Source: a virus. From it: a DNA stretch of 33,369 nt. The translations under genes and the position numbers were made by a program. Below the pieces are notes generated by a model that worked only from the letters and a program-made list of their open reading frames with translations, was not told where the DNA came from and did no database searches. Position 1 is the first letter of the stretch. Each line of letters opens with the position of its first letter. This document shows, piece by piece, positions 1 through 33,369 of the stretch. The stretch spans positions 1-33,369 of IMG/VR virus record IMGVR_UViG_3300003873_000092; one strand, given 5' to 3'.

Positions 1-158
1 AGCTTCATAACTTCAAACATACTCACTTGTGCAGGGTCTATGAAAAGCTCTTTACTGACTCCACTAGCCATAACAGCATTGAGGTCAATAGAGCCATAGT
101 CATTCGCTGTAAGTATGCTCCCAAGAACTAAAAGTCTTATCTGCTCTAAATTATTCAT
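1..158 (-). CDS. DnaB-type replicative helicase, N-terminal fragment (runs off left edge)
   Basis: Reading leftwards from an ATG at 156-158, the frame stays open to the window edge and gives 52 residues. They begin MNNLEQIRLLVLGSIL and continue with a pattern (LGSIL, a short Asn/Asp turn, then a hydrophobic helix ending F-I-D...FEVMK) that resembles the N-terminal helical domain of DnaB-family replicative helicases. Its start overlaps the stop of the upstream HTH gene by 8 bp, so the two are translationally coupled. A replicative helicase at the end of this operon would load at the phage/plasmid origin. The ATPase domain lies outside the window, so the call rests on the N-domain pattern and the context only. 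Confidence 0.5.
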   Translation of the reverse strand, partial: MNNLEQIRLLVLGSILTANDYGSIDLNAVMASGVSKELFIDPAQVSMFEVMK

Positions 159-348
159 GTACCATCCCCTCTGCTTCAAAGCTGTGTCTGTCCAGCCATT
201 CATAAATTTTCTTGCGTGAGTAAAATATAAAACCGCCTATTTTAGAGTAGGGTATAGTTTTTTCACTTCTGTATTTTGCCTGTGTACTTTTTGCTATACC
301 AAACTCCTCTTCGAGTGTTTGTGTATTGAGCCAGTTACCATCTTTCAT
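151..348 (-). CDS. Small helix-turn-helix DNA-binding protein (excisionase/AlpA-like)
   Basis: This 65-residue protein has the layout of the HTH_17/excisionase group. A predicted helix-turn-helix (LEEEFGIAKSTQAKYR) is followed by a small wing (IPYSKIGGFIFYSRKKIYEWL), in which the YSRKKI segment matches the usual 'F.r.dI..wl' ending. Proteins of this type act as excisionases, as activators of phage genes, or as accessory origin binders. Its start overlaps the stop of the 146-residue gene and its stop overlaps the helicase start. It is thus embedded in the replication operon rather than next to an integrase, which favours an origin or regulatory role. The specific function is inferred. Confidence 0.6.
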   Translation of the reverse strand: MKDGNWLNTQTLEEEFGIAKSTQAKYRSEKTIPYSKIGGFIFYSRKKIYEWLDRHSFEAEGMVHE

Positions 349-788
349 TAGTAAAACCCCACTTTCAAATCAGCTATAAGTTTGCAATGAACAATGTTAT
401 GAGCATCTTGCATATTTGCCAAAAATGGCTGATAGTTCATCATAAGCTCTTTTACATCTTTTTCAAGTCGTATAAAGTGCATCCCTTTGATGGTTATATA
501 GTCAAACCATCGCTCACCGATGTTCTTCATAAACTCTATACGGCTTAAAAATATCTCTTTTCTTACACATAGCGCATCTGCCAACTCTCCAACAGGAACA
601 TAATCATCAAGATTTGTGACTTCATTTTGAGATTTTTCGCATAAAGCATCTCTGTAAATATAAGAGTTATGACGAATAACAAAAACCTTTTCAGGATAGA
701 GTTTTTTCAACTCATCAGAACTATGTTCTACTTCTTTTATATCATCCACCTCTTTTAAAAGTGCCATCCCATCAAGTACTCGTATCAT
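348..788 (-). CDS. Hypothetical protein in the replication operon
   Basis: This 146-residue protein is not recognised. It is soluble, with an N-terminal stretch of acidic helices and a central part (VPVGELADALCVRKEIFLSR) that may form a helix-turn-helix. Later comes a segment (WFDYITIKGMHFIRL) like the wing region of small HTH proteins that read a lysine/arginine-rich recognition helix. Both ends overlap neighbouring genes by a few bases, ATGA/TAATG style, so it is co-translated with the winged-helix protein and the small HTH protein. A role in origin recognition or helicase loading is plausible from position only. Confidence 0.55.
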   Translation of the reverse strand: MIRVLDGMALLKEVDDIKEVEHSSDELKKLYPEKVFVIRHNSYIYRDALCEKSQNEVTNLDDYVPVGELADALCVRKEIFLSRIEFMKNIGERWFDYITIKGMHFIRLEKDVKELMMNYQPFLANMQDAHNIVHCKLIADLKVGFY

Positions 789-1414
789 GTGTAAAGTCCT
801 CTTGAATTATTTTCGCCGACATTTGCGTGAAACTTTTTATAATTTCTGCACCATGTTGAATATGCACTAATCCAGTTAGCAAAACTATTTCCATTCTTTG
901 AGTGGTGTTCAAGGAAAAGCTCAAACTCGCTAAAAGGTACTTTATGCTTTTCACTCATAGTTTTTGCACGAGCTGACAATACATCAAGATATTCTTGCTT
1001 CAAATTTTCAAGTCTCGTTTTTTTCTGAAGCGATAAAATTGGTTTTTTTCTTATTTTGTTGTTAGTCTGAACATTCTCTTTTATTTCATTTTGCGATGAT
1101 GATGTCATGTAAGATATAGCTTTATCTGTGAAAGTATAGGCAGGTAGCATATTATTTCCATTACTTTTAACAAGTTCTGCATCGACAAGCTCACTAATGC
1201 AACGTGAAAGTGTCCGTTTGCTTTTTATAAAATAAGGAATTTGAGCAAGAACCATTTTTTGATATAAAATAGTGTACCGCTCATTTTCTATCATAATCTG
1301 TTCTATGTAAGGAAGTGCCATTAACTGCCTAAAAGTCTCAAAGACAACAAGAGCATTACCGCTCAAATTCTCTTTTTTCGCCATATTTTGGTTAATGTAC
1401 AAATTATATATCAT
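785..1414 (-). CDS. Winged-helix protein, candidate replication initiator or helicase loader
   Basis: The protein has 209 residues. Residues about 20-105 form a winged-helix-like unit: a helical start (ALVVFETFRQLMALPYIEQI), then a segment typical of replication-module HTH proteins (FIKSKRTLSRCISELVDAEL), then a short wing. The C-terminal half is basic and helical. It is the second gene of the minus-strand operon that ends in a DnaB-like helicase, the position usually held by an initiator or loader. The start is uncertain: ATG at 1414 or an internal ATG at about 1384 (MAKKEN), neither with a strong Shine-Dalgarno. Its last codons contain one degenerate copy of the iteron-like repeat (814-825). 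Function is inferred from fold pattern and context. Confidence 0.55.
   Translation of the reverse strand: MIYNLYINQNMAKKENLSGNALVVFETFRQLMALPYIEQIMIENERYTILYQKMVLAQIPYFIKSKRTLSRCISELVDAELVKSNGNNMLPAYTFTDKAISYMTSSSQNEIKENVQTNNKIRKKPILSLQKKTRLENLKQEYLDVLSARAKTMSEKHKVPFSEFELFLEHHSKNGNSFANWISAYSTWCRNYKKFHANVGENNSRGLYT
814..825 (+). repeat. Iteron-like core, degenerate copy in the 3' end of a gene
   Basis: CGCCGACATTTG matches the core CGCCGNCATTTG of the intergenic repeats, in the same orientation as the copies at 2343-2486. It falls in the last codons of the winged-helix gene, where it encodes A-N-V-G-E on the minus strand. Confidence 0.55.
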
Positions 1415-1416
1415 AA

Positions 1417-1641
1417 CTATTTTTCGCCGTCATTTGCATTTTTTTTACATCGTGTTACAGAAGCAATATAATCCTCAATATTCTTCTTAGAAAATCTAAC
1501 ATTAGCTCGTATCTTCAAATATTCAATGTCACCGGCCCTAACAAGCCTATCAACAGTCACATAACTTATATTCAAAATGATTGCTAATTCTGTTTTTGTT
1601 ACAGGAACTGCAAAACATTCTTTTTTTTGTTCAAATTCCAT
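1417..1641 (-). CDS. Small HTH protein, Cro/Cox or excisionase-like
   Basis: This 74-residue protein is an HTH_17-type DNA-binding protein. The recognisable part is TKTELAIILNISYVTVDRLV (helix-turn-helix) followed by DIEYLKIRANVRFSKKNIEDYI, the typical wing and final helix. It is the first gene of the minus-strand replication operon and is transcribed divergently from the CI-type repressor. This is the place of Cro or Cox in temperate phage switches, so it may counteract the repressor or act at excision or the origin. An AAGGGG ribosome-binding site precedes the ATG. Its last codons (ANDGEK) are encoded by a degenerate iteron-like repeat at 1425-1436. Confidence 0.65.
   Translation of the reverse strand: MEFEQKKECFAVPVTKTELAIILNISYVTVDRLVRAGDIEYLKIRANVRFSKKNIEDYIASVTRCKKNANDGEK
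1425..1436 (+). repeat. Iteron-like core, degenerate copy in the 3' end of a gene
   Basis: CGCCGTCATTTG is a second degenerate copy of the repeat core. It forms the end of the small HTH gene (encoding A-N-D-G-E on the minus strand) and lies just before the start of the winged-helix gene. Confidence 0.55.
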
Positions 1642-1652
1642 TTAAGCCCCTT

Positions 1653-1716
1653 ACACTTATAGTTTAGTTATAATATAACTATTAAGTGTGTCATTGTAGT
1701 ACAAAAAATACTACAA
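1653..1716. promoter_or_regulatory. Divergent operator/promoter region of the lysogeny switch
   Basis: The gap between the Cro/Cox-like gene (minus) and the repressor gene (plus) holds two strong palindromes. TAGTTATA-A-TATAACTA (1665-1681) is perfect and is itself flanked by ACACTTA (1653-1659) and TAAGTGT (1683-1689). TTGTAGTA-N7-TACTACAA (1694-1716) is also perfect. A consensus -10 hexamer TATAAT (1669-1674) lies inside the first palindrome, so a protein bound there would cover a promoter. By analogy with other temperate phages these are operators for the adjacent CI-type repressor and/or its antagonist. Binding is inferred. Confidence 0.65.
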
Positions 1717-1736
1717 GTCAATACTAGGAGTATAAA

Positions 1737-2150
1737 ATGTTTGAATTTAATGAAATAATGGGTAGATTAAAAACTTATTATGCTGCATCAACAAATAAAG
1801 AAGTAGCTAAAAAGCTTGCTATTGACTACAATACTATGAAAGGGTGGGGCAGTAGAAAAAAAGTAGCAATAAGCACAATTATAGAACTTTTAGGTGATGA
1901 GCCTATAAATTTAACATGGTTGATTCATGGAAAAGGAAATATGAAAATAGGTGAGAGTGATGAGATTCTTGATGCGCTGAGTAAAATTGAACTTGTCCTA
2001 GAAAAAAATATTGATCCTAAAATAATCTCACTCATAAGTGAAGATGAAAAACTCCAAGAACTTGTATCACTTTTACCTTATGCAACAGATGAGTTCACAG
2101 AGCAGCTAATACATAGGCTTGAAGAATTTAAAAAGCTCTCTGAAATTTAA
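1737..2150 (+). CDS. CI-type phage repressor
   Basis: The protein has 137 residues. The N-terminal domain (residues about 5-70) matches the Phage_CI_repr helix-turn-helix family: a first helix (MGRLKTYYAAS), NKEVAKKLAIDYNTMKGW as the helix-turn-helix, and the characteristic ending LTWLIHGKGNM. The C-terminal part is a short acidic helical region, much too small for the LexA-like protease domain of lambda CI. Dimerisation is therefore presumably through these helices, and induction would not be by RecA-stimulated self-cleavage. It has a good ribosome-binding site (AGGAG, about 7 bases upstream). It probably silences the divergent replication operon by binding the adjacent palindromes. Confidence 0.75.
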   Translation: MFEFNEIMGRLKTYYAASTNKEVAKKLAIDYNTMKGWGSRKKVAISTIIELLGDEPINLTWLIHGKGNMKIGESDEILDALSKIELVLEKNIDPKIISLISEDEKLQELVSLLPYATDEFTEQLIHRLEEFKKLSEI

Positions 2151-2167
2151 AAAGAAGTGTCCATATA

Positions 2168-2191
2168 TATACTCTTTGTAAAAAGAGTATA
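2168..2191 (+). terminator. Hairpin after the repressor gene
   Basis: A perfect 10-bp stem, TATACTCTTT with AAAGAGTATA and a GTAA loop, begins 17 bp after the repressor stop codon. There is no clean T-run, only an AT-rich tail, so it may be a weak or bidirectional terminator or an mRNA-stabilising hairpin. Confidence 0.5.
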
Positions 2192-2338
2192 GGTATTATA
2201 TATATACACGCCATTTTTACCCCACTAAAATAAAAGTTAGTAACGCCAAAAATGCACCACTAATCTAAAAGATAACTTAAATAAAAACAACTCTGACACT
2301 AAAAACAAAGTAATATAAAACCTACTAATTAACTAAAA

Positions 2339-2358
2339 AACTCGCCGCCATTTGAAAA
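2339..2358 (+). repeat. Iteron-like 20-bp repeat, copy 1
   Basis: AACTCGCCGCCATTTGAAAA. Two further same-strand exact copies follow (2393-2412 and 2471-2490) and an inverted copy lies at 3275-3293. The spacing between copies is irregular (54 and 78 bp), unlike the 20-22 bp pitch of classical iterons. Confidence 0.75.
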
Positions 2359-2392
2359 AATATCCAAAAACGAAGTAAGATTATACCATCAA

Positions 2393-2412
2393 AACTCGCC
2401 GCCATTTGAAAA
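2393..2412 (+). repeat. Iteron-like 20-bp repeat, copy 2
   Basis: Exact copy of AACTCGCCGCCATTTGAAAA. Its GC-rich core stands out sharply in otherwise AT-rich sequence. It is followed by TTTTT. Confidence 0.75.
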
Positions 2413-2470
2413 TTTTTAACCCAGAAACGAACTCATATTATAGTTCTAAATCTGCCAAAGCACAAGGCGA

Positions 2471-2490
2471 AACTCGCCGCCATTTGAAAA
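2471..2490 (+). repeat. Iteron-like 20-bp repeat, copy 3
   Basis: Third exact copy of AACTCGCCGCCATTTGAAAA, again followed by a T-tract. It is preceded by AAGGCGA. Confidence 0.75.
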
Positions 2491-2569
2491 TTTTTTGAAG
2501 ATAAAATAGTCCTCATTATAGGAAATAAATGCCTCGTAACTGTATCTGCAGCAGTAGCTACTACTAATT

Positions 2570-2614
2570 CAATAATTTATTGTATTATTAGAGTAGATCT
2601 CAATAATTTATTGT
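2570..2614. repeat. AT-rich palindromic direct repeats
   Basis: CAATAATTTATTGT occurs twice in this stretch. Its CAATAA-T-TTATTG part is itself a perfect palindrome. The two copies flank AGTAGATCT and are followed by GCATATAT repeated twice. The stretch could be an unwinding element or a binding site in the candidate origin. Confidence 0.45.
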
Positions 2615-2645
2615 GCATATATCGCATATATGGTTCAGAGAGCAA

Positions 2646-2666
2646 CCCACGTGGGGATTACCCCAC
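2646..2666. other. GC-rich alternate hairpin in the gene-free region
   Basis: The segment GTGGGG (2651-2656) can pair with CCCCAC (2661-2666) across an ATTA loop, or with the preceding CCCAC (2646-2650). Two mutually exclusive hairpins are therefore possible. This is a notable GC island within AT-rich DNA. Its function (single-strand initiation structure, terminator or other) is unknown. Confidence 0.4.
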
Positions 2667-3274
2667 CCCCTCATTATCTCAGATTCAAAAACAACTTTTT
2701 ATACACCACTCAGATACATCAACAAGGTCACATCTGCAACACACACAAGCTCATACTTCTAATACACACAACTATCATATTCATTCTAAAACTCTCTAAC
2801 CTTAAGCCATATTCCACCAAAACAGCACTCTAACCTTAAACAATCGCTAAAACTTAAAGATTTACGCAATAAACTTAAACAAAAGATATTAAAATATTTA
2901 AAAAAATATGTTTTGACCACTTCGACCAAATTTCGTCAGCACCAACAAAAATCAATCAGTTGTCAAGGATTTCTTAACAACTCACGAAAATACTCTGCAA
3001 AAAGACAAAACAAGTTCCATCAACTGGCAAAAAACTCAATCAGATAATCCAACTATCAGGAATTTCCCAACAGTTCAACGAGCAAACCGAACCCGAAACC
3101 TACGGAAAAATATCCAAAAACCAAACTCGCCCACCACTTCCTTCGTAAAAATGTGCATTTCCACGAGTGTTTATCTCTCATAGCTTCAAGTTCAACTCTT
3201 TTATTTAATTGTTCATCTCTTTCAAGTTCAACATCTTAGAGAAAATCGAAAATAGTCCAAAAACCCTAAAAAAA

Positions 3275-3293
3275 TTTCAAATGGCGGCGAGTT
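3275..3293 (-). repeat. Iteron-like repeat, inverted copy
   Basis: TTTCAAATGGCGGCGAGTT is the reverse complement of 19 of the 20 bases of the repeat at 2339-2490. It marks the far side of the gene-free region, so direct and inverted copies face each other across about 0.8 kb. Confidence 0.7.
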
Positions 3294-3350
3294 TTGTGTA
3301 GGTGGTGGAGTTGCGCAGATGGATGGTGAATTGTTTGAAAGTGGCTGTTT

Positions 3351-3391
3351 TAGGGCTTTTTGTTGGAAAAATAGGCTCAAATAAAGCCCTA
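3351..3391 (-). terminator. Hairpin downstream of the exported-protein operon
   Basis: TAGGGCTTT (3351-3359) and AAAGCCCTA (3383-3391) form a perfect 9-bp stem around a 23-nt loop. It is 65 bp past the stop of the minus-strand gene 3456-3821. Part of it (3377-3393) is repeated exactly inside the small terminase gene. Terminator function is a guess from position. Confidence 0.35.
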
Positions 3392-3455
3392 CAAGGACTT
3401 TTTACACTTCAAGAGGTACATTAGCACTACTAAAAGCGTTTTAGAGATTTGGTGT

Positions 3456-3821
3456 TTAGAACTTGAGGTTTTTATAGAGCATTGTAGGGTCTGAGTTATC
3501 AACTGTATGATGCCCGTCCGTTGAACCTGTATGAGCTGATATTCCACTATCTTTATGATGTGCAGGCTTACCAGTTGCAAAACTGTTCCATTCGGCTACT
3601 GCATCATTGACAGCTCTTATCTCACGGTCTGCAATAGCTCTATGCTCTCTTATAAAGTCGTTCATACAAGCTTGATACCTACTGACATCTTCATTGTAGT
3701 TTCTCACGGCTCTATTGTCATCAAATGCAGTAGGTTTGATAGGTCTTGCACATTGTGGTTTAATTTCACTTGCGTGAAGAGCTGAGAGCGCAGCAAGTGT
3801 TAGAAGTATGTTTTTTATCAT
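3456..3821 (-). CDS. Exported protein of unknown function
   Basis: This 121-residue protein has a clear Sec signal peptide (MIKNILLTLAALSALHAS, likely cleaved after ALHA). The mature part starts with a Cys-containing proline-rich stretch (QCARPIKP). A helical segment with a second Cys (YNEDVSRYQACMNDFIREH) follows, then a polar His/Gly/Ser-rich tail. The two Cys could form one periplasmic disulfide, and the pattern resembles small secreted proteins common in Proteobacteria. It is expressed from the lysogenic side, downstream of a second exported protein and a private HTH regulator. This suggests a lysogenic-conversion or superinfection-exclusion role. Function is not known. Confidence 0.6.
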   Translation of the reverse strand: MIKNILLTLAALSALHASEIKPQCARPIKPTAFDDNRAVRNYNEDVSRYQACMNDFIREHRAIADREIRAVNDAVAEWNSFATGKPAHHKDSGISAHTGSTDGHHTVDNSDPTMLYKNLKF

Positions 3822-3840
3822 GTCTTTATCCTTATTGGCT

Positions 3841-4176
3841 TTATTTTATATTACAAGCTACATTAACAGCAGCTAAAGCAGATATATATTCATCTTGCTC
3901 CTGCTTTTTTAATGATCCTATTACAATTGCAGCTCTATGTGCAATTTCTTTGACCTGTAATGACTCTTTGCATTCGTCATATTTATTAGAAGAGTCAAGA
4001 ACTGCTCTAACATATCCTTTAAACTCAAAATAATCAAAAGCAGTTCCAAGATTATTGATATAATCAAAATCTTCACTATACGCACTTTCATAATTATGTG
4101 CGAGAATGTAAATGTTTTTATTTTGTGCAAATAAAATTGAAGCAGATAACATAAGCAGTATAATTGTCTTACTCAT
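3841..4176 (-). CDS. Exported protein, possibly Rap1a/Tai-like
   Basis: The protein has 111 residues, with a signal peptide (MSKTIILLMLSASILFAQ, cleavage near the FAQ). The mature domain is helical and carries the pattern FKGYVRAVLDS...Cys...(22 residues)...helix...VACNIK. This resembles the Rap1a/Tai immunity fold (a GY-x-GVLDS helix and two Cys joined by a disulfide), a family that protects the periplasm from type VI amidase effectors. The match is by eye and weak. A lysozyme/endolysin inhibitor or another exclusion factor is equally possible. Its start overlaps the stop of the HTH gene by 8 bp, so the two are one transcription unit. Confidence 0.5.
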   Translation of the reverse strand: MSKTIILLMLSASILFAQNKNIYILAHNYESAYSEDFDYINNLGTAFDYFEFKGYVRAVLDSSNKYDECKESLQVKEIAHRAAIVIGSLKKQEQDEYISALAAVNVACNIK

Positions 4177-4375
4177 CTTGAACTACTTTATCACTAATCA
4201 TACTTTTTAATTCAATGAGCTTTTTAATTCTATGTATATCCAAGTCATTTACTTTACAAAAAGCACCTATTTTTACTAAATCAAGCAATTCAGGATGATT
4301 TGTTCTCCAGTTCTTGATAGTACCCTCTTTTTTTCCTAGCATCTCTGCGATGTCTCTATATAATACATTTTTCAT
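4169..4375 (-). CDS. Small HTH regulator of the exported-protein operon
   Basis: This 68-residue protein is essentially a helix-turn-helix (VLYRDIAEMLGKKEGTIKNWRTNHPELLDLV) followed by a short second helical part (CKVNDLDIHRIKKLIELKS). The pattern is that of phage Cro/CI-like and toxin-antitoxin regulators. It heads the minus-strand operon with the two exported proteins. It faces the early operon across a 150-bp region carrying long inverted repeats, so it probably represses one or both divergent promoters. Confidence 0.6.
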   Translation of the reverse strand: MKNVLYRDIAEMLGKKEGTIKNWRTNHPELLDLVKIGAFCKVNDLDIHRIKKLIELKSMISDKVVQDE

Positions 4376-4412
4376 GCTTCAATTTTAACAAAAATCACTA
4401 ATAAATTAACTT

Positions 4413-4508
4413 AAACATATTAAAGTCACTATATTATTACCTTTTTAATATGTTTTTAAGGTAACTAATAATAAACTTTCAACATATCAAGTCATTAATA
4501 AGTGACTT
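4413..4508. promoter_or_regulatory. Divergent operator region
   Basis: AAACATATTAAA (4413-4424) and TTTAATATGTTT (4444-4455) are perfect 12-bp inverted arms separated by 19 bp. AAGTCACT (4423-4430) and its complement AGTGACTT (4501-4508) form another inverted pair, and a degenerate copy AAGTCATT lies between them. The region separates the HTH regulator (minus) from the early operon (plus), so it is the likely operator of both. Confidence 0.55.
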
Positions 4509-4525
4509 AAACAAAGGAAAACAAA

Positions 4526-4645
4526 ATGTTATCTCAAAATTTAAACGAAGTTAGAATGATTGTCGAATACGCATTTATTGCAGTTCCAACACTGTTCTTT
4601 ATAGTTCAGGCATACAAAATTTATTCAGCAGCAAAAGGAGCGTAA
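4526..4645 (+). CDS. 39-residue single-span membrane protein
   Basis: The frame reads MLSQNLNEVRMIVEYAFIAV and continues PTLFFIVQAYKIYSAAKGA, then TAA. A hydrophobic segment of about 17 residues (about 12-28) is followed by a Lys-containing polar tail, which suggests a single transmembrane helix. AAAGGA precedes the ATG at about 9 bases, and the next gene starts 1 bp after the stop. It is the first gene of the early plus-strand operon. Candidates are a small host-membrane takeover peptide, a holin-like peptide or an exclusion peptide. No family was recognised. Confidence 0.5.
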   Translation: MLSQNLNEVRMIVEYAFIAVPTLFFIVQAYKIYSAAKGA

Positions 4646-4646
4646 G

Positions 4647-4940
4647 ATGAGAAATTCTACTAATTTTAAAAGTTTTGATTATGGTGTGTTTGAAAAAAAT
4701 GGTTTTAGAATTGAATACTTCGGACAAGATTGTATTCCTGAGCGAAACATCATTTTAAAATTTGTAATAAAAAATGAGTTTGGAAATAGAACTATTGACT
4801 TAACTACAATAGAAGAAACAGCTTATATCGACAAAAGATTACATGAGAAATTCAGACAAGATGAACTTGAAAAAGGTGAAATTGATATAAAGATTATAAA
4901 TGATTTCATAGCACAAACATACTATGAAATGATGATGTGA
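4647..4940 (+). CDS. Hypothetical early protein
   Basis: This 97-residue soluble protein is not recognised. It has an aromatic N-terminal beta-rich part (FKSFDYGVFEKNGFRIEYF), a Glu/Lys-rich middle and a short hydrophobic end. It lies 1 bp after the membrane peptide gene, with an AAAGGAG ribosome-binding site inside the end of that gene. It is clearly cotranscribed in the early operon. Confidence 0.5.
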   Translation: MRNSTNFKSFDYGVFEKNGFRIEYFGQDCIPERNIILKFVIKNEFGNRTIDLTTIEETAYIDKRLHEKFRQDELEKGEIDIKIINDFIAQTYYEMMM

Positions 4941-4960
4941 AAAACAGGAGAAATAAAAAG

Positions 4961-5350
4961 ATGAACTACTACGAATATAAACAACAAAGAGAAGCGCAGG
5001 TGTCGGAACTATTTGACAAATATGAAGTATTTTTTGCTTTTAGTAAATCACAATTGCAAGAACATAAAAAAGAGGGAGTGAAATATTACTCTCTTGATGG
5101 TGGCATGTTCATACCTCAAGATAATTATGACCCATTTAATGAAGAGTTTGAAAGAGTAGAAGATGATTATATGGCTAAGGCGAAAGAGATATTCACACCA
5201 GAAGAGATAATACGGTATGAACTTGCAAATCATGAGTATTGTATTACATATGATTTAACAGACACGAAAGAAGTGTTAGAAGAATTTAACTTCAGTGATG
5301 AAAATTATAGAGCAGCGATAAAAGAGTATTTATCTGACTGCGAATCTTAA
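4961..5350 (+). CDS. Hypothetical early protein, acidic
   Basis: I chose the ATG at 4961 (MNYYEYKQQREAQ) because AGGAG sits 11 bases upstream. The longer frame from a GTG at 4937 would begin inside that ribosome-binding site. The 129-residue acidic protein contains FAFSKSQLQE, then YYSLDGGMFIPQDN and, near its end, IIRYELANHEYCITYDLTDT. That architecture recalls an uncharacterised family carried by phages and mobile elements, but I cannot name its function. It is in the early operon. Confidence 0.55.
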   Translation: MNYYEYKQQREAQVSELFDKYEVFFAFSKSQLQEHKKEGVKYYSLDGGMFIPQDNYDPFNEEFERVEDDYMAKAKEIFTPEEIIRYELANHEYCITYDLTDTKEVLEEFNFSDENYRAAIKEYLSDCES

Positions 5351-5369
5351 AAAGGGAGGTAAACAAAAA

Positions 5370-5453
5370 ATGGCAAAGTTAGTAAAAAAAGCAGACACAC
5401 TGTTCCAGAAGTTTGAAGACAAGATGGAACAGTGGGCTGAAAAACTCTTCTAA
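5370..5453 (+). CDS. 27-residue amphipathic peptide
   Basis: This very short frame (MAKLVKKADTLFQKFEDKME, ending QWAEKLF) has a strong ribosome-binding site (GGGAGG, about 10 bases upstream). The spacing to the next gene is tight (stop at 5453, next ATG at 5464). The sequence is a charged amphipathic helix. Good start signals and operon spacing make it a likely gene. No function was recognised. Confidence 0.45.
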   Translation: MAKLVKKADTLFQKFEDKMEQWAEKLF

Positions 5454-5463
5454 GGAGCAGAAG

Positions 5464-5628
5464 ATGAGAAGCATTATACCATCTTCTATAAGAGATATAA
5501 AGAAAATGTTTGCAAAAGAGCATGTAACAGTCATAGGCTCACTCTTTGGAACAAAGTACATTGATCCAAAGACTGGTAAAGAGATGAACAAGTATATGGC
5601 TCAGAAGTATTTGAGGGGTGAATATTAA
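5464..5628 (+). CDS. 54-residue hypothetical protein
   Basis: The start at 5464 is supported by AAGGAG 9 bases upstream; an earlier in-frame ATG at 5413 lies inside the preceding small gene. The protein is basic, with a helical start (RSIIPSSIRDIKKMFAKE), a short beta-hairpin (VTVIGSLFGTKYIDPKTG) and a helical end (EMNKYMAQKYLRGEY). It is probably a nucleic-acid-associated early protein. No family was recognised. Confidence 0.45.
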   Translation: MRSIIPSSIRDIKKMFAKEHVTVIGSLFGTKYIDPKTGKEMNKYMAQKYLRGEY

Positions 5629-5645
5629 AAAAATACTCAACAGGC

Positions 5646-5669
5646 TACATCCTTACATGTAAAGATGTA
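5646..5669. promoter_or_regulatory. 24-bp near-perfect palindrome upstream of the small recombinase
   Basis: The outer arms are TACATC and GATGTA and the inner palindrome is TTACATGTAA, with one mismatched pair (C/A) between them: 11 of 12 pairs match. It lies 31 bp before the recombinase ATG. A second inverted repeat, ATTGAA-TATT-TTCAAT (5674-5689), follows. The size suits either an operator for the recombinase gene or a crossover site with two inverted recombinase-binding arms. A plain intergenic hairpin is also possible. Confidence 0.45.
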
Positions 5670-5700
5670 ACTGATTGAATATTTTCAATAAGGAGAAACA

Positions 5701-6294
5701 ATGGCGCGACCAAAAGGAACAACACGGGCGAAAAAGCCCATACTCAAAAAAGAGTATGAACGGCTCACTCACGCAGTGCATAAAAGCATTGTTATCAAGA
5801 GTCCAACGAAGATGAAACTCATACGAGCTTTTACGCTGCTCTATCTTACAGGGTGCAGAGTGAGTGAGATAGCAGAACTAAGAACCCAAGATGTGAAGAT
5901 GATGATACAAAATAATGAGTACTCACTCTCTAATGACACTAAGACAAAGTCAGCACGGCTCATTACATTTGATGAAAACTATGCACAGATAGAGTTCTTA
6001 AAAAAGATACTTCCGCTCGATGATGGGTACCTGTTTGCAAAAAACAACTCAAACAAAGCGATGACAGTCAGTGCATTAAAACTCCTTATGAATAAGTTCA
6101 TACATAGAGTTCTTGGAGAGCTGTACTCTACGCATAGCTTTAGAACTGGTTACATCACGACTGCACATCAACAAGGATTATCGTTAGAACATATAAGAGA
6201 AGACATAGGGCATAAAAACATAGCAACAACAGCCCGCTATGCAACAGTGACAAGTGCAGAAATTTCCCACGGGAAAACTTTGCGTGAGTGGTAG
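5701..6294 (+). CDS. Catalytic-domain-only tyrosine recombinase
   Basis: This 197-residue protein corresponds to the catalytic half of phage-integrase-family recombinases. All signature residues are visible: Arg53 in GCRVSEIAEL, Lys81/83 in the beta-hairpin, His145 and Arg148 in THSFRTG, His171 in IGHKN and the nucleophile Tyr180 in ATTARYATV. It has no SAM-like core-binding domain and no arm-binding domain, whereas XerC/D are about 300 residues. Its place, 95 bp before parA and after a strong palindrome, suits a multimer resolvase for a plasmid form or an inversion enzyme. It is unlikely to be the phage integrase, since a full-length one sits at the att site. An upstream AAGGAG supports the start. 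Confidence 0.8.
   Translation: MARPKGTTRAKKPILKKEYERLTHAVHKSIVIKSPTKMKLIRAFTLLYLTGCRVSEIAELRTQDVKMMIQNNEYSLSNDTKTKSARLITFDENYAQIEFLKKILPLDDGYLFAKNNSNKAMTVSALKLLMNKFIHRVLGELYSTHSFRTGYITTAHQQGLSLEHIREDIGHKNIATTARYATVTSAEISHGKTLREW
6263..6276. repeat. Dispersed 14-bp motif TTTCCC-AC-GGGAAA (parS-like candidate, copy 1)
   Basis: TTTCCCACGGGAAA has 6-bp inverted arms around AC. It lies in the last codons of the recombinase gene, 114 bp before the parA start codon. The same arms recur at 11584, 18851 and 30335. A ParB-binding centromere next to parAB is the natural hypothesis. Confidence 0.55.
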
Positions 6295-6315
6295 TGCCAA
6301 AATTAACTAGGCACT

Positions 6316-6353
6316 TTAGAGCGTATAGTTAATACAAAAGATATTTATATAAT
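6316..6353 (+). promoter_or_regulatory. parAB promoter with shared upstream box
   Basis: A box, TTAGAGCGTATAGTTAA (6316-6332), is followed after exactly 15 bp by a consensus -10 hexamer TATAAT (6348-6353), 37 bp before the parA start. The same box with the same 15-bp gap to a -10-like hexamer lies upstream of the giant gene (28223-28186, minus strand). The end of the box occupies the -35 position, so the box may be a regulator-binding site or an alternative -35. Confidence 0.6.
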
Positions 6354-6389
6354 GGTGAACTACAGACATTACTAATGAGGGGTTAGAAA

Positions 6390-7004
6390 ATGAATATAAC
6401 AATAGCACATACAAAAGGCGGAGTCGGTAAAAGCACTTTAGCTTGGCATCTTGCACACGCTTTAAAAGAGATAGGTAAGAGTGTAACCATAGTTGATTTA
6501 GACTTTCAGCAGACACTTTTCTTTATAAACAAGATCCGTGGAGTTGATGACATAGAAGTCTTACAGCCGCAGACAGTAGCCGAAGTTATGCAGATACTCG
6601 TAACTGAAAAGAAAAGAAGTGACTACTATATAGTAGATGTTGGTGGCTTTGACAGCGACATCAACAGAGCAGCACTGGACTTCTCACATAAAGTTCTCAT
6701 ACCAATAAGTGAAAGTGTTACAGAGGTTCTAGGCTTCAAAACATTTGAGGGAATCATAGACGAGCTTATACTAAAAGATACTGAGTTTGATGTAGTGCTA
6801 AACAACATCCATCCACTCACAAGAAACTTCTCTACAATAAAAGAAGCAGTAGGAGACAAATACAAACTTCTTGACACTGTAATAAGAAGCAGAAAAGTTT
6901 ACAAAACAACTCTCGGAGTTGGTGCAAGTGTGTTTGATACAAATAATGAAAGAGCAAAAGAAGAGATAGGAGGGCTTAGAGATGAACTTATCAGCCATAA
7001 ATAA
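6390..7004 (+). CDS. parA: ParA-type partition ATPase
   Basis: The protein has 204 residues. The deviant Walker A motif KGGVGKST (residues 9-16), VDLDFQQ (35-41) and the Walker B IVDVGG (81-86) identify the ParA/MinD family. There is no N-terminal HTH, as in type Ib plasmid ParAs. ParA binds nucleoid DNA in its ATP form and, with ParB on parS, positions and segregates low-copy replicons. The downstream parB overlaps it by 23 bp, so the pair is co-translated. In a phage this implies a plasmid-like lysogenic state, as in P1 or N15. A shared promoter box lies upstream. Confidence 0.9.
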   Translation: MNITIAHTKGGVGKSTLAWHLAHALKEIGKSVTIVDLDFQQTLFFINKIRGVDDIEVLQPQTVAEVMQILVTEKKRSDYYIVDVGGFDSDINRAALDFSHKVLIPISESVTEVLGFKTFEGIIDELILKDTEFDVVLNNIHPLTRNFSTIKEAVGDKYKLLDTVIRSRKVYKTTLGVGASVFDTNNERAKEEIGGLRDELISHK

Positions 7005-7854
7005 AATAACAGCAGGGAAGACTCGCACGAGTGGTATAAGTGATTTTGCAGAACTAGAACTCTCTAAAGTCTATGCAAACCCAGAACAGCCTCGTAAAGA
7101 GTTTGATACTCACTTGCTTATAGAGTTAGCTCACGATATAGAGACAAACGGACTCTTACAGCCCATAGTCGTAGTTAAACGAGATAATGGCTACATGATA
7201 GTAAGTGGTGAGAGAAGATACCGTGCTCACAAAGAGTTTACATCTATAAGAACTATAAAAGCACACATCATAAACGCAGATGATAGCAAAGTTTTAGAAC
7301 TGGCACTTATTGAAAATATTCAAAGAGAAGATTTGACAGACTTTGAAATAGCCGTTCACATAGGAAAACTTCAAGCAAGTGGTAATTACTCTTGCAAAAG
7401 AGACTTAGCAAAAGCCATAGGAAAGTCACAATCTTATCTCTCAAAAGCTTTCTCGTGCTTGAAGCTAGATGAGAGCATCATAAAAGACATAGAAGAGGGA
7501 AAGAGAGATGTAGGTTTGTCTGTTCTTGATGAAATCGCACGAGTAAAAGATAAACCTATGCAAACAGAAGTTTATAGGATGTATTTATCTGGTTTCCTAA
7601 CTCGCGATGGTATTGCTGAGTATAGGGACTTGATTATGGAGACTCCTGAAGTAGCAGATGTTAAACCTAAAGTTAAAAAAGTACAAAAAAAGAAGTGGAT
7701 CATAAATGAACTCGATGTAAGTGGGAATGAAGAAGATGGAAATTCTTGGTATACAACAGAAGCATACCTCCAATACTGGAAACTAAATATGCCTAAAGAT
7801 TTTCCAAAAGAGACAACGCCTCAAAGATATAAAATCATAATAGAGGAGATATAA
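6982..7854 (+). CDS. parB: ParB-type partition protein
   Basis: This 290-residue protein has the standard ParB order. The N-terminal ParB/Srx (CTPase) domain carries NPEQPRK (33-39), GERRYRA (76-82) and ENIQREDL (111-118). A helix-turn-helix follows at about 137-160 (KRDLAKAIGKSQSYLSKAF). The C-terminal part is more variable and ends in a tryptophan-containing segment not typical of chromosomal ParBs. ParB loads at a palindromic parS site and stimulates ParA. A large ParB paired with a small HTH-less ParA is chromosome-like in domain order. Its site in this genome may be the repeated TTTCCC-NN-GGGAAA motif, but that is inference. Confidence 0.9.
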   Translation: MNLSAINKITAGKTRTSGISDFAELELSKVYANPEQPRKEFDTHLLIELAHDIETNGLLQPIVVVKRDNGYMIVSGERRYRAHKEFTSIRTIKAHIINADDSKVLELALIENIQREDLTDFEIAVHIGKLQASGNYSCKRDLAKAIGKSQSYLSKAFSCLKLDESIIKDIEEGKRDVGLSVLDEIARVKDKPMQTEVYRMYLSGFLTRDGIAEYRDLIMETPEVADVKPKVKKVQKKKWIINELDVSGNEEDGNSWYTTEAYLQYWKLNMPKDFPKETTPQRYKIIIEEI

Positions 7855-7926
7855 ATGTTCTGGACAAATCTAAAGTTTGAAATAGCACTGTTTTTTGCAA
7901 AACTTACGAGACGATTGAGAAGATAA
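7855..7926 (+). CDS. 23-residue hydrophobic/basic peptide
   Basis: The frame reads MFWTNLKFEIALFFAKLTRR then LRR and stops. It begins immediately after the parB stop with a good ribosome-binding site (AGAGGAGAT). Its stop overlaps the next start (TAATG), so it would be translationally coupled on both sides. The composition, hydrophobic then Arg-rich, suggests a membrane-touching amphipathic helix. It may be a real micropeptide or only a coupling leader. Confidence 0.35.
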   Translation: MFWTNLKFEIALFFAKLTRRLRR

Positions 7927-8384
7927 TGATAATAAGTGATTTTTGTGAAAAGTATGAAGTTGGTCAAAGTTGTGTTTTTAACTTAAAAAGTAAAAAGAAA
8001 GTGCCAGACAATATATTTTACAAAAAGAACAATGAGAAAGTGATGCGTGTAAATGCTGAGTATTTCATAAAAAGAAGAGAATTTAAGAAGTTTGTAAAGC
8101 TCTTTAATCAAGATACATATTACTATCTTGAAGAGTTCTTCACAGACACAGAGATTGCAATGTCAGTATCTAAAAAGTACAACTTAAACATGACATCGTT
8201 TCGTATGTATCTGTCTAATGGATTGTTTACAATTAATGAAAAAAGCATACTAAGCTATGTGGTAAACAACTATGAGTGGAACTTCTTTAGATACGGAAGA
8301 CAAATAAGACAGACATTAAAAAGAAGAAACAAAAAGTTTGATATTCAAAAAATATTAGACAGACGAGCTGGGTTGGCTAGCTAA
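7926..8384 (+). CDS. Hypothetical basic protein
   Basis: This 152-residue, Lys/Arg/Tyr/Phe-rich protein is not recognised. The start MIISDFCEKYEVGQSCVFNL and the middle TDTEIAMSVSKKYNLNMTSF each look like possible helix-turn-helix units, and the C-terminus is strongly basic (RQIRQTLKRRNKKF). DNA binding is plausible. It follows parAB in the same operon, where an accessory partition or copy-control protein might be expected, but nothing in the sequence proves this. Confidence 0.5.
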   Translation: MIISDFCEKYEVGQSCVFNLKSKKKVPDNIFYKKNNEKVMRVNAEYFIKRREFKKFVKLFNQDTYYYLEEFFTDTEIAMSVSKKYNLNMTSFRMYLSNGLFTINEKSILSYVVNNYEWNFFRYGRQIRQTLKRRNKKFDIQKILDRRAGLAS

Positions 8385-8400
8385 AATTTAGGAGATAGAA

Positions 8401-8691
8401 ATGAATAGAAATGAAGCAAAAGAAAAATTTTGGAAACAAAATGGTGTGTTTGAAAGAGGGCTCTCAAATAGCTATGAGAAGGTAATAAAATCATATTTTA
8501 TTGGGAGTGAATTTGATGATTTTATAGATTGTATTTTTAATGATTTTGAAGCAGAGTTACAAATAGCGACAAGTGATAAGACTTGTGATGGGTGTATCCT
8601 TAAGCCTAAAGAAGGCGAAAATTATCGCATTGAGTGTGTACAGTGCAGTAGATTTTATGGAGATGGTTTTGAGGGGAAGAAAAATGACTAA
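8401..8691 (+). CDS. Hypothetical protein with C-terminal four-Cys zinc-binding motif
   Basis: The protein has 96 residues. The N-terminal part is helical (FDDFIDCIFNDFEAELQ). The C-terminus has CDGCILKP...ECVQCSRFYGDGFE, a CxxC-x(15)-CxxC arrangement ending in a CSRFY-x-DG-F/W signature that occurs at the C-terminus of many small phage proteins. It probably binds one zinc ion. It overlaps the next gene by 8 bp. Function is unknown. Confidence 0.6.
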   Translation: MNRNEAKEKFWKQNGVFERGLSNSYEKVIKSYFIGSEFDDFIDCIFNDFEAELQIATSDKTCDGCILKPKEGENYRIECVQCSRFYGDGFEGKKND

Positions 8692-8902
8692 AGGGACTAT
8701 GACATTAGAACAACTAGAAGAGGAAATTTATTCTATAGCAAAGATGCCTTTCAGGATAGATATAACTACTGAGTACAAAAATAAAAGTATTTATGTAGAT
8801 TTTGGATTCGGTGTTCACTTTGAAAATAGCGGTACACATATAGATGACATATTTAAAAGTGTATTAACCCAAATACAAGGATATTTCAATGAGAGAAATT
8901 AA
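8684..8902 (+). CDS. Hypothetical protein, 72 residues
   Basis: The ATG at 8684 (MTKGTMTLEQLEEEIYS) is preceded by GAGGGGAAG and overlaps the previous stop by 8 bp. The longer frame from 8573 runs inside the previous gene and is not used. The acidic N-terminal helix is followed by a beta-rich segment (FRIDITTEYKNKSIYVDFGF) and a final helix. It overlaps the first YopX gene by 14 bp. No family was recognised. Confidence 0.5.
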   Translation: MTKGTMTLEQLEEEIYSIAKMPFRIDITTEYKNKSIYVDFGFGVHFENSGTHIDDIFKSVLTQIQGYFNERN

Positions 8903-9302
8903 ATTTAGAGCATGGGACTTTGGGAAAAAAGACAATTCTGCATACACAGAACGAATGTCTGATCCGTTTTATGTTTACAGTGATTTTGTTGTGTTTGAGA
9001 ACGATGCGATTATGACACCTATGTTGAGAGATATTGACAGAGGTGATAACAATAAAAATCGTTTTAAGCTCATGCAATACACCGGTTTAAAAGATAAAAA
9101 TGGTGTTGAGATTTATGAGGGGGATATTGTAGAGTGGGTAAGCGAAGATAATGAGAAATTTAATCACGAAATAATATTTAAAGATTGTTGTTATTGTGCA
9201 AAAAGTGCATATGGAAATATTTCACAGATAGGTGGAACTATGGGGTCTGGCAAAAATATCTATATCGAAGTTATCGGGAATATTTATGAGAATGGGGAGT
9301 AA
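8889..9302 (+). CDS. YopX-domain protein, copy 1
   Basis: The protein has 137 residues. The family hallmarks are MREIKFRAWD at the start, MQYTGLKDKNGVEIYEGDIV in the middle and IEVIGNIYEN at the end. YopX (PF09643) proteins are very common in phages and prophages. They have an N-terminal small domain and an SH3-like beta domain, and their role is unknown. Two paralogues lie at 9306 and 13892. They sit among nucleotide-metabolism genes in the early/middle operon. Confidence 0.85.
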   Translation: MREIKFRAWDFGKKDNSAYTERMSDPFYVYSDFVVFENDAIMTPMLRDIDRGDNNKNRFKLMQYTGLKDKNGVEIYEGDIVEWVSEDNEKFNHEIIFKDCCYCAKSAYGNISQIGGTMGSGKNIYIEVIGNIYENGE

Positions 9303-9305
9303 GTG

Positions 9306-9713
9306 ATGAGAGAGATTAAATATAGAATTTGGGATAAGAAAAGGAATAAATTTGCAAAACAGATAACAACTTTTAAATTAGATAGAGAAGGCAATATCAA
9401 CTTAATTGTTTATTTAGATAAAGCAAATAAAACAAGGGAAATAACAGAGCGAGAAAAAATTTTTACAAATGAATTTGAACCAATGCAATTTACTGGACTT
9501 CTTGACAAGAATGGTGTTGAGACTTATGAGGGTGATATCATAAGAGCAAAAAACTTTGTAAAAGATGCAAAAACAGATAGAGATTGCATTGACATAATCC
9601 ACTTTAAAGACTGTAATTTCTTATATGGAAATTGTTACTTAACTCAATTAAAAGATTATGATTATGAAGTAATCGGCAACATCTACGAAAACAAGGAGCT
9701 TTTGAATGACTAA
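9306..9713 (+). CDS. YopX-domain protein, copy 2
   Basis: I chose the ATG at 9306 (MREIKYRIWDKKRNK) as in its paralogues; a GTG at 9303 is also in frame. The 135-residue protein shows MQFTGLLDKNGVETYEGDII and YEVIGNIYENK. It starts 3 bp after copy 1 and overlaps the next gene by 8 bp. The hinge between the N-terminal motif and the TGL motif is Lys-rich and unlike copy 1, so the pair is an old duplication. Confidence 0.85.
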   Translation: MREIKYRIWDKKRNKFAKQITTFKLDREGNINLIVYLDKANKTREITEREKIFTNEFEPMQFTGLLDKNGVETYEGDIIRAKNFVKDAKTDRDCIDIIHFKDCNFLYGNCYLTQLKDYDYEVIGNIYENKELLND

Positions 9714-9924
9714 AGAACAACAAAAACAACTAAACAAAGTATACCCGTTAAGTGTTCATTCTTTACTTGATGAACTGACTGATAAAATATTTGATGATTT
9801 TGAGCAAAACTTACTATTAGAAGATACTGTAGAAGTAAACGAGCAAGGTTATTTGACAAATTATCCACAGTTTGGAAGATTTAGTAAAGGGAAAAAAATA
9901 TGTATTTATACAAAGGAATTGTGA
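9706..9924 (+). CDS. Hypothetical protein, 72 residues
   Basis: A small protein with a helical, acidic N-terminus (LLDELTDKIFDDFEQNLLLE) and a short beta-rich end rich in Lys (FSKGKKICIYTKEL). The first half resembles the helical start of the zinc-motif protein at 8401, with FDDF and acidic residues in the same relative place, but it lacks the Cys pairs. It overlaps the second YopX gene and stops 1 bp before the dUTPase start. Confidence 0.5.
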   Translation: MTKEQQKQLNKVYPLSVHSLLDELTDKIFDDFEQNLLLEDTVEVNEQGYLTNYPQFGRFSKGKKICIYTKEL

Positions 9925-9925
9925 T

Positions 9926-10444
9926 ATGTTTAAAGTATTAGAAAATGGAAAAGCTCCAACTAAAGGCTCACGCTACTCAGCAGGGATTGATTTGTATGCT
10001 AGTGAGGATTGTATTATAGCAGCAGGTCAAACGAAAATTATCGGTTTAGGTGTTTGTATTGATGAAATTAAACTTATTGAGTGTGTTTTACCTTTGCATA
10101 GAGAATACTATGTAAGAACAGGTGATTTTAAAGTTTTTAAAAACTTCTATGAAAATCTTTTTTTAAAATCTCACTACCTAGAACTCCATCCACGAAGCAG
10201 CCTAAGAGCTAAAGGGCTTATATCAAATACGGGCATAATTGATTTAGATTATGAAGATGAGATTAAGATTATTATTCATAATCCTATACAGAGATTTGGA
10301 AGTTTCCCTGTTTTAACAGATGAGTTTGAAATCAAAAAAGGTCAAAAAATAGCTCAAATACTGCTCAAAGAGCATAAAGGTTATTTACTTGGCATTAAAA
10401 GTGATGAAGAGCGCACAGGCGGTTTTGGGAGTACTGATGAATAA
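9926..10444 (+). CDS. dut: dUTP diphosphatase (trimeric type)
   Basis: It hydrolyses dUTP to dUMP and pyrophosphate, keeping uracil out of phage DNA and feeding thymidylate synthesis. All five motifs are seen in the 172-residue protein: SAGIDLYAS (18-26), PRSSL (89-93), GIIDLDY (103-109, with the catalytic Asp and the base-contacting Tyr), GQKIAQ (139-144) and RTGGFGST (163-170). About 30 extra residues between motifs I and II make it longer than the usual 140-150. The ATG at 9926 has AAGGAA upstream; the frame is open further upstream, but that part lies in the previous gene. It acts with ThyX and NrdB encoded downstream. Confidence 0.9.
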   Translation: MFKVLENGKAPTKGSRYSAGIDLYASEDCIIAAGQTKIIGLGVCIDEIKLIECVLPLHREYYVRTGDFKVFKNFYENLFLKSHYLELHPRSSLRAKGLISNTGIIDLDYEDEIKIIIHNPIQRFGSFPVLTDEFEIKKGQKIAQILLKEHKGYLLGIKSDEERTGGFGSTDE

Positions 10445-10637
10445 AAATGTAAAAAACATCATTCAAAGAATACAATCAATGGGCTTAAATGAGCTAGAGA
10501 CTTTTAAACAAAAAGTATATAACTCCTTAATGGATGTTGTAGAAAAAGACCAAATAGTATCTGCTATAGAAGAGAGAACGAAGCATATAGACAAAGATGA
10601 TGCAATGGTAGAATTTAGTGAGTTTGAACTTGATTAA
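10437..10637 (+). CDS. Hypothetical helical protein, 66 residues
   Basis: The start at 10437 (MNKNVKNIIQRIQSMGLNEL) overlaps the dUTPase stop by 8 bp and has GGGAG upstream. The protein is helical, with a basic first half and an acidic tail (DKDDAMVEFSEFELD). It overlaps the start of the primase gene by about 20 bp, which implies translational coupling to primase. No family was recognised. Confidence 0.5.
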   Translation: MNKNVKNIIQRIQSMGLNELETFKQKVYNSLMDVVEKDQIVSAIEERTKHIDKDDAMVEFSEFELD

Positions 10638-12237
10638 GAACATAGATGCGCTCAAAGCACAACTTGATATTGTTGATATCGTATCGAGCTGTATTGAACT
10701 TAAAAAGGCTGGAGCAAATCTCAAAGCAAACTGCCCATTTCATGATGAAAAGAGTGGAAGTTTTGTAGTAAGTCCTGCTAAACAAATATGCCACTGTTTT
10801 GGATGTGGAGTGACATTTGACTCCATAGGTTTCATACAGGAGTATAAAAAACTCACTTTTGTAGAAGCCGTTGAAGATATAGCTAATGATATGAATTTTA
10901 CTTTGGAGTACGATGCAACAGCAAATAAAAAAGACTACTCTAAACTAATGGAGCATACAAACGGCTTTTATCTTAAAAATATGGATGCAGATATTCATAC
11001 TTATCTTTTAGAGAGAGGTTTGACAGATGAGAGTATAAAAACTTTTGAGATAGGCTATGCCCCAGCATCAAACACGCAAATAGCCCAACTCAACAAAAAT
11101 CTTTTTAGTACACAAGAAGCCATAGAGTGCGGAATACTTGCAACAGATGAGAGTGGAAAGACATACGCAAGACTTACAAACCGCATATCATTTCCAATAC
11201 GAAATCACGCTAACAAGCTCATAGGTTTTGGTGGGAGGATTTTAAAAGGCGATAGAGCAAAATACATAAACTCACCACAAACACAACTCTTTGATAAGTC
11301 AAGACAACTATACGGCTATAACTTAGCAAAAGAGCATATCTACAAAAAAGGAACTTTCACTATCACAGAGGGGTACTTAGATGTAGTGATGTTTCATCAA
11401 GCAGGCATACAAACAGCAGTGGCAACAATGGGAACAGCTCTTACAGAGCTACACTGCAACATCATTAAAAAAGCTCACGCAAAAGCACTACTATGTTTTG
11501 ATGGAGACAAAGCAGGAGTGAATGCTGCACTTAAAGCGAGTAAACTTTTATCTGCTCACGGCATCTTTGGCGGTGTTGTAATTTTTCCCGAGGGAAAAGA
11601 CCCAGCAGATATGGTAAAAAGTGGAGAAAAAACAGCACTCTTTGATCTTATGAAAAAACCTATGCCGCTCATAGATTTTGCACTGAGTACTATTGCAGGG
11701 AGTTACAATCTAAACAAACCAGATGAAAAAGAAAATGCACTGCGTGAGATAGAGTCATTTTTAAAAACACTCAGTCCTGTTGTAGCAGATGAATACAAAG
11801 ATTTTACTGCGCAACTGTTGCAGATAAATATAAACCACATACACACACCAAAGGAGACACAACACCATGAACACAAAACATACCATACCACCATAAACCT
11901 AAGCGAAATGAACATTATAAAAACTGCAAACGAGAGTGATGCACTACTGGACATAGTTCTTGACAGAGTAGAAGCTTCCATGTTTATCTATCACGCAAAA
12001 GAGTTCGAGATGCTACTACATAAAGATATGGAATTGCAAGGATTACTGCTCAGGGATGATATAAAAATCTACTCAGCAGAAGAGCTCACGCAGCAGGTAA
12101 ACATAATGCAGTATAAACACTACGAACAAGAGTTGAAGCGACTAGCAAGCTCAAATGAGAGCTACGAAAAAGTTGCTTTTGAAATGAAAAAAATTAAAGG
12201 GCTCATGTTTGAGCTCAAAAGAGGAATGAAGAGATGA
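10618..12237 (+). CDS. dnaG: DnaG-type DNA primase
   Basis: This 539-residue protein synthesises RNA primers at the replication fork. The CHC2 zinc-binding domain has Cys39, His42 (CPFHDE), Cys60 and Cys63 (CFGC). The TOPRIM core carries EGYLDV (about 251) and CFDGDKAG (about 293), which hold the metal-binding acidic residues. The C-terminal region (about 420-539) is helical and divergent, where cellular DnaG binds DnaB; here the partner would be the phage DnaB-like helicase at the left edge. The start is uncertain: GTG at 10618, or TTG at 10624 or 10630, all inside the previous gene. The gene carries one copy of the dispersed 14-bp motif. Confidence 0.9.
   Translation: MSLNLIKNIDALKAQLDIVDIVSSCIELKKAGANLKANCPFHDEKSGSFVVSPAKQICHCFGCGVTFDSIGFIQEYKKLTFVEAVEDIANDMNFTLEYDATANKKDYSKLMEHTNGFYLKNMDADIHTYLLERGLTDESIKTFEIGYAPASNTQIAQLNKNLFSTQEAIECGILATDESGKTYARLTNRISFPIRNHANKLIGFGGRILKGDRAKYINSPQTQLFDKSRQLYGYNLAKEHIYKKGTFTITEGYLDVVMFHQAGIQTAVATMGTALTELHCNIIKKAHAKALLCFDGDKAGVNAALKASKLLSAHGIFGGVVIFPEGKDPADMVKSGEKTALFDLMKKPMPLIDFALSTIAGSYNLNKPDEKENALREIESFLKTLSPVVADEYKDFTAQLLQININHIHTPKETQHHEHKTYHTTINLSEMNIIKTANESDALLDIVLDRVEASMFIYHAKEFEMLLHKDMELQGLLLRDDIKIYSAEELTQQVNIMQYKHYEQELKRLASSNESYEKVAFEMKKIKGLMFELKRGMKR
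11584..11597. repeat. Dispersed 14-bp motif TTTCCC-GA-GGGAAA (copy 2)
   Basis: TTTCCCGAGGGAAA lies inside the primase gene. It is the exact reverse complement of the copies at 18851 and 30335. With respect to the coding strand of its gene it reads the same way as those two. Here it encodes F-P-E-G-K, a different frame from the other copies. Confidence 0.55.
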
Positions 12238-12848
12238 AAGTAATTCTTGAAGATTACAATAACAGAACAGAAGAGATGATAGCAACATCGGCGGCTATCT
12301 GCTACAATTCTAAGCCTAAAAATTTAGAGATGATTAACAAGATGAAAGAGCATAAACATCTTGCTACTTTTAGATTCGGATTTGCAGTCATTAAGATTGA
12401 GGACATATCAACTATTACAGCAGTGCAGACACTTAGAACAAGTTTTGCGGATATGATAGATAGTGATAGTCACTTGTGGGAGTCACAACGATATGTAAAT
12501 CAGAGTGAGAGAGAGTTTGTTGTTCCACCTTGTGATTATTTAGATGATGATAAAAATAGACAATCTTTTAATCTATTTCTTGGATTAAATGAATATTCAA
12601 AAAGTATTTATAATTCTTTATTAGAAATCGGTGTAAAAAAAGAAGATGCACGCTATGCTCTTACAAGAGCAATAACAACAGACTTATACATAGCAGGCAA
12701 TATGCAGATGTGGAGTCAGTTTTTAAAACTAAGAACAGACAAACACGCACAATGGGAAGTGAGAGCAATGGCAAATGAAATTGCATTAGTACTGAGTGAA
12801 AAATTTCCACGAATTATGGAGGAGTTTACCAATGAAAAAGATATATAA
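12234..12848 (+). CDS. thyX: Flavin-dependent thymidylate synthase (ThyX), divergent
   Basis: ThyX makes dTMP from dUMP using FAD, NADPH and methylene-tetrahydrofolate. The family is recognised in this 204-residue protein from FGFAVIKIEDIS, ESQRYV (83-88) and a C-terminal part with DARYALTRAITTDLYIAGN and FLKLRTDKHAQWEVRAMA (164-180). The last of these matches the conserved L-R...AQ-E-[IV]-R region. The ThyX signature RHRxxSxNxxSxRY is altered: R68 is followed by T-S-F and a longer stretch before ES-QRY, and the RHR triplet is not present. It overlaps primase (ATGA) and nrdB (17 bp), in a cassette that takes dUMP from dUTPase to dTMP. Confidence 0.8.
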   Translation: MKVILEDYNNRTEEMIATSAAICYNSKPKNLEMINKMKEHKHLATFRFGFAVIKIEDISTITAVQTLRTSFADMIDSDSHLWESQRYVNQSEREFVVPPCDYLDDDKNRQSFNLFLGLNEYSKSIYNSLLEIGVKKEDARYALTRAITTDLYIAGNMQMWSQFLKLRTDKHAQWEVRAMANEIALVLSEKFPRIMEEFTNEKDI

Positions 12849-13836
12849 CCCAGAGAGCACAGAGACTACAAATAAGATAGTCAACGGAAACCCTACAGGT
12901 ATAGCAAATTTTGTAAATCCATCAAGAGTAGTTTATAAAACTATTTTTGAGGGACAGATAGCACGATTTTGGAATCCTGCAACAGTAAACCTTGTAGCAG
13001 ATAAAAAAGCTGTAAAAGGTTTGAGTGAGGCAGAGTTTAGAGCGTATGAGCTTACTTTTGGAAAACTCATCTTTAATGATAGTGTCATCACAAATAGACT
13101 TATGGATAATATTAACAATATTATTACAGACTCTATAGCAAATGCTTGTATAGCATTCCAAAGTGGAGAAGAGGCACTACATAGTTACTCTTACGCTTTT
13201 ATTGGCGATGATGTTCTTGGAAGTACAGATATTTATGAACTCTTTAGAAAAGATGAAGAGCTGAAAAAACTTGCAGATAAAATCAATGCTCGATACAGTT
13301 TGTTTGATGAAGAGGTACAACTAAGTGATGGAGAAAAAGCATTCGCAGCCATAGCAAACCTATGTTTAGAGGGTGTAAGCTTTCCTGCTGGCTTTATAGT
13401 TGTATGGGCATTAGGTAGTAAGATGATGGGAAGCGCAAGTATGATAACTGAAATCAGCCGTAATGAACTAGGCTCACACTTGCCACTTTACCAAAACATT
13501 TACAAACACATCAAAGAAGATACCGGTGTAAACATAGATGATCTTGCAAGAGATACAATCATAGAAGCAGGAGAAGATGAAAAAAGCTACTTAAAATACT
13601 CAACAAAAGGCGTAATGGGCTTCAGCGAAGAATCTATAAATAACTTTATGGACTGGATAGTAGATAACAGACTCAGAGAGCTAGAACTTGAGCGTTTACC
13701 ACAAAAGATAAATACTAATGATGGACTGATAAAAATATTTAAAAGTTACTCAGAACTCAACGAGACAAAAACAAACTTCTTTGAGGGAACTGTAAAGAAC
13801 TACTCAAAGCAGAGTTTAGATATGGATGATTTTTAA
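12832..13836 (+). CDS. nrdB: Class I ribonucleotide reductase, radical-generating small subunit
   Basis: With the large subunit NrdA it reduces ribonucleotides to deoxyribonucleotides. Metal-ligand candidates in the 334-residue protein are Asp83, Glu114 and His117 (SGEEALHSY), Glu180 (LCLEGVSF) and Glu212 and His216. The radical Tyr121 (H+4) is present. The last pair is spaced E-LGS-H, one residue longer than the usual E-x2-H. The C-terminal tail NYSKQSLDMDDF has the form of tails that dock on NrdA. No large subunit is seen in the window, so it may pair with the host NrdA. The start at 12832 has GGAGGAG upstream. Confidence 0.88.
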   Translation: MKKIYNPESTETTNKIVNGNPTGIANFVNPSRVVYKTIFEGQIARFWNPATVNLVADKKAVKGLSEAEFRAYELTFGKLIFNDSVITNRLMDNINNIITDSIANACIAFQSGEEALHSYSYAFIGDDVLGSTDIYELFRKDEELKKLADKINARYSLFDEEVQLSDGEKAFAAIANLCLEGVSFPAGFIVVWALGSKMMGSASMITEISRNELGSHLPLYQNIYKHIKEDTGVNIDDLARDTIIEAGEDEKSYLKYSTKGVMGFSEESINNFMDWIVDNRLRELELERLPQKINTNDGLIKIFKSYSELNETKTNFFEGTVKNYSKQSLDMDDF

Positions 13837-13891
13837 AATAAAGGAAAAATTAGTTATGATAGAAGAAGTCAAAGATTATATAGGAAAGAGT

Positions 13892-14257
13892 ATGAGAGAT
13901 ATTAAATTTAGAGCTTGGGATGAAGTAGATAAAAAGATAGTAAATTGGGATGAACTAAACTTTTATGCCTATGAGGGAACACTTATGCAATACACTGGTC
14001 TTAATGATAAAAATGATGTTGAAATTTATGAGGGGAGTATAGTTCAGGTTTACAATACAAAAATCAAGAAGTATGAAGTTGGTAATATAGCTATGAACAA
14101 TTTAGGTTGCTGGTCGGTAGTATTAAAAAACATTAAAGTGCCTATGTTCGAATTTATTGATAGTAGATTATCATTAGTGCATGATTTTTCAAGAATTGAA
14201 GTTATCGGAAATATCTATGAAAATATAGAACTTTCACAAGGAGAAAAATATGAATAA
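13892..14257 (+). CDS. YopX-domain protein, copy 3
   Basis: MRDIKFRAWDE, MQYTGLNDKNDVEIYEGSIV and IEVIGNIYEN define the family. I chose the ATG at 13892 by alignment with the two paralogues (AGGA lies 6 bases upstream). An in-frame ATG at 13856 with AAGGAA would add 12 residues and is also reasonable. The 121-residue protein lies 4 kb downstream of the other two copies, after nrdB, and overlaps the next gene by 8 bp. Confidence 0.8.
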   Translation: MRDIKFRAWDEVDKKIVNWDELNFYAYEGTLMQYTGLNDKNDVEIYEGSIVQVYNTKIKKYEVGNIAMNNLGCWSVVLKNIKVPMFEFIDSRLSLVHDFSRIEVIGNIYENIELSQGEKYE

Positions 14258-14633
14258 TGAAGGTCTTAAAATAAGCATGACTGTTACAGATGACAAATTA
14301 TCTCCACGAGATGATGAATTTGTAAAATGTATTGATTTTAATATTCAAGACTATAAAAATAAAATCTTTGATAAATTAAAAGAATATGCTAAAAATTATA
14401 ATACTGCTGATTGTATATTTGCTACACGAAAAATTATACATCAGATTCCTGCATCATTAAATTACGAACAAGGCACGCAAGCAATAGGTTTAATTTTATA
14501 TGGTCTTCCACTGTTAGAATACAATTTAGAAGATAAAAATACAGTATTAATGGATTATCAATTAAAATTCATTAATATGCATCAGAGACCTGCAAAAATT
14601 ATTTTACTTGAGCAAGTAGATCATTTTCAATAA
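14250..14633 (+). CDS. Hypothetical protein, end of the early/middle operon
   Basis: This 127-residue protein is not recognised. It is mostly helical (IQDYKNKIFDKLKEYAKNYN, then ATRKIIHQIPASLNYEQGTQ) with an aliphatic C-terminal segment. It starts within the last codons of the third YopX gene (AAGGAG upstream) and its end overlaps the convergent integrase gene by 30 bp. It therefore closes the plus-strand operon. Confidence 0.5.
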   Translation: MNNEGLKISMTVTDDKLSPRDDEFVKCIDFNIQDYKNKIFDKLKEYAKNYNTADCIFATRKIIHQIPASLNYEQGTQAIGLILYGLPLLEYNLEDKNTVLMDYQLKFINMHQRPAKIILLEQVDHFQ

Positions 14634-15608
14634 TCCCGTCAATAACCCCACTAGCCATCTCACTAGACTTTGCTCTGCCATTGCAGAAACTATTACATTT
14701 CGAAGATAGTGAATTCCAAAATTATCATCATTCAATCTTTTTTTTAATTTATTTACAGCCTTGCGAATATCAACAATGTGTGAGCCAGTCTTGCGAGAAG
14801 TAAATACCCACTCACTTACTTTAGGTATCTCTTTGAGATTCTCTTTGATAACATCAGGGAGAAATATCTTCTGCTCTTCATTATTTTTAGTATTGCGAAG
14901 TATATAGTAAGAATTATCTATGCTCACATCTTCCCACCGAAGCGTAAGTATCTCTCCTTTTCTTCTGCCTTGAAGAGCAAATAGAAAAAGTGTTAAGTAA
15001 AAAGGATCTTCTTTAAACTCTGCATATATTGCTTTGTGTATTTTATTGAGTTCCATACCTGCTTCACTTACTATCTTTTTAGTTTTAGGAAGTTTTATAA
15101 CTATGCCATCAAGAGGATTGTATGAGATAAGTCTGTTTGCAATGGCACTTTTAAAAGCAGGGGAGAGTGCTTCAAGAGTCTGCTTGATGGTTCGAGGGGC
15201 AAGCCCTAAATCTTCTTGACTCTTTATGCTTTGTTTTATGTGAAGTTGCCGAATATCAATAACCTTTTTCATTCCACAAATAGGACTTACATATCTTTCA
15301 TAGTGACTTTTACGAGTTTTCGTATTGTTTGTATCAGGTCGTAACTCAAAAAAACTTTTCATAAACTCATCAAGAGTAACCTTATCACTAAGCACAGCAT
15401 CTTTTTTATCATTCTTAATCTTCATAAGGTCGGCACGAGCACTGAATATCTTGTCTTTTTTACTCCAACCTACTTTAGATGTTAAGTCTATAAGACCGCT
15501 ATATTCTTTTTTTTCATAAGTAAATCTATACAAAAATATAGAATATTTTTTATCAGTCCATAACCCAGTCTCTACTTTCAGAGGATAATCTTTCCTATCA
15601 ATTGCCAT
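14604..15608 (-). CDS. int: Phage integrase (tyrosine recombinase) with disrupted catalytic C-terminus
   Basis: This 334-residue protein has an N-terminal arm-binding-like part, a core-binding SAM-like region (about 75-170) and a catalytic domain. The catalytic domain shows Arg in GRRKGEILTLRW, Lys in ILRNTKNNEEQ, and H300/R303 in GIHYLRN. After SAMAEQ (308-313) the expected G-H and T-x-x-x-Y motifs are missing, and the frame reads a Leu/Trp-rich tail of 21 residues. Another frame from about 14672 gives SEMASGVIDGIIENDLL, which looks like the natural end of such integrases. A deletion of about 90 bp with a frameshift explains this best. The gene is next to the att region and is probably unable to recombine. 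Confidence 0.75.
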   Translation of the reverse strand: MAIDRKDYPLKVETGLWTDKKYSIFLYRFTYEKKEYSGLIDLTSKVGWSKKDKIFSARADLMKIKNDKKDAVLSDKVTLDEFMKSFFELRPDTNNTKTRKSHYERYVSPICGMKKVIDIRQLHIKQSIKSQEDLGLAPRTIKQTLEALSPAFKSAIANRLISYNPLDGIVIKLPKTKKIVSEAGMELNKIHKAIYAEFKEDPFYLTLFLFALQGRRKGEILTLRWEDVSIDNSYYILRNTKNNEEQKIFLPDVIKENLKEIPKVSEWVFTSRKTGSHIVDIRKAVNKLKKRLNDDNFGIHYLRNVIVSAMAEQSLVRWLVGLLTGLLKMIYLLK

Positions 15609-15635
15609 AAATATAATCCCTACTTTATATTATAA

Positions 15636-15656
15636 GGTACCAAGATGGGTACCAAG
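15636..15656. promoter_or_regulatory. Left pair of integrase arm-type sites (candidate)
   Basis: GGTACCAAG occurs at 15636-15644 and again at 15648-15656, a 12-bp spacing. The pair lies just upstream of int and about 107 bp from the tRNA-derived core. A matching pair with identical 12-bp spacing lies on the other side of the core. Confidence 0.6.
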
Positions 15657-15762
15657 TACGCAGATAGAAGTATAGGTAAATATATATTAAGATAGAATTA
15701 CAAAGCCCAAAGATAGGCAAATAAATAGAGAAATAAACATAAAAGTAATCAAGCTCTTTTGT

Positions 15763-15807
15763 CTCATAACGGAGTGGTCATGTGTTCGAGTCACATAGAA
15801 CCCACCA
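15763..15807 (+). other. Attachment-site core: 3' part of a CAT-anticodon tRNA
   Basis: The sequence runs from an anticodon loop (CTCATAA, anticodon CAT at 15765-15767) through the 3' half of the anticodon stem (CGGAG). It continues through a T-arm (ATGTG-TTCGAGT-CACAT, perfect 5-bp stem), the acceptor strand AGAACCC, discriminator A and CCA. The 5' half is absent: bases before the loop do not pair with CGGAG. It is therefore a tRNA fragment (Met or Ile2 type) of the kind used as integrase crossover sites, not a working tRNA. Integration would restore the host gene's 3' end. Confidence 0.75.
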
Positions 15808-15877
15808 CTTGTAAACTCCCTAAACACTGAACTTTCAAAGACTTTAAAAAATAAAAATTCTATTTAAGTTTTCAATG

Positions 15878-15895
15878 GGTACCAATATAGGTACC
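15878..15895. promoter_or_regulatory. Right pair of integrase arm-type sites (candidate)
   Basis: GGTACC occurs at 15878-15883 and 15890-15895, again 12 bp apart and about 70 bp beyond the tRNA-derived core. It mirrors the left pair. Two arm pairs around a tRNA core is the usual plan of attP for lambda-type integrases. The intervening sequence 15609-15899 holds no other gene. Confidence 0.6.
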
Positions 15896-15899
15896 GAGA

Positions 15900-16583
15900 T
15901 TAACTTATTTTTTCATCACTAGAAACTTCAATTACTCCCTCTGTATTCTGCTCTTGTAACATTAACTGTTCAAGCTGTTCAACACTCATTTCATTAAGTT
16001 CTTCAGCACTATAGTTTCCATTGGAATTAAATATAACAGTATCAGGACTTTTTCCAAAACGAGCCTCTTTTGCCATCTTGTGTATTTCACTACTTGCTTT
16101 GATGTCTGCCTGTTTGATTTTAGTTACATCTTTTTTCACTTGGTTACTAAGTACAATACTACTGAGCATCGAGTTCTTAAACATTTGCGCATCAAAGTAA
16201 TCCGCCTGCACAGATGCAAGCAGGGCTATATCTGCTTCTGCCTTAGCTTGAAGTTCTGCATTAGAGTTTGCAAGGTTAAGTATGCCATCTACTTCTATGC
16301 TTCCTTCTTTCGTAACTCCATGATATTTAGTAATGCGATTTTTCATCTCATCATAAACACTTGTAGCCTCTAGCTCTTCACGCAATTTTTTCGCAGTCTG
16401 TTCGACTTTTCCAGCTTTAGAACCTTTAAGCCATATGCCGCCGTACTCTTCTCTGTCGTCATTCTTCCAGTCACTCAGCGTTGCAAGACCTACATTTTCC
16501 TGCTTTGCTATGTCACTCAAAGTCATATTCATAACTTCAAATAAAGCCCTACATCGAAATCGTATCTCTATATCCCAAGCCAT
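15900..16583 (-). CDS. Probable terminase small subunit
   Basis: The protein has 227 residues. The N-terminus is a DNA-binding helix-turn-helix (RCRALFEVMNMTLSDIAKQE then VGLATLSDWKND), as in small terminase and DUF1804 proteins. A long helical middle follows (LANSNAELQAKAEADIALLA) that could form the oligomerisation core, and the tail is acidic and Gln/Glu-rich. Small terminases recognise the packaging site and bring in the large ATPase/nuclease. It is the last gene of the virion operon, its start overlapping the DUF5664 gene (TAATG). No large terminase is in the window, so it must lie beyond the right edge if this reading is right. Confidence 0.65.
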   Translation of the reverse strand: MAWDIEIRFRCRALFEVMNMTLSDIAKQENVGLATLSDWKNDDREEYGGIWLKGSKAGKVEQTAKKLREELEATSVYDEMKNRITKYHGVTKEGSIEVDGILNLANSNAELQAKAEADIALLASVQADYFDAQMFKNSMLSSIVLSNQVKKDVTKIKQADIKASSEIHKMAKEARFGKSPDTVIFNSNGNYSAEELNEMSVEQLEQLMLQEQNTEGVIEVSSDEKIS

Positions 16584-16867
16584 TATTTCCCCTCCCTGTC
16601 AAAACTATCTAAAAACATCAAGTTACACGCAGCATGGTAAAGATGCGAAACACCGCTCTCTTCATCGCACTTATTCCCCTGTAAATAGTCATATATATGT
16701 CTCAACAATGCATCTTCATATCGCTGCCTATCATCACACTTTTTCCAGTTTCCAACACTATATTTTTTAGCACCCAATGTCAAAACCTTTGCCGTTCCTT
16801 TTAAAAATTGAGGCTCTATTAGTGACATCATAATCTTTCCGTCATCAGCTTTTACAAATTCACTCAT
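16583..16867 (-). CDS. DUF5664 dATP/dGTP diphosphohydrolase-like protein
   Basis: This 94-residue protein has the DUF5664 pattern. KADDGKIMMSLIEP is followed by LTLGAKKYSVGNW, then the helical active-site-like segment RYEDALLRHIYDYLQGNKCD and SGVSHLYHAACNLMFLDSF with ordered His, Asp and Glu residues. Related proteins are annotated as dATP/dGTP diphosphohydrolases; a role in nucleotide-pool adjustment is likely but the substrate is not known here. Its ATG follows the giant gene's TAG stop directly, so the two are translationally coupled. Confidence 0.75.
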   Translation of the reverse strand: MSEFVKADDGKIMMSLIEPQFLKGTAKVLTLGAKKYSVGNWKKCDDRQRYEDALLRHIYDYLQGNKCDEESGVSHLYHAACNLMFLDSFDREGK

Positions 16868-19800
16868 CTACTCCACCACCTGTATCTTTTTAAGTTGATC
16901 TTCTATCTGGTTTGTTATAGTTTGTAACTCTTCGTTCTTTTTGTCATACGCATCTTTTATCATACGCTCTTTTTGTGCTTTAGATAATTTCTTATCGTAT
17001 GTTATATTCTCAACACCTATCTTGATCTTAGTAAGCGTTCCATTCACTTTTTTAAGCATCTTATCTAAAACTAAATACGCTTGATTCTCTTTTGAAGACA
17101 TATACTCTTTTACATTCTTACCTTTATCCGTGAAAGCCTCTTTTCTCTTTTTGTCGTAACTTGCTTTTACAGAACCAGCTTTTTGCATAAGTTCATAGTA
17201 TTTTTCAGTATATTTAGTACGAGTATCTATAGGCTTGCCATGAAATCTATATGTTAAAAATTCCATAGGGTCACGGGCAAAAGGTCTTGCGCCCCATGCT
17301 TTTTTATTCCATAGCATATTCTCTGTAGCTTCTTCAACCATTTTTGCAGTAAGCCCAAGATAACCATCAACATAGTGCTGTATCTTAATAGGACTTGCAC
17401 CTGTAGCTCTCCCTAGCTCTTTGTAAAGTAAAGGAGTTGTAGAAAAATACTGGTCACTTAAATCATCAAGATTTTTCATATTATATGGAACTATCGGAGC
17501 ACCAGTCCAGTTCTTATTTGTCATATCTTCAAGCATAGGCTGAAACAGTCCACTTACATCACCAACACTAAACATTGTCTTTGCACTCCATACAAAGTCT
17601 TGTGCAGCTTCTTTTCCATGTTTAGTATAAATTCCGTCTGCTATTATCTCAGGTATAGCAGAAAAACCGAACCCGATGTCATAAGGTCGAGGTATTTTTA
17701 TGTGTTTATCTCCTATAAAGAAGTGCCAATACATAAGCTTATTGTCACGAGTAAGCTTTTTGTATCTGTCATCATCTCTATTTTGTAACCAAAGAGCAAG
17801 TGTAAATCCAACTATCATTCCACCAGTAGCATAGATCTTCACTTTGTGTTTTTGTATCTCTCCGAGGTCATTTTTAAACTTCACTGCATTACTAAGCTTC
17901 ATCTCTCCGCTTATTGAGAAAATTCTACGAGCTGTTTTATCTATACCAACTATTCCAGCTTTCATAAAAGGAACAGTTGCCATAAAACCACTTATTGCAG
18001 TATCACTTCCTTTTATTGCAAAGTCCGTACTGACCTCACGAGCTTCATAAGAACTTTGAGCATTACTCTTTCCTGCATTTTGTGCAAGCTCAAAATCTCC
18101 AACTCTCGTACCATACTCAAATATATCAGCACCATACTCCATAGCACTTATCACCCTTGAGAGCACATCAAAACCACGAGCTACTTTCAACATTTCCATA
18201 GCTTGCGACTCGCCGCCAAGTGTTGTTCTGCGAGTTCCATATCCTGCACCACTTGCCATAAACTCTTTGTAAACTTTATTTTGTGTTATAAAATGATACA
18301 TCCCACGCATACTGCTATAAATAGGTATAAACTTGTTTTTACTGAGTACACTTGCACTGACTGTATCTCGTGCAAAGTTTGTAAGATAAAAAAGAGGATT
18401 ATTTGTAATATTCCAAGTCATTATATTTTTTATACTCATCAGCCCTTGAACAAAATAACCATACTGAGAACCTTTAAATGATGTGAGTGCATCAACAAGT
18501 GCAGCATCTTTTGTCTCAAAATAGACCCTCTTATCATCTATTATTGCACTATCTATATAACTGCTGCCATCACTCAATGGTGGATGCCCATGAGTCCAAA
18601 ATTCTAATGCAGATGGATTATCTAAAAGATTCTGCTCTATCTCATTTACATCTACTATCACATCACTTTGAATATCCCCACTGAGTATCTGTCCATCTTT
18701 TGCAACAGTCACACCAAGTTCTGCCATTATCTGTGCCACTTTCTTCGCCTGCTGTTGCATATCACTTTTTACAAGTTTATCTGCTGTACTTATCTTTGTC
18801 GCATACACACCACCCATATCACTCTTCTCAAGCATCTCGTAAAAGAGAGTTTTCCCTCGGGAAACTAAAGCCTCTTTTATGTTTGCCTGCAATCCATCCA
18901 AAATGTTCTCCATAATGTTACCAAGAGAATGTGTTCCACCTGTAAGCCTTTTTCCAATAGTGGCACTTCCTACACCGCCATTTTGAATAGACTCTATAAC
19001 ACGATTAAATGGCACATAGTTTTTATTCATCTCTTTAAAATTCTCTCTTTGAGAAGTTGTTATTAAGTTCATGGCTACATAAAAGTCAAGCATCTTATCG
19101 TTAAAATCTTGATACTCTTCAAAAACTTCTTTAAACTCAGGATGTTGTTGTTCAAGCTTGAGCCCTGCTGCTATCTCATCTTTTGTAATAAGATTCTCTC
19201 TTCCTTGTTTCATAAGCTCGCTCGCTCTTTTTGCCACAAGATAATCAGAAAAAAGCTTCACTCTCTCTTTTCCAACACTCGTTACAGGTGCAAACACATC
19301 ATTAAGAGCTTTTCCAGAGTAAGTGATGTCTCCATTCTCTTTTACAGTAGGAACCCCAAAGTTCATAGTAGAGTGAAGTATAGAACTCACGCCATTGACA
19401 AGTTGGAGTGATTTGTACGCACTATCAAGTGCATCCCCACTTACATCGCCTTTTATCTCAGCTTCTATTCTCTTGATTGTATGAAGTCTATCTATAACTT
19501 TTTGTCTTATATCTTTACCTATCTCTTTTTGACTTCTCTGTATCTTCTTAGCAACACTGTTAAGTTTTCCGCCTTGCTTTCCTCTAAGAGATACATCGCT
19601 CCCTTGATAATAAAACTGGTGCATACCCTCTTGCAGTTGTTGCATTTTCTTTTGAAGCACTTTATCACTTGCAAGTTTTACCTCAAAATCTGCCAACATA
19701 TTAGGAGCAACATTTTCAAGTGTATTGTAGTTTGAAAGATAGAGTCGCACAAACTCAGCAAATCCTTCACTCACCGCTTTTTTAGGGTCAGTAGTATAAC

Positions 19801-22800
19801 TCAGCGCTTTTACCTCTTCTTTGTTTTTCAAAATTGCAAGTCTGAAAAAACTGTCTTTTGCTTTTTTTGTAGGGTTTTTATAGTAAAAGTCCAAGTAGTG
19901 AGCCATCTCATGAGCCATTATTTCTACATCACTGTAGTTCTTTACACGAATAGCAGTATCATCTCTTTTATAAACCCCAAGAGCGCTTTTTCCTTTCAAC
20001 TTACCATCATATAAGCGATTCCCTATAATATCACTCAAATATACACGAATACTGTCTGCGTTCATAGGCTCATCAAGTGTTGGAAGAGAAACAGCTTTTG
20101 CACCTATGTAGTACACATCGCCAACAGGTCTCTCTGGAAGTCCGCTAAAGCTATAACATGGAACATAGTTCACACCTGCTTCATCATATCCATTCGCACG
20201 TGCATAGTTATTTGTAACTTCTGTCTCTTTTATGTTTTTACTATCGAGATTGCTTTTACTCTTTTCTTTCAGTTCTTGTGATGCAGTGAGTGTTTTTGCC
20301 GATTGCACAGGCATCTTCATAAAGCTTTGTGTGTCACTATTGTCGCTCTCTTTATTTTCACTCTCAAGTATCTGCTGCTCTGTATAGGCTTCCTTTATCT
20401 TCTCTATATCAACATTTTTTCCATCATGTGTAAACTCATCGGTAATAAACTTCGTATCTGCAAGTTGTGCTGCTTGTTGCTTTTCTCTCTCTTTGAGTTT
20501 TACCTCTGTATCTTTTATCTCCTGCTCATACTCTTTTATGGTGTTAAAGTACTTCGCTTTTCTCTCTTTGAGTCCATCTATGTATTTTTTGAGCTTCTGC
20601 TTTTTCTCTGCTTCATCTTTTATGTTCTCATACTTAGGAAGATTTTTCTCTTTTAAATTTTCATCTATCCCCGCTATGGCATTCGTATAGTTTTTAATAG
20701 AACCATTTTTAATCTCTACATCTGATCTAAGCTTCTCAACAAGATTACGCAAGTTGTTAGCATCTACTGCAGCATTATCTATCACTCTCTGCTTTCTAAG
20801 TCGCTCTCTCTCAAAAGGGTCACTCTCTAAATCTATAATAGCTTGATAAGGATCCGTAGTGTTTGTGTTGCTTATGCTTGATACACCATCTTCTACATTT
20901 ATGTCACTGTTGTCAGTAAAACCATATATGTCATTAAACCCTCTTTTTGCTATTACTATGTCATAACTACGTCTGTCAAATGTTCCAAGTTGGAAAAATT
21001 GATGCACTCTTACCTCTGCATTTTCATTCCCTTGTCGTACACCTCTGTTGCTTCGCTGCTCTATCTCATCAGGGCGAAAAGGAATATCAAGCTGATATAT
21101 GTCAGTTGTTTTTTTGTTTAAATCCACACCGACACCAAGCTTTGATGTGTTGCCTATAATGACTTTTATTTTTCCATCATTATACATATCCATAATTCTG
21201 TTAAGCATATCTGGCTTGATTGAACCTTTATAGACTTTCCCTGTAGTAGGGTTTACAAAACCTGCACCATTAACAAACACGACCTCATTATCATCAAAAA
21301 GACCAGTATCGAGTATTTTATTGCGTATCTCTTCATGGGTGCTTGTTGTGCTTCCGTCCTCGTTCTTAACAGTAAGCCTGTCTAAAAATATTATCTGCCC
21401 ACTGTTAGAGTTCTCTTTATACTGCTTACTTACAAGCTCTATAGTTTTTTCTATCTTGTTATTTTCTGCTGTCTGTTCATCCTCTTGTATAAGCTGAGTG
21501 AGTTCCTCTTTTGTAAATTGAGATTTCCCTTTGCTTCCTATATCATAAAGTCTCAAATCAATGCTTGCACTTCTCCCAGCTCCCATCGCCACAAGAGGTA
21601 TCTCTACATTTTCAGGTAATTCTTGCCCGCTTTTTACAAGCTTACCGTCTTCTATTGCTTTTAAAAGTCTATGCTGCACATCTCCAAATATTGCTTCGCC
21701 TGCTTTTGAAAGCTTCAGGTAGTGCTGTACATCTATCTGTTTAGGTCGTGGTAAGTCTGGCATAGATTCAAAACCTTTGTAGTCAACAAATCTATCAAGT
21801 ATCTTTGACAACCAGTCAAGGTTTTTCATGCTCGCTAAACCTTCACGTTTTACTATCTTACCAGTTGAATCCGTTGTCTCATAGTTTTCTATATCATAAA
21901 AAGTATCTACAAAATCTTTTGAACTATCTATGCCATACTCTTTAAGTATATTCTCGTCAAGATGCTGCAAAAGAGTATAAAGTTCAAGCGGTTTGTTTGG
22001 GGTAGGTGTTCCAGTCAAGAGGATGACATTGTTTCCATTATTGTGTTGAGAAACATATTTGCTCTTAAATCTAAAGTCATAACTTCGCATACTCCCAAGT
22101 GTAGCGCCGTATGGCTGCGCTCCCTCTTTTATGTCTTTAGTTGTAAGTGCTTTTCCATTTTTGTCATAGTACTTTATAGCTACAGTTGCACCAAGTCCAC
22201 CTTTTACATCGCTTCCTTGCATCCCTATGTTCTTATAGTACTGCACTTCATCTGCTATAAGCCCATCAAATCCAAGCTTTGCAAAGTCAAACTCTACATC
22301 TCCACCATAAGCAGCTCTGAGTCCGTTTTTAAGAGCTTGCCTCTTATTCTCAGCACTTACTATCTCTTTTTGCTTTTTCTTGCTTGCACCTTCCTCTGCC
22401 TCTTCTGCTTTTATCATCTGTGCAACCAAATCATCTACATACTCACTTAGCACATCCGCAGGAAGCCCAAATTTTTGGAACATTGTGTCGCCTATTATTG
22501 TAAAGTCGTAGCGATTGTTTGCAAGATCAAAAGCCATCTGTTCTTTTTCATCTTTAGAGAGTTGTGTCCACTCTTTTGCATTGCCTTTATTCTTTCCAGA
22601 TTTTACCTTTGGAAACTCAAACACACTTGCATCAGGATAAAGCTCTTTTACTGTCTCTTCCCACTGTGCGATCGTATTTACAGGAACGACAAAAAGAGGT
22701 TTTTTCATCACACCTTGGTCAAGCAGGTTTTTAACAGCTACAACAGCAGTGATTGTTTTACCACCCCCAGGAGCAAAAGCTAAAACACCTTTTTTATTAA

Positions 22801-25800
22801 ATACTATCTTCTCTGCTCCCTCAGCTTGATGTGATTGCATTTTAAAAGGTTTACCTCTAAAACTTTTAGGCATATCTCTAAGCAGTACTCCAGTCATAGC
22901 AGGACGCACATAAAAGTTAGATTGACGATTATATTCGTCTGTAAGCATATCAGCCAATCCCTCTTTCTCTATGAAGCGCATTACATCAGGAATAAGCACG
23001 TCATTGAGTTTCTTCTCTGCTTCCATAGTTCTTTGGATATTTTCACTGTCACTCTCATCTTTTGTTTTTGGTGCAAGTGCTGTTTTATTAAGGTATCTGT
23101 TATAAAGCTCTATGCGATCATACTTTCCATCAAATACTTCAGGATTGACACTCAGTTCCCCTGTCTGCTTTTTAAGCAGCTTGCTTTTTATAGCTTGTGG
23201 CAACCAACTCTCTCCGCCTTTTACTGTGATTGATTTAAAAGGTATTGGAGTAGGGATTATATCTTTTAGCTTTTTTTGTTGTGTTTCATACGCTTTTTCA
23301 CTTATAGTGCCAGCTTCATGCATGATTTCAAGCTTTTCAAGTTTCTGATACACATTCCCAGCATAGTACATAAATGCAAGCTGCACTTCATTATCTGCAC
23401 TTCTTACAAACAAACCTTTATCTTCAAGCTCTTGTATCTCTTTTGCACTTAAAAATTCATACCCTTTTGATGTGTCAATGGCACTCTCACTGTTTGCATA
23501 AAAGAGAGCCTTATCCATAAGCGGGCTATTTATGTTTATTTTAAGTTTACCACTGTCTTTAAACCTTGTCTTCTCTCCATATACAGGTGCAGGGTTAAAA
23601 TCTTTGTCAAAGTAACTCATATACTCCTTTAGCTTTATCTCTGCTCTATGATTTTTCATAAACTTCTTAAAAGCCAAATCATTATGCGGAGATTTCTCAT
23701 ATATCTCTTTGTAGGACTCTATCTCTTTGAGTGCAGTATTGAGCAGATTCTTATCTTCTTGTTGTATTGCATCTTCTGTAATCGTCATTATTCTGTTCAA
23801 GTGCAATGCCTTATTTGCATTAACACCTTTAAGCACTTCTCCAAACATTGCCTCTTGATCACTCTCTGAAAATGTCGCCTCTTTATCAAAGTATGTAAAA
23901 GTATCTGCATTTATTTCGCTGTGAGGTTTTATAGTATCTACTATTTTAAATATATAACCATTGTTTTTCGCATACTCTTTTGCTTCATCAAAATTGATAA
24001 AATAATTATCTTCTGTTTTGCTCTTTTTGAGTTTCTTATAAGGTTCATAGCTTACTTTAATGTTCTCAAATTTTGGAGTACCTTTTACTATCCACCCCTC
24101 TTTACCCATTTTTGTTTTATCTTTTCCTACGACAACTTCATCGCCTAAAAGATTTTCAGGATGCGCTATAAAGTACTCATTCATTGCAAAACCATTTTTA
24201 GAGCCTATATTTACAAATTGATTATTGATGTCTTTTTGTCTTGACTCCACACCGGCAGGACGCTTTTGTATAAAGATAATATCTATCATTGTATCTGTAT
24301 GTGCATTTTTAGCTTGTGATTTTTCAGGAAGTCTGTAGGCACCTATAAGGTCGCCTCTATCCATAAGATACTTTCTTAAAACCTTTGCAGTAGTTGTGCC
24401 ATCCATAGTTCCAGTACTTGTCATAAATGCCACGACACCATTGTCTTTTACTTTATCTATTGAGTGGGCAAAGTAAAAATTATGTATAGCTTTAAAAGCA
24501 GGCTTTATTGTCATAGCGTGTTCACGCATTAACATCTGCTCACTTGCAAAAGGTACATTTGAGATTATAAGGTCGTAGTTTTTCCCCTTAAATGTTTCGT
24601 ATGTTTCATCATGAAATGTTTTTATCTGAGGGTAGAGTCTTTTTGTAACTTCTATATTTGTTTTATCTATGTCAACAACATCCCACGAAGCATCAGGATT
24701 AAAACCTACAAAGTTTCCACTCCCTACTGCTGGCTCTAAAGACTTATCCATAGGTACACCTGCTTTTTTAAGTGCATCGTACATAGACTCTACAGTAGCA
24801 TAGTTTGTGTAGTGTTGATTTACTGAGTTCTCATTAACAGTATCGAGTCCACCTTCGCCAGTATAGTGTCGAAGTATCTCACGGTCTGCCTCTGTTATCT
24901 CTTTGAGTGGTTTTTTTATGATGTCAAGAGCAGCTTTGTTAAACTTCTTTCTCTCACCTTTTGTAAGTTCTACAGGAGATTTCCCTTTTAGGCTGTAGCT
25001 CTTTGCAGTACTGCTTGGTTCATCATGTTTTGGTAGAACTGTGTCTGCATCAGTTGGTTTTTGCTCATTATGTTTATCATTTTGAGTGGTTGCAGGTCTT
25101 TCCACTCGTTCATCTGCATTGGGTATTTGAGTTGTATTGCTTCCATATCCACTAGATCTTGTAGGTCGCTTATTGTCTGTTGATACTGCTTCGTTGCTGT
25201 TTGTATCTGCTCTTGTGTCAGGTGCGCTTTGTTTTTGAGTTGGTATTCCAACTGTATCACTTGCTCCGTTAGCATCTGCACTGCCTGTATCTTTTGCTCT
25301 TGATTGTTCATTGCTTTGTACCTCTGTATTAATTATATTATTATTATCTTTAAAGTTATCAAAAGAGTTGTTGTTTTTTAAATATTGCTCAATGATAGCA
25401 CCTTTTTCTGTATCTCCTTTAGCATCTAACCCAGTATCAGAAGCTTTTTTTACTGTTTCGTCTGTTATATTTTTATTGAGATAACTTCTATGTAAATTGA
25501 ATTTTGCATTACTATCTAATGCATCATAAGCTTTGAGAGCTTCCTCTTTAAATTTACTTTTTTGTATTTGTAACTCAGCGTGTTCTACCATTTTTGGCAT
25601 TGTGTTTTTGTTTTCAATAATAGCTTTATTTGCTAATTCAATAGCTTTTGCTCGAGTTGAAGCACCTTTTATAATCATACCGCTTCTCTTCTCTGTTACA
25701 GCCCATCCTTTACCATTATCATCTTGCTTCACAAAACCATCATATCCATCAGCTAGTTTTAAAGGATACCCATAAGCAACAGTTGTTGTATTGTCAGGTT

Positions 25801-28156
25801 TTTGTATAGTAAACTCAACTTGACCTTTTTTTGGAACAGACTTGCTAGATTCACTTGGTTTAGCTTTTGCATAAACTATTTTAGGATTAACAAGAGTGCC
25901 ATTAGTCCGAGATTCTTCAATAACTTTTTTAACCTTTTGCTCTCCAAACTTCTCTAACTTTTTATTTGCCATATCTATAGCACCGTCTTTCTTCCAGCTA
26001 GTATTCTCTCCCCATGATGCAAGAGGACTCCCACTATGATACTCATATACTGTATGATGACCTTTAGAGTCTTCAACTACTACACCCTTAACGCCAAAAG
26101 ACAAATCAACAAGCTCACCTCTTTTAGCTTTTTTCGCATCTATCTTTTTAAACATTACCTCTTCAGGTTCTTCGTTTTTAATAAGTTCTACTTTGTCAGA
26201 TATCTCTTGTAGGTTATTATAATTACCAGATTCATACTCTTTTATTGGCAACATCTTTTTATTACCATTAGCATCTTTTACGACTGCATAAGTAGATTTT
26301 GTAGATGGATGATTAATATCTCCTACACTTTTTGTTCCAGAAAATGTTAATTCCTTATCAATACTGTTTGCATCACTCTTATAATCTTCTTTAACTACTA
26401 TATTATCAGCAGTAGGCTCATTAGTATCATTAACTATCGTTTCATCAATATTTTGTGCTTTAGGTTCTGTTACTGGCTTTTCAATAACATTTTCTTGCTC
26501 AATCCCTTTAGGCTGTACATCATCCACACCGCCTATTTCAGATTCTAGCTCTTTGAAACCTTTGTCTATTGCATTAAGTCCACTATTGTCACTTACATCG
26601 AGCCCGTCTGCTTCTGCTTTTTTTACAACTTCTTCTTGCACTACAACATTATCAACTGCTTCAACAGGTACAGTTACATCAGGATGATTAATGACAAGAT
26701 TTTCAAACTTACTCTGCACATCCTTTACTTTTGCATCAAGATTGTTTTTAAACTCTACAAAACCTTTGTCATCAACTGTTGCTACAAGCCCTATGCCTAA
26801 CATCTCTTTATTATATGAATCTTGTATAAACTGGTCTCTTTGCGCTTGTTGTTTCTCTTTAGTATAAGAGTTGAAAACTTCTGTTCCTGTAGCGGTAGCT
26901 CCACTCATTGCAACACCCATTCCAGCACCAGCAACAAAACCACTTAAAGCACTATCTGCATAATTTGAAACACTACTAAGTCCATGTTTCGTATTTTGTT
27001 CCTCTCCAAATTGTTCTAATGGATTTTGAACTGCCTCTGTTCCTCCCTCTTTTATAACACCATGTTTCATCTCTTTGCCAATCACTTTAAGTGTCTCTTT
27101 AAGTGATGAATCGAGTGCTGTTTTTCCTACTTGTTTCACTACATCTTCAGTGATTCCCTTTAACCCGAATCTATCAAGCATAACACTACCCATGATTGTA
27201 GGCATAACAGCTGCATAATCTTGTGAAGTTGGCTTGCCTCTGTTGTCATTCTTTGCTCTTTTTTGCGCACTCTCTTGTACTCTCGAAGCAAAATACAACG
27301 GCATAGTTCCAACCATCTCCAACATATCAGGCGCACTCGCAACACCTTCACTCGCTGCATAGTTTCCAACCTCTTGCCAACTATCAACGTCAAAAACACC
27401 ACCGGAACTAAAAGCTTTTTTTACCTCTTTCCAATCATGCGTAGGTTTTTTTGCATCGTTTATCTGCATCTTATTTTTTTCATAAATGAAGTTATTGAGA
27501 TTATCACTTGCTTTGTCAAACCACTCTGTTTTCTTTTTGGCAACTTCTTTTTGAGAATCTGTCTGTAGCCCCACATGCTCTAAAGGTGATGTAGTGAAAA
27601 AATCAAGTAGCTTATATGTGGACTTAAGTGCATTGGAAGTAAGTTCATTTGTTCTGTTTACTGCCCTTGAACCAACTTCACTTATTATGTCTGCATCAGG
27701 ATTCTCATATTTTGTACCATCACCGAAAAGCAACTCTTTACTTTTTTGAAGTAAAGTTTTATCATCTTTTTTTGGAACGGCAATTTCATTGAGTGGTTTT
27801 GTGGCTGTATTGTCTTCACTCACTGTAGTGCTAGTAGGAAGTTCTCCATAAGTGTCAGATGGAGCAGGGGATTGAAATTCATCTACAACACTGCTTTGCT
27901 TCACAACATTTCCGCTACTGTCAACACTGGGAGCTACAGGGTCATTATTGACTGAAAATTTCGTTGTAGTATCCACGCTGCCATCTGTTTGAGCTAAAAA
28001 GAAGTTATCTTTTATGAGAGACTGCTCTTGCTGTGGTAATTTAGAAAAAGAGTCATCCACTAGCTCATTGTCAAAATAATTATTTATGATTTTTTTTCTT
28101 TGCGGTTCGTCAAGAGCTTGGAACTCTTTGTCTTTAAATATATCAAGTTGTGCCAA
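16868..28156 (-). CDS. Giant polyvalent protein: adenine methylase-like, SF2 helicase, metallopeptidase, membrane segments
   Basis: This is a single open frame of 3762 residues. In order: N-terminal helical repeats and a Gly/Ala-rich region (about 390-425); small LPD-type modules (about 590-860); a disordered linker (about 960-1055). Next is an N12-class DNA methylase-like domain (about 1060-1290) with EPAVGSGNF (about 1142) and NVPF (about 1200). An SF2 helicase has APGGGKT (about 1794), DEVQ (1969), LTGTPTP (about 2045) and RSNRGVRQGN (about 2367). Coiled coils (about 2450-2560) follow, then a metallopeptidase with HEMAH (2749-2753) and a distal SEGFAEF (about 2796). Last is a C-terminal LPD38-like region (NPLFYLTNFARDT, about 3248) and a membrane helix (about 3440). 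The start is TTG with AAAGG upstream. It lies in the virion operon, like DarB of P1, and may be injected with the DNA. Confidence 0.85.
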   Translation of the reverse strand: MAQLDIFKDKEFQALDEPQRKKIINNYFDNELVDDSFSKLPQQEQSLIKDNFFLAQTDGSVDTTTKFSVNNDPVAPSVDSSGNVVKQSSVVDEFQSPAPSDTYGELPTSTTVSEDNTATKPLNEIAVPKKDDKTLLQKSKELLFGDGTKYENPDADIISEVGSRAVNRTNELTSNALKSTYKLLDFFTTSPLEHVGLQTDSQKEVAKKKTEWFDKASDNLNNFIYEKNKMQINDAKKPTHDWKEVKKAFSSGGVFDVDSWQEVGNYAASEGVASAPDMLEMVGTMPLYFASRVQESAQKRAKNDNRGKPTSQDYAAVMPTIMGSVMLDRFGLKGITEDVVKQVGKTALDSSLKETLKVIGKEMKHGVIKEGGTEAVQNPLEQFGEEQNTKHGLSSVSNYADSALSGFVAGAGMGVAMSGATATGTEVFNSYTKEKQQAQRDQFIQDSYNKEMLGIGLVATVDDKGFVEFKNNLDAKVKDVQSKFENLVINHPDVTVPVEAVDNVVVQEEVVKKAEADGLDVSDNSGLNAIDKGFKELESEIGGVDDVQPKGIEQENVIEKPVTEPKAQNIDETIVNDTNEPTADNIVVKEDYKSDANSIDKELTFSGTKSVGDINHPSTKSTYAVVKDANGNKKMLPIKEYESGNYNNLQEISDKVELIKNEEPEEVMFKKIDAKKAKRGELVDLSFGVKGVVVEDSKGHHTVYEYHSGSPLASWGENTSWKKDGAIDMANKKLEKFGEQKVKKVIEESRTNGTLVNPKIVYAKAKPSESSKSVPKKGQVEFTIQKPDNTTTVAYGYPLKLADGYDGFVKQDDNGKGWAVTEKRSGMIIKGASTRAKAIELANKAIIENKNTMPKMVEHAELQIQKSKFKEEALKAYDALDSNAKFNLHRSYLNKNITDETVKKASDTGLDAKGDTEKGAIIEQYLKNNNSFDNFKDNNNIINTEVQSNEQSRAKDTGSADANGASDTVGIPTQKQSAPDTRADTNSNEAVSTDNKRPTRSSGYGSNTTQIPNADERVERPATTQNDKHNEQKPTDADTVLPKHDEPSSTAKSYSLKGKSPVELTKGERKKFNKAALDIIKKPLKEITEADREILRHYTGEGGLDTVNENSVNQHYTNYATVESMYDALKKAGVPMDKSLEPAVGSGNFVGFNPDASWDVVDIDKTNIEVTKRLYPQIKTFHDETYETFKGKNYDLIISNVPFASEQMLMREHAMTIKPAFKAIHNFYFAHSIDKVKDNGVVAFMTSTGTMDGTTTAKVLRKYLMDRGDLIGAYRLPEKSQAKNAHTDTMIDIIFIQKRPAGVESRQKDINNQFVNIGSKNGFAMNEYFIAHPENLLGDEVVVGKDKTKMGKEGWIVKGTPKFENIKVSYEPYKKLKKSKTEDNYFINFDEAKEYAKNNGYIFKIVDTIKPHSEINADTFTYFDKEATFSESDQEAMFGEVLKGVNANKALHLNRIMTITEDAIQQEDKNLLNTALKEIESYKEIYEKSPHNDLAFKKFMKNHRAEIKLKEYMSYFDKDFNPAPVYGEKTRFKDSGKLKININSPLMDKALFYANSESAIDTSKGYEFLSAKEIQELEDKGLFVRSADNEVQLAFMYYAGNVYQKLEKLEIMHEAGTISEKAYETQQKKLKDIIPTPIPFKSITVKGGESWLPQAIKSKLLKKQTGELSVNPEVFDGKYDRIELYNRYLNKTALAPKTKDESDSENIQRTMEAEKKLNDVLIPDVMRFIEKEGLADMLTDEYNRQSNFYVRPAMTGVLLRDMPKSFRGKPFKMQSHQAEGAEKIVFNKKGVLAFAPGGGKTITAVVAVKNLLDQGVMKKPLFVVPVNTIAQWEETVKELYPDASVFEFPKVKSGKNKGNAKEWTQLSKDEKEQMAFDLANNRYDFTIIGDTMFQKFGLPADVLSEYVDDLVAQMIKAEEAEEGASKKKQKEIVSAENKRQALKNGLRAAYGGDVEFDFAKLGFDGLIADEVQYYKNIGMQGSDVKGGLGATVAIKYYDKNGKALTTKDIKEGAQPYGATLGSMRSYDFRFKSKYVSQHNNGNNVILLTGTPTPNKPLELYTLLQHLDENILKEYGIDSSKDFVDTFYDIENYETTDSTGKIVKREGLASMKNLDWLSKILDRFVDYKGFESMPDLPRPKQIDVQHYLKLSKAGEAIFGDVQHRLLKAIEDGKLVKSGQELPENVEIPLVAMGAGRSASIDLRLYDIGSKGKSQFTKEELTQLIQEDEQTAENNKIEKTIELVSKQYKENSNSGQIIFLDRLTVKNEDGSTTSTHEEIRNKILDTGLFDDNEVVFVNGAGFVNPTTGKVYKGSIKPDMLNRIMDMYNDGKIKVIIGNTSKLGVGVDLNKKTTDIYQLDIPFRPDEIEQRSNRGVRQGNENAEVRVHQFFQLGTFDRRSYDIVIAKRGFNDIYGFTDNSDINVEDGVSSISNTNTTDPYQAIIDLESDPFERERLRKQRVIDNAAVDANNLRNLVEKLRSDVEIKNGSIKNYTNAIAGIDENLKEKNLPKYENIKDEAEKKQKLKKYIDGLKERKAKYFNTIKEYEQEIKDTEVKLKEREKQQAAQLADTKFITDEFTHDGKNVDIEKIKEAYTEQQILESENKESDNSDTQSFMKMPVQSAKTLTASQELKEKSKSNLDSKNIKETEVTNNYARANGYDEAGVNYVPCYSFSGLPERPVGDVYYIGAKAVSLPTLDEPMNADSIRVYLSDIIGNRLYDGKLKGKSALGVYKRDDTAIRVKNYSDVEIMAHEMAHYLDFYYKNPTKKAKDSFFRLAILKNKEEVKALSYTTDPKKAVSEGFAEFVRLYLSNYNTLENVAPNMLADFEVKLASDKVLQKKMQQLQEGMHQFYYQGSDVSLRGKQGGKLNSVAKKIQRSQKEIGKDIRQKVIDRLHTIKRIEAEIKGDVSGDALDSAYKSLQLVNGVSSILHSTMNFGVPTVKENGDITYSGKALNDVFAPVTSVGKERVKLFSDYLVAKRASELMKQGRENLITKDEIAAGLKLEQQHPEFKEVFEEYQDFNDKMLDFYVAMNLITTSQRENFKEMNKNYVPFNRVIESIQNGGVGSATIGKRLTGGTHSLGNIMENILDGLQANIKEALVSRGKTLFYEMLEKSDMGGVYATKISTADKLVKSDMQQQAKKVAQIMAELGVTVAKDGQILSGDIQSDVIVDVNEIEQNLLDNPSALEFWTHGHPPLSDGSSYIDSAIIDDKRVYFETKDAALVDALTSFKGSQYGYFVQGLMSIKNIMTWNITNNPLFYLTNFARDTVSASVLSKNKFIPIYSSMRGMYHFITQNKVYKEFMASGAGYGTRRTTLGGESQAMEMLKVARGFDVLSRVISAMEYGADIFEYGTRVGDFELAQNAGKSNAQSSYEAREVSTDFAIKGSDTAISGFMATVPFMKAGIVGIDKTARRIFSISGEMKLSNAVKFKNDLGEIQKHKVKIYATGGMIVGFTLALWLQNRDDDRYKKLTRDNKLMYWHFFIGDKHIKIPRPYDIGFGFSAIPEIIADGIYTKHGKEAAQDFVWSAKTMFSVGDVSGLFQPMLEDMTNKNWTGAPIVPYNMKNLDDLSDQYFSTTPLLYKELGRATGASPIKIQHYVDGYLGLTAKMVEEATENMLWNKKAWGARPFARDPMEFLTYRFHGKPIDTRTKYTEKYYELMQKAGSVKASYDKKRKEAFTDKGKNVKEYMSSKENQAYLVLDKMLKKVNGTLTKIKIGVENITYDKKLSKAQKERMIKDAYDKKNEELQTITNQIEDQLKKIQVVE
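18851..18864. repeat. Dispersed 14-bp motif TTTCCC-TC-GGGAAA (copy 3)
   Basis: TTTCCCTCGGGAAA lies within the giant gene, identical to copy 4 and the reverse complement of copy 2. On the coding strand it encodes V-S-R-G-K, in a frame different from the primase copy. Confidence 0.55.
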
Positions 28157-28185
28157 AACAGAGCCTTTATTTTTGTATAAAGACT

Positions 28186-28223
28186 ATCTTAGCAAATAAA
28201 TATCGCTTAACTGTATGCTCTAA
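28186..28223 (-). promoter_or_regulatory. Promoter-like box upstream of the giant gene
   Basis: On the minus strand TTAGAGCATACAGTTAA (28223-28207) is followed after 15 bp by TAAGAT (28191-28186), 30 bp before the TTG start. The box matches 15 of 17 positions of the parA box and has the same 15-bp gap. It supports a separate promoter for the giant gene within the virion operon. Confidence 0.55.
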
Positions 28224-28235
28224 GGCGTACAGTTA
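28208..28235. promoter_or_regulatory. Palindrome at the end of the preceding gene
   Basis: TAACTGTA (28208-28215) and TACAGTTA (28228-28235) are perfect inverted arms; allowing one mismatch they extend to 11 bp around a 6-bp centre. It begins immediately after the stop of gene 28236-28955. It could be a terminator hairpin, though without a T-run, or a dimeric operator overlapping the giant gene's promoter box. Confidence 0.5.
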
Positions 28236-28955
28236 TTATTGATAATCTTTCCAAGAAGTTTTAGCTGTTTTCTTTTGTGTAGGCTCTTGTGTTTTTGGAA
28301 CTATTTTACCATCTTTTGTAAAATCATAATTATCACGATTTTCATACACTTGTATGGCAAGTGATGGTTCTAAGCCATATTTTTTAGATATTTCTGCTGC
28401 TCCTGCAACTGTATTTTGATACTCTTTTTTAACAGTATCATCAAAGTTAAAGTCAGGTGCATCCATCCCCATTGCTGTTTTTACCTGTGCAGCTATTTTT
28501 GCATCTGTTTTCTCAGTATATTTAAAACTCTTATCGTTTTTTGCTATTTTAGAAGCTAAAAGCTTATCGTAAGAAGCTGTTTTTTTCTCTGTATATGCAG
28601 TAGTTGCTTTTTTACCATTAAGTTCAGCTTGATTGTTTGCATCAAAGGCATTAACTTTCTTAGTTACTAAAGATGTTTGAACTTTTTTATCATTAAGTTC
28701 TGCTTGATTGTTTGCATCAAAGGCATTTAGGATCTTCTTATTTTGAGCATTTTGTGTACTCATTAAATCATTGCGAGTATTAGCAAGCTTCTCATCACTC
28801 CGTGCCTTATCCACTTTAAGCATACTATCACCTATCTTTGTAAAAGCATCCCCTAAACCTTTTGCAGCATTACCGCTGTTGCTTGTTATAAGTCCTGCGT
28901 TTATTGAATAGGCTCTACTTACATTTGTTGGTTTATATGCGTCATACCATCCCAT
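28236..28955 (-). CDS. Virion-operon protein with internal tandem repeat
   Basis: This 239-residue, Asn/Lys/Ala-rich helical protein begins MGWYDAYKPTNVSRAYSINA. It contains two copies of a 25-residue unit whose core is NAFDANNQAELN, both followed by a Lys-rich stretch and Thr residues. The DNA copies match at 36 of 37 positions, so the duplication is recent. The C-terminal region (EISKKYGLEPSLAIQVYENR) is a separate small domain. It lies between portal and giant genes, the usual place for internal or ejection proteins of podoviruses. Function is inferred from place only. Confidence 0.6.
   Translation of the reverse strand: MGWYDAYKPTNVSRAYSINAGLITSNSGNAAKGLGDAFTKIGDSMLKVDKARSDEKLANTRNDLMSTQNAQNKKILNAFDANNQAELNDKKVQTSLVTKKVNAFDANNQAELNGKKATTAYTEKKTASYDKLLASKIAKNDKSFKYTEKTDAKIAAQVKTAMGMDAPDFNFDDTVKKEYQNTVAGAAEISKKYGLEPSLAIQVYENRDNYDFTKDGKIVPKTQEPTQKKTAKTSWKDYQ
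28616..28652. repeat. Internal tandem duplication, copy A
   Basis: This 37-bp unit starts CATTAAGTTC and ends AAAGGCATT. It is repeated 75 bp away (28691-28727) with one mismatch. The 75-bp period is 25 codons, so the reading frame is kept. Confidence 0.75.
28691..28727. repeat. Internal tandem duplication, copy B
   Basis: Second copy of the 37-bp unit at 28616-28652, identical at 36 positions. Confidence 0.75.
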
Positions 28956-30826
28956 TATCTTACTCCTCTCATAGCATCAAGTTGATTTTTGTCTTGTTTT
29001 GCCTGTACATTCTGCTTTGCGACAAGTGAATTGCTATACGCTTTTTGCAGGTCTATCTTGTTCTTATCAAGCATTGCTTTTGCTTTTGTATTGTTCAAGG
29101 TTGCCTGAGACTGTTTTAGTAGCATATTGAGTCTGTTGTTCTCTGATTCAAGTTGTGCCTGTTGCTGTGCTTGTGGAGAGTTTTGAGACTGTGCGTCTTT
29201 CTGCTCTATAATGTCTCGTATCTTAGATGCACTAGGAGAGTCACTATCTTTGAGTATATCAGGTATGAGATACTTAACAAGTTTTGGGTCTGTACTTTGC
29301 AGTATTTTTAACAGTTCTACATTTTGTTTAAGTCTCTCAGAGCTTGCACTGTTACTTTTTGGCTTTGCAGTAAATATTAGGTCATACTTCCCTACGTCTA
29401 TGGCATTCTTTGCACGAGGCTTTATCTTGTCACCATCTACCAAGTCAAATTCTACTCCGCCTCGCTCATTGCGTACCGACTCATTCATTGTGATATAACT
29501 CTGTATCAAGTCTTCATCTATAATGCTCACAACTCTTTGCGTGTTGTAGTACTGTTTTATAAATTCAACAACTTTTTTTATTACCTTCTTTTGCAAGTTA
29601 TCGCTTGAGTGCATAAATCTACTTAGCCCTACAAGCCCTGTTTGTATTCTCTGCTCTTGACCTACGCCGCTCATGCGATTGTTTGCAGTTCCTAAAAGCT
29701 CTTTGTTTGAGTTTAAGAGTTCACTTATCTGGTTTCTGCCATCTACTATGATGTTGAGTATCTGTTGTATCTGTACGTTTTGTTTTACGTCTTTAATTCC
29801 GCCGATGTCTTCTACCATCACGGTGGCATTATCTAAACTCCACTCATCATTGAACTGTTCTATATCTTCGTTGATTAAAGCACTTTTGTTTATGAGCGTT
29901 TTATTGTTAGCGAGCATATTTTGAAGTCTAAGTTTTGCATAGTTTATATGGTCTTGTATTGGCATTACATCTCTGTATAATCCCCAGTATCTTATATCGC
30001 CCTCATAGTCTCTATTTAAAAACTCTACTTCATACGGAAAGCTTTTAAACTCAAAAGGAGACTCCCCTTGTAAAAGTATAGTAAAGTTACTCCAAAAACA
30101 GTAGTAGTATTTTTCTTGTTTTGTTGCTTCATCCCATTTTCTATACCATGTGTAAGAGAGAAGAACTCTTTTTCTGTATATGGTGTCTGTAAGCAAATCA
30201 TCTTCAACCATATCACTTATATAGTTCAAGTTAGAACACTCCGCTATCTTTTCAGCAGGAAATCCAAGTCCAAACATATCTTCTCTGTCTATCCAGAAGC
30301 ATCGTGTGATGTAGCGCGCATCTTCATTATAGTCTTTCCCTCGGGAAAATGGGTCAAGAAATATTTCACTTGATGGCACTTGTCTGAGTTGCACATCTTT
30401 ATGCTCTCTACCAAACTCATCAAACTCCCCAGTAGCATCAATACTCAGTTCCCCAATGCTTACACCCTCAAGAGCCAGTTCCATATCAAGGTAATCTATC
30501 TGCTCACTATAATCGCCCACTTGTGTAATTGCTTTGACAAGAGCATTAAGCATCTCTGCGCCTGCTTTGTCCTGCTGTTGTCTTCCAAAGAGCTGTATAT
30601 CTATCTCTCGCTCTTTTTTAAAGCCAAGTATAGCGTTGTTGTGTTTTGCTATGTTGTTTTCATACTGTTCAGGCTGTCCACGATTTGCAAGTATATTTTT
30701 TATGGTAACATCAAGTTGGTCGCCATTATAGTACTCTCGTACTTTTTTAGAAAACTCTTTTGTTTTTTTAAAATGATATGTGGACTCTCGAAGCCACTCT
30801 ATCAAAAGTACTGTATCTTCAAACAT
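28955..30826 (-). CDS. Portal protein, P22 type
   Basis: This 623-residue protein forms the dodecameric ring at the capsid vertex through which DNA passes. The N-terminal region has the pattern YYNGDQLDVTIKNILANRGQ followed by ENNIAKHNNAILGF, then VPSSEIFLDPFSRGKDYNED (about 153-172). These are typical of P22-type portals, as is the length. The C-terminus is a Gln/Asn-rich coiled region, the probable barrel extension. The start has AGGATAT upstream, and its stop overlaps the next start (TAATG). It carries one copy of the dispersed 14-bp motif in DPFSRGKD. The large terminase and tail genes are not in the window. Confidence 0.85.
   Translation of the reverse strand: MFEDTVLLIEWLRESTYHFKKTKEFSKKVREYYNGDQLDVTIKNILANRGQPEQYENNIAKHNNAILGFKKEREIDIQLFGRQQQDKAGAEMLNALVKAITQVGDYSEQIDYLDMELALEGVSIGELSIDATGEFDEFGREHKDVQLRQVPSSEIFLDPFSRGKDYNEDARYITRCFWIDREDMFGLGFPAEKIAECSNLNYISDMVEDDLLTDTIYRKRVLLSYTWYRKWDEATKQEKYYYCFWSNFTILLQGESPFEFKSFPYEVEFLNRDYEGDIRYWGLYRDVMPIQDHINYAKLRLQNMLANNKTLINKSALINEDIEQFNDEWSLDNATVMVEDIGGIKDVKQNVQIQQILNIIVDGRNQISELLNSNKELLGTANNRMSGVGQEQRIQTGLVGLSRFMHSSDNLQKKVIKKVVEFIKQYYNTQRVVSIIDEDLIQSYITMNESVRNERGGVEFDLVDGDKIKPRAKNAIDVGKYDLIFTAKPKSNSASSERLKQNVELLKILQSTDPKLVKYLIPDILKDSDSPSASKIRDIIEQKDAQSQNSPQAQQQAQLESENNRLNMLLKQSQATLNNTKAKAMLDKNKIDLQKAYSNSLVAKQNVQAKQDKNQLDAMRGVR
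30335..30348. repeat. Dispersed 14-bp motif TTTCCC-TC-GGGAAA (copy 4)
   Basis: TTTCCCTCGGGAAA lies inside the portal gene and is identical to copy 3. On the coding strand it encodes F-S-R-G-K. Confidence 0.55.
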
Positions 30827-30835
30827 ATCTATATC

Positions 30836-31093
30836 CTATACGGTTGCTGTATCAAGACTGTTTTTCTTTTTCTTCTTGTTTGGATTCAAGTCTGAGTATG
30901 AAAAAGCATCATCAAGGTTACTTTGAGCTTTGTTCTGTTTGCTAAGTGCCAAGGCATCTTGCTTCTTTGCATAGTTAAACTGTTGTTCTAGGAGTTGGTT
31001 TCGCTTTTTTCCATTTTTATATTGACCATATGCGTTTGCTAATGCACCTACACCTTGCAGTGCCATTGCTGTATTTTTAGAATCCCATGCCAT
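30836..31093 (-). CDS. Small virion-operon protein, 85 residues
   Basis: It begins MAWDSKNTAMALQGVGALAN, a Gly/Ala-rich start that may insert in or lie on membranes. A basic helical middle follows, then a KKKKK run near the C-terminus. Short proteins with this Gly/Ala helix and polar tail occur beside podovirus portal genes and are often internal virion or ejection proteins. It has AAAGGATAT upstream and lies 9 bp before the portal start. Assignment is tentative. Confidence 0.5.
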   Translation of the reverse strand: MAWDSKNTAMALQGVGALANAYGQYKNGKKRNQLLEQQFNYAKKQDALALSKQNKAQSNLDDAFSYSDLNPNKKKKKNSLDTATV

Positions 31094-31095
31094 TT

Positions 31096-31683
31096 TTATA
31101 TCCTTTGATAATTTGATGTAACATTCAGCGGTCTTGTCTGCTGATTTTGTTTCAAGTTTTGCAACTCATGTTCATATAGCTTTAAGTAGTGTGTACTTAA
31201 ATTTCTCTCTTTTGTATTGCGTGTAGGCTTTTCATGTATCTCACTCATAAAAAGAAGTCGCAATGCTTTGTACCAACTTTGAGGAATTGCCACTTCACAA
31301 TTAAGTGTTTTTATTTGCTTTTGATATCTGTAAACTATAGAAGCATTTGTATCTTTATCAATGGACGGACAAAACAATAATCTATCATTATCAAATGTAT
31401 AACTAAATAGTTTTTCATTAAAGTAAAAATGCCCTATATCTGTGTATTCATAAGAAATTCCATCTATGCTTAAACCTATGTTCTGCTCAGGTATCACCCA
31501 AAGATAATGTCCACTTGTACCTTTTGGTATAACAAAAGTCTCTTTTTTTATAAAAAAAGGTAAAGCAAACTGCAAAGCCGTATAACTTCTTTGCAGTTTT
31601 ATAAATAACTCTTCATCGCTCCAGTGCGGAGACTTCTCTTGAAGTTCTACTCTAGTTTGTATGATAAAGTCATGTGCTCTCAT
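31096..31683 (-). CDS. Probable head-tail adaptor protein
   Basis: The protein has 195 residues. The N-terminal helical pair (MRAHDFIIQTRVELQEKSPH then WSDEELFIKLQRSYTALQFA) has the shape seen in phage head-completion adaptors, where W-[ST]-D-E-x-L is a common turn. A beta-rich centre follows, then a C-terminal helical region (SWYKALRLLFMSEIHE). Such proteins bind below the portal and connect to the tail. It lies between the capsid-side genes and the portal. The family is inferred by pattern, not by a definite signature. Confidence 0.5.
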   Translation of the reverse strand: MRAHDFIIQTRVELQEKSPHWSDEELFIKLQRSYTALQFALPFFIKKETFVIPKGTSGHYLWVIPEQNIGLSIDGISYEYTDIGHFYFNEKLFSYTFDNDRLLFCPSIDKDTNASIVYRYQKQIKTLNCEVAIPQSWYKALRLLFMSEIHEKPTRNTKERNLSTHYLKLYEHELQNLKQNQQTRPLNVTSNYQRI

Positions 31684-31686
31684 AAT

Positions 31687-32073
31687 TTACTCACTTTTAC
31701 CTGAAAATATATCTTTTGCCTTTTGAAAAATTCCACTATTAGGCTCTTCAATACTTTCATCTTTTACTTCATCATCTTCCATGATTAGCTCAAGAGCAGT
31801 TGCAAGCTCTTCTTTAAGCTTTGCATTTTCCTCTTCTAAAACAGAAAGTCTTTGTGAAAGCTCTTTATCTGCTTTTACAAACTCAATATCTTTTTCAAAA
31901 ATGAAATCTCCAAAACCTTTATTTACAAGATTAAATGCAGTCACATGATCAACTATAACAATATCACCTTTTTTAAGTGTAGGTTTCGGTCTAGCTAAGG
32001 AGGTATTAAGTACCTTAGCCTTAGTACCGACATACTTGATAGCTTTGTATGGTTCATAATATACCTTTGCCAT
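31687..32073 (-). CDS. Small virion-operon protein with coiled coil
   Basis: The protein has 128 residues. The N-terminal part (about 1-65) is a compact beta domain around TLKKGDIVIVDHVTAFNLVN. A coiled-coil segment (ELSQRLSVLEEENAKLKEEL) and an acidic tail follow. The KGD-V/I-V turn and leucine-zipper-like helix suggest a head-completion or assembly protein. It lies immediately after the beta-rich protein at 32082. No specific family was recognised. Confidence 0.5.
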   Translation of the reverse strand: MAKVYYEPYKAIKYVGTKAKVLNTSLARPKPTLKKGDIVIVDHVTAFNLVNKGFGDFIFEKDIEFVKADKELSQRLSVLEEENAKLKEELATALELIMEDDEVKDESIEEPNSGIFQKAKDIFSGKSE

Positions 32074-32081
32074 AACCTCTC

Positions 32082-32468
32082 CTAATACTCTTGTTTTGTT
32101 ACTGGAAGTTTTGCATATAGCACTGTAACAGTTGCTTTACCAGTTGCAGAAGCAGTTCCAATTACATCCACAAGTACAGACATGGTTTGAGTAGCAGTAA
32201 GTTGTCTGTTATTAAAACCGATACCTGTAACAGCATTAACAGCAGTAGATGGAACAAAGCGAACTAAATCGCCCTCAATACCTACACTAATTTTATTGTC
32301 AGCATTAGCAAAGGCAACATCTACTGTTACATTTGCATCAACAACTCTAAAACCTTCAGGAATACCCATGAAATCATAAGTCTTCCCAACATCACCAGCA
32401 GCTACATCAAAACTGATGAAACCACTATCACGAATCTCTCGCTCTTTTCTTTTAACTGTAATAGCCAT
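32082..32468 (-). CDS. Beta-rich capsid-associated protein
   Basis: This 128-residue, Ala/Val/Thr-rich protein has alternating beta-strand pattern throughout (for example VVDANVTVDVAFANADNKIS and MSVLVDVIGTASATGKATVT). It lies 10 bp after the major capsid gene, the usual position of a decoration or capsid-stabilising protein. AGGAGAT precedes the ATG. The role is inferred from place and composition. Confidence 0.55.
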   Translation of the reverse strand: MAITVKRKEREIRDSGFISFDVAAGDVGKTYDFMGIPEGFRVVDANVTVDVAFANADNKISVGIEGDLVRFVPSTAVNAVTGIGFNNRQLTATQTMSVLVDVIGTASATGKATVTVLYAKLPVTKQEY

Positions 32469-32478
32469 AATCTATCTC

Positions 32479-33369
32479 CTAGTTTCCAGTTGAAGCAACG
32501 ACTGCAATAACACCGTAGTCTTTACCATCAAAGATGCTACCTTCTAAGATACCATCATTAGCACTTGCACTGTATTTTGTTTTTGCAAGCCCAAACACTC
32601 TGTCAATTCCCGCATTCATTCTACGAGGGTCATCTTTGTCATCCCAATCATAATACGCTACACCTTGGTCAACAACAACACTACAAGCACCGGCACCAAC
32701 AAGTAGGTTAATCTCAGTCTCTTGTCCAGAAGCACCAGCGTACTGACTTAATTTAGAAGTTTTCACATTTCCAAAACCAACAAATTTACCCTTAGAAGTT
32801 AAAATACCAGACTGACGAGCAGTATCTGTCTTAACATCAAGAAGTAAAACGCCATCCCAAAAACCAAGAGCACCACTAAAGATAGGGTTTGTTTTTGAAC
32901 GCTCTAACGCATCTCTACGAGCAGCTGCCCAGTTTGCATCATTTTTAATGTGACGTGCTGAGTTTGTTCCAACGAACATAACAAAGTACTCTACCTCTTC
33001 GTAGTAGCCCATGTTCTCATTTTGAGTTGTACGCACTGGTAAAAGTGGTGGAACTTCCTTGCCCGCTGCATCTACACCAAGAAGTGCTCTACGTTTTGCC
33101 TCTTCAACATCAGTAGTTGTAAGTACATCAGATTTTGCAATGTTTGCAGTTGTTGTGTCTGTTGGATGCCCACATGCTACAATGTTTGTACAATCAGCAC
33201 TCATAGCAGAAAAGAAAATCTTATCAAACTTCATTGTTCCCCAGTTTGTAAGAGAGTTCTTAGCACGAGACTTAAATGTGTTTGCATTTCTCTGATTTAC
33301 AATTGGAATCGTAGATGGAACAGCGTGCTGAAATCTATCCACTTTTACAAATTGCTTGATTTTTTTAAG
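32479..33369 (-). CDS. Major capsid protein, DUF4043/N4 gp56 type (N-terminus off right edge)
   Basis: The frame is open to the window edge, so the N-terminus is missing; a GTG at 33342 is the first in-window start candidate but has no convincing ribosome-binding site. Family features are seen in order: NSLTNWGTMKFDKIFFSAMS, then the PPLLPVRTTQNENMGYYEEV region, FVMFVGTNSARHIKNDANWA and NPIFSGALGFWDGVLLLDV. These match the DUF4043 (PF13252) capsid family typified by N4 gp56. The protein builds the icosahedral head. The visible part is about 296 residues of an expected 380-400. Confidence 0.8.
   Translation of the reverse strand, partial: LKKIKQFVKVDRFQHAVPSTIPIVNQRNANTFKSRAKNSLTNWGTMKFDKIFFSAMSADCTNIVACGHPTDTTTANIAKSDVLTTTDVEEAKRRALLGVDAAGKEVPPLLPVRTTQNENMGYYEEVEYFVMFVGTNSARHIKNDANWAAARRDALERSKTNPIFSGALGFWDGVLLLDVKTDTARQSGILTSKGKFVGFGNVKTSKLSQYAGASGQETEINLLVGAGACSVVVDQGVAYYDWDDKDDPRRMNAGIDRVFGLAKTKYSASANDGILEGSIFDGKDYGVIAVVASTGN

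Follow-up and report, generated by a model that had tools for sequence, protein, structure and literature searches.

A putative attP that would rebuild an elongator tRNA-Met in a predicted Sulfurimonadaceae phage, and related integrases that appear to rebuild or replace the host tRNA

The window (the whole stretch of DNA analysed here) is an entire linear IMG/VR virus record of 33,369 bases. It contains a tyrosine integrase gene (int) and, just upstream of it, the 45-bp 3' half of a CAT tRNA (CTCATAACGGAGTGGTCATGTGTTCGAGTCACATAGAACCCACCA), flanked on both sides by putative arm-type sites in the form of two 21-bp tandem pairs (Table 1). Genes for a primase, ThyX, the ribonucleotide reductase small chain, ParA, ParB and a short second tyrosine recombinase lie to the left of this site, and genes for a P22-type portal and a capsid protein lie to the right. 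This gene content confirms that phage genes continue on both sides, as stated in the preliminary description of the sequence. The record is linear and its ends share no exact match longer than 10 bp, so that a circular form is at most presumptive. We found no DNA relatives of the window among named phages, and the relatives of its integrase among named phages are remote (below 60% identity in 38 of 38 records).

The short tyrosine recombinase, ParA and ParB genes adjoin one another (positions 5701-7854) and recur in nine of the 15 related loci searched, among them the integrated prophages L008, L014 and L015. For ParB, a search of the window with a parS consensus gave only weak matches with four mismatches, and no parS site was identified. 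A single reading frame of 3762 codons (16868-28156) lies between the candidate attP and the portal side and is kept in relatives at 64-87% identity. Three small genes (8889-9302, 9303-9713 and 13826-14257) have similar starts (MREIKFRAWD, MREIKYRIWD and MRDIKFRAWD), and their regions resemble each other in DNA comparison; they look like repeated members of one family.

The tRNA piece comprises the anticodon loop CTCATAA, the T arm, the acceptor strand AGAACCC, an A and CCA. It lacks the 5' half, as had been described. The window, a partial genome, contains no complete tRNA according to ARAGORN. The reported GGTACC pairs at identical 12-bp spacing were also recovered, at 15636/15648 and 15878/15890, and a fifth GGTACC lies at 6026. 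The five copies in the window exceed the 1.61 expected from shuffling (a count of five is reached in 2 of 100 shuffles), and the exact arrangement GGTACC-N6-GGTACC occurs only in the two pairs, which are identical at 18 of 21 positions. The first gene past the distal arm matches DUF1804 (Pfam accession PF08822, 1.2e-4, under the curated cutoff) and phrog_756 (6e-4), and the same neighbour occupies this place in L020, L022, L024 and L010.

Table 1. Features of the integrase gene and putative attachment site in the window
Feature	Position	Strand	Description
int, tyrosine integrase	14604..15608	-	334 aa, truncated; Pfam PF00589, 1.6e-10
Junction of 85-bp out-of-frame deletion	14670..14671	-	alignment with L020
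int-side arm pair (putative)	15636..15656	+	tandem 12-bp repeat GGTACCAAGATG GGTACCAAG
CTCATAA anticodon loop	15763..15769	+	inferred place of strand exchange
Putative attP core and elongator tRNA-Met 3' half	15763..15807	+	anticodon loop to CCA
Distal arm pair (putative)	15878..15898	+	GGTACCAATATA GGTACCGAG
First phage gene past distal arm	15900..16583	-	weak DUF1804, DNA-binding match

We compared arms across 30 chosen regions upstream of int, leaving out regions that were cut short or whose int start was unlocated. The best tandem repeat has a spacing of 12 bp in 28 of these regions and of 13 bp in L133; in L017 the best spacing is 11 bp, at a different place. The fraction of shuffles matching the tandem repeat is at most 0.05 in 25 of the 30 regions (all except L008, L009, L026, L117 and L120). 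Tandem 12-bp repeats thus occur in relatives at the place of the int-side arm, and the repeated word differs among them (GGTACCAA, GGTGTTCACTT, GGTAACCACTT and others). We rejected GGTACC as a functional motif, as relatives with GGTGTTC, GGTGTCC, GGTAACC, GGGGACG and other words have the same tandem spacing. Because the word varies, the conserved feature is the 12-bp tandem spacing and the palindrome is incidental. More distant integrases of the same family lie beside a CTCATAAGCC tail, upstream of int, in L131 and L133; this tail is probably that of a tRNA-Ile2. Other distant integrases adjoin different tRNA tails and also have tandem arms with the same or nearly the same spacing.

The relatives compared were six integrase relatives in viral contigs, ten loci from an alignment query (partly on the same contigs as the six), and genome loci. 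Eleven of the 12 genome loci were credible (ten titled Campylobacterota, one Proteobacteria); L019 (29% identity, Bacteroidota) was dropped. Both prophage ends were recovered for G001, G004, G005, G007, G008, G011 and the virus record G018 (n=7), and G002 fits the same end pattern, with its ends on two separate contigs. At the int end, int and a single arm pair are followed by CTCATAAC, the displaced host 3' half and, beyond that, other DNA. The remaining arm pair, of the distal type, is located at the far end and is absent from the int end. The G001 assembly additionally holds an empty attB (L060), identical to attL over all 44 available bases leftward and to attR over all 53 rightward; since both an empty site and a prophage are present, the G001 population is mixed. 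Judged by their sequences, the attL and attR of these relatives are the product expected if the window layout is an attP. The split of the arm pairs between the two ends bears out the attP reading offered in the preliminary description. CTCATAA falls within the 10-11 bp core common to attL and attR of G001, G005 and G008, and we infer that strand exchange occurs in this loop.

The preliminary description had proposed a search for host genomes in which a full tRNA gene ends in the same 45 bp. We searched 228 genomes from the family to which G007 belongs (labelled Sulfurimonadaceae at the G007 locus) with a tail query that accepted either G or A at the variable position and tolerated up to one mismatch, and read 30 of the matched loci. 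The tail is held by 37 of the 228 genomes (41 matches in total). Such hosts exist: four matches (G021, G115, G175 and G177, hence 4 of 228 genomes) are identical to the 45 bp of the window, and all four are the ends of complete elongator tRNA-Met genes. Identity with these hosts spans 48 bp, from CTCATAA to 15810, with none leftward. Their 5' strand GGGTTCT pairs with the AGAACCC of the window at 7/7 acceptor positions, whereas the commoner host type, GGGTCTT, gives 6/7 pairs. When the four host 5' halves are joined in silico to the window 3' half, 7/7 acceptor and 5/5 anticodon-stem pairs form, and ARAGORN reads the product as tRNA-Met. ARAGORN alone cannot separate hosts, as it also calls the joint with the mismatched GGGTCTT type. 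The exact 45-bp tail was found in no other viral contig. Because the phage half matches one host tRNA type, an orphan virus contig gains a host prediction, namely Sulfurimonadaceae, which are sulfur-oxidising Campylobacterota, with a GGGTTCT-type tRNA-Met.

These observations suggest a route of integration. The integrase would bind both tandem arm pairs and the core, and would recombine the CTCATAA of attP with the anticodon loop of the host elongator tRNA-Met gene. Joining the host 5' half to the phage-borne 3' half would thereby complete a tRNA-Met at the distal-arm end. The host's own 3' half would be displaced to the int end, as is seen in the relatives. The window would represent the un-integrated state, circular or packaged.

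We consider it very probable that the site is the un-integrated attP of a temperate Sulfurimonadaceae phage that has a P22-type portal and rebuilds tRNA-Met. Matched arms, a single int and phage genes to the left and right are best explained by an un-integrated form (or by identical tandem copies); the earlier preference for an un-integrated form over a prophage end is supported on the same grounds. If one phage had integrated twice in tandem at one tRNA-Met, the junction of its two copies would be identical in sequence to an attP, but we regard such a junction as improbable. Tandem insertion at tRNA-Met does occur, so the caveat about tandem elements in the preliminary description was a real one: L004 is a tandem of two different elements whose arm pairs differ in type, and it has a second int at a distance of about 6.9 kb. 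The window, however, has only one int and arms of one type. An internal att site is also present in two related records, whose lengths (43,136 and 47,494 bases) are near those of integrated prophages (40.7-47.9 kb in G001, G005, G007 and G008; 35.5 kb in G018). The mixed arms and second int of L004 led us to reject it as a rebuilding attP. Its smaller element (L004:1-7765), about 6.9 kb long and with its own integrase and arm pair, shares the tRNA-Met with a larger phage in a tandem arrangement and looks satellite-sized.

The attR end of an integrated prophage also shows a tRNA 3' fragment beside int, yet it is a most unlikely identity for this site. The recovered attR ends have no second arm pair and run into other DNA, whereas in the window the usual phage gene comes after a second arm pair, and on this basis we rejected it as a prophage end. 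There is a similarly slight chance that the GGTACC pairs are fortuitous or serve only in int regulation and that the tRNA piece is a relic. The int-side pair stands 28 bp away from the start of int, a position at which repressor binding is possible; relatives, however, have tandem pairs upstream of int that vary in sequence at constant spacing, and the distal pair moves to the opposite end in integrated prophages.

The integrase of the window is closest to that of L002 (86% protein identity over residues 1-315), relative to which 85 bp are absent. The deleted stretch holds the histidine of LGHND and the tyrosine of KKY, which are invariant in 6/6 aligned relatives and which we take to be catalytic residues; a remnant of int downstream of the deletion is recognisable in another frame. 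The window thus lacks an intact integrase with these residues, though its site is of the tRNA-rebuilding attP kind. As the deletion removed the catalytic histidine and tyrosine, the window copy probably cannot recombine by itself. The 85-bp gap may instead be an assembly error or a minority variant. If the deletion is real, the integrase of this copy is probably dead, and the phage would depend on another integrase or on extrachromosomal maintenance; plasmid-like maintenance is conceivable.

Relatives of the window use the tRNA-Met gene in two ways. In the rebuilders G004, G007, G018 and G002, a complete tRNA-Met stands at the far end; the core is 47 bp in G004, 48 bp in G007 and 50 bp in G018. 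The window, L002 and L010 are rebuilding attP forms that carry the 3' half. In the replacers (G001, G005 and G008), the host 5' half gives way to non-tRNA sequence after CTCATAACG(G), and the arm pair and a complete tRNA-Met follow the broken half. The core is 11 bp in G001 and G008 and 10 bp in G005, and the attP forms L003, L005 and L007 have the same plan. In replacers, the tRNA gene is immediately adjacent to attP and separates the distal arm from the first phage gene.

Complete phage-borne tRNA-Met genes are thus present in L003, L005, L007, G001, G005 and G008, and in G011 besides a rebuilt tRNA. Those of L003, L007 (as L024), G001, G005, G008 and G011 score 65.0-71.6 bits with the Rfam tRNA model (gathering score 29; L005 was not among the tRNAs scored). 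Phage tRNA and displaced host gene are alike at 59/77 positions in G001, 66/77 in G008 and 70/76 in G005. The second complete tRNA of G011 lies beyond the arms and differs from that of G005 at one position. The G004 and G011 elements are 18-19 kb long.

In the MAGs G005 and G008, no elongator tRNA-Met was found other than the displaced half and the phage-borne gene. Judged by their stems, the remaining tRNA-like CAT matches belong to the initiator or Ile2 type. Among 41 G005 relatives (G005 included), 29 have an elongator-type match: 24 have one and five have two. Four of the two-match genomes (G005, G061, G082 and G093) have a family integrase and G094 does not. The host elongator tRNA-Met is apparently single-copy, though a copy may have been missed, since the assemblies are largely MAGs and 12 of the 41 gave no match.

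We mapped the two modes onto an integrase tree of 15 rows, with L004 set to unknown mode and eight unknown-mode rows dropped. The modes are mixed on the tree, which requires five changes; well-supported branches force two of these (three in a tree with L004 as a rebuilder and the eight rows kept), and the base of the tree is poorly resolved. All three states occur in the Sulfuricurvum trio G004, G005 and G011, whose integrases are 93-96% alike. The window int is nearest to that of L002, which has the same rebuilding mode. In protein and DNA comparison, most of the other window genes examined resemble those of the replacer L005 more closely (91% versus 70% to L002 for the gene beyond attP), with the exception of ParB (62% to L005 versus 67% to L002). 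The backbone is nearest L005 and the int-attP module nearest L002, which is most simply read as the result of module exchange between phages. We lean, with some reserve, towards one Campylobacterota phage integrase family that switches between rebuilding the host tRNA-Met and replacing it, with modules exchanged and with the G011 element, which looks like an evolutionary intermediate, between the two modes.

As a well-formed instance of known biology, the window site is of less interest than the mixed family of its relatives. PMC10865867 describes mycobacteriophage Boilgate, in which a tyrosine-integrase attP with a 43-bp core rebuilds the tRNA. Similarly, the window attP carries a tRNA 3' half, shares a 48-bp core with the host, adjoins int and has paired putative arm sites on both sides of the core. 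Unlike Boilgate, its target is the elongator tRNA-Met of Campylobacterota, its arms are 12-bp tandem repeats whose word varies among relatives, and its int is broken.

The same paper (Guerrero-Bustamante and Hatfull, 2024) describes tRNA-dependent lysogeny, in which integration through a core of about 10 bp disrupts a host tRNA and a phage tRNA of that isotype takes its place. Relatives G001, G005 and G008 resemble this system in their 10-11 bp core and broken host tRNA, and these three together with L003, L005 and L007 carry a complete tRNA of the same isotype. Unlike in actinophages, the hosts of the replacers are Campylobacterota, and the tRNA gene directly beside attP also sets the replacers apart. 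The window itself shares 48 bp with the host, in place of a core of about 10 bp, and rebuilds the tRNA. Lactobacillus prophage Lj965 is named there as a possible further case (PMC10865867). A Sinorhizobium paper mentions a similar substitution (PMC11476347), and the accessible portion of PMC12429752 reports no such features. For SNW-1, a Sulfurimonas prophage, no tRNA genes and no att split reads are reported in the portion of PMC11290706 at hand. Among the literature matches listed, there was no published case of tRNA-dependent lysogeny in Sulfurimonas, Sulfuricurvum or Campylobacter.

From sequence comparison, the present family appears to extend tRNA-dependent lysogeny beyond Actinobacteria. 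The authors of PMC10865867 state that the evolutionary relation of the two modes is unclear and that prevalence outside actinophages needs study. With rebuilding, replacing and double forms among such closely similar integrases, the origin of the replacing mode becomes testable, as does the question of direction left open for actinophages, because G011 looks intermediate. If this reading is true, some environmental Campylobacterota would live on the tRNA-Met of a prophage.

Follow-up and report, generated by a model that had tools for sequence, protein, structure and literature searches.

The locus examined here raises the question of what kind of protein is encoded by a single open frame of 3,762 codons, and what such a protein may do for the phage that carries it. 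The window, by which we mean the whole stretch of DNA analysed, is the record of an uncultivated virus, 33,369 bases long, and the frame runs uninterrupted on its minus strand from 28156 to 16868 (16868..28156). At the base composition of the window, an open frame of this length has a probability of about 10^-113 of occurring by chance. The first start codon of the frame is TTG, preceded by AAAGG (28164..28168, minus strand), a likely ribosome-binding site, and L022 and L024, its closest relatives, keep both; in the giant gene of a further relative, L002, an ATG is found where the window has TTG. The uninterrupted frame with a TTG start that had been claimed from the sequence alone (the sequence-only reading) was thereby confirmed. 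A nucleotide search of phage records with the window gave no match, and Rfam gave none anywhere in the window.

The giant protein is 87–95% identical to that of L022 across the methylase, SNF2, peptidase and C-terminal (CT) parts described below. These four parts are under purifying selection: the dN/dS ratios, which are rough since dS is close to saturation in some domains, are 0.03–0.07 against L022 for these and the middle part, and 0.07 to 0.21 for the same parts against L024. Against L022, the ratio is 0.13 in the N-terminal region (residues 1–600) and 0.62 in the linker that follows it.

The domain boundaries given here, all on the minus strand, are derived from profiles built in this analysis and are approximate. 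The N-terminal region (26357..28156; alignment A4) is conserved in the lineage and contains a domain called N238 (residues 235–395, 26972..27454), recognised by profile matches and identity. The fast-evolving linker (residues 601–1050, 25007..26356) leads to an LPD36-like GEGG motif and a DarB-type adenine methylase (residues 1055–1400, 23957..24994), and a SWI2/SNF2 ATPase of two lobes, assigned by Pfam, motifs and a PDB match, occupies residues 1735–2460 (20777..22954). A charged linker (residues 2461–2650, 20207..20776), within which begins, at residue 2508, a stretch of high identity shared with L002, connects the ATPase to a zincin-like metallopeptidase (residues 2655–2865, 19562..20194), and the chain ends with the CT (residues 2871–3762, 16871..19546), inside which lies LPD38 (PF18857, residues 3462–3621, 17294..17773). 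The Pfam matches are to SNF2-related (1.2e-11), ResIII (2e-7), Helicase_C (4e-5) and LPD38 (1.4e-32). In PHROGs, the families matched are those of the phage methyltransferase and of 'DarB-like antirestriction' (1e-123 to 1e-57). At least two unrelated domains in one chain are expected of a polyvalent protein, and the giant combines methylase, SNF2, zincin and LPD38. A membrane-associated C-terminus had also been proposed; it comes down to two segments with a Kyte–Doolittle mean of about 1.5, which is a weak signal.

In the methylase, the SAM motif LEPAVGSGNF and the catalytic SNVPF are intact, as are, in the SNF2 part, APGGGKT (Walker A), DEVQ (Walker B), TGTP and QRSNRGVRQGN (motif VI); among solved structures, the SNF2 helicase LSH was matched at 1e-6. 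Ahead of the methylase, the GXG(G/A/S) motif of LPD36, given as GXGU by Iyer et al. 2017 (PMC5512222), reads GEGGL at position 1100 and GEGGI in P1 DarB. P1 DarB shares with the giant the LPD36 motif, the adenine methylase, the SNF2 ATPase and the NVPF motif, and it matches the window profiles of the methylase, SNF2-N and SNF2-C at 4e-38, 4e-32 and 5e-19, respectively, with 25–32% identity in the dyad of methylase and SNF2. In contrast, it has 2,255 residues and neither a zincin nor a CT module, so that the earlier comparison with DarB stands for the enzyme dyad but not for the whole protein. P1 DarB is a virion protein that functions with further Dar proteins (PMC9024508), and a cis-protective role is ascribed to it by Iyer et al. 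2017 (PMC5512222). The dyad is also present in 2,054 plasmid records. An assignment of the SNF2 part to DrmD of the DISARM system was considered and rejected, the matches being weak and partial.

The peptidase carries the active-site motif HEMAH (residues 2749–2753, 19898..19912), followed downstream by EGFAE at residues 2797–2801. H2749, E2750, H2753, E2797 and E2801 are invariant in 33 peptidase–CT sequences, at identities down to 23% (H109, E110, H113, E157 and E161 in the numbering of alignment A2, where D116 is found in at least 90%). The HEXXH, the Glu in the following helix and the Asp three residues on that mark zincin metallopeptidases are all found here, in HEMAHYLD and EGFAE. The motifs named in the sequence-only reading for a methylase, an SF2 helicase and a peptidase with a downstream Glu are accordingly all present, and a loss of catalytic residues in the relatives, which would speak against that reading, was looked for: all catalytic sets are intact. 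Release by the peptidase, as put forward in the sequence-only reading, is possible; that zincins of polyvalent proteins process the chain was suggested in general terms by Iyer et al. 2017 (PMC5512222). The peptidase could instead be a zinc fold of structural value only, which cuts nothing and is otherwise compatible with the main reading proposed below; N4 vRNAP, which bears an HExxH, is packaged unprocessed according to the same paper (PMC5512222). The invariance of both catalytic and zinc residues at such low identities argues against a purely structural role, which we regard as possible but rather unlikely. In DC1 gp67, a relative of the JC1 type discussed below, a peptidase of the window family is undetectable by profile, and therefore cleavage is no general requirement.

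Two relatives have interrupted giant genes: at L044:3540-3700 there is one in-frame stop, and the gene of a Campylobacterales MAG (L095:8010-13341) has two frame shifts. These were considered as a hint of natural processing, and the idea was rejected, both copies being most plausibly damaged or wrongly sequenced.

The CT was analysed in loci that encode the peptidase–CT part or the CT alone, 75 of them viral and 12 cellular. It lies at the C-terminus in all 58 distinct complete genes, with a median of 5 and a maximum of 74 residues beyond it, while the residues ahead of it range from 0 (in a fragment of an interrupted gene) to 3,179. A constant C-terminal position of LPD38 proteins may already have been noticed by Iyer et al. 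2017. As expected of a phage-only module, the LPD38 match (PF18857, 1.4e-32) goes together with the absence of the peptidase–CT part from all 72,556 plasmid records searched. Against solved structures, the peptidase–CT part gave matches at chance level only. Homology of the CT to the C2 domain of N4 vRNAP was also tried and rejected: with 75 sequences per side, hhalign did not score above reversed decoys, and only a few short look-alike stretches were seen. P22 gp7, gp20 and gp16 gave no significant match to any giant profile, and N4 gp51 and gp52 showed no relation to the giant by profile.

The gene lies in a virion operon, as the sequence-only reading had it. All on the minus strand, a major capsid protein truncated at the edge of the window (32479..33342; PF13252; phrog_334, 9e-28), an 85-aa small virion-like protein (30836..31093), conserved in order and weakly matching a PHROG 'internal virion protein' (E 0.06), and a P22-like portal protein (28955..30826; PF16510, E 1.8e-87) are found upstream, in an order conserved in related phages. 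Between the portal and the giant, a 239-aa protein (28236..28955) occupies the position of a small ejection protein, a function suggested by the order, which is kept in L022, L023, L002 and L095. Directly downstream of the giant are a 94-aa nucleotide pyrophosphohydrolase-like protein (16583..16867; phrog_801, 6.7e-32), a putative terminase small subunit with weak PHROG matches (15900..16583) and an integrase. The gene order is matched in L022 and L023, the latter having no pyrophosphohydrolase match, and in L095 it runs portal, 239-aa gene, giant, small terminase, integrase and primase. In addition, the putative small terminase is 74% identical in L095 and 67% identical in a Sulfurospirillum MAG, and the window primase carries the DnaG helicase-binding domain PF16730, which is known from Helicobacter. 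Because of the gene order in L095, the terminase identities and the primase domain, the host probably belongs to the Campylobacterota. The phage is temperate.

A stem-loop of 12 pairs (28208-28235, TAACTGTACGCC...GCATACAGTTA) lies in the gap that separates the giant gene from the 239-aa gene; it is similar in L022 but not in L024, and is a possible terminator or expression control.

With these features, and with capsid and portal genes a short way upstream, the giant fits the description of Iyer et al. 2017 on every point tested, and its predicted domains make it a phage-type polyvalent protein of a kind already known, both from that paper and from Vibrio phage VvAW1. The VvAW1 protein gp01 (YP_007518343), annotated as 'DarB-like antirestriction', has the same domain order from end to end and is 42% identical to the window over 99% of the peptidase–CT part. 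It lies in a late-operon slot behind a gene annotated as 'DNA ejection' and one further gene, as does the homologue in Thalassomonas phage BA3; the arrangement in these two phages parallels those of P22 (gp7, gp20, then gp16) and N4 (gp52–gp51, with gp50 last). However, the VvAW1 dyad is from another subfamily (that of L006, which is near-identical to VvAW1, is 25–34% identical to the window), its N238 is poorly conserved, and no similarity of its remaining virion genes to those of the window is detectable. The DarB-like proteins of Bcep22-like phages (DC1 gp67, JC1 gp69) share the methylase, the SNF2 part and the C-terminal LPD38/CT module, but JC1 gp69 has an N-terminal transglycosylase-like domain and LPD3 (PMC9144972), and DC1 gp67, from a Burkholderia relative of the JC1 group, matches the CT profile at 2e-10 with a CT just 22% identical and lacks the window-type peptidase. 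Proteomics of CsCl-purified virions of Burkholderia phage JC1 recovered 51 unique peptides of gp69, which ends in LPD38 (PMC9144972). The virion carriage proposed from the sequence is supported by gene position and by this proteomics, which concerns virions of a relative and not those of the window phage.

The giants of Bocovirus X14 and BA3 share N238, the peptidase, the CT (32–33% identical) and the same slot, whereas they have no SNF2 part and a different small methylase, with GNAT domains in their relative L042. The ejected giant of N4, the vRNAP gp50, has a membrane-inserting NTD, an enzyme, an HExxH domain and a large helical C2 (PMC12633501). Its likeness to the window giant is one of layout alone; gp50 is the last of three ejection genes, its cargo is an RNA polymerase, and no sequence relation of CT to C2 is detectable. 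The window giant is a podovirus-type carrier bearing a DarB-type cargo, extending the known polyvalent class to a lineage of phages that are probably of Campylobacterota.

The cargo ahead of the CT differs widely among relatives, and N238 is common, by profile matches, to giants with very unlike cargo. Some relatives have methylase–SNF2 dyads; L042, L043 and L051 have a small methylase; L040 has ART-like, ddrB-like ParB and methylase domains; L067 (3548-9985) has RadC, GGDEF and ART; L085 (3350-9994) has RadC and GGDEF without ART; L082 has RadC, ART and LPD3, without the window-type peptidase; and L086 has ParB, LPD1, LPD5 and RadC. The cargoes of L067 and L085 are possibly nucleotide-signalling effectors ejected by phages.

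Closely related pairs can differ mainly in cargo. L042 and L074 are 80% identical across the whole CT and share just 7–12% of the cargo; L014 and L019 are 62% identical in the CT and 54% in N238, with cargoes of 2,295 and 208 residues; and L041 is 66–68% identical to the window in N238, peptidase and CT, but 26–37% in the dyad. In the dyad tree, the window, L022 and L024 group with L060, whereas in the peptidase–CT tree they group with L002, L029 and L041 (the CT of L041 being incomplete). The key branches of both trees are highly supported, with some long branches whose exact joins are unsure. Sequence comparison shows that the methylase–SNF2 dyad was swapped for another DarB-like dyad inside the window lineage, with the flanks kept. 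Given the conflicting trees, and the presence of the dyad on plasmids and of the peptidase–CT part on none, dyad and carrier have separate histories. The BA3-like phages lack the SNF2 part and L019 lacks nearly all cargo, and therefore the dyad is not generally needed.

We tentatively consider a broader proposal, to which we give somewhat less than even odds: that the N-terminal region, the zincin and the 890-aa CT are a general protein-injection carrier of short-tailed phages, with cassette-like exchange of cargo within one gene, and that the zincin frees the cargo after delivery. The relatives make the loose idea of mosaic polyvalent proteins testable, as a phage-only C-terminal module that stays constant while the cargo is exchanged. 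The CT is a defined segment that can be tested as a virion-loading and ejection signal, and the pairs window/L041 and L042/L074 differ mainly in cargo.

For the window itself, we propose, with a probability of roughly 0.65, that the giant is a virion-borne, ejected polyvalent protein, made of a carrier and an exchangeable cargo that here is an anti-restriction dyad. Virion loading, ejection, DNA protection and self-cleavage are what we infer for it. The carrier would consist of the N-terminal region with N238, the zincin peptidase and the CT, and the CT would load the giant into the head and have it leave together with the DNA. As cargo, the SWI2/SNF2 part, a double-strand DNA translocase, would be coupled to the DarB-type adenine methylase. 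Once ejected, the dyad would track along the entering phage DNA and methylate or cover it, keeping it from being cut by host restriction enzymes, mainly those of the translocating type I, as is the case for P1 DarB. The peptidase would most likely cut the chain, either inside the head or once in the cell, separating cargo from carrier. Iyer et al. 2017 (PMC5512222) similarly propose that polyvalent proteins are injected and that, like DarB, the dyad protects incoming DNA by methylation or shielding. The loading signal of P1 DarB is N-terminal, in the first 30 residues (PMC9024508), whereas the most constant part of the window giant is C-terminal.

Alternatively, the SNF2 translocase could act as a DNA-entry motor, placed at the ejection channel's inner mouth and pulling the genome into the cell, while methylation would be a secondary gain. 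N4 and T7 DNA are pulled in by transcription. A double-strand DNA translocase linked to a carrier and encoded in a late ejection slot fits such a role, as does the fact that N4 vRNAP, with its similar layout, pulls DNA (PMC12633501), but SNF2 cargo is absent from close carrier relatives such as L019 and the BA3-like phages, and therefore entry cannot depend on SNF2 in general, making this improbable. We attach similarly little weight to the possibility that the dyad works in the producer cell, methylating or remodelling phage DNA as it is replicated or packaged, and binds virions just incidentally: methylase–helicase pairs are also widespread on plasmids, but here the dyad is fused to a phage-only CT, the gene lies among virion genes, and the homologue JC1 gp69 is virion-associated (PMC9144972). 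Least probable is a weapon, with dyad and peptidase directed at DNA or proteins of the host or of rival phages instead of protecting the phage's own DNA, for although ART, GGDEF, RadC and GNAT domains, expected to act on host targets, are found elsewhere in the carrier family, and the SNF2 part is weakly similar to DrmD, the dyad is homologous to DarB, which is cis-protective in P1 (PMC5512222).

Some further features of the window were observed. The integrase (14604-15608, minus strand) looks broken, its catalytic C-terminal stretch being missing or out of frame beyond residue ~315, and its counterpart in L022 is intact, with 361 residues. On the plus strand, 5701-7854 encodes in succession a short tyrosine recombinase, ParA and ParB; ParA (79–83% identical) and ParB (64–77%) are kept in all three of the nearest relatives tested, which would suit a plasmid-maintained phage, and the relatives also have an integrase. 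An early cluster (9872-13836, plus strand) encodes a dUTPase, DnaG primase, ThyX and the small chain of ribonucleotide reductase. Three small paralogues on the same strand (8889-9302, 9303-9713 and 13826-14257) carry REIKFRAWD...MQYTGLKDKNGVEIYEGDI and appear YopX-like by eye.
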